From contig NZ_FYDG01000006.1 of the NCBI RefSeq assembly GCF_900187365.1, forward strand, positions 62,001 through 126,000: DNA of 64,000 nt, read 5' to 3'. How positions within the stretch are numbered: position 1 is the stretch's first letter; every line of letters begins with the position of its first letter. Under the pieces are notes generated by a model, which worked only from the letters and a program-made list of their open reading frames with translations, searched no databases and was not told the origin of the DNA. Positions 1-64,000 of the stretch are shown one piece after another. The DNA is from Rhodoblastus acidophilus (GTDB taxonomy: Bacteria > Pseudomonadota > Alphaproteobacteria > Rhizobiales > Beijerinckiaceae). A program made the translations under genes and the position numbers.

Positions 1-68
1 AACATACGCCAAGCCGGCCGCCGCCGATAGGCGGCTTTCGCGTGCGCAGGAGCGCCGAAATGTCGCCC

Positions 69-1307
69 TCAGGCCGCCCCGCCGGTCCGCGCCGCGCGCC
101 GGGCGATCGCCGCCAGCAGCGCCGCCATCGACAGCGCGCCCAGCGGAATCGGCGCGGCGGAGCCGAGCGGCCGCGCCAGCAGCGGCGCGACGAAGGCCAG
201 CGCCATGATGGATTTCTCATAGGGCAGGGCGCCGCGCTCCATCACGACGGCGGCGAGCAGCGCCAGCGCCGGCGCAATCGCCAGCATGTCGTAATCCATG
301 CAATAGGGCGTCGAGAGCAGCGCGCCGGTCAGCAAGGCGGCGCCGGCCAGCCGGGGGTCGGCCCGCCGCGCGTAAAGCCAGACCACCACCGCGGCGCAGA
401 CCAGCGCGGCCGCCGTCTGCCCGGCATAGGCGAGGGGAACCGCGCCGCCCAGCGCCCGGATCGCGGCGAACACGCTCTGCATCTTCGCCCAGCCCGCGCC
501 GCCCTGCTCGATCACCGCCTCGCGCGAGAAAGCCAGCGATCCCAGAAAGGCGCGCCAGACGTCCAGGCCGAACAGCGCCGTCGCGCCGGCGCATTCGACG
601 AGAACGGTCGCGGTCGCCGCCAGCAGCGCGCGCCAGTTCCGCGCGGCGAGCAGCGCCAGCGGGACGAGCAGCCCGAATTGCGGCTTGTAGGCGACAAGGC
701 CGAAGCATACGCCCGCAACGAGGGGGCGCGTCGGCAGCAACAGCGCCCCGGCGCCCATGGCGGCGGCCGTGGCCAAACCATTCTGGCCATGCATGAGATT
801 GATGGCGACGGCCGGAAAGGCGAGCCCCGCCATCAGCACGGGTCCCTGTCCCTGCGGCCAAATGGCGCGAAGCACGGCGAGATAGGCCGCAAGGCCGAGG
901 CCCTGCCACAAAACGAGCGCGCCGAGATATGGCAAAAACGCCAGCAGCGCCGCCACCACCAGGAACAAGGGCGGATAGCCCCAGGGATAAAACGGCGTGG
1001 CCGGTCCGAACACGGCTTTTTGATGGGCGGCGTGCGCGGCGTTGTCATAGGCGAGGGCCGGCGCGCCTTCATGAACGGACAGGCCGGCGACATAAACCTG
1101 GCTGAAATCGGTCCCGAGCGGCTGGCCGTCGAATCCCACATTTCCATGCGCGGTTGCGAGCAGCGCCAGGATCATGGTGAAGCCGAAAGCGATCAGGATC
1201 CACGCATAGGCGCGGCATCGCGCCGGCGTGAGAAAAGCGCCGGAGCGAAGGGCCGCGCGCCAGCTTGTGGGCGTCGAGTCCACGAAAGAGTCTTGCGATG
1301 ACGGCAC
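69..1307 (-). CDS. DUF2029 / GT87-type polytopic membrane protein
   Basis: This is a predicted integral membrane protein of about 412 residues with some ten hydrophobic helices. It has a long loop after the first helix containing a D-F-S-Q-V-Y-like segment, as seen in the DUF2029/GT87 family. Family members use polyprenyl-phosphate sugar donors to glycosylate lipids or polymers; that is family knowledge, not shown here. The frame stays open further upstream, but the hydrophobic core begins only about 40 residues after the GTG at 1307. That GTG lies just behind a purine-rich stretch, so I prefer it to a longer form starting near 1472. The gene is monocistronic as far as can be seen and diverges from the SH3-domain gene at 1527. 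The substrate is unknown. Confidence 0.75.
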   Translation of the reverse strand: MPSSQDSFVDSTPTSWRAALRSGAFLTPARCRAYAWILIAFGFTMILALLATAHGNVGFDGQPLGTDFSQVYVAGLSVHEGAPALAYDNAAHAAHQKAVFGPATPFYPWGYPPLFLVVAALLAFLPYLGALVLWQGLGLAAYLAVLRAIWPQGQGPVLMAGLAFPAVAINLMHGQNGLATAAAMGAGALLLPTRPLVAGVCFGLVAYKPQFGLLVPLALLAARNWRALLAATATVLVECAGATALFGLDVWRAFLGSLAFSREAVIEQGGAGWAKMQSVFAAIRALGGAVPLAYAGQTAAALVCAAVVVWLYARRADPRLAGAALLTGALLSTPYCMDYDMLAIAPALALLAAVVMERGALPYEKSIMALAFVAPLLARPLGSAAPIPLGALSMAALLAAIARRAARTGGAA

Positions 1308-1438
1308 GGTTGTTTCCCCAGCGGAACGGGATGATGCCGGGGCGGGGTTAACAATCGCGCAACGCGCCGGGACGTCCGTTTTGCCGATTTGGCGGCCTAT
1401 CCCACGCGAATCGCGCGCTTCTTCGAACATTTGCGCGC

Positions 1439-1463
1439 GGAACCATCGAAAATGGCGGGCGTT
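1439..1463 (+). promoter_or_regulatory. EcfG-type promoter upstream of the SH3/glycine-rich gene
   Basis: GGAAC at 1439-1443, a 16-base spacer and CGTT at 1460-1463 match the alphaproteobacterial general stress sigma factor consensus exactly. The site ends 63 bases before the ATG at 1527. Confidence 0.75.
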
Positions 1464-1526
1464 CTCATCCAAAGCGAGGGCGCGGTGCGCGTCAGCGCAG
1501 CCCCCGTATTTCTTGGGAGATACAAG

Positions 1527-2417
1527 ATGCGATTCACATCCGCCGCAGCACTAGCCGGCGCATTGCTGGCCACGACCAGCGCGAGCGTATCGGCGCGCCC
1601 GGCCGTGATCACCACCAACGCCAACCTGCGCAGCGGGCCGAGCGTGGCGAGCCCGGTCGTCGGCATCGTTCTCGCCGGCGCCGCCATTGATGTCGGCCGG
1701 TGTCGCGGCTCCTGGTGCCGCGTGAGCGCCAATGGCGGAGCTGGATATGTGTCGAGCACGCTGATCGCCTTCGGCGGCGGCGGCGTTTCCGTCGCCACGC
1801 TTCCGCCCAGCGGCGTGGTTGGCGTCAGCTCCGGCTATCCTTCCGGCGGCTATTATAACGACTACGCCTATAACGACTATGGCTGGTCGGATTACGGTCC
1901 CGGTTACAGCTATTACGGCTCCGGCTGGGGGCCCGGCATTGGCGTGGGCTTCTATAGCGGCGGCTATTATGGCGGCGGTTATTATGGCGGTCGCGGCTGG
2001 GACAGGCGCCATGGCCGGGGCTTTGGCGACGGGCGCGGATTCGCCGGAGCGCCCGGTCGCGGCTTCCGTGACGGCGGGGTGACGGCGGGCGCCGGCGCGC
2101 CCATCACCACCATCAACTCAGGCCCGGGCGGGCGGTTCGGCGGCCGGGGCGAGGGCGGTTTCGCGGGCGTGGGCGGCGGTTTCCACGGCGCCGGCGGCTT
2201 CCGGGGCGGCGGCGTGCAGGCCGCGCCCGTCAACGCAGGGGGCGGCGGCGGATTTGGCGGCCGTGGCGGCGGTGGTTTCGGCGGCGGCCCCGGTGGCGGC
2301 GGATTTAGCGGCGGTCCCGGCGGCGGGGGCGGCGCTCCCGGTGGTGGCGGCGCTCCTGGCGGCGGTGGGCCTGGCGGCGGCGGCGGCGGCTTCGCCGGCG
2401 TGGGCGGCCATCGCTAG
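1527..2417 (+). CDS. Exported SH3-domain protein with glycine-rich tail
   Basis: The 296-residue product begins with an N-terminal signal peptide (MRFTSAAALAGALLA-like, cleavage after an A-R-A type motif). A bacterial SH3 domain follows (about residues 25-85: T-N-A-N-L-R-S-G-P start, G-W/S-W-C-R-V core), then a Tyr/Gly-rich segment, and a tail from about residue 200 made almost wholly of GGG and PGGGG runs. SH3_3 domains usually bind cell-wall or other peptide ligands in the periplasm. The ATG at 1527 follows a GGGAGA ribosome binding site; the longer upstream frame has no signal peptide. A perfect EcfG-type promoter lies upstream, so envelope stress induction is likely. The low-complexity tail could be adhesive or structural; its role is unknown. 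Confidence 0.8.
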   Translation: MRFTSAAALAGALLATTSASVSARPAVITTNANLRSGPSVASPVVGIVLAGAAIDVGRCRGSWCRVSANGGAGYVSSTLIAFGGGGVSVATLPPSGVVGVSSGYPSGGYYNDYAYNDYGWSDYGPGYSYYGSGWGPGIGVGFYSGGYYGGGYYGGRGWDRRHGRGFGDGRGFAGAPGRGFRDGGVTAGAGAPITTINSGPGGRFGGRGEGGFAGVGGGFHGAGGFRGGGVQAAPVNAGGGGGFGGRGGGGFGGGPGGGGFSGGPGGGGGAPGGGGAPGGGGPGGGGGGFAGVGGHR

Positions 2418-2447
2418 GCGATCCGGCTTTCAACATTTTGCGCAAAG

Positions 2448-2475
2448 CGGCGCGCGCCCCTCGGGGCGCGCGCCG
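2448..2475. terminator. Bidirectional terminator between convergent genes
   Basis: A near-perfect 13-bp GC-rich inverted repeat (2448-2460 with 2463-2475) sits between the convergent ends of the SH3 gene and prpE. A TTCTCTT tract follows on the plus side. Confidence 0.6.
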
Positions 2476-2481
2476 TTCTCT

Positions 2482-4383
2482 TCAGACGCCCTTGTTTTCC
2501 AGCGCCGCCATGATCTCGTCAATGATGGCGGGATCTTCGATGGTGGCCGGCATGGTCCAAGGGTCGTGGTCGGCGATTTTCTTCATCGTGCCGCGCAGGA
2601 TCTTGCCCGAACGCGTCTTGGGCAGCCGGTTCACGGTGATGGCGATCTTGAAGGCCGCGACCGGCCCGATCTTGTCGCGCACCAGCTTGACGATTTCCTG
2701 CTCGATTTCGAGCGGCGAGCGGGTGACGCCGGATTTCAGCACGATGAAGCCGCAGGGCTGTTCGCCCTTGAGCCGATCCTTCATGCCGATCACCGCGCAT
2801 TCCGCCACATCGGGATGGGAGGCCAGCACCTCCTCCATGCCGCCGGTCGAGAGGCGGTGTCCCGCGACATTGATGATGTCGTCGGTGCGGCCCATGATGT
2901 AGATATAGCCGTCCTCATCGATGAAGCCGGCGTCCGCGGTCTTGTAGAAGCCAGGGAAGTCGGTGAGATAGCTCTCCTTCATCCGCGCGTCCTGGTTCCA
3001 CAGGGTCGGCAGATTGCCCGGAGGCAGCGGGAGCTTGACCACGATCGACCCCATTTTTCCCGGGGGCACGGGATGGGCGGCCTCATCGACGATCTGGATG
3101 TCATAGCCCGGCATGGCGACGGTCGGCGAGCCGTGCTTGACCGGCAGAGCGCCGAGGCCGACCGGATTGCCGGCGATGGCCCAGCCGGTTTCGGTCTGCC
3201 ACCAATGGTCGATCACCGGCACGCCCAGGATCTTCTCGGCCCAGGCCACCGTCTCGGGGTCGGCGCGCTCGCCGGCCAGGAACAGAGTGCGCATGGACTT
3301 CACATTGTACTTCTGCAGCAGTTCGGCGTTCGGGTCTTCCTTGCGCACGGCGCGGAACGCCGTGGGCGCGGTGAACAGAGCCGCAATCTTGTATTCCTCG
3401 ATCATGCGCCAGAACGCGCCGGCGTCGGGCGTGCCGACCGGCTTGCCCTCATAGACCACGGTGGTCGCGCCATAGAGCAACTGGCCATAGAGAATGTAGG
3501 AATGGCCGACCACCCAGCCCACGTCGGATGCGGCCCATAGAACCTCGCCCGGCTCGATGCCGTAGAGGTTCTTCATGGTCCACATCATCGCGACGGCATG
3601 GCCGCCGTTGTCGCGCACCACGCCCTTGGGAACGCCGGTCGTCCCGGAGGTGTACAGGATGTAGAGCGGGTCGGTGGCCTTCATCTCCTCAGGCGCGACG
3701 GTGCGGCGCTCGGCCAGCGCCGCGGTCACCAGCGTCGACCAGTCGAAATCGCGGCCCGGGATCAGATCTCCCGGCTGCTGCGGCCGCTGCAACTGCAGCA
3801 CCTTCTCCGGCTTGACGGCGGCGAGGCTGATCGCCTCGTCGAGCAGCGGCTTGTATTTCACCACCCGGTTCGGCTCGATGCCGCAGGACGCGGTGAGAAT
3901 CACCTTGGGTTCGGAATCGTTGATGCGGGTGGCCAGCTCCTTGGCGGCGAAACCGCCGAACACCACCGAATGAATCGCCCCGATGCGGGCGCAGGCCAGC
4001 ACGCCGATCACGGCTTCCGGAATCATCGGCATGTAGACCAGCACGCGGTCGCCCTTGGCGACGCCGAAATCCTTGAGAACGGCGGCGACGGCGTTGGCCT
4101 CGGCCAGCATTTCCGCGTAAGTGTAGGTGCGCTTGATGCCCGCGACCGGGCTGTCATAGATCAGCGCCGCCTGATCTGCGCGGCCGTTCTTCACATGGCG
4201 GTCGAGCGCATTGTAGCAGGTGTTCAGCGTGCCATCGGGGAACCAGCGGCCGTAAACCCCCGCCTCGGGGTCGAACACGGTTTGCGGCGGCTTGATCCAG
4301 TCCACCTGTTTGGCGGCCTCCGCCCAAAAATCGAGCGGATTTTCCTTCCAGGATCGGTAGACTTCGCGATACTGGCTCGCCAT
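2482..4383 (-). CDS. prpE: Propionyl-CoA synthetase
   Basis: PrpE converts propionate, ATP and CoA to propionyl-CoA through an acyl-adenylate in the cytoplasm. The 633-residue protein has the acetyl-CoA-synthetase layout. An N-terminal ACS domain (Y-R-S-W-K-E-N-P-L-D-F-W) is followed by the phosphate-binding loop Y-T-S-G-T-T-G-V-P-K-G, then W-W-Q-T-E-T-G. The C-terminal P-K-T-R-S-G-K contains the catalytic lysine, which family members regulate by acetylation. The A-S-Q-Y-R-E-V-Y N-terminus favours PrpE over Acs. I chose the ATG at 4383 because it follows an AAGGAG-like site and gives the family's normal start; the frame continues to 4494 without homology. No methylcitrate-cycle genes adjoin it, so propionate probably enters another route such as methylmalonyl-CoA. 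Confidence 0.93.
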   Translation of the reverse strand: MASQYREVYRSWKENPLDFWAEAAKQVDWIKPPQTVFDPEAGVYGRWFPDGTLNTCYNALDRHVKNGRADQAALIYDSPVAGIKRTYTYAEMLAEANAVAAVLKDFGVAKGDRVLVYMPMIPEAVIGVLACARIGAIHSVVFGGFAAKELATRINDSEPKVILTASCGIEPNRVVKYKPLLDEAISLAAVKPEKVLQLQRPQQPGDLIPGRDFDWSTLVTAALAERRTVAPEEMKATDPLYILYTSGTTGVPKGVVRDNGGHAVAMMWTMKNLYGIEPGEVLWAASDVGWVVGHSYILYGQLLYGATTVVYEGKPVGTPDAGAFWRMIEEYKIAALFTAPTAFRAVRKEDPNAELLQKYNVKSMRTLFLAGERADPETVAWAEKILGVPVIDHWWQTETGWAIAGNPVGLGALPVKHGSPTVAMPGYDIQIVDEAAHPVPPGKMGSIVVKLPLPPGNLPTLWNQDARMKESYLTDFPGFYKTADAGFIDEDGYIYIMGRTDDIINVAGHRLSTGGMEEVLASHPDVAECAVIGMKDRLKGEQPCGFIVLKSGVTRSPLEIEQEIVKLVRDKIGPVAAFKIAITVNRLPKTRSGKILRGTMKKIADHDPWTMPATIEDPAIIDEIMAALENKGV

Positions 4384-4550
4384 GGGGTTCTTCTCCTTTT
4401 TGGCCGATTTCCGGCGCAATGTGTCGCGCGGAAAGTGCGACGGCGCGCGAGAGAAGTCCAGAATTGGCTGCTCAACCCTTAGGCTAATGGCCATTTGGCG
4501 GGCGCGGCTCCGGCGGGGGCGGGCGCGGCCGGGCCGGAGGAACGCCCAAA

Positions 4551-4579
4551 AGAAAATCCCCGCCGCAAGGACGGGGATT
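4551..4579 (-). terminator. Rho-independent terminator of the DUF465 gene
   Basis: AATCCCCG at 4555-4562 pairs with CGGGGATT at 4572-4579. Read on the minus strand, the hairpin is followed by a T-rich tract (TTTTCTTTT). It lies 22 bases past the stop codon of the gene at 4601. Confidence 0.75.
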
Positions 4580-4600
4580 CAAATCGCCAGACGGGTCGGT

Positions 4601-4789
4601 TCAGCTGACCGCGGCTTCGACCTTGCCGGTCTTCAGTTTGGAGATTTCGTCCTTGAGCAGAAGCTTGCGTCGCTTGAGTTCGTGCAATTTCAGTTCGTCC
4701 GATCCGGGGAGAGCCTCTTCCTTCTCGATGTCCCGTTGCAGCGCCTGATGGCGGCGTTCGAGTTCTGCGAGATGGGCTTGCATGGACAT
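4601..4789 (-). CDS. DUF465 (YdcH-like) coiled-coil protein
   Basis: The product is a 62-residue, highly charged helical protein of the YdcH/DUF465 family. Heptad-like pattern runs through L-A-E-L-E-R-R-H and ends with the family signature L-K-R-R-K-L-L-L-K-D-E-I. An AGGAG lies six bases before the ATG at 4789, which settles the start; the TTG two codons earlier is not needed. Function is unknown in the family, which commonly occurs in several copies in alphaproteobacteria. A second member lies divergently at 4995. Confidence 0.85.
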   Translation of the reverse strand: MSMQAHLAELERRHQALQRDIEKEEALPGSDELKLHELKRRKLLLKDEISKLKTGKVEAAVS

Positions 4790-4994
4790 GCACAACTCCT
4801 ATCGAGTTTTTGACGACAGAATAGTGACACGCCCGTCACCGACTGCAAGCGGTAATTCACGGTCACGTTCAAGCGAATAGGCCGAGCTTGAGCGGAGCGC
4901 CGAAAGCCGCAATCTTCGCCTTGCTCTTGACGGCGCGTGCGGCCATAATCCGCGCCGCGCGGCGGGCGTGCGGAAATGGGCGGCAGATCGGTCT

Positions 4995-5213
4995 ATGACC
5001 AAAGACATGAGCGACGAGGAACGGGCCGAATTTACTGCCGAACTCGAGCGTTTGCGTGAGGAGCACCGCGATCTCGACGCCGCCATCGAGGCGCTGACCG
5101 CCGTCGGCGCCTATGACAGGCTGCAGTTGCAGCGTTTGAAAAAACGCAAGCTGGTCTTGCGCGACCGGATCACCTTCCTGGAAGACTCGCTGACCCCGGA
5201 CATCATCGCCTGA
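4995..5213 (+). CDS. Second DUF465 (YdcH-like) coiled-coil protein
   Basis: This 72-residue acidic/basic helical protein has the same C-terminal signature as its neighbour ([12 protein letters not shown]). The two form a divergent pair separated by about 205 bases. The start is uncertain: ATG codons at 4995 and 5007 both fit and neither has a strong ribosome binding site. An upstream in-frame ATG at 4968 is less likely. Function is unknown, and no partner is evident from context. Confidence 0.78.
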
Positions 5214-5364
5214 ACAGCCCGGGCGCGTCGCGCGGTTCAGGCTGACGCGGCCCTTTGGTTCGGATAGAATAGACGCAGAACCGGCTCCAGGGCCAGATTT
5301 TGCTTTTCCTTCTCGACGCGGCGCTATAGGACGACGGCTTCGCTTTTTTCCGGAACCGATTTCA

Positions 5365-5856
5365 GTGTCGAACCAGAACAGCCCCGTCGCCATCATCATG
5401 GGTAGCCAGTCCGACTGGGCCACCATGCGTCATGCCGCGCAAACCCTGGAAGCCCTCGATGTTTCAGCGGACGTGCGGATTGTCTCGGCCCATCGGACGC
5501 CGGATCGCCTGGTGAGTTTCGCCAAGGGCGCGCGCGACGCCGGCTTCAAGGTGATCATCGCCGGCGCCGGCGGCGCCGCGCATCTGCCGGGCATGACCGC
5601 CGCCATGACGCCGCTGCCCGTTCTCGGGGTTCCCGTCGAATCCAAGGCGCTGTCGGGCCAGGATTCGCTGTTGTCCATCGTGCAGATGCCCGGCGGCGTC
5701 CCCGTCGGCACGCTGGCGATCGGCAAGGCCGGGGCGATCAACGCTGGTTTGCTCGCCGCCGCGATCCTCGCGCTGAACGATCCGGCTCTGGCCAAACGGC
5801 TCGACGCTTTTCGCGCGCGCCAGACCGAAGACGTGGCGGAGCGGCCGCATGATTGA
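5365..5856 (+). CDS. purE: N5-carboxyaminoimidazole ribonucleotide mutase
   Basis: PurE moves the carboxyl group of N5-CAIR to C4, giving CAIR in de novo purine synthesis. The 163-residue protein is full length for class I PurE. It shows G-S-Q-S-D-W near residue 13, the catalytic histidine in S-A-H-R-T-P, and G-G-A-A-H-L-P-G-M. Translation starts at a GTG, consistent with the family's short N-terminus. purK follows after 27 bases, the usual purE-purK pair, so the two should be co-transcribed. Confidence 0.96.
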
Positions 5857-5883
5857 ATGGGCCTTCGACCGCGGAGCCTTGTC

Positions 5884-6969
5884 ATGAGCGACGAACGGGC
5901 GCTGGCGCCCGGGGCGCGGATCGGGATTGTCGGCGGAGGCCAGTTGGGCCGGATGCTGGCGCTCGCCGCCGCGCGGCTGGGCCTGTCCTGTCATGTCTAC
6001 ACGTCCGGCGAGGGCGAGCCGGCCATCGAGGTCGCGGCCAAGGCCACCGTCGCCCCCTATGACGACGAGTCGGCGCTGGCGCGTTTCGCGGCGGGCGTCG
6101 ACGTCGTGACCTATGAATTCGAGAACATTCCCGCCGCCACCGCGGAGTTCTTAAACAAGATCAAGCCGGTGCGGCCTTCGCCGCGCGTCCTGGCCCTGAC
6201 TCAGGACCGGCTGGTGGAGAAGGATTTCGTTTCCGGCCTCGGCATTGGGGTCGCGGCTTATGCGCGCGTGGACGATCCGGGCGCGCTCGCCCGCGCCGTG
6301 GCCCGCATCGGCCGGCCGTCGATCCTGAAGACGCGGCGGTTCGGTTACGACGGCAAGGGCCAGACCCTGCTGAAGGAAGGGTCCGACCTTGCCGTGAGCT
6401 TCCGTTCGCTCGGCGGACAGCTGTCGATTCTCGAGGGTTTCGTGCCGTTCAAGGCGGAAGTGTCCGTGGTGGCGGCGCGCGGCCTTGACGGCGAGTTCCT
6501 GGCCTGGGACGTCGGCGAGAACGTCCACGACAACCACATTCTCGACACGACCACCGTCCCCGCCCACATTCCCGAGGATCTCGCGCGCCGCGCCGCCGAC
6601 ATGACGAAGCGGATCGCCGAGGCGCTCGATTATGTCGGCGTGCTCGCGGTGGAGATGTTCGTCGTGGACGGACCGGACGGGCTCGGCCTGCTGGTCAACG
6701 AGATCGCGCCGCGCGTCCACAATTCCGGCCACTGGACGCTCGATGGCGCGGTCACCTCGCAGTTCGAGCAGCACATTCGCGCGGTCTGCGGCTTCCCGCT
6801 CGGTGCGACCCGCGCCCACGGACCTGTGGTGATGCGCAACCTGATCGGCGACGACATCGACAGCTGGCGCGACCTGCTGCGCCAGCGCGGCGCCTGCCTG
6901 CACATCTACGGCAAGAGCGAAGCGCGGCCCGGCCGCAAGATGGGCCACGTCACCTTCCTGAAGACATAG
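5884..6969 (+). CDS. purK: N5-carboxyaminoimidazole ribonucleotide synthase
   Basis: PurK makes N5-CAIR from AIR, ATP and bicarbonate, supplying PurE. The 361-residue ATP-grasp protein begins with the G-I-V-G-G-G-Q-L-G-R-M motif, contains R-R-F-G-Y-D-G-K-G-Q in the ATP-grasp domain, and has the active-site N-E-I-A-P-R-V-H-N-S-G-H-W segment. The ATG at 5884 follows GGAG with seven-base spacing. An in-frame ATG directly after the purE stop (5857) would add nine residues but lacks a site. The aminotransferase gene follows after 17 bases. Confidence 0.96.
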   Translation: MSDERALAPGARIGIVGGGQLGRMLALAAARLGLSCHVYTSGEGEPAIEVAAKATVAPYDDESALARFAAGVDVVTYEFENIPAATAEFLNKIKPVRPSPRVLALTQDRLVEKDFVSGLGIGVAAYARVDDPGALARAVARIGRPSILKTRRFGYDGKGQTLLKEGSDLAVSFRSLGGQLSILEGFVPFKAEVSVVAARGLDGEFLAWDVGENVHDNHILDTTTVPAHIPEDLARRAADMTKRIAEALDYVGVLAVEMFVVDGPDGLGLLVNEIAPRVHNSGHWTLDGAVTSQFEQHIRAVCGFPLGATRAHGPVVMRNLIGDDIDSWRDLLRQRGACLHIYGKSEARPGRKMGHVTFLKT

Positions 6970-6986
6970 GTTTTTCTGAAAACATC

Positions 6987-8141
6987 ATGGCCAATTCCAC
7001 TTTCGCCGAGGTCCAGACGTCGATCTTCGAGATCGTGTCGGGCCTCGCGCGCGAAACCAACGCGATCAATCTCGGCCAGGGTTTTCCCGAAGGATTGGAG
7101 CCGCCGGAATTGATCGAGGCGGCGGTCCAAGCGTTGCAGGCCGGGCCGCACCAATATCCGCCGATGATGGGCCTGCCGGCCTTGCGGCGCGCCGTCGCCG
7201 AAAACGCCCGCCGCTTCTTCGGCCTCGACGCCGATGCGGACAATGTGATGGTCACGTCGGGCGCCACCGAGGCGCTGGCGGATTGCTTTTTCGGACTGCT
7301 CAACCCCGGCGACGAAGTCATCGTGTTCGAGCCGGTTTATGATTCCTACGCGCCGATCATTCGGCGCGCCGGCGCGGTCCCCGTCCCCGTCCAACTGTCG
7401 CCGCCGGACTGGCGTCTGCCGTTCGAGCGCGTCGCGGCGGCGATCACGCCGCGCACCCGCGCCCTTGTCGTCAACACGCCGATGAACCCGATCGGCAAGG
7501 TATTCGACCAAGACGAACTGCGCTTCCTCGCCGACCTGATGTTGCGACACGATCTCGTCGCCATTTGCGACGAGGTTTATGAGCATCTGGTGTTCGACGG
7601 CGCCCGCCATACGAGCCTGTTCGCGCTGCCGGAGGTGCGCGACCGCGTCGCCCGCATCGGCTCGGCCGGCAAGAGCTTTTCGGTCACCGGCTGGAAGGTC
7701 GGCTATGTCATGGCCGAGGCTAAACTGCTCGGCCCGATCGCCCGCGCGCACCAGTTCGTCACCTTCACCACGCCGCCGGCGTTGCAAGCGGCGGCCGCCG
7801 TCGGACTGGGGTTGCCGGAGAGCTATTTCAGCGGCCTGAAACAGGCGCTGCAACGCCGCCGCGATCTGCTGACGGACGGGCTTAACCGGATCGGCTTCGT
7901 CGCGCGCCCGGCGACGGCGACCTATTTCGCCGTGGCCGATGTCGCCGCCTTCGACGGCGCGGACGACGATCTCGCCTTCTGTCGCCGCATGACGCAAGAG
8001 GCCGGCGTCGCCGCCATTCCGCTCTCAGCCTTTTACGAAAAACGCGATCTGCGCGGCTACGTCCGCTTTTGCTTCGCCAAGCGGCAGGATACGCTCACGC
8101 GGGCCCTCGACCAATTAGATCGCTGGCGTTCGCGCGCGTAA
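6987..8141 (+). CDS. Class I/II pyridoxal-phosphate aminotransferase
   Basis: This 384-residue fold-type I aminotransferase resembles the methionine/kynurenine/N-succinyldiaminopimelate transaminase group. It shows the N-terminal N-L-G-Q-G-F-P, the cofactor region G-A-T-E-A-L, the D-E-V-Y-E-H segment and the Schiff-base lysine in S-A-G-K-S-F-S-V-T-G-W-K. The usual N-P-x-N-P-T-G reads N-T-P-M-N-P-I-G here, with isoleucine for threonine. The gene lies 17 bases after purK and is probably in the same transcript. The amino donor cannot be assigned from sequence. Confidence 0.88.
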   Translation: MANSTFAEVQTSIFEIVSGLARETNAINLGQGFPEGLEPPELIEAAVQALQAGPHQYPPMMGLPALRRAVAENARRFFGLDADADNVMVTSGATEALADCFFGLLNPGDEVIVFEPVYDSYAPIIRRAGAVPVPVQLSPPDWRLPFERVAAAITPRTRALVVNTPMNPIGKVFDQDELRFLADLMLRHDLVAICDEVYEHLVFDGARHTSLFALPEVRDRVARIGSAGKSFSVTGWKVGYVMAEAKLLGPIARAHQFVTFTTPPALQAAAAVGLGLPESYFSGLKQALQRRRDLLTDGLNRIGFVARPATATYFAVADVAAFDGADDDLAFCRRMTQEAGVAAIPLSAFYEKRDLRGYVRFCFAKRQDTLTRALDQLDRWRSRA

Positions 8142-8165
8142 AAGGCGCCGCCCTGCGGCGGCGCC
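8139..8165 (-). terminator. Stem-loop terminator between convergent genes
   Basis: A nine-bp GC stem (8144-8152 with 8157-8165) with a four-base loop lies between the aminotransferase and the small gene at 8186. Only the minus-strand reading is followed by a TTTT tract, so it should mainly end transcription of the minus-strand dps/microprotein genes. Confidence 0.6.
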
Positions 8166-8185
8166 TCGTCCGGCTTTCGCTTGTG

Positions 8186-8263
8186 TCAGCGATACAGCAG
8201 CGCGATCAGAATGATCACGGGGATCGGCACGCCGATCAGCCACAGCAATAGTCCGCGTCCCAT
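8186..8263 (-). CDS. 25-residue membrane microprotein
   Basis: The short frame encodes M-G-R-G-L-L-L-W-L-I-G-V-P-I-P-V-I-I-L-I and ends L-L-Y-R, a single transmembrane helix with a basic start. AGGAGG precedes the ATG by about six bases, strong support for translation. It lies 14 bases after the dps stop on the same strand, so it is likely co-transcribed. Near-identical short peptides are common in Hyphomicrobiales genomes from memory. Function is unknown, with a membrane-stress role a guess from context. Confidence 0.75.
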   Translation of the reverse strand: MGRGLLLWLIGVPIPVIILIALLYR

Positions 8264-8277
8264 GGTCGTCCTCCTCT

Positions 8278-8769
8278 CTACTTGGTGATGACGGCGCGCA
8301 GCATCCAGATGATTTTTTCGTGCCATTCCATGCGACCCACCAGCATGTCATGGGTCACGATGTCCTTCTGGTCTTCGGCGGTCAGCGCGGCCTGGCGCAT
8401 TGTCCGAACCGTCGCCTCATGGTCGGCGATCAAATCCTGGACGATCTCCTCGGCGACCATTTCGCGCGCGGCGGGCTGCACGGAAATCGACGGAACCGGG
8501 GTGGAGAAGCCGAGCGCGCGGATGCGCTCCGCGAACAGGTCCGTCGCCTGGAACAACTCGCCATATTGCTCCTCGAGCATCTCATGCAGCGAGTGGAACA
8601 GCGGACCCACCACGTTCCAATGATGAACATGGGTCTTCACCAGCAGGCTGTAGGTGGCGCTGAGGATTTCGCCGAGGCTGTCCGCGATGCGCTCGCGCGC
8701 GGCGGGATCGATGCCGGACTGAATCGATTCGACCCGCGGCTTGGCCCCGAGAATTTCAACATTCGCCAT
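8278..8769 (-). CDS. dps: Dps-family DNA-binding ferritin-like protein
   Basis: Dps forms 12-subunit shells that oxidise and store iron with peroxide and protect DNA under stress. The 163-residue protein carries the ferroxidase ligands at family spacing: H50 (in H-H-W-N), H62, E66, D77 and E81. The N-terminal tail lacks a strongly lysine-rich DNA-binding extension, so DNA binding is uncertain. An imperfect stress-promoter-like sequence (GGAAC-N16-GATT, minus strand, 8803-8827) sits 34 bases upstream, but its -10 is poor. The downstream microprotein at 8186 probably shares the transcript. Confidence 0.95.
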   Translation of the reverse strand: MANVEILGAKPRVESIQSGIDPAARERIADSLGEILSATYSLLVKTHVHHWNVVGPLFHSLHEMLEEQYGELFQATDLFAERIRALGFSTPVPSISVQPAAREMVAEEIVQDLIADHEATVRTMRQAALTAEDQKDIVTHDMLVGRMEWHEKIIWMLRAVITK

Positions 8770-8863
8770 TCAAAGCTCCCTTGAACTGGACTCTGCAAAA
8801 GTAATCCGCGAACGCCGCATGCGTTCCCGCGCGTCAAATTTTTCGCGCCATTCCGGGAAGAAC

Positions 8864-8888
8864 GGAACCGCCGCGCAGATGCGCGGTT
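8864..8888 (+). promoter_or_regulatory. EcfG-like promoter upstream of DUF1328 gene
   Basis: GGAAC (8864-8868), a 16-base spacer and GGTT (8885-8888) lie 42 bases before the ATG at 8931. The -10 differs from CGTT at one base. The same GGTT variant precedes other stress genes in this window. Confidence 0.5.
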
Positions 8889-8930
8889 GCCGAATCACCG
8901 GCGATTTGCGTCGGTTAAGGAGGCGCGGCG

Positions 8931-9095
8931 ATGCTCTACTGGACGCTTGTATTCCTGGTGGTCGCGGTGATCGCCGGCGCCCTGGGATTCACAGGGCTCG
9001 CCTCGGCCGCCGCCGGCGTCGCGCGGATCATCTTCGGGGTTTTCCTGGTGTTCTTCCTCATCTCGCTGGTGATGCAGGTGCTCGGCGCGGCATGA
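8931..9095 (+). CDS. DUF1328 (YtjA-like) small membrane protein
   Basis: This 54-residue protein has two hydrophobic segments around a glycine-rich G-F-T-G-L-A turn (first helix about residues 4-20, second about 29-50). That is the pattern of the DUF1328 family, whose members are stress-associated inner-membrane peptides of unknown mechanism. TAAGGAGG lies seven bases before the ATG, a very strong ribosome binding site. A weak EcfG-type promoter lies just upstream. Confidence 0.88.
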
Positions 9096-9213
9096 GGCGA
9101 TTCGCCCGGCCCGGTTCTCGAGGCAGGCGCGGCTTGCGCGCGAACGAGAGCCGCTCGCTAACAAGACCTGCTTGCGATAGATTCGCGCGATCTTTTTTAC
9201 GAAAGGAGAGAGG

Positions 9214-9648
9214 ATGCCTGACCGCAACCGCGCCGTTTCGATCGTGATGGTCGAGGACGACGAGGGCCATGCGCGATTGATCGAAAAGAACATTCGCCGC
9301 GCCGGCGTCTCCAACGAGATTGTCGTCTTCGCCACCGGCGCCGCGGCGCTGGATTACCTGTTCGACGCGCGGCGCGGGTCGCGCGCGCCCTGCCTGATCT
9401 TGCTCGATCTCAATCTCCCCGACATGACCGGCGTCGAAATCCTGACCGCACTCAAATTGAACGAGGCCACGCGTCTGTCGCCTGTGATCGTGCTGACGAC
9501 GACGGACGATAAGCGGGAAATAGAAAAATGTTACGAGCGGGGCGCGAATGTCTATATAACCAAGCCCCTGAATTATGATAATTTCGCTAACGCCATCCGT
9601 CAGCTAGGCCTTTTCCTTTCTGTCATCCAGGTTCCGGACCTCGATTAG
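9214..9648 (+). CDS. Single-domain response regulator
   Basis: This stand-alone receiver of 144 residues belongs to the Rcp1/phytochrome-partner type. The acidic pair E14-D15/D16 lies after strand 1, the phospho-acceptor is D65 in L-D-L-N-L-P-D, and the conserved lysine is K117 in I-T-K-P-L-N. It has no output domain, so it probably relays phosphate or binds a partner. AAAGGAGAG precedes the ATG. The receiver-kinase gene starts one base after its stop, so the two are translationally close and probably form one signalling pair. Confidence 0.92.
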   Translation: MPDRNRAVSIVMVEDDEGHARLIEKNIRRAGVSNEIVVFATGAAALDYLFDARRGSRAPCLILLDLNLPDMTGVEILTALKLNEATRLSPVIVLTTTDDKREIEKCYERGANVYITKPLNYDNFANAIRQLGLFLSVIQVPDLD

Positions 9649-9649
9649 C

Positions 9650-10759
9650 ATGCCCTTTGGCTCCGAATACCGCTCCGACTTGCGCGTCCTCTTTGTGGAT
9701 GACGATCCGGCCCTCGCCGCTCTGGTGTGTCGGCGCCTGACGCAACGCGGCCACAAGGCCATGGTCACCGATAGCGGCGACGACGCGATGGCGCGGGTCA
9801 AGGCGGGCGGAGTCGACGTCATCGCCCTCGACCATACGCTGGTGGGCGAAACCGGCTTCGACATCATGGCGCGTCTCGGCCCCCGCGACGCCCGGCCGCC
9901 GATCGTCTATGTCACCGGCGATTCCGACGCGCGCACGGCGGTCAACGCCTTGAAATCCGGCGCCGACGAATATGTGGTGAAGGACGGCGGCGAGGAGTTT
10001 TTCGAACTGTTGATCGCCGCCATCGAGCATGTCTATGAACGCTGGCGGCTGAAGCGCATTCGCGACGAGCAGCAAAGGGCGGTGCGCGAAGCGCGCGACC
10101 GCGCGGAAATGCTGCTGCACGAAGTCAACCATCGCATCGCCAACAGCCTTGGCCTGATCGCCGCGCTGGTGCGGATGCAGGCCGCCGCCGTGCGCGATCC
10201 CGTCGCCGTTCAGGCGTTGCAGGAGACCCAGGCGCGCATCAACGCCGTCGGCGGCGTGCATCGCCGGCTTTACATGCACAACCGCGTCGGCCTGGTCGCG
10301 CTCAAGGACTATCTTGAAGCTTTGGCGGACGATCTCCTCACCACGCTGACCGATCAGGAGCGGCCGCATCGTCTCAAGGTTCAGGTCGAGCCGATCACCG
10401 TCACCACGGATAAGGCGGTTTCGCTTGGCGTCATCGTCGGAGAGCTCGTCACCAACGCGTTCAAATACGCTTATCCCGACGGCGCCGGCGAGATTCGCAT
10501 CGTGGTGAAGCGGGAGGGCGACGACGCAATTCTCTGCGTCGAGGACGATGGCGTCGGCTTCGATCCCGCCGCCAAGGCCAAGGGAACCGGTCTCGGCTCA
10601 AAGATTTTGCGCGCGCTCGCGCAGAATGTGCAGGGCGAGATCGTCTTCGACGTCTCGTCATCGGGATGTCGCGTCACCCTTCGTTTCGGGCTGGACGCGC
10701 GCGACCGTGGCGAGACCCACGCGTTCAGCGCTCCGCTCGCGTCAGATGGGCCAGGATGA
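9650..10759 (+). CDS. Receiver-histidine kinase hybrid (REC-HisKA_2)
   Basis: This 369-residue soluble protein has an N-terminal receiver (phospho-acceptor D61, lysine K111) fused to a HisKA_2 dimerisation domain and a HATPase. The HisKA_2 core H-E-V-N-H-R-I-A-N-S-L places the phospho-acceptor histidine near 161. HATPase motifs are the N-box E-L-V-T-N-A-F-K-Y-A and G-boxes D-D-G-V-G-F and G-T-G-L-G. In alphaproteobacteria such kinases often feed PhyR; proximity to ecfG-nepR-phyR makes that plausible but unproven. The last 35 bases overlap the convergent DUF883 gene at 10725. Confidence 0.92.
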   Translation: MPFGSEYRSDLRVLFVDDDPALAALVCRRLTQRGHKAMVTDSGDDAMARVKAGGVDVIALDHTLVGETGFDIMARLGPRDARPPIVYVTGDSDARTAVNALKSGADEYVVKDGGEEFFELLIAAIEHVYERWRLKRIRDEQQRAVREARDRAEMLLHEVNHRIANSLGLIAALVRMQAAAVRDPVAVQALQETQARINAVGGVHRRLYMHNRVGLVALKDYLEALADDLLTTLTDQERPHRLKVQVEPITVTTDKAVSLGVIVGELVTNAFKYAYPDGAGEIRIVVKREGDDAILCVEDDGVGFDPAAKAKGTGLGSKILRALAQNVQGEIVFDVSSSGCRVTLRFGLDARDRGETHAFSAPLASDGPG

Positions 10760-11039
10760 AGCCGATTCCGGCGGCGATCGCCAAAGCGGCGAGCGGATTG
10801 GCGACGACCGAATCGGACAGCCTCTGCACGCCGCGGTCGGCGGATGCGCGCGCGTCCGATGCGAGCGCGCCGGCCTGATCGGCGGCGCGGCTTCCCGCTT
10901 TCCGCACCGCTTCGGTCGCCTCGGTCTTGCGCGTGGCGGCGGCGTCGGAAAATTCCGCCAGCGCGGCGCGGATGGCGCGCACGGCGTCGTTGAGAGTGGC
11001 GGCCAGTTCGTCTTTCTCGCCCCTGATGTCAATGCCCAT
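10725..11039 (-). CDS. DUF883 (ElaB/YqjD-like) membrane-anchored protein
   Basis: This 104-residue protein has a long amphipathic Ala/Lys/Asp-rich helix (about residues 8-75) and a C-terminal membrane anchor, V-A-N-P-L-A-A-L-A-I-A-A-G-I-G-F. That is the ElaB/YqjD/DUF883 layout. Some family members tether ribosomes to the membrane in stationary phase in E. coli. I chose the ATG at 11039 because the frame upstream runs across a perfect EcfG-type promoter. A paralogue lies at 47546 in the second stress module. The 3' end overlaps the convergent kinase gene by 35 bases. Confidence 0.85.
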   Translation of the reverse strand: MGIDIRGEKDELAATLNDAVRAIRAALAEFSDAAATRKTEATEAVRKAGSRAADQAGALASDARASADRGVQRLSDSVVANPLAALAIAAGIGFILAHLTRAER

Positions 11040-11071
11040 GCGCGAAACTCCGTTTTGAGAAGCGATCAGCA

Positions 11072-11096
11072 AACGTGAGAGGCATGGCTTGGTTCC
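11072..11096 (-). promoter_or_regulatory. EcfG-type promoter of the DUF883 gene
   Basis: On the minus strand GGAAC (complement of 11092-11096), a 16-base spacer and CGTT (complement of 11072-11075) form an exact consensus. It ends 33 bases before the ATG at 11039. Confidence 0.8.
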
Positions 11097-11114
11097 CCGA
11101 CGCGGCGCCGTCTG

Positions 11115-11687
11115 TCAGGCCGCTTCGCCGGACGCCGATCCCCCCGAACCGGCGATGGCGAGAAACTCGCCGCCGAATTCCGCGGCGGATTCGATGGCGA
11201 GATGCGCCATCAGCTTTTGGCGGGCGCGGTTGACCCGGCTCTTGATCGTGCCGAGCGCGCAGCCGCAGATTTGCGCCGCCTCCTCGTAAGACAAGCCGGA
11301 CGCGCCGACCAGAAGCACGGCGACGCGCTGGTCTTCCGGCAGTTTCGCCAGGGCGATCTTCAGATCGTCGAGGTCGAGATGGCCGTTCTGTTCGGGATTG
11401 GCGAATAGCCGCGCGGCGGAATCGCCATCGCGGTCCTGCACCTCGCGGCGCAATTTCCGATAGTCGGAATAGAACGTGTTGCGCATGATGGTGAACAGCC
11501 AGGCCCGCAGCGAACTGCCGGGTGTGAACCGGTGCTGCGCCGCCCAGGCCTTGATCAGGGTCTCCTGCACGAGATCGTCGGCGCGGTCATGATGGCCGGT
11601 GAGCGACAGCGCGAAGAAGCGCAGTTGGGAAATTTCCGCGAGCAGGGCGGATTTGAAACCCGGGTCGGGCCGCTGAATTTCCTCCAT
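11115..11687 (-). CDS. ecfG: General stress ECF sigma factor EcfG
   Basis: EcfG directs RNA polymerase to stress promoters and is held inactive by NepR until PhyR is phosphorylated. The 190-residue protein has sigma region 2 (D-L-V-Q-E-T-L-I-K-A-W, then the R-A-W-L-F-T-I-M-R-N segment) and region 4 (L-P-E-D-Q-R-V-A-V-L-L-V, then the G-L-S-Y-E-E-A-A helix-turn-helix with G-T-I-K-S-R-V-N-R-A-R). The ATG shares one base with the nepR stop (TGATG), so translation is coupled. The location beside nepR and phyR fixes the family (ECF15). Its own promoter upstream of nepR implies autoregulation. Confidence 0.96.
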   Translation of the reverse strand: MEEIQRPDPGFKSALLAEISQLRFFALSLTGHHDRADDLVQETLIKAWAAQHRFTPGSSLRAWLFTIMRNTFYSDYRKLRREVQDRDGDSAARLFANPEQNGHLDLDDLKIALAKLPEDQRVAVLLVGASGLSYEEAAQICGCALGTIKSRVNRARQKLMAHLAIESAAEFGGEFLAIAGSGGSASGEAA

Positions 11688-11890
11688 CAGAGCGCCTCCT
11701 GTCTGGGGACGCGCGCCTCCGGACGCGGCGTCTCGCGATCCAGCCGCTCCAGCAAATCGGCGAAGCGGTCCGGAATGGGTTCCGCGGCGGTTTGGTTGAA
11801 CAGGCGCCGCAGCTGACGCCCGAGATAGGCCTGCAGCTCACGGTCGAGCGCGGCGCTGGCGTCCTTTTCGATGTCTGGCATTTTGTCCAT
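11687..11890 (-). CDS. nepR: Anti-sigma factor NepR
   Basis: This 67-residue NepR-family protein has the hallmark helix pair L-G-R-Q-L-R-R-L-F and E-P-I-P-D-R-F-A-D-L-L-E-R-L. In the family it clamps EcfG regions 2 and 4 and is sequestered by phosphorylated PhyR. ATG codons at 11890 and 11881 both fit; the first is listed. The stop overlaps the ecfG start by one base. A perfect EcfG-type promoter is 62 bases upstream, and phyR diverges from the same intergenic region. Confidence 0.95.
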   Translation of the reverse strand: MDKMPDIEKDASAALDRELQAYLGRQLRRLFNQTAAEPIPDRFADLLERLDRETPRPEARVPRQEAL

Positions 11891-11951
11891 CGCGTCGTGA
11901 GAAAAACCTGTCGGGCGAAATCCTCTTCGGCTTCGCCACGCTTGCGTTTTC

Positions 11952-11976
11952 AACGCCGCAGCCGCGCCGGCGTTCC
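11952..11976 (-). promoter_or_regulatory. EcfG-type promoter of nepR-ecfG
   Basis: On the minus strand GGAAC (complement of 11972-11976), 16 bases, then CGTT (complement of 11952-11955). Autoregulation of nepR-ecfG through such a site is established in several alphaproteobacteria. Confidence 0.85.
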
Positions 11977-11988
11977 CGAAAATGTTTT

Positions 11989-12014
11989 GGAACCCGATCG
12001 ACGATCCAGGCGTC
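11989..12014 (+). promoter_or_regulatory. EcfG-like promoter of phyR
   Basis: GGAAC (11989-11993), a 17-base spacer and CGTC (12011-12014) lie 42 bases before the phyR ATG. The site is back to back with the nepR promoter, 12 bases away. Confidence 0.65.
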
Positions 12015-12055
12015 GATAACCGGATAATATCCTTGGAGCTTTCCAGGAGCCTTCC

Positions 12056-12841
12056 ATGACGCTCGCCGCGACGATCGCCCCGCAGCTGCCGTATCTGCGG
12101 CGCTACGCGCGCGCGTTGGCCGGAAACCAGGGCGGCGGCGACGCCTATGTCGTGGCCATGCTCGAGGCGCTGGTTGAAGACCCGCGCCTGTTTGACGGCG
12201 ATTGCGACTCGCGGATCGCCACCTACCGCGCCTTTTCGCGGGTGTGGAACGCCATGACGACCGCCTACGACGCCGCGCGCGATCTCGAAGCGCCGCACCA
12301 TCGGCTCGACAAGATCACGCCCCTGCCGCGTCAGGCGTTCCTGCTCACGGCGGTCGAGGGTTTCTCGCCGGACCAGGCGGCGCAGGTGCTGGAATGCGCG
12401 CCCGCCGCCTTTTCGAAACTGGTCGAGACGGCAGGCCGCGAAATTGGCGCCCAGGTGCCGGCGGACGCGCTGATCATCGAAGACGAACCGCTGATCGCGA
12501 TGGATCTCGAACATCTCGTGGCCGGCCTCGGCCACAAGGTGGTGGGCAACCCGCGCACACGGAGCGAGGCGGTGGACATGGCTCATGCCCTCCGCCCCGG
12601 CCTGGTGTTGGCCGACATGCATCTCGCCGATGGCAGTTCGGGCCTGGACGCGGTGAACGATATTCTGAAATCCTTCGATATTCCCGTAGTCTTCATCACC
12701 GCGCATCCGGAACTTCTCCTGACCGGCCAACGCCCCGAACCGACCTTTCTGATCGCCAAGCCCTTCGACGAGGACATGGTGCGCGCGGTTATCAGCCAGG
12801 CGCTTTTTTTCAGGACGGGCGAGCCGGCGCCCGCCGCCTAA
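12056..12841 (+). CDS. phyR: Anti-anti-sigma response regulator PhyR
   Basis: PhyR has an EcfG-like N-terminal sigma mimic (about residues 1-130) that captures NepR and a C-terminal receiver that gates it. The 261-residue protein shows the receiver acids E142-D143, the phospho-acceptor D187 in L-A-D-M-H-L-A-D-G and K235 in I-A-K-P-F. The sigma-like part ends with L-P-R-Q-A-F-L-L-T-A-V-E-G-F typical of PhyR. GGAG precedes the ATG. It diverges from nepR-ecfG and carries its own stress promoter. A second full PhyR is encoded at 48012. Confidence 0.97.
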   Translation: MTLAATIAPQLPYLRRYARALAGNQGGGDAYVVAMLEALVEDPRLFDGDCDSRIATYRAFSRVWNAMTTAYDAARDLEAPHHRLDKITPLPRQAFLLTAVEGFSPDQAAQVLECAPAAFSKLVETAGREIGAQVPADALIIEDEPLIAMDLEHLVAGLGHKVVGNPRTRSEAVDMAHALRPGLVLADMHLADGSSGLDAVNDILKSFDIPVVFITAHPELLLTGQRPEPTFLIAKPFDEDMVRAVISQALFFRTGEPAPAA

Positions 12842-12996
12842 ATCCTGCCCATCAGCAGCAGGATCACCAGGACGACGACCAGCAGGCCCACGCCGCCGCT
12901 GGGTCCGTAGCCCCAGCCCGCGCTGTAGGGCCAGGTCGGCAAGGCGCCGACCAGAAGCAGAATGACGACGATGAGTATGATCGTGCGCACCGACAT
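12838..12996 (-). CDS. DUF3309 small membrane protein
   Basis: The 52-residue frame contains the DUF3309 signature L-P-T-W-P-Y-S-x-G-W-G-Y-G-P-S-G-G flanked by two hydrophobic helices (about residues 4-18 and 35-50). AGGAGG lies six bases before the ATG at 12996. Its stop overlaps the phyR stop by four bases on the opposite strand. The family is widespread in alphaproteobacteria and of unknown function. No good EcfG-type site was found in front of it. Confidence 0.9.
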   Translation of the reverse strand: MSVRTIILIVVILLLVGALPTWPYSAGWGYGPSGGVGLLVVVLVILLLMGRI

Positions 12997-13100
12997 GACG
13001 CCTCCTATTCAATTCAATGCAATTGTTCGATCAATGCGCGCGGGGCGCGTCCTGTTCCCGGCGCCGGCGTCAAAAGCTTCGCGTGTCCGCAGCCAAAAGC

Positions 13101-13125
13101 GGAACCAAACCAATCCTCAAGCGTC
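13101..13125 (+). promoter_or_regulatory. EcfG-like promoter upstream of csbD
   Basis: GGAAC (13101-13105), 16 bases, CGTC (13122-13125). It lies 104 bases before the csbD-like ATG, longer than usual but with no other gene between. Confidence 0.55.
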
Positions 13126-13229
13126 CTTATTCCACGCGGCGCGGCTAACGGGCGCGCCGATACGGCCAACGTTTTGGCCGCCCGACGCCGCAGGGCGTCG
13201 CGACCTATCATCCAAACAGGGAGCTCCCC

Positions 13230-13418
13230 ATGTCCTCCACCACTGACAAGATCTCGGGCGTCGCCAATCAGGCCGCCGGCAAGGCCAAACAGGGCGTCGG
13301 CAAGGCCGTCGACGACAAGGAACTGGAAGCCAAGGGCGCGGTCCAGGAAGCCAAGGGCTCGGCCCAGAAGGCCGCCGGCCACGCCAAGGACGCCGTCAAG
13401 GATGCGATCAAGAAGTGA
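13230..13418 (+). CDS. CsbD-family stress protein
   Basis: This 62-residue hydrophilic, Ala/Lys/Gly-rich helical protein has repeated K-G-A-V and A-A-G-K-A-K motifs and the CsbD-like start [13 protein letters not shown]. In Bacillus csbD is a sigma-B target; in alphaproteobacteria these genes commonly respond to general stress. The function is unproven, with a disordered protectant likely. GGGAG precedes the ATG, an EcfG-like promoter lies upstream, and a strong terminator follows at 13441. Confidence 0.9.
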
Positions 13419-13440
13419 CGCGCGTCTCATGAATGAAGGA

Positions 13441-13465
13441 AGGCGGCCGCGAGGCCGCCTTTTTC
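13441..13465 (+). terminator. Rho-independent terminator after csbD
   Basis: The eight-bp stem AGGCGGCC/GGCCGCCT (13441-13448 and 13453-13460), loop GCGA, is followed by a run of T. Confidence 0.85.
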
Positions 13466-13637
13466 ATGTCTGCGCCCTTGGTTTCTCGCGGGGGCGCTGT
13501 TTTTCCGGCGCCGACTCGCTGGTCTTCGCCTGCTCGTGGTCGCGGTCGTCCAGTTCCGTCGCATAGGGCTGCTGGTTCTCCCGCTTGCTTTGCGCCTCCA
13601 GCGCGTCGCGCCGTTCCTTTTCGCTCGCCTGTCGCAT
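13464..13637 (-). CDS. 57-residue charged hypothetical protein
   Basis: This short frame encodes a very hydrophilic protein rich in Glu, Arg, Gln and Lys (starts M-R-Q-A-S-E-K-E-R-R-D-A-L-E) with no hydrophobic segment. It is probably a helical or disordered peptide. AGGAGG sits six bases before the ATG at 13637, which strongly supports translation. It begins 18 bases after the SDR stop on the same strand, so it is probably the last gene of the operon that starts at the EcfG-type promoter 14719-14743. I do not recognise a family. Confidence 0.7.
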   Translation of the reverse strand: MRQASEKERRDALEAQSKRENQQPYATELDDRDHEQAKTSESAPEKQRPREKPRAQT

Positions 13638-13654
13638 GGCCTGCCTCCTAACGC

Positions 13655-14446
13655 CTAACGCCCCGAGCCGGGCTCCGCCTCGCGCCGGTGCGCGCGGGCC
13701 AATGTCTCCGCCGGCGTGAGCAGCGACAGCGCCGTCTTGAGCTTGTTCGACCAGCCGCTGACCACATCGCCCTCGCCGCGCATCATCGCGTCGAAGCCGA
13801 TGCGCGCGACGTCGTCGGGGTCATCCTTTTTCGCTTGGGCCAGCTTGGTGTCCTCCAGGCCGGCGCGCTCGAAAAACTCGGTGTCGGTGACGCCCGGCAT
13901 CAGGCAGGTGACGCTGATCCCCGACCCCTCCAGTTCCGCGCGCAGCGCGAAGGAGAAGGAATCGAGGAACGCCTTGGTTCCGTTATAGACCGCCTGGAAA
14001 GCCCCCGGCGTGAAGCCCGCGATCGAGCCGACGATCAGGATGCGCCCGGCGCCCGCCGCGCGCATGTCGCGGCCGACGCGATGCACCAGCCTCAGCGTTC
14101 CCGCGATGTTGGTGTCCACCACTTGGAGCGCGCGTGCGATGTCCTGGTCGAGAAATCCGTCGCCGAGGCCGATGCCCGCGTTGGCGCACAGGATTTCGGG
14201 GGTGCGGCCGCCCCAGCTTACGGCGTTGCAGAGCAACTCGACGCCGTCCTTGGTTGAGAGATCCGCCTGCACGGTCTCGACGGCGCCGCCGAGCGCCCGC
14301 AGAGAAAGGCCCGCCTGCTCGATCTCGGCGTTGTCGGCGGCGATCACCAGATCATGGCCCGCCTGGGCGCAACAACGCGCCAGGCCGAGGCCGATCCCAC
14401 TCGACGCGCCGGTGACGACGGCGAGGGGCCGGAATGCTTGCGCCAT
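13655..14446 (-). CDS. Short-chain dehydrogenase/reductase
   Basis: This 263-residue classical SDR has the Rossmann motif T-G-A-S-S-G-I-G (about residue 12), N-A-G-I-G, and the catalytic Y-N-G-T-K. The substrate is unknown. The ATG at 14446 follows AGGAG; a longer frame to 14539 has no homology. It lies 31 bases downstream of the DUF2188-like gene and upstream of the 57-residue gene on the same strand. One stress promoter at 14719 could drive all three. Confidence 0.9.
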   Translation of the reverse strand: MAQAFRPLAVVTGASSGIGLGLARCCAQAGHDLVIAADNAEIEQAGLSLRALGGAVETVQADLSTKDGVELLCNAVSWGGRTPEILCANAGIGLGDGFLDQDIARALQVVDTNIAGTLRLVHRVGRDMRAAGAGRILIVGSIAGFTPGAFQAVYNGTKAFLDSFSFALRAELEGSGISVTCLMPGVTDTEFFERAGLEDTKLAQAKKDDPDDVARIGFDAMMRGEGDVVSGWSNKLKTALSLLTPAETLARAHRREAEPGSGR

Positions 14447-14477
14447 GGGAGGCTCCTGAATGTGAGAAGAAGATGCG

Positions 14478-14681
14478 TCAGCCCTGGTCGCGGCCGACAA
14501 GCGCGTTGGGCGCGGGATCGACGCTGATATGGACGGCATAGGCCTCGCGCATGGCCCGCTGCGCCGCGAGAACGGCCGCCTCGAACGCGGCCTCCTTGGT
14601 CATGTAGGCGACGCGCTGGTCCTCATGCTCCAGCCGCCATTCCTCCCCGTCGGGAACGATGCGGAACAAGGCTTTAGCCAT
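14478..14681 (-). CDS. DUF2188-like small protein
   Basis: This 67-residue protein has the W-R-L-E-H-E-D-Q-R-V-A-Y-M-T-K-E-A-A pattern typical of DUF2188-like proteins, where a small beta-hairpin is followed by a helix. The function is unknown. A GGAGG five bases before the ATG at 14681 sets the start; the in-frame ATG at 14693 overlaps that site and is rejected. It is the first gene of a likely three-gene stress operon. Confidence 0.75.
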   Translation of the reverse strand: MAKALFRIVPDGEEWRLEHEDQRVAYMTKEAAFEAAVLAAQRAMREAYAVHISVDPAPNALVGRDQG

Positions 14682-14718
14682 CGCGCCCTCCATGATTGCG
14701 TCTCGCCCTTCAGCACCG

Positions 14719-14743
14719 AACGCCCGCTCTCCGCAACGGTTCC
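14719..14743 (-). promoter_or_regulatory. EcfG-type promoter of the DUF2188-SDR operon
   Basis: On the minus strand GGAAC (complement of 14739-14743), 16 bases, CGTT (complement of 14719-14722), an exact match 37 bases before the ATG at 14681. Confidence 0.8.
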
Positions 14744-14841
14744 ATGGGCGGTCGAATCATTCCGGCTCCGCCTGAACCTCGAAGAAAATCAGTTTTATGC
14801 GCTCCGACAGCCGCCGCAGCGCGATGTCTCAGGCTGTCGGG

Positions 14842-16386
14842 TCAAGCGGCCTGCGCGCCGGGAGGATCGCTCGGCCGGAAATCTTTCCAGAACGGACGTG
14901 TGCGGCGCAGCGCGGCATGGGCGTCGAGCGCGAGGCGCCGGCAACCGGGCGGCGGCGCCAGTTCGTCGCGCAAGATGCCGGCGGCGAAGATGAAATCGGC
15001 TTCCGGATTGCTGTTGACGGCCTGCGCCAGCGCCTGTTCGGCGGCGACGCCGTCATGGATCACGCCCAAGGATTTCTGCGCGCGCCTGAGCGCCTGCGAC
15101 ATCCGCTCGAAGTCTTTCGCCCGCGCCAGCGGCCGGGCGAATTCGATCATGTAGCGCAGCTTCTTCATGGCGATGCGAAGCCGATGACGATGGCGCTCGT
15201 CAGAGCCGCCGATGACGTCAGCCGCCTTCCGCCGCCTCACTTTCTTCAGCCGGCGCGCGAACTCCTGCGCGGCGAGCGCGCCGAACGGCGCGTCGGCCGC
15301 CTGGCGTTCGAACAGCGCGCCTGGCGCAGCCGCCGCCATCGCCAGATCGAGCAGCAACAGCCGGAACCGTGGCGACCGCACCGCCGCGATCAGCCGCGCA
15401 TGGGCGTCGTCGCGCCGCCGCGCGAAGTCCTCGCGCAAGGCGTTGACGCCGGCGACGTCGGGATGACGTCGCTGCAGCAGGCGCATCGGCTTGTCGATGA
15501 AGACGTCGCGGTCGCGGGCCTCGCCCAGCGCGTCGGACATCCACTTCAATTCGGCGGCGAGCCGGCCGGCTTCCGCGCTCGGCATCGCCGGCTTGAACAG
15601 CGACAAGGCCGCGCGGAGCCTGCGCACGGCGACCCGCATTTCATGCACCGCCTCGACATGGGCGGGGTCGGCGTCCAGCAGTTCATGGTTGATCGACTCC
15701 TGTTTGAGGCAGGCCGCGACAATAGCCGCGAACGCCTCGGCGGAGGTCGCCTCCGACTCAAAATTCAGGTCGAGCCCGGTTTCGACGCGGCCGTCGCGCC
15801 GCGCCCGCAGGCGGCGGCCGCGCGCCCCCTTGCTGACGAAGGAGGGCGAGGCGCCGGACACGTCCAGCGCGTCGCGCGCGATCGCTTGAAAGGCGGCGAG
15901 GGGGCCGCTCTTAAGCTCCAGCTCCGCCTCGTTGATCGGCGCCCGCTCGCCCTCCGCGACGATCTCGCCGCAGTCGAGCGCCAGCTCGATCACGGCGCCA
16001 TCGCGCTGCAAAGTCCAGATCGCCCGTTCGACGTCGACGACGAATAGCGGTTTCAGCTTCGCCTTGCCGCGCAGGGCGGATTTCGCCGGCGTGTCCCTGG
16101 CGGCGGCGATGGACGGGCGCTCGTCGTCAAGCCTGGTCTCCCATTCGCCCCGGCTCGCTCCGCCGCCGGACTTCACCGTCTGGACAAATTGCGCCTCCTG
16201 ATGCGCTTCCTGACGCCTGACGCGCAGTTCGAGGCCATGGCGCGCGAGGCTCCCCTTGCCGTCGTCGAAATAGGTGCTGTGCAATCGCGTCGTCTCGGAG
16301 CCGCTCGCGTAACGCGCGGCGAAGGCGGCCATGCGTGACGCCGCGGCGGGATCGACGCGCAATTTGATCTCAAGCTCTGACGGCAT
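14842..16386 (-). CDS. CYTH-CHAD domain protein
   Basis: This 514-residue cytoplasmic protein has an N-terminal CYTH triphosphate-tunnel domain (E-L-E-I-K-L, the ExExK hallmark, at residues 4-9) and a C-terminal CHAD domain from about residue 230. The CHAD domain carries paired conserved histidines (V-H-E-M-R-V-A-V-R-R-L-R and H-R-H-R-L-R-I-A-M-K-K-L-R-Y). CYTH members hydrolyse or make phosphate chains and CHAD binds polyphosphate, so polyphosphate handling is likely by family. The ATG at 16386 begins directly at the CYTH motif. It diverges from the DUF4142 gene. Confidence 0.92.
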   Translation of the reverse strand: MPSELEIKLRVDPAAASRMAAFAARYASGSETTRLHSTYFDDGKGSLARHGLELRVRRQEAHQEAQFVQTVKSGGGASRGEWETRLDDERPSIAAARDTPAKSALRGKAKLKPLFVVDVERAIWTLQRDGAVIELALDCGEIVAEGERAPINEAELELKSGPLAAFQAIARDALDVSGASPSFVSKGARGRRLRARRDGRVETGLDLNFESEATSAEAFAAIVAACLKQESINHELLDADPAHVEAVHEMRVAVRRLRAALSLFKPAMPSAEAGRLAAELKWMSDALGEARDRDVFIDKPMRLLQRRHPDVAGVNALREDFARRRDDAHARLIAAVRSPRFRLLLLDLAMAAAAPGALFERQAADAPFGALAAQEFARRLKKVRRRKAADVIGGSDERHRHRLRIAMKKLRYMIEFARPLARAKDFERMSQALRRAQKSLGVIHDGVAAEQALAQAVNSNPEADFIFAAGILRDELAPPPGCRRLALDAHAALRRTRPFWKDFRPSDPPGAQAA

Positions 16387-16512
16387 CGAGGCTTTTCCGG
16401 ATTTGCTTGAAGCGTGAGCCGAAAAAACGCGGGGCGCGCCAAATCGTTGCGGACACGGTCCAAACGCGCCGGCGAGAGATGGAAAAACCAATTCCGCCGC
16501 CGAAATTGCCGG

Positions 16513-16537
16513 GGAACCGGGACATGGATTGTTGGTT
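16513..16537 (+). promoter_or_regulatory. EcfG-like promoter of the DUF4142 gene
   Basis: GGAAC (16513-16517), 16 bases, GGTT (16534-16537), 31 bases before the ATG at 16569. Confidence 0.6.
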
Positions 16538-16568
16538 GCTCTTGCGCAAATGCCTTTAGGAGATTCAC

Positions 16569-17108
16569 ATGAGAACAATCGCCATGCTCACCGCTTTCGC
16601 CTTGATGGGCGGCGCCGCCTTTGCGCAAAGCGCGGGCGAGAAACTCGGCGTCAATTCCGCGCTCGGCATTGCGCCGACGACACAGGATTTCGTTACACAG
16701 GCGGCCCATTCCGGCGAATTCGAAATCCAGTCGAGCCAGCTCGCGCTGGAGCGCGGCGACGCCTCTTCGAAAACTTTCGCGACGCAGATGATCGCCGACC
16801 ATCAGGCGATGAGCGCCCAGCTGAAGGATCTGGTGAAGGCCAAGAGCATCAACGTCACCATTCCGCAAGGTGTGAGCGCGTCGCAACAATCCATGCTCGA
16901 CAAGTTGAAGACGCTGCAGGGCGCCGACTTCGACCGGCGTTATCGCGACGACCAGTCTAGCGGGCACAAGGACACCGTGTCGCTGTTCGAGCGCTACGCC
17001 AAAGGCGGCGAGAACGCCGATCTGAAGCAATGGGCGGAGCAGGCCACGCCGCAATTGCAGCGCCATCTCAAGCAGGCCGAAGACCTCAGCGCGCGCGCGG
17101 AAAAATAG
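16569..17108 (+). CDS. Exported DUF4142 ferritin-like protein
   Basis: The 179-residue product has a signal peptide (cleavage after A-F-A near residue 19) and a DUF4142 four-helix domain with T-Q-D-F-V-T-Q-A-A-H-S-G-E-F-E-I near residue 37 and F-A-T-Q-M-I-A-D-H near residue 70. The family is ferritin-like but usually lacks full metal ligands; the function is unknown, with several members stress induced. AGGAG precedes the ATG. The iron-permease-like gene follows after 61 bases. Confidence 0.88.
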   Translation: MRTIAMLTAFALMGGAAFAQSAGEKLGVNSALGIAPTTQDFVTQAAHSGEFEIQSSQLALERGDASSKTFATQMIADHQAMSAQLKDLVKAKSINVTIPQGVSASQQSMLDKLKTLQGADFDRRYRDDQSSGHKDTVSLFERYAKGGENADLKQWAEQATPQLQRHLKQAEDLSARAEK

Positions 17109-17112
17109 CGCG

Positions 17113-17138
17113 GGAACAACTGTCGGCCCCGCGCTGTT
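17113..17138 (+). promoter_or_regulatory. Possible EcfG-like promoter of the iron-permease-like gene
   Basis: GGAAC (17113-17117), 17 bases, TGTT (17135-17138), ending 31 bases before the ATG at 17170. The spacer and -10 are both off the best consensus. Confidence 0.4.
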
Positions 17139-17169
17139 CTCGTCTGCGCAGCAGACAGGGAGCAACGGG

Positions 17170-17613
17170 ATGCGCGCCAGCCCTCCGCCGGAGACGCCCC
17201 AGTCGGATCACGGAGACCGGCCGCCGGTTTACGCGGAGCGGTTCCGGGCTTTCGCGGCCCGCATGGCCGTGTTGAGCGGCCATCCGAACGCCTTTGGCGT
17301 CGTCGTGGTCTATATCGCGGCCTGGGCGATCTCCGGCCCCTTGTTCAAGTTCAGCGACACCTGGCAGTTGGTGATCAACACCAGCAGCAGCATCGTGACG
17401 TTGATGATGGTGTTTCTGATTCAGACGTCGCAGAATCGCGACACCGCCGCCATCCAACTGAAGCTCGACGCGCTCGTCCGCGCGACCGAGCAGGCCACCG
17501 ACCGCGCGGTCGCCGCGGAGGAGCTGACCGAAGCGGAACTGGCGGAGCTCAAACTGAAAATCCGCGCCAGCGTCGAGGTGGACCAAGGCGCGGCCACGCC
17601 GCCGGCGCGTTGA
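17170..17613 (+). CDS. Low-affinity iron permease-like membrane protein
   Basis: This 147-residue protein has two transmembrane helices (about residues 42-60 and 72-92) separated by W-Q-L-V-I-N-T-S-S-S-I-V-T, then I-Q-T-S-Q-N-R-D-T and a long acidic C-terminal helix. That is the pattern of the bacterial low-affinity iron permease (Fet4-like) family. Iron transport by these short bacterial forms is not established. Neighbouring ferritin-like proteins (Dps, DUF4142, DUF892) fit an iron or oxidative-stress context. AGGGAG precedes the ATG. Confidence 0.82.
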   Translation: MRASPPPETPQSDHGDRPPVYAERFRAFAARMAVLSGHPNAFGVVVVYIAAWAISGPLFKFSDTWQLVINTSSSIVTLMMVFLIQTSQNRDTAAIQLKLDALVRATEQATDRAVAAEELTEAELAELKLKIRASVEVDQGAATPPAR

Positions 17614-17642
17614 TCGCGCTGGCGAATTTGTCAAATCGCGTC

Positions 17643-17667
17643 GGAACCGGGGCGTCCGCTTCCGGTT
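17643..17667 (+). promoter_or_regulatory. EcfG-like promoter of the DUF892 gene
   Basis: GGAAC (17643-17647), 16 bases, GGTT (17664-17667), 28 bases before the ATG at 17696. Confidence 0.6.
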
Positions 17668-17695
17668 TTTCGGCGGTCAGCGAAAGGGACATTCC

Positions 17696-18187
17696 ATGGC
17701 TCAGGAAAAACAGCTTCAGGATCTCTTCACCGAGACGCTCAAGGACATCTACTACGCCGAAAAGCAAATCCTGCGCGCCTTGCCGAAACTGGCCAAGGCC
17801 GCGCATTCCGAGGAATTGCGCCAGGCGTTCCAGCACCATCGCGAGCAGACGGAAGGCCAGATCGAGCGCCTCGAACAGGTGTTCGAAATGATCGGCAAGG
17901 GCGCGCGCGGCAAGGAATGCCACGCCATCGTCGGCATTCTCGACGAAGCCAAGGAAGTCATCGACGAGTTCACCGGCGCCGATGCGCTGGACGCGGGATT
18001 GTTGTCGTCGGCGCAGGCCGTCGAGCATTACGAAATCGCCCGCTATGGCACGTTGAAAAACTGGGCGCAGCAGATCGGCCTCAAGGACGCCGTTCCGCTG
18101 TTCGAGGCCACGCTGAAGGAGGAGAAGGAGACCGATGCGCTCCTCACCCGGCTGGCCGACACCAACCTCAACAAGAAGGCGGCCTGA
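17696..18187 (+). CDS. DUF892 (YciE/YciF) ferritin-like protein
   Basis: This 163-residue four-helix protein has the YciF-type start L-Q-D-L-F-T-E-T-L-K-D-I-Y-Y-A-E-K-Q-I, a second H-H/E-x-x-T region, and V-E-H-Y-E-I-A-R-Y-G-T in the third helix. In the family a di-metal ferritin-like site is formed by these Glu/His residues. YciF proteins are stress induced in enterobacteria with unclear role. An EcfG-like promoter lies just upstream, and a GC hairpin follows the stop. Confidence 0.92.
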   Translation: MAQEKQLQDLFTETLKDIYYAEKQILRALPKLAKAAHSEELRQAFQHHREQTEGQIERLEQVFEMIGKGARGKECHAIVGILDEAKEVIDEFTGADALDAGLLSSAQAVEHYEIARYGTLKNWAQQIGLKDAVPLFEATLKEEKETDALLTRLADTNLNKKAA

Positions 18188-18193
18188 ACGGCT

Positions 18194-18219
18194 GCGGGCG
18201 CGAGCTCTCTCGCGCCCGC
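18194..18219 (+). terminator. Hairpin after the DUF892 gene
   Basis: A ten-bp inverted repeat (18194-18203 with 18210-18219), loop of six bases, is followed by CTTCTT. The T tract is weak, so it may attenuate rather than stop transcription into 18324. Confidence 0.5.
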
Positions 18220-18323
18220 CTTCTTCGAAATTTCACCATGGGCGAAACCTTAAAAGCTTTTTCTGCGTTTTATTCCAGAGCCTTCGTTTAAGCCTTGAAT
18301 TCTCGCCCGCGCCAGGAGTTGTC

Positions 18324-19403
18324 ATGCGGATCGCCCAGATTGCGCCTCTCATGGAGAGCGTGCCCCCGAAAGCCTATGGTGGAACCGAACGGATCGTTTC
18401 CTACCTCACCGAGGAACTGGTTCGCGCCGGACACGACGTGACGCTGTTCGCCAGCGCGGATTCGCGCACCCGCGCCGATCTGCAACCGATGTGCGACGTC
18501 GGCCTGCGTCTTGCGCCTGGCCCCAAGGACCCCATCGCCTATCACATGCTGATGCTGGAGGAGGTGCGCAATCGCGCCGACGAATTCGACATCATTCACG
18601 CCCATGTCGATCTGCTGCACTATCCCCTGTTGCGGGAGCATTCCGCCCGCTGCCTCACCACCATGCACGGCCGGCTCGATCTGCCGCTGCTCGCCCGCAT
18701 GCACGAAATCTTCGACGACTTCCGGCTCGTCTCCATTTCCGAGCACCAGAGGGGGCCGATCCCCGACGCCAATTGGGCGGGCACGGTGCATCACGGCCTG
18801 CCGCTCGATTTGCTGCGTTATGCGCCGCGGGACGATGGCTATCTGGCGTTCCTCGGCCGCATCTCGCCGGAGAAACGGCCGGATCGCGCCATCGAGATCG
18901 CCGTGCGCGCCGGGGCGCCGCTGAAGATCGCGGCCAAGGTCGATCCCGCCGACGTCGATTATTGGGAGCAGAAAATCCGCCCCCTGGTCGAAGGCGCGCC
19001 TCAGGTCGAGTTCGTCGGCGAAATCGACGATCGCCAGAAAGCGGCGTTCCTGGGCGGCGCGCGCGCGCTGCTGTTCCCCATCGACTGGCCCGAGCCGTTC
19101 GGCCTGGTGATGATCGAGGCGCTCGCCTGCGGCACGCCGGTGATCGCCTATGACCACGGCTCGGTGCCCGAGGTGATCGAGGACGGCGTCACCGGCTTTC
19201 TCGTGAACTCCATCGAGGAGGCGGTGCGCCGCGTCGACGAGGTCGGCGCGCTCGACCGCGCCCGCATCCGTCGCACCTTCGAGCGACGTTTTTCCGCGGC
19301 GCGCATGGCCAGCGACTATGTCGCGATTTACCAGGGCATGCGGGCGCAGGCGAAGACGCCACGCATCATCGCGGTCAACGGTCATCAGAATGCAGTCCTC
19401 TGA
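18324..19403 (+). CDS. Family 4 glycosyltransferase
   Basis: This 359-residue GT-B glycosyltransferase starts with the N-terminal donor/acceptor loop Y-G-G-T-E-R near residue 19. It carries the retaining GT4 signature E-P-F-G-L-V-M-I-E-A-L-A-C-G-T-P-V near residue 258. AGGAG lies before the ATG at 18324; the upstream frame through 18135 is spurious. The 3' end overlaps the next gene by 14 bases. Homologues beside a debranching-type glucosidase are common in proteobacteria (from memory), suggesting a shared alpha-glucan or stress sugar. The acceptor is unknown. Confidence 0.92.
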   Translation: MRIAQIAPLMESVPPKAYGGTERIVSYLTEELVRAGHDVTLFASADSRTRADLQPMCDVGLRLAPGPKDPIAYHMLMLEEVRNRADEFDIIHAHVDLLHYPLLREHSARCLTTMHGRLDLPLLARMHEIFDDFRLVSISEHQRGPIPDANWAGTVHHGLPLDLLRYAPRDDGYLAFLGRISPEKRPDRAIEIAVRAGAPLKIAAKVDPADVDYWEQKIRPLVEGAPQVEFVGEIDDRQKAAFLGGARALLFPIDWPEPFGLVMIEALACGTPVIAYDHGSVPEVIEDGVTGFLVNSIEEAVRRVDEVGALDRARIRRTFERRFSAARMASDYVAIYQGMRAQAKTPRIIAVNGHQNAVL

Positions 19404-21570
19404 GCGCGTCGATGCGGCGCTCGACTACGTGATCGCCGCGGAAACCTCCCATATCGAAATCACCCCGCGCGCGCTCAAGAACGAGGATTCGTTCGCCGTG
19501 TTCGACGCGCATGGCGATGCGACGCCGGGGACCGGCGGCACCCACGGCCTGTTCCATCGCGACACCCGTCACCTGTCGAAGCTGTTCCTCACGCTGTGCG
19601 GGGTGCGGCCGTTGCTGCTCAGCTCCACGGTGCGCGAGGACAACGCCACCTTCACCTGCGACATGACCAATCCGCATCTGTCGGGCCGGGATGGCGAGGA
19701 CCTCGCCCATAGCCTCATTCATCTGCGACGGCAGCGGTTTTTGTTCGGCGCGGCCTGTCACGACAGTCTGACTTTGCACAATTTCGATGTGGTCCCGCGC
19801 GACATCGAGATCGCCTTCGATTTCGCCGCCGATTTCGCCGATCTGTTCGAGGTGCGCGGGGCGCGCCGCACGCGCCGCGGCGTATTCCATCAGCCGCGCG
19901 TGTGGGAAGATCGCGTTCAGCTCGCCTATACCGGCCTTGACGGGCAGACCCGCCGGACGGTGCTGCGGTTCGAACCGCAACCGACGGAATTGACCGGAGA
20001 GCGCGCGCGTTACGCCCTCACCCTGGCGGCGGGGGAGACGCTTGGCCTGTTCATCGAGGTTCGCTTCAACGATGCCGCGGAGTCCGGCCGCTCGGCCCGG
20101 CTGGGTTTCCGTTCGGCGCTGCACAGCGCGCGCGCGGCGCTGCGCGAGCGCAATGCGCGCGCCGCTTCGGCGACGTCCTCCAACCAATATTTCAACGACG
20201 GCTTGCGACGCGCGTCGAGCGATCTCGCCGTGCTCGTCACCGACACGCCGGAAGGCCCGTATCCCTATGCGGGCGTGCCGTGGTTCAGCACCGCCTTCGG
20301 ACGCGATGCGCTGATCACCGCCTTCGAAACCCTGTGGATGGACCCGACTCTTGCGCGCGGCGTGCTGCTGTATCTCGCCGCCAATCAGGCCAAGGTTTTC
20401 GACGCCGCCGCTGACGCCGAGCCCGGCAAAATCCTGCACGAAGTTCGCTATGGTGAAATGGCCGAACTCGGCGAAGTGCCGTTCCGGCGCTATTACGGCT
20501 CGGTGGATTCCACCCCGCTGTTCGTGATGCTGGCGGCGGCGCATTTCGACCGCACCGGCGATTTGCAGACGGCGGAGGCGCTCTGGCCCTCGGTGAAGGC
20601 GGCGCTCGACTGGATCGCCGTGCATGGCGACCGCGATGGCGACGGCTTCGTCGAATATCATCGCCAGACCGACGAGGGCCTGTCCAATCAGGGCTGGAAG
20701 GACAGTCACGACAGCATCTCGCACGAAGACGGCTCTCTCGCGCGCGGCCCCATCGCGCTGGTCGAGGTGCAGGCCTATGTCTACGCCGCCTGGCTCGGCG
20801 CCGCGCGGCTGGCGCGGGCGCTGGGAATGGACCGAGAGGCGGCGGCGCAGGAAGCCCGCGCGGGCGTGTTGCGCGACCGGTTCGACGCCGCGTTTTTTGA
20901 TGAGGCGTTGGGGACTTACGTGCTGGCGCTCGACGGCGACAAGAAGCCGTGCCGGGTGCGCAGCTCGAACGCGGGCCACGCGCTGTTCACCGGCGTGGCG
21001 CGGCCGGAGCGCGCGGCCTCGGTGGTGAGCGCGTTGATGTCGACCGCCTCCTTCTCCGGCTGGGGCGTGCGCACCCTTTCGGAGGAAGCGGTCCGCTACA
21101 ATCCCATGAGCTATCACAACGGGTCGGTCTGGCCGCATGATAACGCGCTGATCGCCATGGGCTTCGCGCGCTATGGCTTCAAGGCCGAGGCGCTGCGAAT
21201 ATTCGAGGGACTCTTTCGCGCGTCCATCACTTTCGACTTGCGCCGCCTTCCCGAGTTGTTCTGCGGCTTTCCGCGCGCGAGAAACCTCGGGCCGGTGTCC
21301 TATCCGGTCGCCTGCGCCCCGCAGGCCTGGGCCTCGGCGGCGCCCTTCGCGCTGCTGCAGGCGGCGCTGGGCCTCGGCTTCGACGTCGGGCGCGGCCGCG
21401 TCACCTTCGACCGTCCGGCCTTGCCGGATTTTTTGGACGAACTCGTGCTGAAAGGCGTGGTCATCGCCGGCGGGAAGCTCGATGTGAAAATCCTGCGCGC
21501 GGGATCCTCCGCCGCCTTTTCGGTGCTGTCGCGGGTGGGCGACGTCGGCCTGATTGTCGAGAAGCCATGA
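19390..21570 (+). CDS. Amylo-alpha-1,6-glucosidase-like protein (GDE/GH15-like)
   Basis: This 726-residue protein has an N-terminal glycogen-debranching-like beta domain (about residues 35-240, with F-H-R-D-T-R-H-L-S) and a C-terminal (alpha/alpha)6 domain. The latter contains P-W-F-S-T-x-F-G-R-D-A-L and H-N-G-S-V-W-P-H-D-N, as in MGH-type debranching enzymes. It probably trims an alpha-glucan made by the adjacent glycosyltransferase. The start at 19390 lies inside the preceding gene's last codons; the end overlaps the UdgX-like gene by four bases, so the genes are translationally linked. Confidence 0.9.
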   Translation: MQSSERVDAALDYVIAAETSHIEITPRALKNEDSFAVFDAHGDATPGTGGTHGLFHRDTRHLSKLFLTLCGVRPLLLSSTVREDNATFTCDMTNPHLSGRDGEDLAHSLIHLRRQRFLFGAACHDSLTLHNFDVVPRDIEIAFDFAADFADLFEVRGARRTRRGVFHQPRVWEDRVQLAYTGLDGQTRRTVLRFEPQPTELTGERARYALTLAAGETLGLFIEVRFNDAAESGRSARLGFRSALHSARAALRERNARAASATSSNQYFNDGLRRASSDLAVLVTDTPEGPYPYAGVPWFSTAFGRDALITAFETLWMDPTLARGVLLYLAANQAKVFDAAADAEPGKILHEVRYGEMAELGEVPFRRYYGSVDSTPLFVMLAAAHFDRTGDLQTAEALWPSVKAALDWIAVHGDRDGDGFVEYHRQTDEGLSNQGWKDSHDSISHEDGSLARGPIALVEVQAYVYAAWLGAARLARALGMDREAAAQEARAGVLRDRFDAAFFDEALGTYVLALDGDKKPCRVRSSNAGHALFTGVARPERAASVVSALMSTASFSGWGVRTLSEEAVRYNPMSYHNGSVWPHDNALIAMGFARYGFKAEALRIFEGLFRASITFDLRRLPELFCGFPRARNLGPVSYPVACAPQAWASAAPFALLQAALGLGFDVGRGRVTFDRPALPDFLDELVLKGVVIAGGKLDVKILRAGSSAAFSVLSRVGDVGLIVEKP

Positions 21571-22163
21571 CGCTGTTCGAGCCGGATCCGACCTCGCTCG
21601 AAGAACTCAACGCCAAGGGCGCCGAGTTGGGGTCGTTCGTCTCCGGCGGCGTGCGCGCCGTCTTCGGCGAGGGACCGCTCCATGCGCCCATCGCCTTCGT
21701 CGGCGAGCAGCCCGGCGACCGCGAGGATTTGGTCGGCCGTCCCTTCGTGGGGCCGGCCGGTCAGTTGCTCGACCGCGCGCTGGCGGAGGCCGGCATCGAC
21801 CGCTCCGTCTGTTACCTCACCAATGCGGTCAAGCATTTCAAATTCGTCCCGCGCGGCCGGATTCGCCTGCACCAGTCGCCGCTGGCGAGCGAAGTTAAAC
21901 ATTACCGCTGGTGGCTGGAAAGCGAATTGCGGATCGTGGCGCCGGGCCTCGTCGCCGCGCTCGGCGCCACGGCGCTGCTCGCGCTCACCGGTCGGGCCGG
22001 CGGCGTCGCCAAACTGCGGGGTCCCCAAACCTTCGATGAGCGGCTGGGCTATGTCACCACGCATCCCTCGGCCATCCTGCGGGCGTCGGAGCAGCGGCGC
22101 CAATTGGACTATCAGGCGTTCGTCGCGGATATGCGCGCCATCCGCCAACGCGCCGGCTTATGA
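21567..22163 (+). CDS. UdgX-like uracil-DNA glycosylase lacking iron-sulfur cysteines
   Basis: The 198-residue protein has the family motifs V-F-G-E-G-P, G-E-Q-P-G-D-R-E-D-L, G-R-P-F-V-G-P-A-G, T-N-A-V-K-H-F-K-F and T-T-H-P-S. UdgX excises uracil and becomes covalently bound to DNA through the histidine of its K-R-R-I-H loop; here that loop reads R-G-R-I-R-L-H, keeping the histidine near residue 102. The canonical C-x-x-C near the N-terminus reads E-L-G-S, and only one cysteine (C82) remains, so a 4Fe-4S cluster seems impossible. It sits between glucan and pyruvyltransferase genes with four-base overlap upstream. Confidence 0.88.
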   Translation: MTLFEPDPTSLEELNAKGAELGSFVSGGVRAVFGEGPLHAPIAFVGEQPGDREDLVGRPFVGPAGQLLDRALAEAGIDRSVCYLTNAVKHFKFVPRGRIRLHQSPLASEVKHYRWWLESELRIVAPGLVAALGATALLALTGRAGGVAKLRGPQTFDERLGYVTTHPSAILRASEQRRQLDYQAFVADMRAIRQRAGL

Positions 22164-22166
22164 AAC

Positions 22167-23216
22167 ATGCGCGGCGACATCGGCATCCTCACCTTCCATC
22201 GTTGCGTGAACTATGGCTCGTATTGGCAGGCGCGTTGCCTGCTCGAATGGGTCCGACGCCGCGGGCGTAACGCCGTGCTGCTCGATCATGTCTCGTTGCA
22301 GGCGCGCCGCGCCGAACTCCGGTGCGCGCTGTCGCCGCATCTGCCGCAGCCGACGCGCGCGGAAGACATTCCCGCCTATGTTCGCAAAGTCAGAGGCTTT
22401 CGCCGCGCCGTGGCGCGCCTGCCGCTGTCGCCGCGCTTTCCGCTCGACTCGCCCGCGCAGGCGCAACCCTGCGACGTCGTTCTCGTCGGCAGCGACGAAA
22501 TCTTCAACCTGCATCATCCCTGGTATGGCGGAACGCCCGCCTTCTTCGGCGAGGGCTTTTCGCAAAGGCGGGTCGCTTATGCCGCGAGCTTCGGCAATCA
22601 AACCGTCGCGCTCGATGCGTTCTGGAGCGCCAGGCTGGCCAATTTCGCCGCGCTTTCGGTGCGCGACCGGACCGCGCTGGCTTTGGTCTCGGCGACAGGC
22701 TTGCCGCCGCCGGAGCTGGTGCTCGATCCCTGCCTGCTCAATCCGCCCGTGGCGCCGCCCGTCGCGCGGCGCGCGCAGCAGAATTTCGTCGTCGTCTATG
22801 GTCACGGCTTCCCGCACTGGTTCGCCGAGGCGGCGCGCTTTTGGGCGGGCGCGAAAAACATGCGCCTTGTCAGCGTCGGCTATCGCAACGATTGGGCGGA
22901 CGAGCAGCGCATCGACGCGGACCCCGAAACATTTCGCGATCTCATGGCGTCGTGCGCGGCGGTCGCGACCGATTTCTTCCACGGCTGCGTCTTCGCGGTC
23001 TTGAACCGCAAACCCTTCGCCTGCGTGGCGACGTCTTACCGCCATAACAAGCTGCGCGATCTCTGCGCCCTGCTGGGCCTCGACGACCGCCTCGCGGCGG
23101 AGGCGAGCGCCGTGCCTCGCGGACTGTCCGAGCCGCCGGCGGGCGATGTCCATGATCGCGTCGTCGCGCTGCGGGCCCGGTCCGAATGTTTCCTTGACCT
23201 CGCGTTGGCGCCGTGA
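22167..23216 (+). CDS. Polysaccharide pyruvyl transferase family protein
   Basis: This 349-residue protein has a CsaB/WcaK-like layout. It starts G-I-L-T-F-H-R-C-V-N-Y-G-S, has the middle V-V-L-V-G-S-D-E-I-F-N segment, S-V-R-D-R-T, and the C-terminal T-D-F-F-H-G-C-V-F-A-V-L-N-R-K-P motif. Such enzymes transfer pyruvate from phosphoenolpyruvate to sugars as ketals. Here the target would be the glycan of the neighbouring genes. It starts three bases after the UdgX-like stop and its stop overlaps the next GTG by four bases. Confidence 0.9.
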   Translation: MRGDIGILTFHRCVNYGSYWQARCLLEWVRRRGRNAVLLDHVSLQARRAELRCALSPHLPQPTRAEDIPAYVRKVRGFRRAVARLPLSPRFPLDSPAQAQPCDVVLVGSDEIFNLHHPWYGGTPAFFGEGFSQRRVAYAASFGNQTVALDAFWSARLANFAALSVRDRTALALVSATGLPPPELVLDPCLLNPPVAPPVARRAQQNFVVVYGHGFPHWFAEAARFWAGAKNMRLVSVGYRNDWADEQRIDADPETFRDLMASCAAVATDFFHGCVFAVLNRKPFACVATSYRHNKLRDLCALLGLDDRLAAEASAVPRGLSEPPAGDVHDRVVALRARSECFLDLALAP

Positions 23217-24538
23217 CTCCGCAGGATATGCGCCGCTCCGGGCTGTGCGTCGGTTGCGGCGCCTGCGGCGCCGTGGCGCCGGACAGCTATGGCCAGCTGG
23301 CGCCGCTGTCCGAAGCGGATGTCGCCGCGATCTGCCCGTTTTCCCCGCAAGCGCCAGACGAGGATGAACTGTCGGCGCGCCGCTTTCCGCAGGCGCCCCG
23401 CCGCGATGCCTCCATCGGCCGTTTCGAGGCGGCCTATGTCGGCCATGTCGCGGAAGACGATTTTCGCAGCAGGGGCAGTTCCGGCGGCCTCGCGAGCTGG
23501 TTCGCCGCCGAACTGTTGCGGCTTGGGCTGGTCGATGGCGTAGCCCATGTCGCGCCGCGGCCCACGCCGCCGCTGTTCGGCTATCGCATTTCGCGCACGG
23601 TTGAGCAGGTGAAGGCCGGCGCCAAGTCGCGTTATCATCCTGTCGCCCTCGGGCCGGCCTTGCAGGAAATCCGGCAGACGCCCGGCCGCTATGCGCTTGT
23701 CGGCGTTCCCTGTTTCATCAAGGCGCTGCACCTGCTGCGCCGCCGCGATCCGCTGTTGCGCGCCCGCGTCGCCTTCACGCTCGGCCTGTTCTGCGGCCAT
23801 ATGAAAAGCGCGCATTTCGGCGAGAGCCTCGCCTGGCAGATTGGCGTTCCCCCTGCGGACCTGACCGCCATCGACTATCGCGCCAAGGACGCCCGCCGTC
23901 CGGCCAACTGGTATCGCGTCCGCGCCGAGGACGTCGAGGGGCGGACGCGCGAAGGCGACTGGATGCATCTGGCTGGCGGGGATTGGGGCGCGGGTTCTTT
24001 CCAGAATCCGGCCTGCGATTTCTGCGACGACGTGGTGGCGGAAACGGCGGACGTCTCCTTCGGCGACGCCTGGGTCGAGCCCTACGCCAGCGATGGGCGC
24101 GGGACCAACGTCGTCGTGATCCGCGCGCCAGGCTTGCACGCGCTTGTGCAGGCGGCTTTGGCGCAGGGGCGGCTGCGGCTCGACGAAGTGGATGCGGATT
24201 TTGTGGCCCGCACGCAGGCCGCCGGGCTGCGCCAGCGCCGCGAGGGGCTCGCCTACCGGCTCGCTTTGTACGGGCGGCGGGGTCCGGTCTCGCCGCGCAA
24301 ACGCGTGTGTCCTTCAACCCGCCTGCCGCTGCGGCGCAAACTGATCTATCGCGCGCGCCGGCGCATCGCACGCGACAGCGCCCGCGTTTACGGACTGGCG
24401 CGCAAGCTCGGCGCGCTCAGGATTTACCTGCTGTGGGCGCGCGGATCTTACGCGCTCTACGAGGCGCTGGTTTATGAGAGGGGATGGCTCGGCGCGGTGG
24501 TCGCGCGGCTCGCGTCGATCCGGCGCCCCCGCGAATGA
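23213..24538 (+). CDS. FrhB-like iron-sulfur protein of a polysaccharide locus
   Basis: This 441-residue protein belongs to the coenzyme F420 hydrogenase/dehydrogenase beta-subunit family. It has an N-terminal cysteine cluster, C-V-G-C-G-A-C (about residues 12-18), a central S-R-G-S-S-G-G segment and [18 protein letters not shown] near residue 270. Proteobacterial members often sit next to pyruvyltransferases in exopolysaccharide loci; F420 use is unlikely. A redox role on a sugar is a guess. It starts at a GTG in a GTGA overlap. Confidence 0.85.
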
Positions 24539-24638
24539 AATGCGGCGTTCCATCCATGCTCCAATATCGCGGGCGTGCGGGAACAAGGCGCGCGGGCGAA
24601 AAGTTTACCGCCTTGTTGCAGTCGTTTCGGGGTGGTTT

Positions 24639-25733
24639 ATGGGACTTCGGCTGGCCGTCGTTGGCGTCGGAAATTGCGCCTCTTCCTTGATCCAGGGGCT
24701 GGCCTATTACCGCGACGCCCAGCCGGGCGCGTCGATCCCCGGCCTGATGTCGCCCGACCTCGGCGGCTATCGCGTCGGCGACATCGAAATCGCCGCCGCC
24801 TTCGACGTGAGCGCCGCCAAGGTGGGGCGGGACGTCAGCGAGGCGATCCATGCCGCGCCCAACAATACCCATGTGTTCGCCAAAGTCGCGCCGCTCGGCG
24901 TCGCCGTGTCGCGCGGCCCGACCCTCGACGGACTCGGCCGCCATCTCGCCGAGCTGGTGGACGAGTCCGCCACGCCGCCCTGCGATGTCGCGCGCGTGCT
25001 GCGCGAAAGCCGCAGCGACGTTCTCGTCTGCTATCTCCCCGTGGGTTCGCAACGCGCGACGGAATTTTACATGCAGCAGGCGCTGATGGCGCGCTGCGGC
25101 GTGGTCAACTGCCTGCCGGTTTTCATCGCCTCGCGCCCGGAATGGCGCGCGCAGTTCGAGGCGCGCGGTCTGCCGATCATCGGCGACGACATCAAAAGCC
25201 AGGTGGGCGCGACCATCGTCCACCGCGTGCTCGCCAATCTGTTCGCCGAGCGCGGCGTGAAGCTCGATCGCACCTATCAGCTCAATGTCGGCGGCAACGC
25301 CGATTTCCGCAACATGCTGGAGCGCGAGCGGCTGGTTTCGAAAAAAATCTCCAAGACGCAATCCGTGCTCAGCCAATGTCCCGAGCCGCTCGCCGAAGGC
25401 GACGTCCATGTCGGCCCCAGCGACTACGTGCCTTGGCTCACGGACCGGAAGCTGGCTTTCATTCGCCTCGAAGGCTCCGGCTTCGGCGGAACGCCGCTGT
25501 CGGCCGAAGTGAAACTGGAAGTTTGGGACTCGCCCAATTCGGCGGGCGTGGTGATCGACGCCGTGCGCTGCGTCAAACTGGCGATGGACCGCGGCCAGGG
25601 CGGGGCGCTGGTGGGGCCGTCGAGCTGTTTTATGAAATCGCCGCCGCAACAGTTCACCGATGCGGAGGCGCGCGAACTGGTCGCGCAATTCGTCGCTGGC
25701 CCCGGACGATCCGCCGTGAGGAAAAAGGCGTGA
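24639..25733 (+). CDS. ino1: myo-Inositol-1-phosphate synthase
   Basis: This enzyme converts glucose-6-phosphate to inositol-3-phosphate through an NAD-dependent oxidation, aldol closure and reduction. The 364-residue length matches the short bacterial/archaeal form. Motifs are the NAD loop V-G-V-G-N-C-A-S-S, the middle [18 protein letters not shown] and [11 protein letters not shown]. The start at 24639 precedes the NAD loop; upstream codons lack homology. It is uncommon in proteobacteria, which hints at transfer, although base composition does not stand out. It overlaps the phosphatase gene by four bases (GTGA). Confidence 0.94.
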
Positions 25734-26320
25734 AGATCTTTCTGGTGCGGCATGCGGCCCATGACAATCTCGGCGGCTTCCTGGCGGGACGCACGCCGGG
25801 CGTCAGGCTTGGCGCGGCGGGTCGGGCGCAGGCCGAGCGTCTCGCGGAGCGGATGATGGAAGAAAGGCTGGATGCGATCGAAGCCAGCCCGCGCGAACGA
25901 ACCGTGGAGACGGCGGAGGCGCTCGCCCGCGCCTGCGGTCTCCCCCGGCCGCGCGTCGTCGATGCGCTGGACGAAGTGGATTTCGGCGACTGGACCGGCA
26001 AGGATTTTCAAACGCTCGACGCCGATCCGGCCTGGCGCAAATGGAACGCGCAACGGGCGATCGCGCGCACGCCGTCCGGCGAAAGCATGGGCGACGTGCA
26101 GGCGCGCGCCCTGGCGCATATCCACGCCTTGGTCAAGGCGGGGGCGCCGCGCGTCGCGCTGGTCACCCATGCCGACGTGATCAAGGCGATTGTGTGCGGC
26201 GTGCTCGGCCTTTCGTTCGATTCCTGGTCGCGCTTCGACATCGCCCCGGCTTCGATCACGCGCATCGCGCCGGTTTCGGCGGGTTTGCGGCTCGATGGCT
26301 TGAACGAAGTGGTCTGGTGA
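25730..26320 (+). CDS. Histidine phosphatase family protein
   Basis: This 196-residue protein has a phosphoglycerate-mutase-like fold with the catalytic L-V-R-H-A near residue 7, [17 protein letters not shown] and the second histidine in L-V-T-H-A-D-V. The loop reads R-H-A rather than R-H-G, as in SixA-like members. It starts at a GTG inside the ino1 stop, so coupling to inositol-phosphate synthesis is strong. I infer that it may dephosphorylate inositol phosphate or a related sugar phosphate. Confidence 0.88.
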
Positions 26321-27084
26321 TGGCGGCTCCGCTGACTGTCGAGGAAATCCGGCGCCAGGTGGCGGCGCTCGGTCCCTGGTTTCACAATCTCGATCTCAAC
26401 GGCGTGATGACCGCGCCGGATCATTTCCTCGGCGATTACCCCTGCGTCAAATGGCGGCGTTTCGCCGAGGCGCTCCCGTGCGACCTGTCGGGCTTAAGCG
26501 TGCTCGACATTGGCTGCAACGCCGGCTTCTACAGCCTCGAAATGAAGCGGCGCGGGGCGGCGCGCGTGGTCGGAATCGATTCGGACAAGGCCTATTTGCG
26601 GCAGGCGCGTTTCGCCGCCGGCGTCTGCGGCCTCGACATCGATTTCCGCAACCTGTCGGTCTATGACGTCGCGCGGTTGGGTGAGCGTTTCGACATCGTG
26701 CTGTTCATGGGCGTGCTCTACCATTTGCGCCATCCGCTGCTCGCGCTCGATCTCATCCGCGAGCATGTGGCCGGCGACCTGCTCGTGTTCCAATGTATGC
26801 TGCGCGGGAGCATGGAGGTCGAGCCGGTCGCGGAGGACGCCGATTTCTTCGATGCGACGCCGTTCGAGCGGCCGAGCTATCCCAGGCTGCATTTCATCGA
26901 GCAACGCTATGCCGGCGATCCCACCAATTGGTGGACGCCCAATCGCGCCTGCGTGGAGGCGATGCTGCGCTCCTCCGGTTTCGCCATCGCGGGCCATCCC
27001 GAGGAGGAAGTCTATCTGTGTCGCTGCGCGGGCGCGCCGGCGGGCGAGGGCGCGGTCTATCCCGCGCGGGGAGGCGAGATATGA
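26320..27084 (+). CDS. SAM-dependent methyltransferase (TIGR04290-like)
   Basis: This 254-residue class I methyltransferase has motif I V-L-D-I-G-C-N-A-G-F-Y-S, then V-V-G-I-D-S-D and L-F-M-G-V-L-Y-H-L-R-H-P. The G-P-W-F-H-N-L-D-L-N-G-V N-terminus and W-W-T-P-N C-terminal region resemble the CmoB-like group, and I recall an unassigned family named TIGR04290 with this pattern (unverified). The ATG shares a base with the phosphatase stop. The acceptor is probably a sugar or cyclitol of this locus. Confidence 0.85.
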   Translation: MAAPLTVEEIRRQVAALGPWFHNLDLNGVMTAPDHFLGDYPCVKWRRFAEALPCDLSGLSVLDIGCNAGFYSLEMKRRGAARVVGIDSDKAYLRQARFAAGVCGLDIDFRNLSVYDVARLGERFDIVLFMGVLYHLRHPLLALDLIREHVAGDLLVFQCMLRGSMEVEPVAEDADFFDATPFERPSYPRLHFIEQRYAGDPTNWWTPNRACVEAMLRSSGFAIAGHPEEEVYLCRCAGAPAGEGAVYPARGGEI

Positions 27085-28019
27085 TCGAAGCGGCGATGAT
27101 CTGGAACGAGCCCAACAACAAGTCGCATTGGGATCCCGAACTCGACCCGGACTGGCGCCTGTTCGCGGAAATGGCCATGCTCGCGGGGCAGGCGATCCGG
27201 GCGGAGAATGCGTCGCTCACCCGCGTGCTCGGCGGCATCTCTCCCATCGACCCGGCGTTCATCGTCAATATGAAGGGACGCGGCGTGCTGGATCACGTCG
27301 ACGCGGTCGCCGTTCATGGCTTTCCGCTGGACTGGAATCTCTGGCGGATCGACGAATGGCCGCAGAAAATCGAGGAAATCCGGGCGGTGACCGAGCTTCC
27401 CATCTGGGTCAGCGAAGTCGGCGTGTCGAGTTTCGGGGCGGAGGAGGTTCAGGCCTGGGGGCTGGAGCGCACGGCGCAGTTGCTGGCGGGGCGCGCGCCG
27501 CGCCTGCACTGGTATTCGCTGTTCGACCTGCCGCAGGCCTGGGGCGCCACCACGCGCCACAAGGAAGCGGAGGGCTCGTCCTATTACCGCCATTTCCACA
27601 TGGGCCTGATTCGCGCCGATGGAACGCCGAAGCAGGCGCTCGACGTATTCGCGCGCCATGCCCACATCTTTGGGCTGATGCAATGGTTCCGCTTCGAGGA
27701 CCCGCGCCTCGACGACGCCGTGGCCTGGATGAAACGGCTGGGCGTGCGCCGCCTGCGCACGGGTCTGTCGTGGGCGGATTCGTTTCGTCCCGGCGCGGAT
27801 CTGTTTTTCGACCGTATGATGCAGGCGCTGGCGGATTTCGAAGTGACCGTCACCTTCGCGTTCACGCCGGAGCATCGCGGCCTCGCGCCGCATCACACCA
27901 GCCCGCCGGTCGCGCCGGAGGAATTCGCGGAATTCTGCGCGCGCATGGTGCGGCGCTACGCCGGCTCAGTGCGGCTCACGCCGGAGGTTTCTCCGCCCGC
28001 GCCCGCGCGCGTTTCTTGA
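27081..28019 (+). CDS. Clan-A glycoside-hydrolase-like protein
   Basis: This 312-residue protein looks like a (beta/alpha)8 glycosidase related to GH39/GH5. It has I-W-N-E-P-N-N near residue 7, where the E of N-E-P would be the acid/base. A second glutamate in P-I-W-V-S-E-V-G-V-S near residue 112 could be the nucleophile. The barrel appears cut short at the N-terminus, since N-E-P normally lies after strand 4; the protein may be incomplete or a specialised variant. The ATGA overlap ties it to the methyltransferase; the 3' end overlaps the convergent epimerase gene by 44 bases. Confidence 0.75.
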   Translation: MIEAAMIWNEPNNKSHWDPELDPDWRLFAEMAMLAGQAIRAENASLTRVLGGISPIDPAFIVNMKGRGVLDHVDAVAVHGFPLDWNLWRIDEWPQKIEEIRAVTELPIWVSEVGVSSFGAEEVQAWGLERTAQLLAGRAPRLHWYSLFDLPQAWGATTRHKEAEGSSYYRHFHMGLIRADGTPKQALDVFARHAHIFGLMQWFRFEDPRLDDAVAWMKRLGVRRLRTGLSWADSFRPGADLFFDRMMQALADFEVTVTFAFTPEHRGLAPHHTSPPVAPEEFAEFCARMVRRYAGSVRLTPEVSPPAPARVS

Positions 28020-29007
28020 GCGGGATCATCGCCGCCTCGCGCGCCACGCCGGAGAAATGCGCGATCGTGCGCTTGAGCCCGGCGTCGAGCGCCACGCGCG
28101 GACGCCAGTCGAGCACGCGTTCGGCGATGGAGATATCGGGACGGCGGCGGCGCGGATCGTCGATCGGCAACGGGCGATAGGTGACGCCGGAGCGCGCGCC
28201 GGTGAGGCGCAGCACGCGCGCGGCGAGATCCTTCACCATCAGCTCGTCGGGATTGCCGAGATTGATCGCGCCGCGATAGTCGCTGTCGTGCAGCATCAGC
28301 CGCATCAGGCCGTCCACCATGTCGTCCACATAGCAGAACGACCGCGTCTGCTCGCCGGCGCCATAGATGGTGATGTCGTCGCCCGACAGGGCCTGCGTGA
28401 TGGCGTTGGATACGACGCGGCCGTCGTCGGCGCGCATGCGCGGGCCATAGGTGTTGAAAATGCGCGCGACCCGCACGTCCCCGCGTCGCGCGCGCAAAAA
28501 ATCGAAGGCGAGGGTTTCCGCCGCGCGTTTGCCCTCGTCATAGCAGGCGCGCGGCCCCGTCGGATTGACATGGCCCCAATAGCTCTCGCGCTGCGGATGG
28601 GTTTCGGGATCGCCATAGACTTCGCTGGTGGAGGCGAGCAGGAAGCGCGCCTCGTGCGCCTGCGCCAGCGCCAGCAAATGCCGCGTGCCCAGCACATTGG
28701 TCAGCAGCGTATGCTCGGGATCGGCCTGATAATGCGGCGGCGAGGCCGCGCAGGCCAGATTGAAAATATACGCCAGTCGGCGTCCCGAGCGCGTCAGCCG
28801 CGCCGGCAGCGGATCGGTGACGTCGGCGTCGAGAATGTCGAAGCGCGGCTCGCGTTCGAGATGGCGCAAATTGTCGTAGCGGCCGGTGAGGAAATTGTCG
28901 AGGCACAGCACGCGCCAGCCCCGCGCCAGCAGGGCGTCGCTGAGATGGGAGCCGATGAATCCGGCGCCGCCCGCGACCAGGGCGACGGTCTCGCGCTGTT
29001 GGCCCAT
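27976..29007 (-). CDS. UDP-glucuronate decarboxylase-like NAD epimerase/dehydratase
   Basis: This 343-residue extended SDR has the NAD motif G-G-A-G-F-I-G-S-H near residue 13, S-T-S-E-V-Y-G-D-P, and the catalytic pair Y156 and K160 in C-Y-D-E-G-K-R. The N-T-Y-G-P-R-M and D-G-R-V-V-S-N motifs are those of UDP-glucuronate decarboxylases, which make UDP-xylose. A related dTDP- or UDP-sugar dehydratase activity cannot be excluded. It is the last gene of the minus-strand glycan operon, 13 bases after the CgeB-like gene. The C-terminal 14 codons overlap the convergent glycosidase-like gene. Confidence 0.87.
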   Translation of the reverse strand: MGQQRETVALVAGGAGFIGSHLSDALLARGWRVLCLDNFLTGRYDNLRHLEREPRFDILDADVTDPLPARLTRSGRRLAYIFNLACAASPPHYQADPEHTLLTNVLGTRHLLALAQAHEARFLLASTSEVYGDPETHPQRESYWGHVNPTGPRACYDEGKRAAETLAFDFLRARRGDVRVARIFNTYGPRMRADDGRVVSNAITQALSGDDITIYGAGEQTRSFCYVDDMVDGLMRLMLHDSDYRGAINLGNPDELMVKDLAARVLRLTGARSGVTYRPLPIDDPRRRRPDISIAERVLDWRPRVALDAGLKRTIAHFSGVAREAAMIPLKKRARARAEKPPA

Positions 29008-29020
29008 TGCAAGTCCTTCC

Positions 29021-30103
29021 TCAAGCCGGTTGGGCGGCTTTTTGCGCCGCCGCGATATGGCCGGCCAGCTCTTCGGCGCGATGCGCGGCGGTGTGGGCGT
29101 CGAGCACGCGGGCGCGCGCGCCGCGCGCGAGGGCGCGCCGCTGCGCTTCCGTCATATTGCGCAGAGCGTGCAACACGTCGTCGGCGTCAGCGGCGACGAC
29201 GATGTCCGCGCCGGGCGCGAACAGCGACTCGAGCCCGCGCCACGCGTCGGAAATGATCGGCGTTTCGCAGGCGGCGGCTTCGAACAGCCGCACGCTGGGG
29301 CTGTAGCCGGCGCGGACCATGTCGCGGCGCGTGGCGTTGAGCGTGAAGCGGCAGGCGCCGTAAAAGGCGGCGTGGTCCTGCGGCCCGACATGGTCGATGC
29401 GCGCGACATTGGCTGGCCAGTCGATCGTATCGCGATATTGCGGGCCGGCGACGACGAAGCGCAGCTCGGGCGCGCGTCGCGCCGGTTCGATCAACAGGCG
29501 TTCGATCACGGGCTGGCGATCGGGCGCGTAGGTGCCGAGATAGCCGAGATCGTAACGCGTCGCCAAGTCGAGCGGGCGGTAAAGCTCGGGGTCCACCGCG
29601 CAATAGAGGGCGCGCGCCGCCTTGGCCTGGAAGTCGCGGGCGAGGCGCGCGAGCGTGGGGCCGCCCGTGAAGGACAGATAGAGATCGAAGCCGGGGATCA
29701 TCTCGGCGGAGAGATAGGGACAGGCGTTGCGTTCCAGCGCGGCGAGAGTCACCGGCGTGTCGATGTCGTAGAAGGCGGTCACGCCGCGCGCATGATGCTG
29801 GACGAAGCCGCAGATTGCGGCGCCGTCGGGCGTGTAGGAGCCGACGACGACAGCGCCCGCTCGTGCGATCTCGCCGCGAAAATGGGAGAGATCGTCAAGG
29901 CCTTGATAAAATTCCAGCGTGCAGAAATCGGGATTTTCGAGGTCGCGGTGGTCGGCGTACCAGGGCTGGTCCCGTTCGAGAAATAGAACCCGGCGCCCCC
30001 CGGCCGCATAGGCTTTCAGCAAGGCGCGATAGGTGGTGGCGTGGCCGTTTCCCCAGGACGAAGACAGGCTGAGGCCGAGAACGACGAGATCGAACCCGTT
30101 CAT
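29021..30103 (-). CDS. CgeB-like glycosyltransferase 1
   Basis: This 360-residue GT-B protein of the CgeB/Glyco_trans_1_2 type shows N-terminal S-S-S-W-G-N-G-H-A-T-T-Y-R, the middle L-G-Y-L-G-T-Y-A-P-D-R-Q-P, and C-terminal S-V-R-L-F-E-A-A-A-C-E-T-P-I-I-S-D. CgeB of Bacillus acts on spore-coat glycosylation; the target here is unknown. It overlaps the next CgeB-like gene by four bases. It shares about the same length and motif order as the two upstream paralogues, implying ancient tandem duplication. Confidence 0.87.
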   Translation of the reverse strand: MNGFDLVVLGLSLSSSWGNGHATTYRALLKAYAAGGRRVLFLERDQPWYADHRDLENPDFCTLEFYQGLDDLSHFRGEIARAGAVVVGSYTPDGAAICGFVQHHARGVTAFYDIDTPVTLAALERNACPYLSAEMIPGFDLYLSFTGGPTLARLARDFQAKAARALYCAVDPELYRPLDLATRYDLGYLGTYAPDRQPVIERLLIEPARRAPELRFVVAGPQYRDTIDWPANVARIDHVGPQDHAAFYGACRFTLNATRRDMVRAGYSPSVRLFEAAACETPIISDAWRGLESLFAPGADIVVAADADDVLHALRNMTEAQRRALARGARARVLDAHTAAHRAEELAGHIAAAQKAAQPA

Positions 30104-31188
30104 GCCGAAAGCCTTTCCCGCCTAGCGTCGAACGCCTGACGCAGCAGCGCGTCAACCTGCGCCGCGCGTCTCGCGTAAGTGTGCTCGGCGCGGATGCGCG
30201 CGCCCGCCGCCTCGCCGATTCTTCGCGCGCCCGCGGGGGTGAGATGGGCGAGAATCGTCGCGACGTCGGCGCCGTCGCGCGCCACCAGAATTTCCTCGCC
30301 GGGGGTGAGGAAAAGCTCGACGCCGTCCCAGGCGTCGGTGATCAGGCAGGCGTCCGCGCCGGCCGCCTCGAACACGCGGGTCGCTGGCGAGAATCCATTG
30401 CTGGCCATGCTGTCGCGGGCGATGTTGAGCACGGCGAGCGCGCTGGAGTTGAGCGCATTGTGATCGCGCGTAAAAACATGGCCGAGCTTGCGCACATTGG
30501 CGGGCGCGGCGCGGTCGTCCCATCCGGCGCCGCCGAGCAGGAAGGATTTTTCGCGCAGGCGCGCGGCGGGGGCGAAGAAGAAGCGCGCCACCCGCTCCTC
30601 GCGGTCCGGCAGACGGTTGCCGAGAAAGGCGAGATCGCAGGCGAAGCGCGGGTCGGGCGCGACGCGAAAATGGGTTTCGGGGTCGAGCGCATTATAGACC
30701 GGCGCGCAGGCGCGCGCGCCAAAACCGTGGTAGCCGCGCGTCACGGGATCGCCGCCGCCATAGGTAAGCACGAGGTCGAAGGCGGGGAGCGCGCGCCGCA
30801 GCGGATGGTCCGACGCGCCGCGCATGTCCGCGAGCGTGGCGGGCGCGTCGACGTCCCAGTAGATCCGCAAGGGCCGAACCGCCGAGGCGACGCCGGCCAG
30901 AAGCTCGTCGTCGAACACGCCGACGCCGCTGGCCTTCACCGCGACATCCGCCGCATCGGCCTCGGCGAGGACGCGCCGCACGCCCTCCGGCGTCGCCGGA
31001 TAGACCACCACCCGCGCCCAGTCGGGCGGGTCGATATCGCGATGGCTCTGGCGGTCGTAGGCGTCTGGTTCAAAGAAGGTGATGGCGTGGCCGAGGGCGG
31101 CGAGGTTCTTCAGCAGGCCGCGATAATAGGTGGCCGCGCCGTTCCAGTAAGAGGACAACAGGCTCGACCCGTAAAAGGCGATCTTCAT
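30100..31188 (-). CDS. CgeB-like glycosyltransferase 2
   Basis: The second of three tandem CgeB-like proteins has 362 residues. Features are M-K-I-A-F-Y-G-S-S-L-L-S-S-Y-W-N-G-A-A-T-Y-like start (positions 1-21 of the protein), D-L-A-F-L-G-N-R-L-P-D-R, and T-R-V-F-E-A-A-G-A-D-A-C-L-I-T-D. The family's donor is not known; the loop before the C-terminal glutamate differs from GT 1, suggesting different donors. Both ends overlap neighbours by four bases. Confidence 0.86.
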   Translation of the reverse strand: MKIAFYGSSLLSSYWNGAATYYRGLLKNLAALGHAITFFEPDAYDRQSHRDIDPPDWARVVVYPATPEGVRRVLAEADAADVAVKASGVGVFDDELLAGVASAVRPLRIYWDVDAPATLADMRGASDHPLRRALPAFDLVLTYGGGDPVTRGYHGFGARACAPVYNALDPETHFRVAPDPRFACDLAFLGNRLPDREERVARFFFAPAARLREKSFLLGGAGWDDRAAPANVRKLGHVFTRDHNALNSSALAVLNIARDSMASNGFSPATRVFEAAGADACLITDAWDGVELFLTPGEEILVARDGADVATILAHLTPAGARRIGEAAGARIRAEHTYARRAAQVDALLRQAFDARRERLSA

Positions 31189-32291
31189 GCGGCGCTCTCC
31201 CTTGGCGCCGAAAGGCGCGAGACAATCGCCAGCAGCTCCGCCGCGCGATGGGCGCAGCTATGGCGCGCGCGAATGGTTTCGAGCCCGTTGGCGACGAGGT
31301 CGGCGCGCAGATCGGGATCGTCCCGCAGGCGCGCGAGATGGCTGGCGCATTCGGACGCGTCGCGCGCGAACACGAAATCCTGGCTGGGGCGGAACAGGTT
31401 TTCGCTGTCGCGCCACGGCGCGCTGACCAGTGGAATGCCGCAAGCCAGCGCCTCGAACACCCGAATGGTCGGGATGCCCGGCAGGACCGTGGCGTAAGCG
31501 CGGCGCGGCACATGCACGGTGGCGAGGGCGCCCGCGAAAATTTCCGGCGCGCTGGCGTTGGCGAGCCAGCCGCGCCAGCGCGCGCCGTAGCGGCGCAGGG
31601 TCGCGCGCGCGGATTCGGGATAGCGCACGCCGTAAATGTCCAGCGGCAGCCCGACCGCCGCCGCCGGCTTGAGCAGGAATTCCTCGATCTCGGCGCTGCG
31701 CTCGTCGTCGCCCCAATTGCCGATCCACACCAGGCCCTCGCGCGGACCCTCAGTCTCCGGCGGACGGAAATGGCGGATATCGGCGGCTTCATGCCAGACA
31801 AAGGCGCGCGCGCCCCAGCCGGCGCGGGCGTAAACGTCCGCCAGCGCCGCGCCGAACGCCAGCACGCCGTCATAGCCGGATAGATCCAGCGCGCGGATTG
31901 CGTCGGGGTCGCTGACAGCGCGATGATGGGTGTCGTGGAACAGCAGGGTGAAGCCGGCGCCTTGCGCGCGCAGCCGTCCGAGCGCGGCGACCAGTTCGGG
32001 CGGGCTCCATTCGTGGACCAGCACGAGATCGGCGCCGTCCACAGCCGCCGTCGCCTGATCCAGATGCGACCAGCGCGCCGGCTTCAGGCCGGGATAAGCG
32101 GTGCGAAACGGATGCAAGCCCGCTTCGCCATGGTCCGCGAGCAGGTTGGCGAGGCTCCACGACGAGGCCGGCTCCATCGAGCGCACATCGTGGCCGGAGA
32201 GGGCCAGTTCGCGCAACAGGCCGCGCAGGAAATGCGCGTTGCCATGGTTCCAGCACGACAGCAGCGAATGGGTGAAATAGACGATCTTCAT
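31185..32291 (-). CDS. CgeB-like glycosyltransferase 3
   Basis: This third CgeB-like protein has 368 residues. It starts M-K-I-V-Y-F-T-H-S-L-L-S-C-W-N-H-G-N-A-H, has V-W-I-G-N-W-G-D-D-E-R in the middle and T-I-R-V-F-E-A-L-A-C-G-I-P-L-V-S-A at the C-terminus. The ATG at 32291 matches its paralogues' starts; the longer frame upstream belongs to the other reading frame of the preceding gene. Four-base overlaps link it to both neighbours, so stoichiometric translation is likely. Confidence 0.86.
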   Translation of the reverse strand: MKIVYFTHSLLSCWNHGNAHFLRGLLRELALSGHDVRSMEPASSWSLANLLADHGEAGLHPFRTAYPGLKPARWSHLDQATAAVDGADLVLVHEWSPPELVAALGRLRAQGAGFTLLFHDTHHRAVSDPDAIRALDLSGYDGVLAFGAALADVYARAGWGARAFVWHEAADIRHFRPPETEGPREGLVWIGNWGDDERSAEIEEFLLKPAAAVGLPLDIYGVRYPESARATLRRYGARWRGWLANASAPEIFAGALATVHVPRRAYATVLPGIPTIRVFEALACGIPLVSAPWRDSENLFRPSQDFVFARDASECASHLARLRDDPDLRADLVANGLETIRARHSCAHRAAELLAIVSRLSAPRESAA

Positions 32292-33394
32292 GCCACCGCT
32301 CCCGTGGAGCGTCGCGCAAGCGCGGAGCGATAGATCGCCGCCGTGGCTTCGGCCATCGCGGTCGCGCTGTAATCCGCCGCGCGGGCCGTCGCGGCCTCGC
32401 CCATGCGCGTGCGCAGGGCGGGATCGTCGGCGATTTGATTGACCGCGTCGGCGAAGCCGCGCGGCAAGCGCGGCGGAACGAACAGGGCCGCGCCGTGCCA
32501 GAGTTCGCGGAAGGTCTCGATGTCGCTCAGCACGAGCGGACAGCCGGCCTGCGCCGCCTCCAGCGCCGACAGGCCGAAAGGCTCGTAGATCGCGGCGGAC
32601 ACGAAGATCGGCCGCTCCGCCAGCATCTGGCGCAGCACTGCGGAATCCAGCGGGCCGAGCAGGCGCGCGTGGCGGGCGGAGAAGCGCTCCCCGCAGCCGT
32701 CGGGGCCACCGCAGGGGCCGGCGAGCCGCAGCGGAACGCGCATGGCGGCGGCCGCCGAATCGAGCGTCGCGGCGTTCTTGCCACGGTCCCACAGGCGGCC
32801 TGCCGAAAGAGCATAGGCGGCGGGACCTCCTCCGTAGCGCGGCGGCGGCGCGGCGCGGCCGTTATGCACGACGAACGGGGCGATGCGGTAAAGGTCGCTC
32901 AACACCGCCGCATAGGCGCGGGTGGGGCACAGGACCGCGTCGGCCCGCGACAGCGCGTCGCGCAACATCCGCGTGCGCCAAAGGAAATCGCCCGCAAGCG
33001 GCGCGTCCTCAACCGCCAACAGCCAGCTGGCGACGCAGGAGTGGACGGCGCAGACCACCGGCGCGGAAAAATCGGCCAGCGCATAAGTGGGGGAATTGAG
33101 ATGAACCAGATCGGCGCGGCTGGCGCGCGCCAGCGCGGCGACGCGACCGGCGGCGGCGGACGTCTCTTCCGGCGAGCGCGTCAGCCAGTCGAGCGGCAGC
33201 CCGGTTTCGCGCAGCTCCACGCCCTCGATCGCCTGGGCGGCGGCGAATTGCGCCTCGCTCAAGCCGGGGCCGAGCACGGCGAGCGTGGTTCGCACGCCCA
33301 TCGGCGCGAGGGCCCGGGCGAGGTCGAGCGCATAGGTGAACACGCCCCCGACCGCATCGGTCGTCATGAACAGGTTCAGCGGCAATGCGCGCAT
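32288..33394 (-). CDS. Family 4 glycosyltransferase
   Basis: This 368-residue GT-B enzyme has the N-terminal loop T-D-A-V-G-G-V-F-T-Y near residue 12, A-G-R-L-W-D-R-G-K-N, and the retaining signature E-P-F-G-L-S-A-L-E-A-A-Q-A-G-C-P-L-V near residue 272. GT4 enzymes use nucleotide sugars with retention. I chose the ATG at 33394, which overlaps the radical SAM gene's end by 19 bases; the frame stays open upstream but without homology. It is part of the minus-strand glycan operon. Confidence 0.9.
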   Translation of the reverse strand: MRALPLNLFMTTDAVGGVFTYALDLARALAPMGVRTTLAVLGPGLSEAQFAAAQAIEGVELRETGLPLDWLTRSPEETSAAAGRVAALARASRADLVHLNSPTYALADFSAPVVCAVHSCVASWLLAVEDAPLAGDFLWRTRMLRDALSRADAVLCPTRAYAAVLSDLYRIAPFVVHNGRAAPPPRYGGGPAAYALSAGRLWDRGKNAATLDSAAAAMRVPLRLAGPCGGPDGCGERFSARHARLLGPLDSAVLRQMLAERPIFVSAAIYEPFGLSALEAAQAGCPLVLSDIETFRELWHGAALFVPPRLPRGFADAVNQIADDPALRTRMGEAATARAADYSATAMAEATAAIYRSALARRSTGAVA

Positions 33395-34677
33395 GAGGCC
33401 TCCAACACCGGCAGGGGGAGGGGGCTGTCCTCCTGGATGTCGCTGAAGCGCGTGAACTGCCGCAGGTAATAGGCATGGGCGCGCTCCCAGGCCTCGCCGT
33501 CCGGCTCCCCCCACAGACGGCGATAGTCGGGCGAGGACGGATAGGGATAGAGCGGCACGGGATCGTTGGCCCAGACGCCGGCCCTGCGCAGTTTGTCGCG
33601 CCAGCTCTCGACCAGCGCGACGTCGTCGCCGGGCGATTCGATCAGATTGGCCTGCACGAAAGGCACGCGCCGCCGCGCATGGATCAGCCGCTCCGCCAGC
33701 GCGTCGGTGGACAGCCGGCAGTTTTTGTCGAGCGTGGCGCGTCCCTCGGGCGTCAGGCTTTCCACCCCCGCTTCGATCGAGACGCAGCGCGCTTCGCCCA
33801 GCAGATCGAGCATGGAGGGCTTCCACAAGTCGATGCGGGTCTGGATGCCGAACGGAATGCGCCGCGCCACCAAAGCTTCGAGCAGAGGCTTCTGCGGCAG
33901 GAAGATTTCGTCGATGAAATAGAGATAGGTCGCGCCCTGCGCCATCAGGCGGTCGATTTCATGCAGCAGGGGCGAGAGGTCGCGGCGGCGATAGGCGTCG
34001 CGAAAGTCGATCTTGGCGCAGAAACTGCAATGATAGGGGCAGCCGCGCGACGCCTCCACTTCGGCGCCGGGGCCGTCGGGCAGCGCGTCGAAGCGGTGGT
34101 GATGGTGGCGATGCGCCGCGATCATCGCGTCGGGCCATGTCAGCGCGGGAAGATCGGTGAAAACGGTGGCGCGCGGCTCCCCGGTCGTGCGCACCGCTTC
34201 GCCGTCCCGGAACGCCAGCCCCGCAATGGAGCCCAGCGGCGAGCCATTGGCGATCTCGAGCAGCGCCTCCTCGCATTCGCCGCGCACGACAATGTCGGCG
34301 CCAAGCTTGGCCAGTGTGGTTTCGGGCGTCACCGAGCCATGCGGTCCGACAATGACGGTGCGGCCGCCGTCGTCGCCCAGCGCGAGCAGGAACGCCCGCG
34401 GCGTGCGCAATTCCGGCGGGGCGCAGCGCCAGAACAGATAGCTCGGCGCCGTGGGGACGACGGTGAAATCGGCGCCGAACGCCTTGACCTCCCGGGCGAT
34501 CTCGTCGTCGTCGCGCTCCATCAGCCCGCCGTCGCACAACAGGGTTTCATGGCCGGCGCGCTCCAGCAGCGCCTTGGCGCAGCCCAGCTCCAGCGGCAGA
34601 TGCGGCGCGCGGCAGCCGAAATAGATCGAGCGGTCGAAGCGCCAGCGCGGGTTGACGAGAGCGACGCGCATGGTCAC
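33376..34677 (-). CDS. B12-binding-type radical SAM protein (TIGR04295-like)
   Basis: This 433-residue protein has an N-terminal Rossmann-like domain of the B12-binding type and a radical SAM barrel with C213, C217 and C220 in C-P-Y-H-C-S-F-C. The usual D-x-H-x-x-G cobalamin motif is not evident, so B12 binding is doubtful. A run of histidines lies near residues 189-194. I recall a family named TIGR04295, seen with the methyltransferase type found at 26320 (unverified). It could methylate or rearrange a sugar or lipid carrier. It starts at a GTG inside the upstream stop (GTGA); an ATG two codons later is the alternative. Confidence 0.87.
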   Translation of the reverse strand: MTMRVALVNPRWRFDRSIYFGCRAPHLPLELGCAKALLERAGHETLLCDGGLMERDDDEIAREVKAFGADFTVVPTAPSYLFWRCAPPELRTPRAFLLALGDDGGRTVIVGPHGSVTPETTLAKLGADIVVRGECEEALLEIANGSPLGSIAGLAFRDGEAVRTTGEPRATVFTDLPALTWPDAMIAAHRHHHHRFDALPDGPGAEVEASRGCPYHCSFCAKIDFRDAYRRRDLSPLLHEIDRLMAQGATYLYFIDEIFLPQKPLLEALVARRIPFGIQTRIDLWKPSMLDLLGEARCVSIEAGVESLTPEGRATLDKNCRLSTDALAERLIHARRRVPFVQANLIESPGDDVALVESWRDKLRRAGVWANDPVPLYPYPSSPDYRRLWGEPDGEAWERAHAYYLRQFTRFSDIQEDSPLPLPVLEASCAHCR

Positions 34678-35720
34678 GCCTCCGCCCAGATTTTGACGCG
34701 CGGTTCAGATTCGGCGAGCCAGCCGGCGAGGCGCGTCACGCCCTCCCGCCAGGGCAGCGGCTCGGCGAGCGCGAGGGCGGCCCGGACGCGGCGGGCGTCG
34801 GACACGTACCAGCGCTGGTCGCCGGCGCGCCATGGCAGGAAGAAGACGCGCGCGCGCCGGTTGAACAGGGCTTCGCCCTGGGCGATCACGTCGAGCAGGG
34901 TCACCGCATTGGCCGGTCCGCCGCCGAGGTTGAACGCCTGGCCCGCGATGGCGCCGATCTGCTTCCAGGCGGCGACATAGGCCGCCACGGCGTCCTCGAC
35001 GAACAGCACGTCGCGCACCTGGCGTCCGTCGCCATAAATGGAGATCGGTTCGCCCGCGTGAACGCGCCGCAACAGATGCGCCACCCAGCCTTGATCCTCC
35101 GTGCCCATCTGGCGGGGACCATAGACGCAGCTCATGCGCATCACCGCGGTCGAAAGGCCGAAGGAGCGCGCGTAATCCAGCACATATTGGTCGGCCGCGC
35201 CCTTCGAGCAGCCATAGGGCGTGTGGAAGTCGAGCGGTTGTTTCTCGTTGACGCCCTGCAGCGCCAGCGACAGATCGACCGGCCTGTACGCCTCGCGCTG
35301 CAGGTGCAGCGGCACGGCGGCGAGGTCGCCATAAACCTTGTTGGTGCTGGCGAAGATCAGCGGCGTGCGCGGGGCGCGCAGGCGCAGGATTTCCAGCAGG
35401 CCGAGCACGCCCCGCACATTGATCGAGAAATCTTCCAGCGGCTGTTCGAGGCTGGTCGTCACCGCCACCTGGGCCGCGAAATGGAACACGGCGGCGGCGC
35501 CCGCCACCGCGTCGGCGCAGCTCTGGATGTCACGGATGTCGGCGCGGTGGAAGGCGACGCGGTCATGATGGCGGCGCTTGAGCCAGGCCACATTGCGCTC
35601 GACGCCGGGCCGCGACAGATTGTCGAGAATCAGAACGTGTTCGCCATCGGTGGCGAGGCGGTCCGCCAGATTGGCGCCGATGAAGCCGGCCCCGCCGGTG
35701 ATCAGGACGGGCGCGCTCAT
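34674..35720 (-). CDS. NAD-dependent epimerase (CDP-paratose 2-epimerase-like)
   Basis: This 348-residue extended SDR has T-G-G-A-G-F-I-G-A-N near residue 7, the catalytic Y-G-C-S-K motif near residue 163, and C-V-Y-G-P-R-Q-M-G-T-E-D-Q-G-W. The last motif is characteristic of the RfbE/Tyv CDP-paratose 2-epimerase group. The CDP-sugar assignment is not certain since no CDP-glucose genes adjoin. The ATG at 35720 is the family start; it overlaps the upstream epimerase stop by four bases. Confidence 0.87.
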   Translation of the reverse strand: MSAPVLITGGAGFIGANLADRLATDGEHVLILDNLSRPGVERNVAWLKRRHHDRVAFHRADIRDIQSCADAVAGAAAVFHFAAQVAVTTSLEQPLEDFSINVRGVLGLLEILRLRAPRTPLIFASTNKVYGDLAAVPLHLQREAYRPVDLSLALQGVNEKQPLDFHTPYGCSKGAADQYVLDYARSFGLSTAVMRMSCVYGPRQMGTEDQGWVAHLLRRVHAGEPISIYGDGRQVRDVLFVEDAVAAYVAAWKQIGAIAGQAFNLGGGPANAVTLLDVIAQGEALFNRRARVFFLPWRAGDQRWYVSDARRVRAALALAEPLPWREGVTRLAGWLAESEPRVKIWAEA

Positions 35721-36802
35721 GCCACCAGCCCCCGCGCTTGCAACTCGCGCCGCGCCTGCTCCGCGCCGTCCTCCGCGCTCTGTTCGCGCAGCCATGCCGC
35801 GAGTTCGGCGACGCCCGCCGCAAAGGCCGTTTTCGGCGCAAAGCCGAGTTCGGCGCGCGCCTTGGAAATGTCGGCGAAGCAATGGCGGATGTCGCCGGCG
35901 CGTCGTTGCCCGGTCAGCTCCGGCGCGATGTCCAGGCGGTCCACGGCTTGGGCCAGAGCACCCGCCACATCGAGGATGTCGCGCGATTCGCCGCTGCCGA
36001 TATTGTAGACTTGGCCGGCGGCGCCCGGCGCGTCGAGCGCGGCGAGAAAGGCCGCGGCCACATCGGAGACATGAATGAAATCGCGCCGCTGCCGGCCGTC
36101 CTCGAACACCAGCGGCGCCCGTCCGTTGAGGAGCCGCGCCGCGAAAATGGCCAGCACGCCGGTATAGGGATTGGAAAGGGCCTGGCCGGGGCCATAGACG
36201 TTGAACAGGCGCAACGCCACGCCCTCCATGCCATAGGCGCCGCACACGTTCAGCGTCAGCCGCTCCTGCGCATATTTGGTGAGGGCGTAGACCGAGGCGA
36301 GCGAGGGGCGCTTGTCCTCGGGCGTGGGAACCGGCGCGAGGGGACGCCCCGATTCGTCCAGCGGATCCCAGCGGCCCGGGCGCGTCGCCTCGACGATGCG
36401 GCCGTCGGCGTCGCGGTACAGCCCCTCGCCGTAAATGCTCATGGAGGAAGCGACCACCACCCGCCGCACCGGCCTGGCGATCAGCGCCTGCATCAGCACG
36501 GCGGTTCCGAGATCGTTGGCCGCGACATAGCGTTCGATCTCATACATGCTCTGGCCCACGCCGACTTCGGCGGCGAGGTGGACCACTTGATCGACGCCGT
36601 CGAGCGCCGCCGCCACGCGCGCGGGGTCGCGCATATCGCCGACCACCAGTTCGGCGCCGGCGGGAATGGAATTGGCGCGCGCGCCGTGAACTTGCGCGAT
36701 CAGCGCATCGAACAGGCGCACGCTGTCGCCGCGCGCGACAAGGGCGCGGGCGACGTGACGGCCGATGAAGCCGGCCCCGCCGGTGATGAGGATGTTGGCC
36801 AT
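35717..36802 (-). CDS. NAD-dependent epimerase/dehydratase
   Basis: This 361-residue extended SDR has T-G-G-A-G-F-I-G-R-H near residue 7, S-S-M-S-I-Y-G-E-G-L-Y, the catalytic Y-A-L-T-K pair, N-V-Y-G-P-G-Q-A and D-F-I-H-V-S-D-V. It resembles UDP-glucose 4-epimerases and dTDP-glucuronate-type enzymes; the exact substrate is not assignable. It lies 12 bases after the 87-residue gene, which carries the operon's stress promoter. Confidence 0.87.
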   Translation of the reverse strand: MANILITGGAGFIGRHVARALVARGDSVRLFDALIAQVHGARANSIPAGAELVVGDMRDPARVAAALDGVDQVVHLAAEVGVGQSMYEIERYVAANDLGTAVLMQALIARPVRRVVVASSMSIYGEGLYRDADGRIVEATRPGRWDPLDESGRPLAPVPTPEDKRPSLASVYALTKYAQERLTLNVCGAYGMEGVALRLFNVYGPGQALSNPYTGVLAIFAARLLNGRAPLVFEDGRQRRDFIHVSDVAAAFLAALDAPGAAGQVYNIGSGESRDILDVAGALAQAVDRLDIAPELTGQRRAGDIRHCFADISKARAELGFAPKTAFAAGVAELAAWLREQSAEDGAEQARRELQARGLVA

Positions 36803-36814
36803 GGGCGGCGCCGT

Positions 36815-37078
36815 TCAGTGATGGCGCCGGATGAGTTTGATGAAGCGGCTCTCTTCTTCGTCCTGATAAAGAAACGCCAGTTTGCTGCGCTCAAAGGTTT
36901 CGAAGAACTGGTCCCAGCTGATCGGCTCCAGCCGGTCTTCCTGCGGACCGAAATCGACGCGCAGCAAGCCGGCGTCGCGCGCATTGCCCGTGCCCTTCAC
37001 GCGCGCCGGCCGGCCGCCGCGCGCCTCGACCCAGCGGCGGATGGTGGCATGGTCAGTGGTGGTTTTGCCTTCGGACAT
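36815..37078 (-). CDS. 87-residue conserved hypothetical protein, first gene of the glycan operon
   Basis: This small hydrophilic protein has T-T-D-H-A-T-I-R-R-W-V-E-A-R-G-G-R-P-A-R-V near its start and ends A-F-L-Y-Q-D-E-E-E-S-R-F-I-K-L-I-R-R. Similar proteins of unknown function exist widely in bacteria, from memory. The ATG at 37078 is chosen because a longer frame would run across a perfect EcfG-type promoter at 37127. Only 12 bases separate it from the epimerase gene, so it likely leads the nine-gene operon that ends at 27976. Confidence 0.8.
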   Translation of the reverse strand: MSEGKTTTDHATIRRWVEARGGRPARVKGTGNARDAGLLRVDFGPQEDRLEPISWDQFFETFERSKLAFLYQDEEESRFIKLIRRHH

Positions 37079-37126
37079 GGGGGCAACTCCATTGTTCCGC
37101 CAGTAAGATGTCAAATATGGCGGGAC

Positions 37127-37151
37127 AACGGACTGTCGCACGGAAGGTTCC
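37127..37151 (-). promoter_or_regulatory. EcfG-type promoter of the glycan operon
   Basis: On the minus strand GGAAC (complement of 37147-37151), 16 bases, CGTT (complement of 37127-37130), an exact match 48 bases before the ATG at 37078. No terminator is visible between the 87-residue gene and the epimerase gene. Confidence 0.75.
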
Positions 37152-37168
37152 AGCGCGCGGCGGGATTC

Positions 37169-38845
37169 TCAATGCAAGTCTTGAGCCGGCGTCGTCAGAT
37201 CAATGCGGAGCCGGTCGCAATAGTTCCGGTAAAGGCCGGAAATAATATCCTTGTTGCGGCCGTCCGGGGTTTGTCTGAGCGAAAACCACCAGAGGCCGAC
37301 TTGTTGCGCGAGATAGCACGGGCGCAAGAAAGCCAGCAGCGCGGGGTCGATCGCGCAGTCGCGGCATGCGAGGTCTTGCAGCAGCGCTTCGGTTTCGTTT
37401 GGCGCAAGCGTGAATTCCGTGATGGCGCCGGCGACGTCCCATGCGAGATCCTGGCAGCCGACCAGCGTATGGTCGGCGCAATGATCGACGGCGTCGGTCT
37501 TGATGAAGCGCCCGTCCGCCGCGATCAGCCATTCCCAGGCGTGCAGGCGGTTGTCGGTGGCCACGGGCCGCACCTTGCCCCCGAGCGCCTGCGCCCGGTC
37601 CGACCACGCGCGCGCGGGCGGATCCAGCTTCAGCGCGAGCGACGCATTGCGACACAGCATGTCCGCCAGGCCCTGCAGCGAAGCGCCGGCGTAAGGAGCC
37701 GGCGGAAGGCGCGCGGCGCGGAAGGCGAGATAATCCGCCAGATGCGCCAAAAAGGCTTTTCGCGCGGCGCCTGAAGGTTGAAGCGGGCGTCCCGGCAGCC
37801 ATGGCTCGATGGTGAAGCCGTCGCGCAGGCCGAGCATTTCGGGCGAGAAACCGCCCGCCGCAAGTTTTTTCGCGCGCTCGAAACTGGCGGCGCCGTAGGG
37901 GCCGAGGCCGGCGAACCGCAACAGAAAAACTCCGCGTTCGCCTTCCACCAGAAATTTGCGGCGCTCCCAGATCGCGCCCGCCGGCGCCTGTTCGAGACCG
38001 GGCCGCGCCTGGCGCCAACCGCCGCCCGTCACATCGCGCGGCGGCCCGCGCAACGGGCCGGTCACATCAGGCCAATGGGTCCATGGCGCCGGCTCGGTCT
38101 CGGCGACGCGATGCTCCAGCCGGCGCCAAAGCGGCAGCAGCGCCGGATCGGCGCCGGGGCCGGGGGGATTGCCGTGCGAGGGAAACAGGACAATGCGATG
38201 CAGCGGCGCGCCCAGCTCCAGCAGGGCGCGGACGACGGCCAGGAACGAGCTGCCGGAAAAACCGGGGCCTTCGTCGACGACGGCGATCAAGCCTGTCGCG
38301 CCTTTCAGCCGGGCGGCGACCTCGGGCGAAAACCGCGCCTCGCGCCGCAGCGGCGGCCCGGTCGGGCGCAAGCTGGTGACGAAGGCGGCGGCCGAAGCGG
38401 CGGCGACCATCGCCGCAAGGCCCATTCCAATGCTGCGGACGCCGATGACCGCCTCGACGCCCGGCGTCCGCCGCGCCGAGGCCGCATAGGCCTCCGGCGA
38501 CACGCCGTAGAAGGCGAAGCCCTCCTGCCGGCGGCAGAGGATGCGCTCGGGCAGGGCGGTCGCCGCCAGCGCGTCGAGCGCGCCTCGCGTTGCATGAAAA
38601 GACGCTTCGGTCGGGCGCAGCAGCAGATCGGCGAGCGCCCGAAGCGCGGCGATCGGCGCGGTCTCGAGCGCCGCTTCGGCGTCGGCGAGCCCCTGCGCCA
38701 GTTCGCTCGCCAGAACGAAGGCGCAGACAATCGGCTCGCGCCGTCGCTCCGGCGCGGCGGCCGCCGCGTCGTCCATGGCGGCGCGGATGCGGGCGATCTC
38801 CGCATGGGGCGCGGCGCTGCGATCCGCGTCCCCGAACACCAGCAT
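37169..38845 (-). CDS. Phosphoribosyltransferase-like/kinase-like two-domain protein
   Basis: The 558-residue product has a central segment resembling type I phosphoribosyltransferases. G-V-R-S-I-G (residues 135-140) and R-P-T-G (160-163) are followed by a PRPP-loop-like V-V-D-E-G-P-G-F-S-G-S-S (189-200). From about residue 300 it looks like an aminoglycoside-phosphotransferase-type kinase fold (R-K-F-L-V, then F-T-I-E-P-W-L-P-G-R-P-L), ending with D-L-A-W-D-V-A-G-A. The usual catalytic H-G-D loop reads H-A-W-E-W, so kinase activity is doubtful. I recognise no named family. The ATG shares a base with the CBS gene stop, so the pair is coupled. Confidence 0.75.
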   Translation of the reverse strand: MLVFGDADRSAAPHAEIARIRAAMDDAAAAAPERRREPIVCAFVLASELAQGLADAEAALETAPIAALRALADLLLRPTEASFHATRGALDALAATALPERILCRRQEGFAFYGVSPEAYAASARRTPGVEAVIGVRSIGMGLAAMVAAASAAAFVTSLRPTGPPLRREARFSPEVAARLKGATGLIAVVDEGPGFSGSSFLAVVRALLELGAPLHRIVLFPSHGNPPGPGADPALLPLWRRLEHRVAETEPAPWTHWPDVTGPLRGPPRDVTGGGWRQARPGLEQAPAGAIWERRKFLVEGERGVFLLRFAGLGPYGAASFERAKKLAAGGFSPEMLGLRDGFTIEPWLPGRPLQPSGAARKAFLAHLADYLAFRAARLPPAPYAGASLQGLADMLCRNASLALKLDPPARAWSDRAQALGGKVRPVATDNRLHAWEWLIAADGRFIKTDAVDHCADHTLVGCQDLAWDVAGAITEFTLAPNETEALLQDLACRDCAIDPALLAFLRPCYLAQQVGLWWFSLRQTPDGRNKDIISGLYRNYCDRLRIDLTTPAQDLH

Positions 38846-39279
38846 CAGGGCGTCTGGTTATGGTCGCCGCCCGGCCGGCAGATGCCCACCAGCGCGCCGC
38901 CGGCCGCCGCGTCGGTCGAGGCCACCGCGAGGTCGCCGAGCGAGACGATGCCGACCAGCCGCCGGCCGCGGTCGAGCACCGGCAAGCGGCGGACCCGAAG
39001 ATCGGCCATGGCGCGGGCGACGGCTTCAAGCTCCTGATCCTCGAAGCAGAATTTCACGTCGCGCGACATCACGTCCCTCACCCGGGTGTCCGGGCCCTTG
39101 CCGGCGGCCACCGCCCGCACGGCTATGTCGCGATCGGTGATCATGCCGACGAGCTTGCCGTCTTCGCCGACGGGCGCCACGCCGGTGTCATGCAGCACCA
39201 TGAGCTCCGCCGCACGCGCGATCGTGTCTTCGGGGCTCGCCACTTTCACCTCTCGGGTCATTGTGTCGCTCACACGCAT
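38845..39279 (-). CDS. CBS-pair domain protein
   Basis: This 144-residue protein consists of two CBS motifs (about residues 1-60 and 66-125; T-D-R-D-I-A-V-R-A-V and G-I-V-S-L-G-D-L-A end the repeats). CBS pairs bind adenosyl ligands such as AMP, ATP or SAM and act as energy sensors. Translation of the following gene starts at the overlapping TGATG. That coupling suggests it regulates or partners the phosphoribosyltransferase-like protein. No EcfG-type promoter was found upstream. Confidence 0.9.
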   Translation of the reverse strand: MRVSDTMTREVKVASPEDTIARAAELMVLHDTGVAPVGEDGKLVGMITDRDIAVRAVAAGKGPDTRVRDVMSRDVKFCFEDQELEAVARAMADLRVRRLPVLDRGRRLVGIVSLGDLAVASTDAAAGGALVGICRPGGDHNQTP

Positions 39280-39420
39280 CTGTCGCCTCCATCTGTCGCC
39301 TTTTGGGGGACGAAGGACATTGCCGCCGTCGCATCCCGCGCATTCCGGCGGGCGGGGCGATCGGCGCCGGCATTTGGCGCCGAAGACGCCCGCAACTCCC
39401 GGGCTGTCCGCCTAAGGTTT

Positions 39421-40368
39421 TCAGACCAAGGCTTCCAACCCAAACACGGCGAAGCGGTCGCCGCGGTCGCGCCAGGCGCGTGCGAGCCGCCATCCCGCCT
39501 CATCCGCCATCGCCTCGAACATGGCCAGCTCGTATTTGCGCGAGCTTTCCGTATGGATGGAATCTCCGGCCTTGAAGGGGAACAATCGGCCGGCGACCGC
39601 GACCTCGCGCGAGTCGAGGCTGACCAGGTGCATTTCGACGGCCGAATCCGCCTCGTTCCAGCGCGCCTCATGCGCGAACCTGCTCAACGGGAAGCCGCCG
39701 TCCAGCTCGCGATTGATCCGCGCCAGCAGGTTGAGGTTGAACGCGGCGGTGACGCCCTCGCCGTCGTCATAGGCGTCGAGCAATATCCTCCGGTCCTTTT
39801 TCAAATCGACGCCGATCACCGCTTTGCCGTTCTGGACATGACGCCGCATGCGCGAAAGGAAGGCGATGGCTTCGCGGCGGTTGAGATTGCCGATGGTGGA
39901 GCCGGGGAAAAACGCCGCGCGCGGCCCTTGCGGCAATTCGGGCGCGTCGAAGTCGCGCGTGAAGTCGGCGAGGATCGGCTGGACGTCGAGTCCCGGAAAC
40001 CGCCCGCCGATGCGCCGCGCCGTCCGGCCGAGCACGCCCGCCTCGATGTCGATCGGCGCATAGACCCGCGGCGCGCGCAGGGCTTCGATCAGGATTTCCG
40101 CCTTGACCCCGGCGCCGGCGCCATATTCGAGCAGCACCGCGCCTTCGCCGCAGAAATCGGCGATGTCCCGCGCATGACGCCACAAAATCTCCGCTTCGGC
40201 GCGGGTGGGATAGTAATCGTGGAGGCGGGTGATGGCCTCGAACAGCTCGCTGCCGCGTTCGTCGTAGAGCCAGCAGCAGGGAATGGATTTTTGCGGCCGC
40301 GACAGGCCGGACACCACGGCGGAACAAAAGGCTTCGTCCCAGCGCGTTCGCACCTCGCCGTCAGTCAT
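39421..40368 (-). CDS. egtD: L-histidine N-alpha-methyltransferase
   Basis: EgtD trimethylates histidine to hercynine, the first step of ergothioneine synthesis. The 315-residue protein is full length. It has Y-D-E-R-G-S-E-L-F-E-A-I-T near residue 35, the SAM motif L-E-Y-G-A-G-A-G, F-F-P-G-S-T-I-G-N-L and the C-terminal R-K-Y-E-L segment. It overlaps egtB by eight bases and is downstream of it, so both are made together. Confidence 0.96.
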   Translation of the reverse strand: MTDGEVRTRWDEAFCSAVVSGLSRPQKSIPCCWLYDERGSELFEAITRLHDYYPTRAEAEILWRHARDIADFCGEGAVLLEYGAGAGVKAEILIEALRAPRVYAPIDIEAGVLGRTARRIGGRFPGLDVQPILADFTRDFDAPELPQGPRAAFFPGSTIGNLNRREAIAFLSRMRRHVQNGKAVIGVDLKKDRRILLDAYDDGEGVTAAFNLNLLARINRELDGGFPLSRFAHEARWNEADSAVEMHLVSLDSREVAVAGRLFPFKAGDSIHTESSRKYELAMFEAMADEAGWRLARAWRDRGDRFAVFGLEALV

Positions 40369-41632
40369 TGTCGTCCTCCGTCACGTCTTGCGCCAGCCGC
40401 ACGCCGGAAAACTGCCAGCGGGCGTCGGGTGGAAAAAAATTGCGATAGGTCGCGCGAATATGGCTTTTCGGGCTGACGCAGGAACCGCCGCGCAGCACGA
40501 ACTGTCCGCACATGAATTTGCCGTTGTACTCGCCGGCGGCGCCGGCGGCGGGACGGAAGCGGGGGTAGGGCGAGAACGCGCTCGACGTCCATTGCCAGAG
40601 GTCGCCGAACATCTGGCGCAAGCCGCCATCCCCGGGCGGCGCGGCCGCCGGAGCCGGACACAGCCGGCCGCTCTCCAGGAAATGGCCTTCGACCGGGAGA
40701 CCGGCGGCCGCCAGCTCCCATTCGGCCTCGGTCGGCAGGCGCCGGCCCGCCCAGCGGGCGAAGGCGTCGGCCTCGAAATAGCTCACATGCGACGCTGGCG
40801 CGCCCGGATCGACCGGCGTCATGCCGGACAGCGTCATCGTCCAGAACGCGCCGTCGCGCTGTTCCCAATAGAGCGGCGCCGTCCAGCCCTCGGCCCGACA
40901 TTTGGCCCAGCCTTCCGATATCCACAGCAGCGGGCGCCGGTAGCCGCCGTCGGCGATGAAAGCCTGCCATTCCCCATTGGTGACGAGGCGATCCGCAAGC
41001 GTGTAGGGCGGAACGATGACGGGGTGGCGCGGCCGCTCGCAATCGAAGGCGAAGCCATCGCCGCCGGCGCCGATCTCGGCGACGCCGCCAGGGAAGCGCC
41101 GCATGGTCAATTGCGACGTCTCGGCCGGTTCCCCATCGAGCGCGCGCTGCTTGTAGGCGGGACGCAGCGGGTTTTGGGCGAACAGGTGCAGAATGTCCGT
41201 CAGCAGCAGTTCCTGGTGCTGGCGTTCGTGATGGCAGCCGAGTTCGATCAAGGCGGCGACGGCCTGGTGGATGTCGTCGCCAAGGCGCTCGACGCCGCGG
41301 TCGACATGGTCGCGGTAGGCGAGAATGGCCTCCAGCGTGGGGCGGGTCAGCATGCCGCGCCGGGGGCGGGGATGACGGGCGCCAAGCGTCTCGTAATAGG
41401 AGTTGAACAGGAAGGCGAAGTCGCGGTCGAAACACGCATAATCGGGCGCGAAGCGTTGCAGCGCCATAGCCTCGAAGAACCAGCTGGTATGCGCGAGATG
41501 CCATTTCGCGGGACTGGCGTCGGGCATGGATTGCACGGTCGCGTCGGCGTCTGACAGCGGCGCCGCGAGCCGACGGCTCATCGCCCGCGTCTCGCGATAT
41601 TGCGTCAGGATTTTGGATCGTATTGATGACAA
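40361..41632 (-). CDS. egtB: Ergothioneine biosynthesis sulfoxide synthase
   Basis: EgtB joins hercynine to a thiol (gamma-glutamylcysteine or cysteine) with oxygen and non-heme iron. The 423-residue form has a DinB-like helical domain with the iron ligands in H-E-R-Q-H-Q-E and a C-terminal formylglycine-enzyme-like domain with G-D-L-W-Q-W and R-G-G-S-C-V-S-P. The start is uncertain: TTG at 41632 keeps the N-terminal helix expected before L-A-A-P-L-S-D; the ATG at 41581 would drop about 17 residues of it. No egtA, egtC or egtE lie nearby. Confidence 0.92.
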   Translation of the reverse strand: MSSIRSKILTQYRETRAMSRRLAAPLSDADATVQSMPDASPAKWHLAHTSWFFEAMALQRFAPDYACFDRDFAFLFNSYYETLGARHPRPRRGMLTRPTLEAILAYRDHVDRGVERLGDDIHQAVAALIELGCHHERQHQELLLTDILHLFAQNPLRPAYKQRALDGEPAETSQLTMRRFPGGVAEIGAGGDGFAFDCERPRHPVIVPPYTLADRLVTNGEWQAFIADGGYRRPLLWISEGWAKCRAEGWTAPLYWEQRDGAFWTMTLSGMTPVDPGAPASHVSYFEADAFARWAGRRLPTEAEWELAAAGLPVEGHFLESGRLCPAPAAAPPGDGGLRQMFGDLWQWTSSAFSPYPRFRPAAGAAGEYNGKFMCGQFVLRGGSCVSPKSHIRATYRNFFPPDARWQFSGVRLAQDVTEDDND

Positions 41633-41782
41633 AAGTCGGCCCGCCTCCGCGCCAGCAGTCCGGTTAATCGTCGCGCGGGGCAGAAGTTCCGCCTCCGCCG
41701 GCCGAAAGGGGTCAGGCCAAGCTTGCTTCAGGCGCAATCGCGACCATCTGACAGGAGAGCCTTTTTCATCAGGGAGAGTGAG

Positions 41783-42043
41783 ATGGCCACAGCACGAAAG
41801 AGCTCCAGCGCCGCCGAGCGTCACGAGGCGGAGTCCGAACACGCGACGGCGGAGCGGCGGTCCACGGGCCAGCAGGCGCAAAAGGAGGATCCGCACAAGA
41901 AGGATCCGCACAAGAAAGAGGCGGCCGAGACCGAGGCCGGCAAGCCTGAAAACTGGGACGACGTGGCCGAGGCCTCCTGGGAGTCGTTCCCGGCCAGCGA
42001 CCCGCCGGCCTATACGATGCGGCGTCCGAAGGACGCCGACTAG
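41783..42043 (+). CDS. 86-residue hydrophilic protein with S-F-P-A-S-D-P-P motif
   Basis: This small disordered-looking protein is rich in Glu, Lys and Ala, holds a tandem D-P-H-K-K repeat (15-base unit twice, 41888-41917), and ends with W-E-S-F-P-A-S-D-P-P-A-Y. The last motif is shared by short proteins of unknown function in many alphaproteobacteria, from memory. The ATG at 41783 follows GGGAG. It converges on cyoD and has no EcfG-type promoter that I can see. Confidence 0.78.
   Translation: MATARKSSSAAERHEAESEHATAERRSTGQQAQKEDPHKKDPHKKEAAETEAGKPENWDDVAEASWESFPASDPPAYTMRRPKDAD
41888..41917 (+). repeat. 15-base tandem repeat inside the 86-residue gene
   Basis: Two in-frame copies of GATCCGCACAAGAAG (the second differs in its last base) encode D-P-H-K-K twice. 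It looks like a recent slippage duplication. Confidence 0.85.
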
Positions 42044-42059
42044 TCGCGCGAGGCGGCGG

Positions 42060-42419
42060 TCACGACGCGGTCATCGGAGGCATGTTCGCGTCGAGACCGG
42101 CCATGATCCACAGCGATCCCGCGATCACCAGGAAGACGATCAGCAGCCCGAACGCCAGCGCCAGAATGTTGTTGATCTGGCGTGGCGCGGTGGAGAGCTG
42201 GAAGAAGAAAACCAGATGCACGCCCATCTGCGCCACCGCCAGCACGAACAGGGCCGCGTAGTGACCGGGGCCCCAGATGAAGCTGGCAGAGGGAATGGCG
42301 AAGGCCGCGCCGGTCAAGACCAGCGCGAAGGCGAAGCCGGTGGTGGCGATGGCGATCTCGTTGCCGGGACGCTCCTGCTGGGGACCGAGCGTGGTGCGAT
42401 GGTCGCGTTCGTCGGTCAC
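42060..42419 (-). CDS. cyoD: Cytochrome o ubiquinol oxidase subunit IV
   Basis: CyoD is a small accessory subunit that helps assemble the quinol oxidase. The 119-residue protein has three transmembrane helices (about residues 25-42, 51-72 and 82-105) and the family's G-H-Y-A-A-L-F-V-L-A-V-A-Q-M-G-V-H segment. It starts at a GTG within the cyoC stop (GTGA). It is the last gene of cyoABCD; no terminator is evident before the convergent gene at 41783. Confidence 0.92.
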   Translation of the reverse strand: MTDERDHRTTLGPQQERPGNEIAIATTGFAFALVLTGAAFAIPSASFIWGPGHYAALFVLAVAQMGVHLVFFFQLSTAPRQINNILALAFGLLIVFLVIAGSLWIMAGLDANMPPMTAS

Positions 42420-43057
42420 GGCAGAACCCCCATCAGATAAACCACGGTGAAAATCCCGATCCACACCAGATCGAGCGCGTGCCAGTACAGCGCGAAACAG
42501 AAGAAGCGCGAGCCATAGCGCGCCCCCGAACCCTGAAGGACGAACAGGGCGGCGAGTCCGGCCAGCCAGATCAGCCCAGCCGAAATATGCGCGCCATGCA
42601 GCCCGACCAGCGCGAAAAAAGCGCTGAGGAACGCGCTCGATTGCGGCGTGGCGCCGCGGGCGAGGAAATCCGCGAATTCGCGAATCTCCAGGGTCAGAAA
42701 AAGCGCGCCGAGCGCGAAGGTCGCGGCGAGGCCAATCAGGAATGCGGCCGCCGCGCGCCGGGCCAATGCGACATGGGCGAGGGCGCAGGCATAGCTCGAC
42801 AGCAGCAGGCACAGCGTTTCCAGCGCGACATTGCCCAAACTGAACAGGGCGCGGCTGTCGGCCCCGCCCGCCGTGGAATTGCGCAGCACGGCGTAGGCGG
42901 CGAAGAACGAGGCGAAGATGACGATGTCGCTGAGCAGAAACACCCAGAAGCCGAAGCCCACCACCTCCTCGCGCGGCGCGGCGCCTTCGTCCGAGTGGAC
43001 CTCGAAGCCGGTTCCGGCGAGCTGGTCGCTGTCGTCGAGCGGAACGGTCGCGGTCAC
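42416..43057 (-). CDS. cyoC: Cytochrome o ubiquinol oxidase subunit III
   Basis: This 213-residue subunit III has five transmembrane helices, [17 protein letters not shown] near residue 34, and the conserved glutamate-bearing T-L-E-I-R-E-F and H-G-A-H-I-S segments. It starts four bases inside the end of cyoB. In the complex it stabilises subunit I at the membrane. Confidence 0.95.
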
Positions 43058-44994
43058 GCCGGCGCCTTTTCGTTGGGCGCGACGGCGACTTCAAGGTTCC
43101 GGCGGGCGGCGAAGCCGATGACGGCCGTCAATGCGGCGAGGGCGGCGGCGATCGCCAGCCAATCGATGCGCCAGACCATGGCGAAGCCGAAGAAGGTGGC
43201 GGCCGCCGCGAGCGCGACGCCGATGGCGCTGTTGCGCGGCATGTGAAACGGCTTGTCGTCGAGCCACAGCGGCGTTTCCTTCCGCGCCCCGGTCTTGCGC
43301 GCCCACAGTTCGTCGAGGCAGGCGACCACGGGCAGGCGGTCGAAATTCCAGGCGGGCGGCGGCGAGGACGCCGCCCATTCGAGCGTGCGCGCGTCCCAGG
43401 GATCGTCGCCCGCGCGCAAGGCCGCGCGGCGCCGGATGCTGACGTAAAGTTGGGCGAGCATGAGCAGGATTCCCGCGAAAATCACCAGCGCGCCGACGGC
43501 GGCGACAAGCGTCCATGGCCCCCATTGCGGCATGTACGCGACATTGAGGCGGCGCGTCATGCCCATCAGGCCGAGGGCGTAAAGCGGCATGAAGGCGAGG
43601 TAGAATCCGACGACCCAGCACCAGAACGCGGCCTTGCCGAGCCTTTCGTCCAGCATGAAGCCGAACGCCTTGGGGAACCAGTAGTTCACGCCCGCGAACA
43701 CGCCGAACAGCACGCCGCCGATGATGACATTGTGGAAATGCGCCACCAGAAACTGGCTGTTGTGGACGACGAAATCCACCGGGGGAATCGCCAGCAGCAC
43801 GCCGGTCATGCCGCCGATCACGAAAGTGGACATGAAGGCGAGCGACCATAGCATGGGCACGGAAAACTCCACCTTGCCGCCATACATGGTGAACAGCCAG
43901 TTGAAGACTTTCACCCCGGTCGGCACGGCGATGATCATGCTCAACACCCCGAACACGGCGTTGATATTGGCGCCGGCGCCCATGGTGAAGAAATGATGCA
44001 GCCAGACCATGAAGGACAGCACGCAAATGGCCATGGTGGCGGCCACCATGGAGCGGTAGCCGAACAGCGGCTTGCGCGAAAACGTCGGCACGACTTCGGA
44101 GAAAATGCCGAAACAGGGCAGGATGAGGATGTATACCTCCGGGTGGCCCCAGGCCCACACCAGATTGACGAACATCATCGGGTTGCCGCCGGCGTCGTTG
44201 GTGAAGAAATGGAAGCCGGCCATGCGGTCGAGCGTGAGCATGGCGATGGTGGCGGTGAGGATTGGGAAGGCGGCGACGATCAGCAGGTTGGCGGCCAGCG
44301 CCGTCCAGCAGAACATGGGCATGCGGGTGTAGCGCATGCCCCTGGCGCGCGTTTTCAAGATGGTGGCGAGCAGATTGACGCCGGACATCAGCGTGCCCAC
44401 GCCGGCGATTTGCAACGACCACGCCCAGTAGTCCACGCCGACGTCGGGCGAATAGGTCGTCTCGGACAGCGGCGGGTAGGGCAGCCATCCCGCCCGCTCG
44501 AAATTGCCGATTCCCAGCGAAAGGTTCACCAGCAGCGCGCCGGCGGCGGTCAGCCAGAAGCTGACGGAATTGAGCACGGGAAAGGCGACGTCGCGCCCGC
44601 CGAGCTGCAGCGGCGTGACGAAATTCATCAGGCCGACGACGAAGGGCATGGCGACGAAGAAAATCATGATCACGCCATGGGCGGAAAAGATCTGGTTGTA
44701 ATGGTCCGGCGGCAGATAGCCGGAGCCGCCGCCCACCGTCAGCGCCAGATGGGTGCGCATCATCAGCGCATCGGAAAAGCCGCGCAGCAGCATCACCAAG
44801 CCTAGCGCGCAATACATGATTCCAATGCGCTTGTGATCGACGCTGGTGATCCATTCGCGCCACAGATAGGGCCACGCGCCGCGCCATGTGAGCCAGGCGA
44901 GCGTGGCCAACACCACGGCCAGCACCGCCAGCGCGGCGCCGAGCGCGATGGGTTCGCCCGTGGGAATGGCGGCAAGGGTCAGGCGGCCAAACAT
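43054..44994 (-). CDS. cyoB: Cytochrome o ubiquinol oxidase subunit I
   Basis: CyoB holds the low-spin heme, the high-spin heme and CuB, and pumps protons while reducing oxygen to water. The 646-residue protein shows S-A-H-G-V-I-M (heme ligand), [11 protein letters not shown] (CuB histidine, cross-linked tyrosine and the D-channel glutamate), [15 protein letters not shown] (K-channel lysine) and A-H-F-H-N-V. D in G-G-R-D-V-A-F-P is the D-channel entry residue. The ATG at 44994 overlaps the cyoA stop by one base. Confidence 0.96.
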
Positions 44995-45929
44995 CACGTT
45001 CCCTTCCCGGCGCTGGCGTCTTGCGTCGCGCGTCGCGGCGCCGGCGCGCAAGCTGCGGCGTTTTCCGGCGTCGGCGCCGTGCGCGCGACGATGGCGTCGA
45101 ACAGCTTCGACTCGACCGCGCCAAATACGCGGGGACTTTCGGGGGCGGGCTTCAGCAGGGCGCCATAGGCGTCGCGGTCGAGTTTGTCGGGGTTTCGCCG
45201 CGCCTGGGCGATCCAGGCCGCGAAGTCATCCGCGGACATGGCGCGGGCGGTGAAACGCATGTCGGTGAAATGCGCGCCGCTCAATTGCGCGGACAGGCCG
45301 AGGTAATCGCCGGGCTCGTGCGCGAGCAGGTTGAGGCGCGTCTCCATCGCGCCCATGGCGTAAATCTGCGAGCCGAGATTGGGGATGAAGAACGAGTTCA
45401 TCACGGTCGCCGAGGTCAGGCGGAAATGGATCGGCGTGTCGATGGGCAGGGCAAGTTCGTTGATGCTGGCGACGCCAGCCTCGGGGTAGAGGAACAGCCA
45501 TTTCCAGTCGAGCGCGACCACCTGCACATCCAGCGGCTTGGCCTCCGCCGCAATCGCCACGCGCGGGTCGAGCCGGTTCGAGCCGACGACGGCGAGCGCG
45601 CCAAGAAAGAAGACGGTGAGCGCCGGGACCGACCAGACCACAAGCTCGATCTTGCCGGAATAATGCCAGTCCGGCAGGTAGAACGTCCCGCGGCCGCCCT
45701 TCCTGAACCAGTAAGCGACGACGAAAACCGCGGCGATCACCGGCGCGCCGATGGCCGTCATGATGGCGAGGGCGTTGTAGAACAGCAGCGTCTCGTTGGC
45801 CGCGATCGGGCCTTTGGGGTCGAGCGTGATGTAGTCGCACCCCGAAAGCAGCGCGCAGGCGAGCGCCGCTCGCGCAAGGCGGGAGGACGCCGGGCGGATC
45901 CGCCGCGAATGGATTGGCGACAACGTCAT
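44994..45929 (-). CDS. cyoA: Cytochrome o ubiquinol oxidase subunit II (lipoprotein)
   Basis: This 311-residue subunit II has a lipobox L-L-S-G-C with Cys31, two transmembrane helices and a C-terminal cupredoxin-like domain without CuA ligands, as in quinol oxidases ([21 protein letters not shown]). I chose the ATG at 45929, which opens the lipoprotein signal. An in-frame ATG at 46013 would lie upstream of an EcfG-like promoter at 45979-46003, so it is less likely. This promoter suggests that cyoABCD responds to general stress. Confidence 0.93.
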
Positions 45930-45978
45930 GTCAAACGACCGCAAGGAAAATGCGGAGCCATCCGGCTCCTGCGGGGTC

Positions 45979-46003
45979 AACCCGGTTCGCCGGAACGGGT
46001 TCC
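45979..46003 (-). promoter_or_regulatory. EcfG-like promoter of cyoABCD
   Basis: On the minus strand GGAAC (complement of 45999-46003), 16 bases, GGTT (complement of 45979-45982), 49 bases before the ATG at 45929. Confidence 0.5.
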
Positions 46004-46025
46004 GCTGCGACATCGGGAGGGGGCG

Positions 46026-46050
46026 GGAACGAATGGGCGCTCAGGCTGTT
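46026..46050 (+). promoter_or_regulatory. Possible EcfG-like promoter of the AI-2E family gene
   Basis: GGAAC (46026-46030), 16 bases, TGTT (46047-46050), 30 bases before the ATG at 46081. It is back to back with the cyoA site. Confidence 0.45.
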
Positions 46051-46080
46051 CCGCAAAAGCGCAGCCCGTGAGGAAAACCC

Positions 46081-47145
46081 ATGCTCGATCACCCGGACAA
46101 ACCCCGCATCGACGCCGATGCGGACGATGGACTAGCGCGGCTCAGCCAATACGCGGCGATCGGGCTGTTCGCGCTGTCGGCTCTGGCCGTGTTGAAACTG
46201 GCGGCGGATGTGATGGTGCCGATTTTCGCGGCGATTCTGATCGGTTCGGTGCTCGCGCAGGTGGCGGAGCGGCTGTCGGGCCTGGGACTGCCGAGTCCGG
46301 CCGCGAATTTTCTCGTGGTGGTCGGCGCCATTGCGGTGGGGCTGTTGCTGATCGCGGGGCTGATCGAACCTTTTTCCGGGCTGTTGGCGCGGGCGCCGGA
46401 GATGGCGCGCGCCGTGACCGCGCTGGCCGATCCGCTGGCGCAGCGCTGGAGCCATCTGCAGAACGAGTTGGGGCAGGCGCAGGCGCAGGCGGGGGCGGCC
46501 AGTCCGGGAATCGGCGACGCCATGTCCTGGGCGACAAGCTTTCTCGGCCGTCTCACGCCCGCGCTGGAGCAAATGCTGATCTTCTTTCCCTGCCTCGTCT
46601 TTTTCGTGGCCGGCCGGCAGGCGATGCGCGCCCAGATGGTGCTGGCCATGCCCGAACGGTCCAGTCGGCTTTCGACGCTGCGGGGGATCGTCGCGGTGGA
46701 GCGGGCGCTTGCGCACTATTTCGCGACGACGGCGATGGTTTATGCGGCTATCGGCGTCATCACCGGAATCATCGCGGCGGGATTCGGCCTGGCGCAGCCG
46801 CTGCTCTGGGCGGCCATGACCTTCGCCGCCGCTTATATCCCCTATCTCGGGGTCGCGCTCATCACGCTGGCGCTCGCGGTCGGCGGCCTGCTGACCCATT
46901 CGCACAGCCTGTTCGCCCTGGCGCCGGCGGCGCTCTATCTCGGGGTCCACTTGTTCGGCGAAATGGCGATCATTCCCACCCTGCTGGGGCGGCGCTACGA
47001 GATCAACCCGTTCGTGATCTTCCTGTCGATCGTGTTCTGGAGCTGGATGTGGGGCCCCGTCGGCGCGATTCTGGCGGTGCCCCTGTTGTTGACGGCGCAA
47101 ACCCTGCTGGATGCGACGGCGGAACCGGAAAAGCCCTTGCCTTAG
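46081..47145 (+). CDS. AI-2E family transporter
   Basis: This 354-residue polytopic protein of the AI-2E/PerM/DUF20 family has about eight helices and a large loop around residues 100-160. The C-terminal G-R-R-Y-E-I-N-P-F-V-I-F-L-S-I-V-F-W-S-W-M-W-G-P motif (positions about 304-327) is the family signature. Family roles range from autoinducer export to sodium-proton exchange; the substrate here is unknown. The stop overlaps the convergent holin-like gene by four bases. Confidence 0.9.
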   Translation: MLDHPDKPRIDADADDGLARLSQYAAIGLFALSALAVLKLAADVMVPIFAAILIGSVLAQVAERLSGLGLPSPAANFLVVVGAIAVGLLLIAGLIEPFSGLLARAPEMARAVTALADPLAQRWSHLQNELGQAQAQAGAASPGIGDAMSWATSFLGRLTPALEQMLIFFPCLVFFVAGRQAMRAQMVLAMPERSSRLSTLRGIVAVERALAHYFATTAMVYAAIGVITGIIAAGFGLAQPLLWAAMTFAAAYIPYLGVALITLALAVGGLLTHSHSLFALAPAALYLGVHLFGEMAIIPTLLGRRYEINPFVIFLSIVFWSWMWGPVGAILAVPLLLTAQTLLDATAEPEKPLP

Positions 47146-47546
47146 GCCTGTCCCCGGTCCCGGCCGCGCAGGGCGAAATAGGTCGCCGCCGCCGTGGAGA
47201 GGAGGCCGACCAGACGCGCGTTGCGCAGGCCGAATCGCACCGCGTGCGGCGCCAGCGCGACGAGGGCGCTGGCGCCCGCCGCCGCCCGCAGGCGCTGCGC
47301 GCCCCCGGCGATCAGGGCGCGGCCGATCAAGGCCGCGATCAGCGCCAGGGCGATCGCTCCGCCAGCCACCGCCAGCGCCGCAAGCCGGGGAGAAAGATGA
47401 TCGAGCAGGGCGATATAGCCGGCGCCGGCGAGGAAACCCATGCTGACAAGCAGCGCGAGCAGGGCGACCATAGCGAAGCCGGCCCCGAGCGCGATGGAGC
47501 GCGCCGCGCGCGCCGGCGCGGATGGGGCGCGTGCGCCGTCGGTCAT
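47142..47546 (-). CDS. Phage-holin-III/DUF1469-like membrane protein
   Basis: This 134-residue protein has two close hydrophobic helices (about residues 22-46 and 56-80) separated by a short loop, and a basic C-terminal helix, as in the DUF1469/holin superfamily III group often found beside DUF883 genes. It shares one base (TGATG) with the DUF883 stop upstream, so the two are coupled. Together they probably form a membrane stress pair. Start at 47546; a longer frame lies inside the upstream gene. Confidence 0.78.
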   Translation of the reverse strand: MTDGARAPSAPARAARSIALGAGFAMVALLALLVSMGFLAGAGYIALLDHLSPRLAALAVAGGAIALALIAALIGRALIAGGAQRLRAAAGASALVALAPHAVRFGLRNARLVGLLSTAAATYFALRGRDRGQA

Positions 47547-47845
47547 CAGCGGCGTCCTCCGCGCGACGACCATTGCGCGAACAGGAAGCCGACGCCGGCG
47601 GCGGCGGCTAGGGCCAGCATGGGATTCGCGCTCACCGAGCGCGACAGCGAGGCGATGACATAGTCGCGCATTTCATTGGCGAGATCTGCGAAGTGTTCGC
47701 CCGTCTCTTTGGCGGCCTCGGCGACATCCTCCCGCCGCGCTTTCGCGTCGTCGGCGACCTCGGCGACAAATGGGGGCGCGGCGGCGGCGGCCTGATTGAG
47801 ATCGGCTTCGCCTTCGCCTTTTTCGGAATCGGGAGTGAAAGACAT
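47546..47845 (-). CDS. DUF883-like membrane-anchored protein
   Basis: This 99-residue protein has an amphipathic Ala/Asp/Glu-rich helix followed by a C-terminal anchor (S-A-N-P-M-L-A-L-A-A-A-A-G-V-G-F-L-F-A). It closely resembles the protein at 10725 in layout and C-terminal sequence and differs in the charged part. A perfect EcfG-type promoter lies 35 bases upstream of the ATG at 47845. It is probably a stress-induced membrane-associated protein. Confidence 0.83.
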   Translation of the reverse strand: MSFTPDSEKGEGEADLNQAAAAAPPFVAEVADDAKARREDVAEAAKETGEHFADLANEMRDYVIASLSRSVSANPMLALAAAAGVGFLFAQWSSRGGRR

Positions 47846-47879
47846 GAGCGGTCTCTTGGTTACGGGAAACATGTTCGGC

Positions 47880-47904
47880 AACGTCGCCAGGAATTGTTTG
47901 TTCC
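47880..47904 (-). promoter_or_regulatory. EcfG-type promoter of the second DUF883 operon
   Basis: On the minus strand GGAAC (complement of 47900-47904), 16 bases, CGTT (complement of 47880-47883), an exact match. Confidence 0.8.
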
Positions 47905-47952
47905 GCACGCGCGCGACCGTTGCTGGGGCTAGGCATTTTTTCGTAAGGTCAG

Positions 47953-47978
47953 GGAACCCGGACTGCGGCCAAGATGTT
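47953..47978 (+). promoter_or_regulatory. EcfG-like promoter of the second phyR
   Basis: GGAAC (47953-47957), 17 bases, TGTT (47975-47978), ending 33 bases before the ATG at 48012. Confidence 0.5.
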
Positions 47979-48011
47979 ATAAGGAACGGTCAGCCGGACT
48001 GGAGTTTTTGA

Positions 48012-48812
48012 ATGTCTCTTTCCGCACTTGTTGGGCCGCAGTTGCCGTTCCTGCGCCGTTATGCGCGCGCGCTCAGCGGCAGCCAGGCGAGCGGCGACGC
48101 CTATGTCGTCGCAATGTTGGAAGCTCTGGTCGAGGATCCGACGCTTTTCGACAGCGATTGCGAGTCGCGCGTGGCGACTTACCGCGCCTTTTCTCGCATC
48201 TGGAACGCCTTGCCGCTCAACGCCGTCACGCGCGGGCGCGAGCCGGGCACGCCGGCGGAGCGTCGCGTCGAAGGCATCACGCCGCTGCCGCGCCAGGCGT
48301 TCCTGCTCACCGCCGTGGAAGGGTTCACCTCCGAACAGGCGGCGCAGGTGCTGGAGCGCAGTCCGGAGGCGGTGTCCCGTCTGATCGAGGCCGCGGGCCG
48401 GGAGATCAGCGAGCAGGTGGCGACCAGCGTGCTGATCATCGAGGATGAACCCATCATCGCGATGGACCTCGAAAGCATCGTGAAGGGGTTGGGGCACCAA
48501 CTCGCAGGCAATGCGCGCACCCGCGCCGAGGCGGTGGAAATGGCCGGCCGGCTGCGGCCGGGCCTGGTTCTCGCCGATATCCGCCTCGCCGACGGCAGTT
48601 CGGGTCTTGACGCCGTGCAGGACATTTTGAAGTCCTTCGCCGTGCCGGTCATTTTCATCACGGCTTATCCCGAGACCCTGCTCACGGGCCAGCGGCCGGA
48701 GCCGACCTTCCTGATCGCCAAGCCTTTCGAGGAAGACATGGTGCGGGCGGTGGTCAGCCAGGCCTTGTTCTTCGACGCCAAGGCGGGGCGAGAGCCGGCC
48801 ACCGCCGCCTGA
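48012..48812 (+). CDS. phyR: Second PhyR anti-anti-sigma response regulator
   Basis: This 266-residue paralogue of the protein at 12056 has the same sigma-mimic plus receiver layout. The acids are E144-D145, the phospho-acceptor D189 in L-A-D-I-R-L-A-D-G and the lysine in L-I-A-K-P-F. Most differences lie in the linker near residues 68-86, which is longer here. No second nepR or ecfG lies beside it, so it must act on the NepR at 11687 or on others elsewhere. An HWE kinase follows after 30 bases. GGAG-like site upstream. Confidence 0.95.
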   Translation: MSLSALVGPQLPFLRRYARALSGSQASGDAYVVAMLEALVEDPTLFDSDCESRVATYRAFSRIWNALPLNAVTRGREPGTPAERRVEGITPLPRQAFLLTAVEGFTSEQAAQVLERSPEAVSRLIEAAGREISEQVATSVLIIEDEPIIAMDLESIVKGLGHQLAGNARTRAEAVEMAGRLRPGLVLADIRLADGSSGLDAVQDILKSFAVPVIFITAYPETLLTGQRPEPTFLIAKPFEEDMVRAVVSQALFFDAKAGREPATAA

Positions 48813-48842
48813 TCGCCCCGCGCTCAAGGAGAAACCGGGCGG

Positions 48843-50162
48843 GTGGCCATGCGATTCGTTTCGGACGTCGCCGTCGGGATCGCGTGCGTCTCGGCAGGCT
48901 CGGCCGTGTTCGTCTACCTGTTGCGTCGTTCCGCGCTGGTCGAGGACGCTCGCCGCGCCGGGTGGTTCGCCATTGTCGGGCTGTTCTGCTTTGGCCTGGC
49001 CTGTTTCCTCGACGCGTTCACGCTCTACGCCCCCGCGACGCCGCTGACCGAGAGTCTGGAAATTGTCTCGGTCAGCGTGGCGCTGACGCTGTCGCTCGCC
49101 TGTTGGGGGCTGATTCCCGGCCTTGTCGCCATTCCCTCGCCGCGCGACCTGCTGCGGAAGAACGCCCGGCTGGAGCGGGCGGTCATCGAGCGCACCCGCG
49201 CGCTGGATGAAGCCAACCAGCGTTTCATTCATGCGCTGAAGACAACGCGCGTCAGCATGGCGCAGCAGGACCTCAATCTGCGCTACCAATGGGTCCACAA
49301 TTTGCCGAAAGGGCTGGACGCCCATCCTTTTGTCGGCGCGCTGCCCGGCGACGTGTTTCCGGCGGCGGCGCAGGAGAACGTGCGCGCGGCCGGCCTGCGG
49401 GCGCTGGCGGAAAAAAGGCTGGTCCATAACGAGCTGGTGGTCGAACTTGACGGCGAGACCCGCTATTTCGACCAGTCGATCGAGCCGCTCTGGCGGGACG
49501 GCGAGGTCGTCGGCCTGTTGACGACGGCGATCGACGCCACCGAGCACCGGCGACGGCAGGACGAACTGACGCTGCTCCTCCGCGAACTCACGCACCGCAC
49601 CAAGAACGTGCTGGCGGTGATCCAGGGCATCGCGCGGCAATCGAGCCGCTCCGCCACCGACGTCCAGGACTTCGTACGCTGCTTTAACGGCCGCATTCGC
49701 GCGCTGGCGCTGACGCACGAACTTCTGGTCGAGACGCAATGGCGCGGCGTCGATTTGCAGCGATTGCTCACGGCGGTCTGGGGCGCCGCCGCGCCGACGG
49801 GGACCGGCGGCGGTTTGGTGCTGCGCGGCCCTGCCTGCGTGCTCGGTTCGGAATGCGCGCAATATGTCGCGCTGGCGATCCACGAAATGGCGGTCAACGC
49901 GCTCACGCATCTTGAGGGGGACGGTCCCCCGGTCGTGCTGGTGAACTGGTCGGCGGTGGCGGCGGACGGATTCGACGGCGTCGAATTGTCCTGGCGCGAA
50001 AAGGGTTCGGCGCCTTTCGCGCCGGCGTGCGAATTCGCGCGCGCGCTGGTGGAGGACCTGCTGCCGCGCGCGGTGGAGGGCCGCTCCCGCATCGCGCACG
50101 ACGGCGATGGCCTGCTGTGGACCTTGCGCATTGACGGCAAGCAGATCAGGCTTCCGGCCTGA
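48843..50162 (+). CDS. Membrane HWE-family histidine kinase, likely PhyR partner
   Basis: This 439-residue protein has three N-terminal helices (about residues 8-28, 40-62 and 75-96) resembling the ethylene-receptor-type sensor, followed by a PAS-like domain (about 125-235) and HWE kinase. The dimerisation motif is L-L-R-E-L-T-H-R-T-K-N-V-L and the N-box is E-M-A-V-N-A. In the plant receptor the second helix carries C-G-x-T-H copper ligands; here the equivalent reads F-G-L-A-C. Start is a GTG at 48843 after AAGGAG; ATG at 48849 is the alternative. It probably phosphorylates the adjacent PhyR. Confidence 0.87.
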   Translation: MAMRFVSDVAVGIACVSAGSAVFVYLLRRSALVEDARRAGWFAIVGLFCFGLACFLDAFTLYAPATPLTESLEIVSVSVALTLSLACWGLIPGLVAIPSPRDLLRKNARLERAVIERTRALDEANQRFIHALKTTRVSMAQQDLNLRYQWVHNLPKGLDAHPFVGALPGDVFPAAAQENVRAAGLRALAEKRLVHNELVVELDGETRYFDQSIEPLWRDGEVVGLLTTAIDATEHRRRQDELTLLLRELTHRTKNVLAVIQGIARQSSRSATDVQDFVRCFNGRIRALALTHELLVETQWRGVDLQRLLTAVWGAAAPTGTGGGLVLRGPACVLGSECAQYVALAIHEMAVNALTHLEGDGPPVVLVNWSAVAADGFDGVELSWREKGSAPFAPACEFARALVEDLLPRAVEGRSRIAHDGDGLLWTLRIDGKQIRLPA

Positions 50163-50188
50163 CCCCGGCTGCGGCGGCCCGCGCCCTG

Positions 50189-51295
50189 TTAAGCGGCGAC
50201 CGGCGCGGTGTCGGCCTGCTGCGCGCGGATCAGGCGGTGGATGAAATCGAGCTTTTCCACAATGACGCGCGACAGCACGAATGGATAGGCGTCCTGCTGG
50301 CCGAGCGAACGCGTCAGGCTGTTCAGCGCCACCGAAACCGGCGTCCAGGCCGCGACGATCTCATCGAAATCGGCCACGCGATAGGCGTCGAAGGCGACAT
50401 CCGTCTTCAGCGCGTCGTCGTGAACCGCCCGCGCATCGATCTTCAGGCCCAGGACGTGGGCGGTCTCCAGCGTATCGACGATATGAATGTGGTGCGCGAA
50501 CGTTTCGGCGAAATCCTCCCACGGATGTGTGGTGGCGTAGGCGCTGATGAAGGAGCCCGGCCATTCCGGCGGCGCGCCCTCCGCGTGGTGACGCCGCAGC
50601 GCCGCGCCGTAATCCTCGCGCTCGTCGCCGAACAGATTGCGGAACTCGTTCAGCATCTGGCCGTCGCGCACCAGAATGTCCCAATAATAATGCCCGATCT
50701 CGTGGCGGAAATGGCCCAGCAGGGTGCGATAGGGCTCGCCCATGCCGACACGGCGCCGTTCGCGCTCGTCGTCGTCGGCCTCGGCGATATTGATGGTGAT
50801 GCGGCCGGCGTCATGGCCGGTGTAGATGCGTTGCACGCCGGAGTCGGTCTGCACGTCGGCGATCAGGTCGAACACCAGCGGTTCGCTCACCCCGTCGGCG
50901 AGGGTCGGCGTCGGCAGGCGCCAGCGGATCAGCGAATAAAACAGATGCTGCTTGGCTTGCTCGAGGCGCTGCCAGCGCGCAAGATTGCCTTCGATCGACA
51001 GATCGGGCGCGAGTTGGTTGTGGCGGCACGAGCGGCAGAACATTTGCTCGTCCTCGACGGAAATCAGCCAGTTGCACACGCCATGGTCGGCGTTGGCGCA
51101 AAAGTGGAATCTCGGCCCGGCGAACGCCTGCCATTGCTTTCGCCCGTCGCCTTGCGCGGCGTCGGTTTCGACCGGTTCAAGAGCGAACATCGCGTCATGG
51201 TCGGGCGAATAGCCCAGTTTCGCCCCGCAGGAGAGGCAACTTGAATTGCGGAAAAACACCGTTGATCCGCACGATTGGCATTGGAACTGTTTCAT
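50189..51295 (-). CDS. Zinc-ribbon metallopeptidase-like protein (DUF2248/COG4307-like)
   Basis: This 368-residue protein has an N-terminal zinc ribbon (C6, C9, C20, C23), a further cysteine set (C66, C74, C87, C90), and a zincin motif H198-E-I-G-H202 with a downstream W-E-D-F-A-E-T-F-A-H-H that may give the third ligand. The family is annotated as putative zinc metallopeptidase with no known substrate. A weak stress-promoter-like sequence (GGAAC-N16-CATT, minus strand, 51331-51355) lies upstream. It converges on the kinase gene. Confidence 0.85.
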   Translation of the reverse strand: MKQFQCQSCGSTVFFRNSSCLSCGAKLGYSPDHDAMFALEPVETDAAQGDGRKQWQAFAGPRFHFCANADHGVCNWLISVEDEQMFCRSCRHNQLAPDLSIEGNLARWQRLEQAKQHLFYSLIRWRLPTPTLADGVSEPLVFDLIADVQTDSGVQRIYTGHDAGRITINIAEADDDERERRRVGMGEPYRTLLGHFRHEIGHYYWDILVRDGQMLNEFRNLFGDEREDYGAALRRHHAEGAPPEWPGSFISAYATTHPWEDFAETFAHHIHIVDTLETAHVLGLKIDARAVHDDALKTDVAFDAYRVADFDEIVAAWTPVSVALNSLTRSLGQQDAYPFVLSRVIVEKLDFIHRLIRAQQADTAPVAA

Positions 51296-51437
51296 TTCTC
51301 TCCGAGGCTCAGCCGTGACAGCGCTTCTTCAATGCCGCAGCGGGGGGAATGTTCCTCCGCTCCGGTCTTCGTGACCGGGCGCCGGCTTGACGGGCCGACG
51401 CAATGTTAACATGATGGCGACGGAGGCGAAGCGCTGC

Positions 51438-51713
51438 ATGCAAGGTGATCAGGGTTCCGGCCTCCGGCAGGGAATGGACAAGGCCGAGACGGCGACAGCA
51501 GATCCGCCGCCGGGCGAGGAATCCGCGCGGCATCCCGCCGGGTGCCCTTGCGCGCATGATTTCAGCAATCTCGCCACCACCGTGGTCAGCGCCGCCAATC
51601 TGCTGCACCGTTACGGCGACGATCCCGCGCGCGTCGCGCAGATCGCCAAGCTGCTGCGCGAAACGGGCGAACGCGCGATCGCCGCCTCGCAGCGCCTGCG
51701 GCCCCGGGATTAG
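51438..51713 (+). CDS. Small protein with isolated histidine-kinase dimerisation-like helix pair
   Basis: This 91-residue protein has a Pro-rich start and then A-H-D-F-S-N-L-A-T-T-V-V-S-A-A-N-L-L, followed by a second helix ending R-A-I-A-A-S-Q-R-L. The H-D-F-S-N-L box resembles the H-D-F-N-N-L box of HisKA kinases, but no HATPase follows. It may be a phosphotransfer or decoy element, or a coincidence. Start is uncertain: ATG 51438 follows GGAGG at 11 bases; ATG 51414 and 51474 are alternatives. The stop lies two bases from the convergent SDR stop. Confidence 0.6.
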   Translation: MQGDQGSGLRQGMDKAETATADPPPGEESARHPAGCPCAHDFSNLATTVVSAANLLHRYGDDPARVAQIAKLLRETGERAIAASQRLRPRD

Positions 51714-51714
51714 C

Positions 51715-52593
51715 TCAGGGCAAGCCGTTTCCGCCCGCGGCGCCATAGACATGGCCGGTGGTGTAGCTGGCGTCGTCGGCGGCGAGTTGGACATAGATCG
51801 AGGCGAGTTCCGCCGGCTGGCCCGGACGCTTCAACGCGGTCTGCGCGCCAAAATGCTCGATCTTCTCCTGCGTCGCGCCGCCGGAAACCTGCAGGGGCGT
51901 CCAGATCGGGCCGGGCGCCACGCCGTTCACCCTGATGCCGCGCTCCGCGAACTGTTTTGACAGCGACCTTATGTAATTGGTGGTCGCCGCCTTGGTCTGC
52001 GCATAGTCGTAAAGATCGGGCGAGGGGTCGGCGGCCTGTTCGGACGTCGTGCCGATGATGGTCGAACCCGGCGGCATGTGCGGCGCCGCCGCGCGAATGA
52101 GCCAGAACGGCGCGTAGATATTGGTCTTGATGGTGGCGTCGAAATCCTCGGAGCTGATCTCCAGAATCGACGTGTGCGCCTGCTGCCGCGCCGCGTTGCA
52201 GACGAGGATGTCGAGGCCGCCCAGCCCCGCAATCGCGTCGGCGACCAACTGCGCGCAAAAGGCTTCGGTCCGCAAGTCGCCCGGCAGCGCCAAGCCTTTG
52301 CGCCCGGCCTGGTCGATCAGCGTGATCACCTCCTGGGCGTCGGCTTCCTCGGTCGGGAAATAATTGATGGCGACATCGGCGCCCTCGCGCGCGAATGCGA
52401 TGGCCGCCGCCCGGCCCATGCCGGAATCTCCGCCTGTGATCAACGCCTTGCGGCCGGCGAGCCGGCCCGAGCCTTGATAGGAGTCCTCGCCATGGTCCGG
52501 GCGCGGGATCATCTGCGAGGCCAGCCCCGGCCAGGGCTGCTGTTGGCGCGGGAATGGCGGTTTTGGATATTTCGAGACGGGATTGTCCAGCAT
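51715..52593 (-). CDS. SDR family oxidoreductase (YghA-like)
   Basis: This 292-residue SDR has a long N-terminal extension with P-W-P-G-L-A and then T-G-G-D-S-G-M-G-R-A near residue 53, N-A-A-R-Q, and the catalytic Y-A-Q-T-K. C-terminal T-T-G-H-V-Y-G-A-A-G-G-N is typical of the YghA group, often stress induced. The substrate is unknown. An EcfG-like promoter with CGTC at the -10 lies upstream. Confidence 0.9.
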   Translation of the reverse strand: MLDNPVSKYPKPPFPRQQQPWPGLASQMIPRPDHGEDSYQGSGRLAGRKALITGGDSGMGRAAAIAFAREGADVAINYFPTEEADAQEVITLIDQAGRKGLALPGDLRTEAFCAQLVADAIAGLGGLDILVCNAARQQAHTSILEISSEDFDATIKTNIYAPFWLIRAAAPHMPPGSTIIGTTSEQAADPSPDLYDYAQTKAATTNYIRSLSKQFAERGIRVNGVAPGPIWTPLQVSGGATQEKIEHFGAQTALKRPGQPAELASIYVQLAADDASYTTGHVYGAAGGNGLP

Positions 52594-52623
52594 GGCGGTC
52601 TCCGCGAACTGCGATGCCGAAAT

Positions 52624-52648
52624 GACGCCTCAGGCCGGCGCATGTTCC
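52624..52648 (-). promoter_or_regulatory. EcfG-like promoter of the YghA-like SDR
   Basis: On the minus strand GGAAC (complement of 52644-52648), 16 bases, CGTC (complement of 52624-52627), 30 bases before the ATG at 52593. Confidence 0.6.
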
Positions 52649-52699
52649 CGGACCGCACATCTCCGCGCGGGCGCGCGCTCTTGAGCCGGGGCGCTGGTC

Positions 52700-53668
52700 T
52701 CAAGTGATTTTCAGCGCCTTCAGCGTTTCGCCGACCGCCTGCGAAAACGACGTGTGCGGCTCGCGCCCAAGGAAAGCCACGAGTTTGGAATTGTCGAGCC
52801 GCACCGGCGCGCGCCACAAATAGCGCATCCGATAAATTTCGCGCGCGGTCTGCTGGAACAGGCCGGCGAAGCCGATGCGGCGCCAGGGCAGGGGATTGAC
52901 CTTCATTTCCGGGCGGCCCAGCATTTCGGCGATGGCGCGGACCATCCACTTGCCGTCGGGGTCCCAATGGCCTTCGAAATGAAATCGGGCGAACGGCTCC
53001 AGGCGGTCCGCCCGATCGAGCAGGCGCGCGAAGGTCTCGCCGGCGTCGGGCAGATAGGCCCAGCTGTGGCCGGTGCGCGGCGCGCCCGGATAGGTGATGG
53101 AGCGCAGCCGGGTTCCCGGCGTCGCCATCGACTGGCTGAACCAATTGGCGCCGGGCGCCGGGCCGAAGAAATCGCCGAATCGCACGATCAGCGCCGGCGC
53201 GCGGCGGCGGCTGGCTTCTTCGAGCCGGCGTTCGAGTTCGACCCGGATGCGGCCCTTGGCGGTGCGGGGATGCTGCGGCGAATCCTCCTTGAGCAGGGGA
53301 AAGGCGTCCGGCCCGTAATTGTAAATATTCCCTGGCAAGACAATGCGCGCGCCAAAAGTTTCGGCGGCGGCGATGGTGGCGTCGATCATCGGCAGCACCA
53401 GCTTGCCCCAGTCGCGGTAACCCGGCGGATTGACCGCATGAACGATGACCGAGGCGCCTTCGGCGGCGCGGCTGACGTCGCGCGGGTTCAGGGCGTCGCC
53501 GGCGATCCAGCGCGCCGCCGCCAGCGGATCGGGACCGACGGGTTCGCGCGCGCCGGGATTGCGCGCCAGCGCGGTCACGCTCCAGCCATGCCGCAGCAGA
53601 GCCGCCGCCGTTTCCCCGCCGATTCCCCCGGTCGCCCCAAGAACCAAAGCCGTTTTGTCCGTCGACAT
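52700..53668 (-). CDS. NAD-dependent epimerase/dehydratase-like protein
   Basis: This 322-residue SDR-like protein has L-V-L-G-A-T-G-G-I-G-G near residue 7 and a V-I-V-H-A-V-N-P-P segment. The catalytic tyrosine equivalent may be in G-N-I-Y-N-Y-G, and no clear Y-x-x-x-K is present, so activity is uncertain. It may be an atypical reductase. Start at 53668 (M-S-T-D-K) follows GGAGG; a longer frame to 53692 exists. The following QOR-like gene on the same strand ends at 53745, 76 bases upstream. Confidence 0.82.
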   Translation of the reverse strand: MSTDKTALVLGATGGIGGETAAALLRHGWSVTALARNPGAREPVGPDPLAAARWIAGDALNPRDVSRAAEGASVIVHAVNPPGYRDWGKLVLPMIDATIAAAETFGARIVLPGNIYNYGPDAFPLLKEDSPQHPRTAKGRIRVELERRLEEASRRRAPALIVRFGDFFGPAPGANWFSQSMATPGTRLRSITYPGAPRTGHSWAYLPDAGETFARLLDRADRLEPFARFHFEGHWDPDGKWMVRAIAEMLGRPEMKVNPLPWRRIGFAGLFQQTAREIYRMRYLWRAPVRLDNSKLVAFLGREPHTSFSQAVGETLKALKIT

Positions 53669-53744
53669 GGCCCGTCCTCCCTGTCGCCACAATGCCCAAT
53701 AGAACGCGGGCGGCTCGCCTGCGGTTCACGGCGGCCGTTACGGG

Positions 53745-54677
53745 TCAGGCGATGGTCAGCACGACCTTGCCGGCGGGATGCTCGTGTTGCAGGAAACGCT
53801 GGGCCTCGGCCGCCTGTTGCAGCGGAAATGTCCGCGCCACCGCCGGCCGCGCTTTGCCCGCGTCGATCAGGCCGCCGATTTCGATGAGATCGGGGGCGCT
53901 TTCCTCCACCATGAAACGCAACGCGCGGGCGACCAGCCCCGAGGCCTTTTCCATCGAGGGCTGGACCAGGGTCGAGATCAGCGCGCCGCCGGTCTTCAAC
54001 ACGCGCCAGGACCGATCCTGGGTTTCGCCGGCCACAAGATCGAACACCAGATCGAAATCGCCCGCGTCCTCGAATCGCTCGGTTTCATAGTCGATGACGA
54101 TGTCGGCGCCGAGAACCCGCGCGAATGCGGCATGGCGGCCGGAAACGGTGGTCGCCACTTCCGCGCCCGCCGCCTTGGCGAATTGCACGGCGAAATGGCC
54201 GACGCCGCCGGCGCCGCCATGGATCAGCACGCGTTGCCCCGCCTTCAGCCCGCCATGGCGAAACAGGCCCTGCCAGGCGGTGAGCGCCGCCAGCGGCGTC
54301 GCCCCGGCGGCGATGGCGTCGAGCGCGCCGGGCCGCGCCGCCGCCTCCTCCTCCTTCACCACAACATATTCGGCGTAGCCGCCGCGATCGAGGCCGGGCA
54401 TGGCGTAAACCGCGTCGCCCTGCTTGAAACGCGTGACGGATGGCCCGCAGGCCGCCACGGTTCCGGCGACGTCGCGCCCCGGCGTGTAGGGCAGGCGGTC
54501 GTCCTTCACCACCGGGAAGGCGCCGGCGCGAATCTTGTAATCGACGGGATTGACGCCGGCCGCCTCGTTCCGGACCAGAATTTCGTGCGCGCCGGGAACG
54601 GGAATGTCGAGCGTCTCTTCCCGCAGGACTTCGGGCCCGCCGAACCGCGCCATTCTGACAGCCTTCATCGAAGCCAT
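53745..54677 (-). CDS. Zinc-free NADP alcohol dehydrogenase / quinone oxidoreductase
   Basis: This 310-residue medium-chain dehydrogenase of the quinone-oxidoreductase type has the N-terminal GroES-like fold (G-V-N-P-V-D-Y-K), Y-T-P-G-R-D-V-A-G-T-V and the nucleotide motif H-G-G-A-G-G-V-G near residue 150. No catalytic zinc cysteines are present. The ATG at 54677 has AAAGGA six bases before it; the ATG three codons later (54668) is an alternative. An EcfG-like promoter with GGTT lies 31 bases upstream. Confidence 0.88.
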   Translation of the reverse strand: MASMKAVRMARFGGPEVLREETLDIPVPGAHEILVRNEAAGVNPVDYKIRAGAFPVVKDDRLPYTPGRDVAGTVAACGPSVTRFKQGDAVYAMPGLDRGGYAEYVVVKEEEAAARPGALDAIAAGATPLAALTAWQGLFRHGGLKAGQRVLIHGGAGGVGHFAVQFAKAAGAEVATTVSGRHAAFARVLGADIVIDYETERFEDAGDFDLVFDLVAGETQDRSWRVLKTGGALISTLVQPSMEKASGLVARALRFMVEESAPDLIEIGGLIDAGKARPAVARTFPLQQAAEAQRFLQHEHPAGKVVLTIA

Positions 54678-54708
54678 CGTCCGTCCTTTCCCTAATATAT
54701 CAAGCTCA

Positions 54709-54733
54709 AACCCGCTGGTCGCGCGCGCGTTCC
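54709..54733 (-). promoter_or_regulatory. EcfG-like promoter of the QOR-like gene
   Basis: On the minus strand GGAAC (complement of 54729-54733), 16 bases, GGTT (complement of 54709-54712), ending 31 bases before the ATG at 54677. Confidence 0.5.
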
Positions 54734-54928
54734 TCCCCTGCGTCGATTGCGGTCCGGCGGCGGTTTTTTCGGGGCGTCCAGCGGCGCCGCGCCCCCGCAT
54801 TGGCCGCGGCCGTGCAAGAATACGCACAAGAATCCGCGCGGCGGGACTTGATTGCGCCGCAAAAATTTGGCATGAGCACGGCTCCAATTTCGGCTGAGGG
54901 AGAACCCCGGCCAATTCCGGGGTAGACA

Positions 54929-55054
54929 ATGAAAGTCCGTAACTCGCTCAAATCGCTGCGCACGCGTCACCGCGACAACCAGCTGGTCCGCCGCAAGGGC
55001 CGCGTCTATATCATCAACAAGACCCAGAAGCGCTACAAGGCGCGCCAGGGCTGA
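54929..55054 (+). CDS. rpmJ: 50S ribosomal protein L36
   Basis: This 41-residue basic protein is the zinc-free (cysteine-less) form of L36. It starts [10 protein letters not shown] and contains [12 protein letters not shown] and R-Y-K-A-R-Q-G. It sits in the large ribosomal subunit. The gene is monocistronic with a strong terminator 35 bases past the stop. The upstream 250 bases hold only the QOR promoter and presumably rpmJ's own housekeeping promoter, which I could not place. Confidence 0.96.
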
Positions 55055-55088
55055 GCGAAGGCTTCGCCTTCGGCTTGTTCGAGCTTTG

Positions 55089-55119
55089 AACCCCGGCCTC
55101 GCGCCGGGGTTTTGCTTTT
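55089..55119 (+). terminator. Rho-independent terminator after rpmJ
   Basis: AACCCCGGC (55089-55097) pairs with GCCGGGGTT (55103-55111), loop CTCGC, followed by TTTGCTTTT. Confidence 0.85.
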
Positions 55120-55130
55120 GGGAGGCGACT

Positions 55131-55571
55131 TTGGCCGATTCGTTCGATCTCCAGCGGTTTGTCGAAGCCCAGCCCGATGTGTTCGCGCAGGTCGAGTCGG
55201 AATTGCGCGCGGGACGCAAGCGCAGCCATTGGATGTGGTTCGTGTTTCCGCAACTGGCCGGTCTCGGGTCTTCCGCCATGGCCCAGCGTTATGCGATCGA
55301 ATCGCTCGACGAAGCCCGCGCCTATCTCGCCCATCCCCTGCTGGGGCCGCGCCTGCGCGCCTGTACGGAATGGGTGCGCGCGGTCGAGGGCCGCAGCCTG
55401 CACGATATTTTCGGCGCGCCCGACGATATGAAATTCCGCTCCTGCATGACTTTGTTCGACTGGGCCGCGCCCGGCGAATCGTTGTTTGGCGCGGCGCTCG
55501 CGAAATTTTGTGGCGGCGCGCCCGATCCCGCGACGCTGGACCTGTTGGCGCGGGGCGGAAAATCTGTTTGA
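55131..55571 (+). CDS. DUF1810 family protein
   Basis: This 146-residue protein has D-L-Q-R-F-V-E-A-Q near the start, the family motif S-H-W-M-W-F-V-F-P-Q-L-A-G-L-G-S-S near residue 33, and M-K-F-R-S-C-M-T-L-F near residue 100. DUF1810 proteins are related to the calpastatin-named group and of unknown function. A GGAGG five bases before the TTG at 55131 supports that codon as start; an ATG at 55086 would lie within the rpmJ terminator. It is followed after eight bases by the TPR gene. Confidence 0.87.
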   Translation: MADSFDLQRFVEAQPDVFAQVESELRAGRKRSHWMWFVFPQLAGLGSSAMAQRYAIESLDEARAYLAHPLLGPRLRACTEWVRAVEGRSLHDIFGAPDDMKFRSCMTLFDWAAPGESLFGAALAKFCGGAPDPATLDLLARGGKSV

Positions 55572-55579
55572 CTGCCCCC

Positions 55580-56140
55580 ATGAAGCGACTTCTGGCCTTC
55601 TGTCTGGCGTTGGGACTTGGCGTGGCGCAAGCTGGCGTCCAAGCTGGCGTCCCAGTGCGCGAAAAACTGATCGACGGCTTGTTCGACCGCTTGCGGCAGG
55701 CCGAAGACGCCGAGACGGCCGCGCAAGTGCGCGCCATGATCGGCGCGATCTGGAGCCATTCGGGCTCGCCGACCGCCGACCTGCTGATGACGCGCGCCGA
55801 GAGCGCCCTGCGCGCCGCCAAGGGCGAGGTCGCCGTCAAGCTGCTGGAAAAAATCGTGCTGCTCTATCCCGAGTGGGGGCAGGCGTGGCGGCGCCGCGCC
55901 CAATCCGCCGTGGCGACCGGCGATACCGAGGGCGCCGTGCTCGATCTTGGCAAGGCGCTCAGCGTCGAACCGCGCGACTTCCTGGCCATGCGGCAATTGT
56001 CGGAATTGTTGCGCGAGGCCGCGAAAAAGCGCGAGGCGCTCGATCTGTTGCGCCGCGCCGCCGAGATCGACCCGCAAGACCCGGAATTAGCGCATGACGT
56101 TGAGGAATTGTCGCGCGAGGTCGACGGCAGGGGGATCTGA
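55580..56140 (+). CDS. Exported TPR protein
   Basis: This 186-residue protein has a signal peptide (M-K-R-L-L-A-F-C-L-A-L-G-L-G-V-A-Q-A) and then about three tetratricopeptide-like helix pairs (A-E-S-A-L-R-A-A-K-G; Y-P-E-W-G-Q-A-W-R-R-R-A; L-L-R-R-A-A-E-I-D-P-Q-D-P-E). It probably acts as a periplasmic scaffold. Partner unknown. It follows the DUF1810 gene closely and converges on aroE. Confidence 0.87.
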   Translation: MKRLLAFCLALGLGVAQAGVQAGVPVREKLIDGLFDRLRQAEDAETAAQVRAMIGAIWSHSGSPTADLLMTRAESALRAAKGEVAVKLLEKIVLLYPEWGQAWRRRAQSAVATGDTEGAVLDLGKALSVEPRDFLAMRQLSELLREAAKKREALDLLRRAAEIDPQDPELAHDVEELSREVDGRGI

Positions 56141-56152
56141 CCGCCCAAGCCG

Positions 56153-56971
56153 TCACACCAGCGGAACGGTGAGTCTTTCGATCATCGCCTTGGTTTCCGG
56201 CCGCACGCCGCGCCAGCGTAAAAACGCTTCGGCGGCCTGCTCGACCAACATGCCCACGCCATCGACGCACGTGCCCACGCCGGCCTCGCGAGCGAGCCGC
56301 AGGAAGGGCGTGAGTCCCTTGCCATAGGCGAGGTCATAGGCCAGCGCCCCCCGCGCAAACGCCCGGCCCGGAACCGGCGGCGCTTCGCCCGACAGCGTCG
56401 CGGAGGTGGCGTTGAGCACGAGGTCGTAAGGCGCGTCGAGATCGGCGTAAGCCGCGAAATCCAGCGCGTGCGCGTGCGGGAACAGGGCGCGCAGCTCCTG
56501 TTCCTTGCCGGGGGTGCGAAACGCCACGGTCAGCCGCGCCGGTTCGCGCGCCAGCAACGGCCCGAGCGCGCCGCGCGTCGCCCCGCCGGTGCCGAGCACC
56601 AGCACGTTCCGGCCTTTGACCGGCGTCGCCAGATTGGCCTCGATGTCGCGGACGAGGCCGACGCCGTCGTAATTGGCGCCTTCGGCCTCGGCGCCGTCGA
56701 ACGTCAGGCAGTTCACGGCGCCCGCCTCCTCGGCCGCCGCGTCGCGCCGGGAGGCGTAGGCGAAGGCGTCCATCTTGAAGGGGACGGTGATGTTCAGGCC
56801 GCGCAGTCCCTTGTTTCGCCACTCGTCCACCGTTTCGGCGAAGCGCCCGAGCGGCCCCTCAATGGCGACATAATCGAGATCCTGCCCGGTTGTTTGCGCA
56901 AAAGCCTTGTGGATCAGCGGCGATTTGCTGTGTGCGATCGGGTTGCCGATCACGGCGTAAAGGTCGGTCAT
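56153..56971 (-). CDS. aroE: Shikimate dehydrogenase
   Basis: AroE reduces 3-dehydroshikimate with NADPH in aromatic amino acid synthesis. The 272-residue protein has the shikimate-binding N-P-I-A-H-S-K-S-P near residue 9, N-I-T-V-P-F-K with the catalytic lysine, and the NADP loop G-T-G-G-A-T-R. It overlaps the upstream CoA-ligase-like gene by four bases, an unusual pair, so both are probably translated from one transcript. Confidence 0.95.
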   Translation of the reverse strand: MTDLYAVIGNPIAHSKSPLIHKAFAQTTGQDLDYVAIEGPLGRFAETVDEWRNKGLRGLNITVPFKMDAFAYASRRDAAAEEAGAVNCLTFDGAEAEGANYDGVGLVRDIEANLATPVKGRNVLVLGTGGATRGALGPLLAREPARLTVAFRTPGKEQELRALFPHAHALDFAAYADLDAPYDLVLNATSATLSGEAPPVPGRAFARGALAYDLAYGKGLTPFLRLAREAGVGTCVDGVGMLVEQAAEAFLRWRGVRPETKAMIERLTVPLV

Positions 56972-58455
56972 GGCGCAATCCTCAGCAGGCGGCGGGCGAT
57001 CTTGCCGTTGCGGGTGCGCGGCAGACGATCGAGAAAGATGAATTTTTTCGGGGTCTTGTACCCCGCCAGATGCGCGGCGCAATGGCGCCGAAGCGCGGCT
57101 TCTTCGGGCTGCGCGTCGGGCGCGGGCACGATGAAGGCGCAGATCACCCGGACGTCCGCGCGCACTTCGCGCTCGACCGCCGCCGCATCCAGAACGCCCG
57201 GCGCGGCGCACAGCGCGGCCTCGACTTCGGCCGGCGAGACGCGATAGCCCCCGGCGTTCATCAGGTCGTCGGCGCGGCCGTGCAGCCAGACATAGCCGTC
57301 GGCGTCGAAATGGGCGACATCGCCTCCGACGAACCATTCGCCGCGAAACACCTCGGCTTCGGCCTCCGGGTTGCGCCAATAGCCCAGCATCAGGCCGGGG
57401 TCGGAGCGATGCGCCGCGATCAACCCGCTCTCGCCCGCCGGCAGCGGCGTGTCGCCGCCCTCAAGCGGCAGAACGACCACCCGCCGCCCCGGCTGCGGCT
57501 TGCCCGGCGAGCCCGGCCGGTAGGCCACGCCCGGCCCGGTGGAGATATAGGTGGAGAGTTCGCTCATCCCCAGCGACTCATAGAGCGGCTTGCCGGTCCG
57601 CTCGGTGAAAGCCGAAGCGAGCGACGGCGGCAGCGCCTCGCCGGCGGTGAGGCCATGGCGTAGGCTGGCGAAGTTTTCGCGCGTGCAATCGGGCTGGCGC
57701 AACATCTGGCGGTAAACGCCGGGAACCGCTGCGAACACCGTGGCGCCATGGCGGGCGATCAGGCGCGGCCATACGCCGGGGTCGGCGGCGCCGGCGTAAA
57801 GTACGGCGGTCGCGCCGCGCCGGAACGGGTCCATCAGGCCGACGCCGAGCGTATAGGTCCAGTTCATCGCGCCCGCGTGCAGCACGATGTCGGTTTCGCA
57901 AAAACCCTCCCAGGCGTCGAACATGGGTTCGCGCCCGAACGTGACGCGCTGGGCGTGCAGCACGCCCTTGGGCCGGTTCGACGTGCCCGAGGTGTAGATC
58001 AGATAGGCGGGATCGTCGGGACCGGTTTCGGCGTAATCGCGCGGCGGATGCGCGGCCAGACGCGCCAGTTCGGCGTCGCCGATCACGCGGACGCCGTGAG
58101 CCGCCTGCAGGCTGTCCGAACAGATCAGCGCCGACGCTTGCGAATCCCTGACGAGATGCGCGACTTCCTCGTCGGTCAGCTGCGCCGAGGAGGGCAGGGC
58201 GACGTAACCGGCGGCGATAGCTGCGAAAAAACTCAACACGTACGACAGGTCGTTGCCGCGCCGGATGACGATGCGCGCGCCCGACGGCAGGCCCAGCGAC
58301 GAAAATCCCGCCGCCAGCCGGCGCACGGCGAGATCGAGTTCGGCATAGGTCAGCGTCGCCGCCGCCTCGGGACCGGCCAGGACCAGCGCCGTCTTGTGCG
58401 GGCGCAAAACGGCATTTTGCCGCAGACAGCAGGCGGCGAGATTGAACGGCGTCAT
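56968..58455 (-). CDS. Acyl/benzoate-CoA ligase-like adenylating enzyme
   Basis: This 495-residue ANL-family protein has the phosphate loop Y-T-S-G-T-S-N-R-P-K-G-V near residue 160, Y-E-S-L-G-M-S-E-L-S near residue 290, the hinge G-R-A-D-D-L-M-N-A-G-G-Y and the C-terminal catalytic lysine in R-T-R-N-G-K-I. It resembles benzoate/4-hydroxybenzoate CoA ligases; the acid is not assignable. Overlap with aroE may hint at an aromatic acid such as a shikimate-derived one. Start at 58455. Confidence 0.88.
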   Translation of the reverse strand: MTPFNLAACCLRQNAVLRPHKTALVLAGPEAAATLTYAELDLAVRRLAAGFSSLGLPSGARIVIRRGNDLSYVLSFFAAIAAGYVALPSSAQLTDEEVAHLVRDSQASALICSDSLQAAHGVRVIGDAELARLAAHPPRDYAETGPDDPAYLIYTSGTSNRPKGVLHAQRVTFGREPMFDAWEGFCETDIVLHAGAMNWTYTLGVGLMDPFRRGATAVLYAGAADPGVWPRLIARHGATVFAAVPGVYRQMLRQPDCTRENFASLRHGLTAGEALPPSLASAFTERTGKPLYESLGMSELSTYISTGPGVAYRPGSPGKPQPGRRVVVLPLEGGDTPLPAGESGLIAAHRSDPGLMLGYWRNPEAEAEVFRGEWFVGGDVAHFDADGYVWLHGRADDLMNAGGYRVSPAEVEAALCAAPGVLDAAAVEREVRADVRVICAFIVPAPDAQPEEAALRRHCAAHLAGYKTPKKFIFLDRLPRTRNGKIARRLLRIAP

Positions 58456-58541
58456 CGCGGAACGGGTCAAAGCTTCATGCCAATGTCACGTGATTTTCAT
58501 AGGGAGGCGCAATCGCCGCTTCGATAGAACAAGAGGTCGAC

Positions 58542-59180
58542 ATGTCGCAAACGCTGGCCCCGGTGGAAAGTCTGAACGCCCGCAAGACTTACGAGCGCAT
58601 CGCCTTTCTGTATGATTTCCTCGACGCCCCTTATGAGATCGGCTGGAAGCGCGCCCTGCGCCGCCGCATGTTCGAGGGCCTCAAAGGCGCCATTCTCGAC
58701 GCGGGCGTCGGCACGGGCTGCAATTTCGTCGCCTATCCAGCCGGCGTCAAGGCTTCCGGTTGCGACGCCAGCGCCGCCATGCTGGAGCGCGCCCGCGCCC
58801 GCGCCGACCGCCTCGGCGTGATGGTCGATCTGCGCCGCTCCGACCTCACCCGCCTCGACTGGGCGGACGCCACTTTCGACGGGGTCGTCGCCACTTTCGT
58901 GTTCGCCTGCATCGAGGATCACGAGCAATTGGCGGCGTTGAAGGAACTGCGCCGCGTGTGCAAGCCGACCGGCGAAATCCGCATCGTCGATTACCGCCTG
59001 TCGCCGCGCCCGCTGGTGCGCAAGCGGCAACAGCTGATGTCGAAATGGCTCAGCGGCGCCTTCGCGGCTTCCTACACGCCGACCACCGAGCATTATTTCG
59101 CGGCGGCGGGTCTCGAAGTCATCGAGGAGAAGTTTTTGCGCAGCGACGTGCTCAAGATGATCAGGTTGCGTCCGCGCTGA
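58542..59180 (+). CDS. Class I SAM methyltransferase (PmtA/UbiE-like)
   Basis: This 212-residue protein has Y-E-R-I-A-F-L-Y-D-F-L-D near residue 17, motif I I-L-D-A-G-V-G-T-G, and D-G-V-V-A-T-F-V-F-A-C-I. The N-terminal Y-D-x-x and overall length resemble phosphatidylethanolamine N-methyltransferases and ubiquinone-type methyltransferases. A lipid substrate is likely but not proven. It diverges from the CoA-ligase gene. Confidence 0.85.
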   Translation: MSQTLAPVESLNARKTYERIAFLYDFLDAPYEIGWKRALRRRMFEGLKGAILDAGVGTGCNFVAYPAGVKASGCDASAAMLERARARADRLGVMVDLRRSDLTRLDWADATFDGVVATFVFACIEDHEQLAALKELRRVCKPTGEIRIVDYRLSPRPLVRKRQQLMSKWLSGAFAASYTPTTEHYFAAAGLEVIEEKFLRSDVLKMIRLRPR

Positions 59181-59190
59181 GGCGCGCCGG

Positions 59191-59244
59191 TCAGCTCGCG
59201 GCGCGGCGCGATCCCTCTCAACTCGCGGCGCGGCGCGTTCCCTT
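59191..59244. repeat. 27-base tandem duplication at the diguanylate cyclase 3' end
   Basis: Two adjacent 27-base units (59191-59217 and 59218-59244) differ at three positions. The second unit encodes the last codons and stop of the minus-strand cyclase gene; the first is its untranslated copy. Confidence 0.8.
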
Positions 59245-60168
59245 GGAGGCGTGAGCGGCGCTGCGGATGACGCTGTTGGGGCGTTGCTCGTTCACGCCCA
59301 TGGTTTCCGGGTCGTACAGCGCCACCATGTTGCGCCCGGCCCGTTTCGCCGCATAGAGCGCGGCGTCGGCCTTGCGCAAGAGTTCGTCGATGTCCTCTCC
59401 CGGCTGGCCCATCGCCACGCCGAACGAACAGGACAGGCGCAGGCTCGACGGTTCGAGATCAATGTCCTGCAGGGCGATCATGCGGCGCAGGTTTTCCGCT
59501 GCGCGCCAGGCCTCGCCCGACTCCTCGGTTTCGAGCAGCAGCGCGAATTCCTCGCCGCCAAGCCGGCCGACGACTTCCCCCACGCTCGCGAGGCAGCCGG
59601 CGACGGCGCGGATCGCCTTGTCGCCGGAGGCGTGGCCGTAATTGTCGTTGATCGCCTTGAAATGATCAATGTCGGTCATGACCGCGGCGACCCGGCGGTC
59701 GCCGCAGATCGCGGCGGCGCGATGGAAGAAGGCGGGGCGATTGTAGAGGCCGGTGAGGCCATCGCGCGTCGCCATCTCCAACAGCTTGTGCTGCATCTGG
59801 TTGAGGCGCTCGGCCGCGCGCAGCCGCGCGTAAAGCTCATCGGCGGAAATCGGCAATTGCAGCACGTCGTCCGCGCCGCAATCCAGCGCCTCGATGAAGT
59901 CCGCCGATGGCAGCGGGGGCGAAACCAGACAGACGTAGATCGGGCGCTCGAAGCTCGACAGCAGCCGCGCCTCCCAGCACACTTCCGCGCCGGCGCTGGG
60001 ATCGCCGCGGTTCACCGCGATGAAGGCGTTGAAGGCGGGATCGCGTTCGAGCTGGTCCAGCCCTTCGCCGGCGTCTGCGAAGGCGATCACATCGTGGCCG
60101 CGCGTCTCAAGTATTGACGTGATCGAGGTCTGCAACTCCTGATCGGCCGCAACGAGAATGACATGCAT
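59218..60168 (-). CDS. Diguanylate cyclase with degenerate receiver
   Basis: This 316-residue protein has an N-terminal receiver-like domain (about 1-115) and a GGDEF domain with R-L-G-G-E-E-F and M-T-D-I-D-H-F-K. The GGEEF motif is an active-type signature, so it should make cyclic di-GMP. The receiver lacks the phospho-acceptor aspartate (I-A-V-N-R-G-D-P) and the acidic pair and lysine (Q-L-P-I-S), so it is probably not phosphorylated. It lies next to the flagellar operon, suggesting a motility role. It diverges from flgE with a 233-base gap. Confidence 0.92.
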   Translation of the reverse strand: MHVILVAADQELQTSITSILETRGHDVIAFADAGEGLDQLERDPAFNAFIAVNRGDPSAGAEVCWEARLLSSFERPIYVCLVSPPLPSADFIEALDCGADDVLQLPISADELYARLRAAERLNQMQHKLLEMATRDGLTGLYNRPAFFHRAAAICGDRRVAAVMTDIDHFKAINDNYGHASGDKAIRAVAGCLASVGEVVGRLGGEEFALLLETEESGEAWRAAENLRRMIALQDIDLEPSSLRLSCSFGVAMGQPGEDIDELLRKADAALYAAKRAGRNMVALYDPETMGVNEQRPNSVIRSAAHASKGTRRAAS

Positions 60169-60401
60169 GAGGAGCGGGACCTGCGCAGCAACGGGGGCGA
60201 AGCGATTTGTTAGATCGCCGTTGGACTTGGAAGCTAAATAGAAATTATGAGCGCGGCGTTAATTTGATGCGCCGCATGCGTGCGAAAGCCCCGGTTGTTC
60301 TCTCCGTCTTGTCCGCGCTCCCGGTTTCTCCGCCGCCCCTTGCCAGCTTCGCGCAAGCCAGAACGCGCACAAAAGCGGGGAGCCAAGGCAGGAGCAGCAC
60401 G

Positions 60402-61682
60402 ATGGGCCTCTATGACGCCATGAACGCCAGCGTGACTGGCATGAACGCGCAATCTAATTATTTGAGCAATATCGGCCAGAACATTTCGAATTCCAGCACC
60501 CCCGGCTACAAGGAAGCCGATACGCAATTCTCGACCCTGGTGAACAGCCCCGGCGTGGGCCAGACCGCCTCCGGCGGCGTCGCGACCACCACGCGGTTGC
60601 TGGTCGACAAGCATGGCACGCCGACGACCACCAATTCGGTGACGGATCTCGCGATCAGCGGCGACGGTTTTTTCGTCGTATCGGACAAGGCCGGTCAAAA
60701 CTTCCTCACCCGCGCCGGCTCCTTCGTGAAGGACGACAGCGGCAATCTGTACAACGCGGCCGGTTATTACCTGATGGGGTACGACCTCTCGTTGGGAACC
60801 CCGACGATGGCGTCCAATTCGCTGACTGGAATGACCAACGTCAAGATCCCCACAGGCGTTCTGCCGGCGGTGGCCACCTCCTACGGCACGTTCTCCGCCA
60901 ACCTTGATTCGGGGTCCACGGCGGGAACCGGCCCGGTCACGCCTACCAACGTCACCTCGAAGACCTCCGTCGTGATGTATGACAGTGTCGGCTCCCAGCA
61001 GACCGTCAGCCTCTATTTCAAGAACATCACCTCGGGCGGCGTCGCAACCTGGAGCGTGGCCGCCTATGATTCCAGCGGCAATCTCATCTCTGGCGACGCC
61101 ACCTATCCCTACCCCTCGTCGCCCAGCGCCGTCGGCACTCCGGCCGCCACGACTCTGAAGTTTACAAGCTCCGGCGCCCTGGACACGACCGGCACAAATC
61201 CGACCGGCCTCACCATCAACGTGCCCGGCTCCGGCGGCAAGGTCATGACGCTGGATATGCGCACCGTCACCCAGTACGCGAGCGCCTTTGCATTGCAGCC
61301 CACGACGGTGAACGGCAACGCCTCGTCCTCCGTCAGTTCCGTGTCCATCGGGACCGACGGCACGCTGTCCTACAAGCTCGGCGACGGCTCCACGGTCGCC
61401 GCCTATAAAATCCCGCTCGCCTCGGTGGCGAGCCCGAACAATCTGCTGGCCTCCACCGGCAACGTCTTCTCGCCCAACCTGCTGTCCGGTCCGGCGGCTC
61501 TGGGCGGCGCGGGCACCGGAAAGCTGGGAACGATCAGTTCCAGCGCGCTGGAGGGATCGACCGTCGACGTCGCGACGGAGCTGACCCACATGATCATGGC
61601 GCAGCGCAACTACCAGGCCAATTCCAAGATGTTTTCGACCGGCGCGCAACTGATGGACACGCTGATCAACATGCAAGTCTAA
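60402..61682 (+). CDS. flgE: Flagellar hook protein
   Basis: FlgE polymerises into the curved hook joining rod and filament. The 426-residue protein starts M-G-L-Y-D-A-M-N-A-S-V-T-G-M, with N-terminal D0 motif N-I-G-Q-N-I-S-N-S-S-T-P-G-Y. It has I-S-G-D-G-F-F-V-V, a FlgE D2-type domain (about residues 183-298) and the C-terminal D0 helix (T-E-L-T-H-M-I-M-A-Q-R-N-Y-Q-A-N-S-K). The length is like other Hyphomicrobiales FlgE. Start is the ATG after GGAG. First gene of the flagellar operon seen; a flagellar promoter was not located. Confidence 0.95.
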   Translation: MGLYDAMNASVTGMNAQSNYLSNIGQNISNSSTPGYKEADTQFSTLVNSPGVGQTASGGVATTTRLLVDKHGTPTTTNSVTDLAISGDGFFVVSDKAGQNFLTRAGSFVKDDSGNLYNAAGYYLMGYDLSLGTPTMASNSLTGMTNVKIPTGVLPAVATSYGTFSANLDSGSTAGTGPVTPTNVTSKTSVVMYDSVGSQQTVSLYFKNITSGGVATWSVAAYDSSGNLISGDATYPYPSSPSAVGTPAATTLKFTSSGALDTTGTNPTGLTINVPGSGGKVMTLDMRTVTQYASAFALQPTTVNGNASSSVSSVSIGTDGTLSYKLGDGSTVAAYKIPLASVASPNNLLASTGNVFSPNLLSGPAALGGAGTGKLGTISSSALEGSTVDVATELTHMIMAQRNYQANSKMFSTGAQLMDTLINMQV

Positions 61683-61711
61683 TTTCATTTTCAAGGAATG
61701 GATAATACGCC

Positions 61712-63556
61712 ATGGGCCTCTCCACCGCCATGGACATCGCCAATACCTCGCTTGCGACCAATGCGGGGCTGCAGGCGATCGTCTCGCGCAACGTTTCTAA
61801 TGCGCAGAACACAAGCGGCTATGTCTCGGCGAAGGTTGGCAACGTCGTCACGGGTATGGGCGGCGGTGCGATCATCGCCTCCATCTCGAACCTGACCAGC
61901 GCCCCGCTGTTCAACGCCATGCTGGCGGGCACGTCGAAGAACGGGGAGGCCCAGGCTCTCTCCGACGGCGTGACCCTGCTGCAGAAAACGGTCGCGGACG
62001 CCACCAGCACGACCGATTCCACCACGGCCGCGAAATCGCCCTCGACCCTGCTTCAGGCGCTCAATTCGGCGATGCAGACCTATTCCTCCTCGCCGAGCAA
62101 TCCCTCGGCGGGGGCCGCCGTGGTCACCGCCGCGAAAAATCTCGCCTATGCGCTGAATGACGCGACGACCGTCACGCAGAATGTCCGCAAGACGGCGGAT
62201 GAGGACATGGTCACGTCCGTCGCGACGATCAACCAGTTGCTGACGCAGTTCCAGGCGGTCGACACCGAGATCGCGAAGGGCACGGGGACCGGCGCCGACC
62301 TCACCGACGCGCTCGACGAACGTGCGGCGCTGCTGCAAAGCCTGTCGAAGGAAATCGGCATATCGACGGTCAACAACAGCAATGGCTCGATGTCGATCTA
62401 CACCGACAGCGGCGTCACGCTGTACCAGGTCAGTCCTCGCACGGTGACGATGCAGGCGACGACGGTCTATGCCGCGGGCGATCCGAAGACCACGCCCGCG
62501 ACGCCCACGACCACCGGCCAGGCGGTCTATATCGACGGCGTCCCGGTCACCGGCGCCAACGCCTTCATGCCGATCCAGTCCGGCGCGCTCGCGGGCTACG
62601 CCAATCTGCGCGACAATGTCGCGGTCTCCTATCAGTCGCAGCTCGACAACATCGCCGGCGGGTTGATCAGCGCCTTCGCCGAATCCAACGCCTCCGGCGC
62701 CAAGGTCTATCAGGGCCTGTTCACCTATTCCTCGAGCGCCACGGCCACCGTCTCGCCGGCGTCGTCGGCGGGCCTCGCCGGCATGATCCAGGTGAACGCC
62801 GGAGCTTATCCCCCGAGCGGCGCCTATACCAATATCCGCGACGGCGGCATCAACGGCAACGCCACCCCGCAGAACTCAACCAACGCGGCGAGCTACAACG
62901 CGCTGATCCTCGGCTATATCGGCGCCACGACGGCGACCAACTCCGGCACGCTCAGCGGCAACCTGCCGTCCACGACCCCCACGGGCGCCGGCTCGGCCGG
63001 TCCGTCGAACTACAGCCAGAAGACGTCCATCCTGATGAGCGACGCCCAAGGCGCGCCGCAGACCGTCGACGTCTACTTTCTGAAGACCGCCGCCAATGCG
63101 TGGGACGTCAGGGCGTATGATCCGAATTCAACGCCGGCCAACACGCTGGTCGGCAGCCAGACCCTGACGTTCAACGCGTCCGGAGCCCTGCCCGCCGGGA
63201 CCAAGATGGCCATCGTCGTGCCGGGCGCCGGCTCCAATACGATGAGCCTCGACCTGTCCGGCATGACTCAGACCGCGAGCGCCTATTCCATCTCGCAATC
63301 GACGTCGTCCATCACGTCCTACTCGGCGGAATCGGCAAGCTGGCTCAACGGCATGTACCAGACGTCGAGCAACGACGCGACCTACCAGACCACGCTGCTG
63401 TCGCAGGCGTCCCAGGCGCTGTCCAACGCCACCGGCGTCAACATCGATCAGCAGATGTCGAAAATGTTGGAATATGAAAACTCCTATCAGGCTTCGGCCA
63501 AGCTGATTTCGACCATCAATTCGATGTTCAATTCCCTCTTGCAGGCGGTGTCGTGA
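61712..63556 (+). CDS. flgK: Flagellar hook-associated protein 1 with hook-like insert
   Basis: FlgK is the first junction protein between hook and filament. The 614-residue protein has N-terminal D0/D1 (M-G-L-S-T-A-M-D-I-A-N-T-S-L; N-A-Q-N-T-S-G-Y) and C-terminal D0 (M-L-E-Y-E-N-S-Y-Q-A-S-A-K). It is longer than the typical Rhizobiales FlgK (near 480). Residues about 433-527 match the D2 domain of the adjacent FlgE (K-T-S-I-L-M-S-D-A-Q-G; L-T-F-N-A-S-G-A-L; V-P-G-A-G-S-N-T-M-S-L-D-L). The start is ATG at 61712, 29 bases after flgE. Confidence 0.9.
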   Translation: MGLSTAMDIANTSLATNAGLQAIVSRNVSNAQNTSGYVSAKVGNVVTGMGGGAIIASISNLTSAPLFNAMLAGTSKNGEAQALSDGVTLLQKTVADATSTTDSTTAAKSPSTLLQALNSAMQTYSSSPSNPSAGAAVVTAAKNLAYALNDATTVTQNVRKTADEDMVTSVATINQLLTQFQAVDTEIAKGTGTGADLTDALDERAALLQSLSKEIGISTVNNSNGSMSIYTDSGVTLYQVSPRTVTMQATTVYAAGDPKTTPATPTTTGQAVYIDGVPVTGANAFMPIQSGALAGYANLRDNVAVSYQSQLDNIAGGLISAFAESNASGAKVYQGLFTYSSSATATVSPASSAGLAGMIQVNAGAYPPSGAYTNIRDGGINGNATPQNSTNAASYNALILGYIGATTATNSGTLSGNLPSTTPTGAGSAGPSNYSQKTSILMSDAQGAPQTVDVYFLKTAANAWDVRAYDPNSTPANTLVGSQTLTFNASGALPAGTKMAIVVPGAGSNTMSLDLSGMTQTASAYSISQSTSSITSYSAESASWLNGMYQTSSNDATYQTTLLSQASQALSNATGVNIDQQMSKMLEYENSYQASAKLISTINSMFNSLLQAVS

Positions 63557-63557
63557 C

Positions 63558-64000
63558 ATGGCCGTAAATTCCGTTTCCACCTCGACTCTTTCGAACATTC
63601 TGCAAAACACGGTGTCCCGCCTGCAATCGCAGATGACCTCGATCGAGACCGAAAACGCCACCGGGCTTCTGGCCGACATCGGGCTGACGCTGGGCGCCGA
63701 TTCCGGGCGCTACATCTCCATGCATCAGCAATATGCCGAGCTGAACGGGCTGACGGCCTCCAATGTCGTCGTCACCACCCAGCTCGACACGGCTTACACG
63801 GCCGTCACCACCATGCAGAAAAGCGCGGCCAACGTGCTGAAGCAGGTGATCACCGGCCTGTCCACCACGCCGAGCAGCACCGGCTCCGCGGCGATCCAAT
63901 CGGTTGCGACCGGGGCGTTGTCCAGCTTCATCGCGGGCGCCAATTCGGAAGTCGCGGGTGTCTATGTGTTCGGCGGAATCAACACGGCCACCCAGCCGAT
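63558..64000 (+). CDS. flgL: Flagellar hook-associated protein 3 (partial)
   Basis: The first 147 residues of a flagellin-family protein show I-L-Q-N-T-V-S-R-L-Q-S-Q-M, the receiver-like helix D-I-G-L-T-L-G-A-D-S-G-R, and V-A-G-V-Y-V-F-G-G-I-N. FlgL is the junction protein beneath the filament. The start ATG at 63558 lies one base after the flgK stop. The window ends inside the gene. Confidence 0.88.
   Translation, partial: MAVNSVSTSTLSNILQNTVSRLQSQMTSIETENATGLLADIGLTLGADSGRYISMHQQYAELNGLTASNVVVTTQLDTAYTAVTTMQKSAANVLKQVITGLSTTPSSTGSAAIQSVATGALSSFIAGANSEVAGVYVFGGINTATQP

Follow-up and report, generated by a model that had tools for sequence, protein, structure and literature searches.

Does the run of sugar-related genes in a 64,000-nucleotide stretch of Rhodoblastus acidophilus DNA, analysed here as a whole and called the window, belong to the EcfG general stress regulon, and what would its products then make? 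The EcfG regulon serves the survival of drying, salt, heat and oxidants in soil, leaf and root-nodule bacteria, and to our knowledge much of its output is still without a known role.

Two converging gene runs with EcfG-type sites

An EcfG-type promoter site of the form GGAAC-N16-CGTT (GGAACCTTCCGTGCGACAGTCCGTT) was found on the minus strand at 37127–37151, exactly where the original prediction had put it, 48 bp before the ATG of an 87-residue gene (P87) and 17 bp past the stop codon of the upstream gene (37169–38845), whose 558-residue product gave no Pfam or PDB match. The site falls within the EcfG consensus GAAC-N16,17-C/GGTT as published in the available part of PMC4814048, and the available part of PMC6599016 gives GGAAC-N17-20-GTT as the site form for Sphingomonas.

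Nine genes follow one another on the minus strand from 37078 to 27976, with overlaps of 4–19 bp or gaps of 12–13 bp, in agreement with the predicted series of eight nearly all overlapping genes that starts 12 bases (36803–36814) after P87. The gene identities held as well. For P87 itself (36815–37078), neither Pfam nor NCBIfam gave a match; its structure model is a small alpha/beta fold (pLDDT 82) for which no PDB entry matched at E ≤ 0.001. Two epimerase-type SDRs come next: SDR1 (35717–36802), an NAD-dependent sugar epimerase/dehydratase whose specificity we leave at that level, and SDR2 (34674–35720), predicted to be a CDP-tyvelose 2-epimerase relative by its closest solved structures (9rl0, 2.1e-74, and 1orr, 8.6e-74; next match 2.5e-33), an assignment that does not imply the substrate. 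They are followed by a B12-binding radical SAM protein (33376–34677), matching TIGR04295 at 687.9 bits (cut-off 400) over model positions 1–422 of 422 and having a CxxxCxxC motif kept in 7 of 7 aligned sequences, by a GT4 glycosyltransferase (32288–33394; family match) and by three CgeB-like glycosyltransferases (31185–32291, 30100–31188 and 29021–30103; all PF13524), the third of which gave low-level PDB matches to designed proteins only, which were disregarded. The run ends with SDR3 (27976–29007), with predicted activity as a UDP-glucuronate decarboxylase (UDP-xylose synthase) relative, its four best PDB matches all being UDP-glucuronate decarboxylases at 2.8e-97 (4gll) to 2.3e-96 and the next lying at 3.9e-40. 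The original prediction had seen no terminator inside the run. A consensus scan of 24400–37400 gave no sigma-70-like site, and terminator-like sites in that region stood at chance level (10, versus 9.1 in shuffles), with none between 36802 and 36830.

Comparison with relatives indicates that this run is half of a larger conserved system, the other half being a plus-strand module at 24639–28019 with an EcfG-like site of its own. That site (24580–24605, plus strand) has the form GGAAC-N18-GTT, with A rather than C or G before GTT, and lies 33 bp before INO1 (24639–25733), an inositol-3-phosphate synthase relative for which the start was picked by profile match. INO1 scored 506.5 bits against the mycothiol model TIGR03450, below the cut-off of 638, and is by this profile evidence an inositol-phosphate synthase relative and not the mycothiol equivalog. 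The module continues on the plus strand with a histidine-phosphatase (PGM-like) protein recognized by profile match (25730–26320), a SAM methyltransferase (26320–27084) matching TIGR04290 at 381.6 bits (cut-off 300), and a TIM-barrel glycosidase-like protein (27081–28019) with relatives annotated as beta-xylosidase, the end of its gene overlapping the end of the SDR3 gene. The two operons in all likelihood make up one joint pathway.

Evidence for EcfG control

Counts of the motif were high within the window, with 8 strict motifs versus 2.0 in shuffles and 16 EcfG-type sites versus 3.1 expected. Over the whole genome there was no enrichment of either the strict motif GGAAC-N15-18-CGTT (151, versus 178 in a reversed control) or the relaxed motif (227 versus 266), and of 79 loci, 13 had the strict CGTT form no more than 500 bp from SDR1, versus 7 and 6 in two controls. 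Since the genome-wide count did not exceed its control, the motif alone is weak evidence, and the strict motif as sole proof was dropped. The real evidence for EcfG control is, on the sequences compared, the position of the site together with its conservation.

We fetched 80 loci and examined 80 leading-gene units and 55 INO1 units for the site, the window included. Genus labels were assigned by us from the record titles and counted such that the window and Rhodoblastus carry two labels, though they are probably one genus, and that metagenome-assembled genomes without a genus carry one label each, except two (L038 and L047) that share one. The relaxed pattern GGAAC-N17,18-GTT was settled after the upstream regions had been viewed, and counts by genus label and controls before inner genes are given to offset this post hoc choice. 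The leading gene had the pattern upstream in 42 of 80 units and 22 of 37 genus labels (mean 0.54 and maximum 2 in shuffles). Of the seven inner genes, six had it in only 0–3 of 77–80, the exception being CgeB1 with 10 of 78. The pattern also preceded INO1 in 31 of 55 units (the window and 30 of 54 others), the TIGR04290 methyltransferase in 0 of 46 and the glycosidase in 0 of 43. With the published consensus GAAC-N16,17-C/GGTT, the counts were 19 of 80 before the leading gene (1.46 in shuffles, maximum 5) and 21 of 55 before INO1 (0.72, maximum 4). On the opposite strand, 27 of 79 SDR1 upstream regions matched the relaxed pattern, and most of these matches we tentatively ascribe to divergent P87 and INO1 promoters. 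In 38 of 80 units the relaxed pattern was not found; among these are every unit of Azospirillum, Belnapia and Methylorubrum as well as 11 of the 12 from Methylobacterium, so EcfG control of the cluster is not universal.

Gene order was conserved together with the sites, the seven-gene core order being kept in 58 of 80 loci and a companion-module gene being present in the fetched flank of 59 of 80, so that order and motif do recur in related genomes, a point that the original prediction had proposed to check. Annotated plasmids of Bradyrhizobium and Azospirillum carry nearly the same gene set, the latter without SDR3. As judged from these sequences, many soil- and plant-associated relatives share the gene order together with the stress sites.

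The regulators of the response are encoded in the same window, with an EcfG-type sigma factor (11115–11687, minus strand), the anti-sigma factor NepR (11687–11881, minus strand, start approximate; PF18557 match at 11735–11833), the response regulator PhyR (12056–12841, plus strand; PF22029 and PF22233) and a second PhyR at 48012–48812. Three NepR matches were found in the genome, and all six relatives that exceeded the TIGR04295 cut-off had NepR too. In Tistrella an EcfG relative lies immediately upstream of SDR1, and one further locus (L068) contains EcfG, NepR and PhyR genes. The cluster shares site type, spacing and position with the PhyR–NepR-controlled EcfG regulon. The available part of PMC6599016 lists glycosyltransferase and exopolysaccharide genes as EcfG-dependent in Sphingomonas melonis, and other EcfG-dependent genes given there have namesakes near the cluster, namely EgtB and EgtD in our window and Ku and topoisomerase IB near the cluster of Tistrella. 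No report of the cluster as an EcfG regulon member was found in the literature searched, supplementary regulon tables aside.

Could the stress regulon include P87 alone, with the glycan genes served by a promoter of their own inside or beside P87? P87 was found in 6 of 41 genomes, with GGAAC-N17,18-GTT at −55 to −73 in all six, and it also had the site in two genomes without TIGR04295 over the cut-off, which would fit that arrangement and suggests that P87 is itself a stress gene. In Mesorhizobium, however, all 18 loci had P87 pointing away from the cluster and SDR1 preceded by a site of its own; SDR1 also had the site in 17 more loci that gave no P87, P87 and SDR1 are only 12 bp apart in the window, and the companion INO1 unit carries a site as well. 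We regard a regulon restricted to P87 as very unlikely, and control of the cluster by EcfG as very probable and well supported by these comparisons. Owing to its site in genomes without TIGR04295 and its divergence in Mesorhizobium, P87 is probably not a glycan enzyme. The placement under the stress sigma factor made in the original prediction is well supported by the comparison and by the EcfG, NepR and PhyR genes, but the nine genes are only half of the system, and of the nine-gene glycan operon the gene run stands without P87 as a probable member of the sugar pathway.

Predicted pathway and product

Under stress, PhyR would draw NepR off EcfG, and RNA polymerase with EcfG would start near 37120 (minus strand) and 24610 (plus strand), giving two converging operons. 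INO1 and the phosphatase would supply myo-inositol or its phosphate, SDR3 would turn UDP-glucuronate into UDP-xylose or a related pentose, SDR1 and SDR2 would epimerize nucleotide sugars, and the B12/radical SAM enzyme would alter a sugar by C-methylation or a skeleton change. The GT4 and the three CgeB-like transferases would then build a short chain on inositol, to be methylated by the TIGR04290 enzyme and trimmed or remodelled by the glycosidase, and the product would remain cytoplasmic and protect the cell under stress. For SDR3, UDP-apiose synthase was also weighed on account of PMC5607165, which describes bacterial enzymes of this type; the available part of that source reports no conserved operon, so this assignment gained no support, and apiose in place of xylose is a possible product.

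None of the 13 cluster proteins has a TM-like segment, and neither the 13 window genes nor the runs of three annotated loci included a flippase, polymerase or exporter. Neighbour families likewise gave no identified recurring exporter, with crude gene calling and part of the entries inspected. As the set has no membrane-like segments and no exporter, polymerase or membrane enzyme, a cytoplasmic product is favoured as the most likely, and a cytoplasmic inositol oligosaccharide in particular appears plausible at somewhat less than an even chance; an exporter might be encoded in another part of the genome. Such SDRs and glycosyltransferases commonly serve the synthesis of surface sugars, and among solved structures PslG, which belongs to the Psl polysaccharide system, scored best against the glycosidase profile (E 1.7e-5). 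Together with the EcfG-dependent genes of Sphingomonas melonis mentioned above, this would fit a glycan of the cell surface or the head group of a glycolipid (capsule, exopolysaccharide or LPS side group) with transport encoded elsewhere, but recurring neighbours and the three annotated runs gave no identified flippase, polymerase or polysaccharide exporter, and the glycosidase has neither a TM-like segment nor room for a signal peptide, so that we give this reading about a one-in-three standing.

The mycothiol and mycobacterial methylated polysaccharide pathways have an inositol-phosphate synthase, a GT4, a phosphatase, a methyltransferase and soluble enzymes, as does the cluster, which differs from them by its transferases, three nucleotide-sugar SDRs and B12/radical SAM enzyme. 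A low-molecular redox or thiol-like cofactor analogous to mycothiol, made from inositol and a sugar with the help of the phosphatase in the module, would agree with the INO1 score and with the weak match of the GT4 to the MshA model TIGR03449 (41.5 bits, cut-off 462.5); both mycothiol models, however, fell short of their cut-offs, and mycothiol needs fewer than four transferases and three SDRs, making such a product highly improbable. Returning to the soluble pathway of two EcfG-switched operons, for which we infer promoter activity, reactions, product, place and role, we consider this whole explanation slightly more probable than its opposite. Only tentatively do we extend it to a widespread alphaproteobacterial metabolite, namely a cytoplasmic, inositol-based, xylose-type and methylated oligosaccharide with a B12/radical SAM-altered sugar, made from two EcfG operons with a permuted glycosidase, which, if true, would parallel the inositol- and methyl-sugar protectants of mycobacteria.

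The original prediction had known of no described system of this make-up. In the open-access literature searched, no functional description of the cluster was found, nor any mention of TIGR04295, TIGR04290, Rta_06860 or B12_rSAM_oligo, but the set recurs in many genera and two of its families are already named. These, TIGR04295 (B12_rSAM_oligo) and TIGR04290 (meth_Rta_06860), both matched over their cut-offs inside the conserved cluster, are 'hypoth_equivalog' models without stated function, and the name of the former suggests that its author connected the family with oligosaccharides. The proposed pathway of 12–13 genes with conserved order and stress sites in many genera would enclose these two conserved families.

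The glycosidase, finally, was modelled as a TIM barrel and resembles PslG and GH39 in this fold, in its WNEPN and WVSE/TE motifs and in the profile match. Two conserved glutamates stand at residues 10 and 112 of the window protein. It differs from PslG and GH39 in that its halves matched PslG in exchanged order, with a weak match for the second, and with no co-linear GH39 match, and in having no signal or TM-like segment, the WNEPN motif starting at residue 8, too near the N-terminus for a signal peptide to precede it. After rotation, for which a single rotation point was tried, one continuous PslG match of 26.6 bits was obtained. The enzyme may be circularly permuted relative to a PslG-like barrel, which, if confirmed, would provide a useful case of barrel evolution. 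In Azospirillum, the gene next to that of the glycosidase encodes a potassium channel, and an MFS transporter gene lies about 7 kb off.

Gene order and spread of the two converging runs

Nine genes form one run on the minus strand of the window, from 37078 down to 27976. These encode, in order, an 87-residue protein (P87, 36815–37078), the epimerase/dehydratase-type proteins SDR1 (35717–36802, no clear specificity) and SDR2 (34674–35720, nearest CDP-tyvelose 2-epimerases), a radical SAM protein that is a full-length TIGR04295 member (33376–34677), a GT4 protein (32288–33394), the CgeB-like transferases CgeB1 (31185–32291), CgeB2 (30100–31188) and CgeB3 (29021–30103), and SDR3 (27976–29007, nearest UDP-glucuronate decarboxylases). 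As originally predicted, eight genes begin twelve bases after P87 and nearly all overlap, the junctions being a 12 bp gap after P87, overlaps of 4, 4, 19, 4, 4 and 4 bp, and one further gap of 13 bp. The predicted lack of a terminator within the run agreed with a consensus scan of 24400–37400, where terminator-like sites occurred only at chance number (10 versus 9.1) and no sigma-70-like site was found. Four companion genes on the plus strand converge on this run, encoding INO1, a relative of inositol-3-phosphate synthase (24639–25733), a histidine phosphatase (25730–26320), methyltransferase TIGR04290 (26320–27084) and a glycosidase-like protein (27081–28019), the last overlapping the end of SDR3.

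For the comparison we used the best 80 of at least 208 relatives confirmed when a seven-sequence TIGR04295 alignment was run against GTDB species genomes; from their titles and taxonomy these are Alphaproteobacteria. The anticipated recurrence of gene order was seen in 58 of these 80 loci for seven core genes (27 of 37 genus labels) and in 41 for eight genes; the remaining 22 comprised about nine short contigs and loci with a gene missing, duplicated or replaced. At least one companion gene lay within the fetched flank of 59 of the 80 (INO1 in 54, phosphatase in 51, methyltransferase in 46 and glycosidase in 40). The distribution of TIGR04295 is wide but patchy: counting the window's own genome each time, matches over cut-off occurred in 4 of 150 genomes sampled from across the phylum and in 7 of 60 relatives. 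The cluster was also found on annotated plasmids (9 records among 72,556), with a fuller set in Bradyrhizobium sp. 195, adding a nucleotidyltransferase, an extra glycosyltransferase and a phosphopentomutase, and without SDR3 in Azospirillum lipoferum. TIGR04295 genes are present on two plasmids of Bradyrhizobium sp. 195 (NZ_CP082163.1 and NZ_CP082162.1). At 37169–38845 the window encodes a 558-residue protein without Pfam or PDB match, relatives of which are neighbours of the cluster in several further genera.

In line with the view that no described system of this make-up is known, the cluster was described in none of the titles and abstract openings among the open-access PMC papers listed, and TIGR04295, TIGR04290, Rta_06860 and B12_rSAM_oligo occurred in no paper of that collection. 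Neither 'inositol' nor 'glycosyl' occurs in the main text of PMC4814048 or of PMC8092242; the cluster genes may already be listed in supplementary regulon tables.

EcfG-type sites ahead of the transcription units

The EcfG-type site proposed ahead of the 87-residue gene was confirmed at 37127–37151, 48 bp 5' of the P87 start, and a GGAAC-N18-GTT site lies at 24580–24605, 33 bp 5' of INO1, having an A before GTT where the published consensus, GAAC-N16,17-C/GGTT (PMC4814048), has C or G. We rejected the motif alone as sufficient evidence, because genome-wide counts stayed below those of the reversed pattern, both for the strict form GGAAC-N15-18-CGTT (151 versus 178) and for the relaxed form GGAAC-N17,18-GTT (227 versus 266). 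The relaxed form, chosen after looking at upstream regions, falls within the Sphingomonas melonis consensus GGAAC-N17-20-GTT (PMC6599016).

We analyzed the 250 bp upstream of the first gene of the unit, in the window and in 79 of the best 80 loci (L036 having no SDR1), the leader being P87 when closely before SDR1 on the same strand and otherwise SDR1, with 100 sets of dinucleotide shuffles as controls. The relaxed site preceded 42 of 80 leaders (22 of 37 genus labels; shuffles mean 0.54, maximum 2), and the PMC4814048 consensus 19 of 80 (17 labels; shuffles 1.46, maximum 5). An earlier strict test before SDR1 had given 13 of 79, versus 7 and 6 in controls. Before inner genes, relaxed sites numbered 3/80 for SDR2, 0/80 for the radical SAM gene, 0/80 for GT4, 10/78 for CgeB1, 0/77 each for CgeB2 and CgeB3, and 2/80 for SDR3. 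The CgeB1 sites, from three genus labels, fall inside the GT4 gene region and could reflect coding bias or an internal promoter. For the companion unit, window included, INO1 was preceded by the relaxed site in 31 of 55 cases (12 of 22 labels) and by the PMC4814048 consensus in 21 of 55, with none before the methyltransferase (0/46) or glycosidase (0/43). The opposite strand before SDR1 also matched in 27 of 79 loci, which we attribute for the most part to P87 and INO1 promoters facing the other way.

The anticipated recurrence of the motif was seen in many related genera but not in all. All 18 Mesorhizobium loci had the site before SDR1, leaving 24 of 62 when this genus is set aside, and the three Bradyrhizobium loci had it before INO1, there the first gene, with none before SDR1; within 250 bp of the leader there was none in Azospirillum, Belnapia or Methylorubrum loci and one in 12 from Methylobacterium. 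By eye, six Methylobacterium/Methylorubrum loci (L041, L045, L051, L053, L055 and L058) share GGAACAAAGATCCT before SDR1 with no GTT at the usual distance, perhaps indicating a different regulator. A GGAAC...CTTC-like element before SDR1, also seen by eye, is common to L094, L100, L106 and L109, of which three are from Bradyrhizobium and one is from an alphaproteobacterial MAG.

P87 and the general stress setting

Sixteen relaxed sites fall in the window, where the genome-wide density would give 3.08 (Poisson P 1.8e-7, for a window not randomly drawn with respect to this test); the reversed control matched once. Ten lie 14–67 bp 5' of a start in our hand-made gene list, made partly of coding-bias ORFs, including those of NepR-EcfG, a second PhyR, P87 and INO1; the other six are not so placed or overlap a start. 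Alongside EcfG, NepR and PhyR, the window has genes for a receiver-containing histidine kinase of the HisKA_2 type, for the second PhyR and for an HWE kinase, and 11072–48006 looks like a general-stress island, its sites concentrated beside EcfG, NepR and the two PhyR genes.

Also in the window, two EcfG-type sites overlap on opposite strands at 46026–46052, between cytochrome oxidase subunit II and AI-2E family transporter genes; on plasmids of Azospirillum, Bradyrhizobium and Tistrella, too, the cluster has oxidase genes nearby. EgtD and EgtB (ergothioneine) genes lie upstream of the cluster on the same strand (39421–41911); the genes listed as EcfG-dependent in Sphingomonas melonis include one for a TIGR03440 protein (EgtB) and, with an adjacent gene number, one for a methyltransferase (PMC6599016). 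A second sugar-related run at 18135–24538 encodes a GT4, a glycogen-debranching-like protein, UdgX, a polysaccharide pyruvyl transferase and an FrhB-like protein.

Among 41 genomes searched for both, the window's own included, TIGR04295 was over cut-off in 5, P87 in 6 and both in 4 (hypergeometric 7e-4). A relaxed site lay at −55 to −73 before all six P87 genes, including the two whose genomes had no TIGR04295 match over cut-off. P87 directly precedes SDR1 in the window, L031, L032, L046, L052 and L082 (gaps of 12, 10, 14, −4, 12 and 32 bp), L082 having no relaxed site within 250 bp of this unit, and is divergent from SDR1 in 18 of 18 Mesorhizobium loci. We read P87 as a general stress protein that in this lineage heads the operon. 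For its predicted fold, the PDB gave no match at E ≤ 0.001.

The gene directly before SDR1 in Tistrella encodes an EcfG-like sigma factor (52% identity over 165 aligned positions); genes for topoisomerase IB, Ku and LigD lie downstream, and no relaxed site was seen before SDR1. One locus (L068) holds EcfG, NepR and PhyR, the totals among 83 loci being two, one and one. NepR was found in all six relatives with TIGR04295 over cut-off.

Predicted product and the glycosidase-like protein

No hydrophobic 19-residue window of 1.8 or more was found in any of the 13 proteins, versus 11 and 6 in two membrane controls. Neighbour families recurring around the loci were judged by eye with the help of eleven representatives, several entries being antisense shadows and some unnameable. 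Those recognised included a sugar-phosphate nucleotidyltransferase (9 labels; so annotated in Bradyrhizobium sp. 195), topoisomerase IB and a small membrane protein (4 labels), and none was recognised as a flippase, a polymerase or an exporter. Because of the lack of hydrophobic windows and of a recognised exporter, we favour a soluble, inositol-containing, methylated oligosaccharide as product.

The glycosidase-like protein had no Pfam match over cut-off, and its relatives on Azospirillum and Bradyrhizobium plasmids are annotated as beta-xylosidase. Its AlphaFold2 model from 26 sequences (pLDDT 84, pTM 0.84) matched in Foldseek first the unrelated TIM barrel 4o1e (E 4.2e-4) and then GH10, GH2, GH39 and GH128 enzymes (probability 1.00, over part of the chain only, TM-scores near 0.4). 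The profile matched PslG (E 1.7e-5) with its halves swapped, positions 3–152 aligning to PslG 132–300 (20.9 bits) and 198–295 to 22–130 (5.9 bits, alone not significant), an order kept across the 26 aligned sequences. A rotated profile, built from 8 sequences rather than 26, gave a single continuous match of 8–264 to PslG 25–284 (26.6 bits), which argues for a possible circularly permuted clan GH-A barrel; whole-sequence scores were nearly equal (27.5 and 28.3 bits, one rotation point), and the single sequence rotated alone gave no PslG match.
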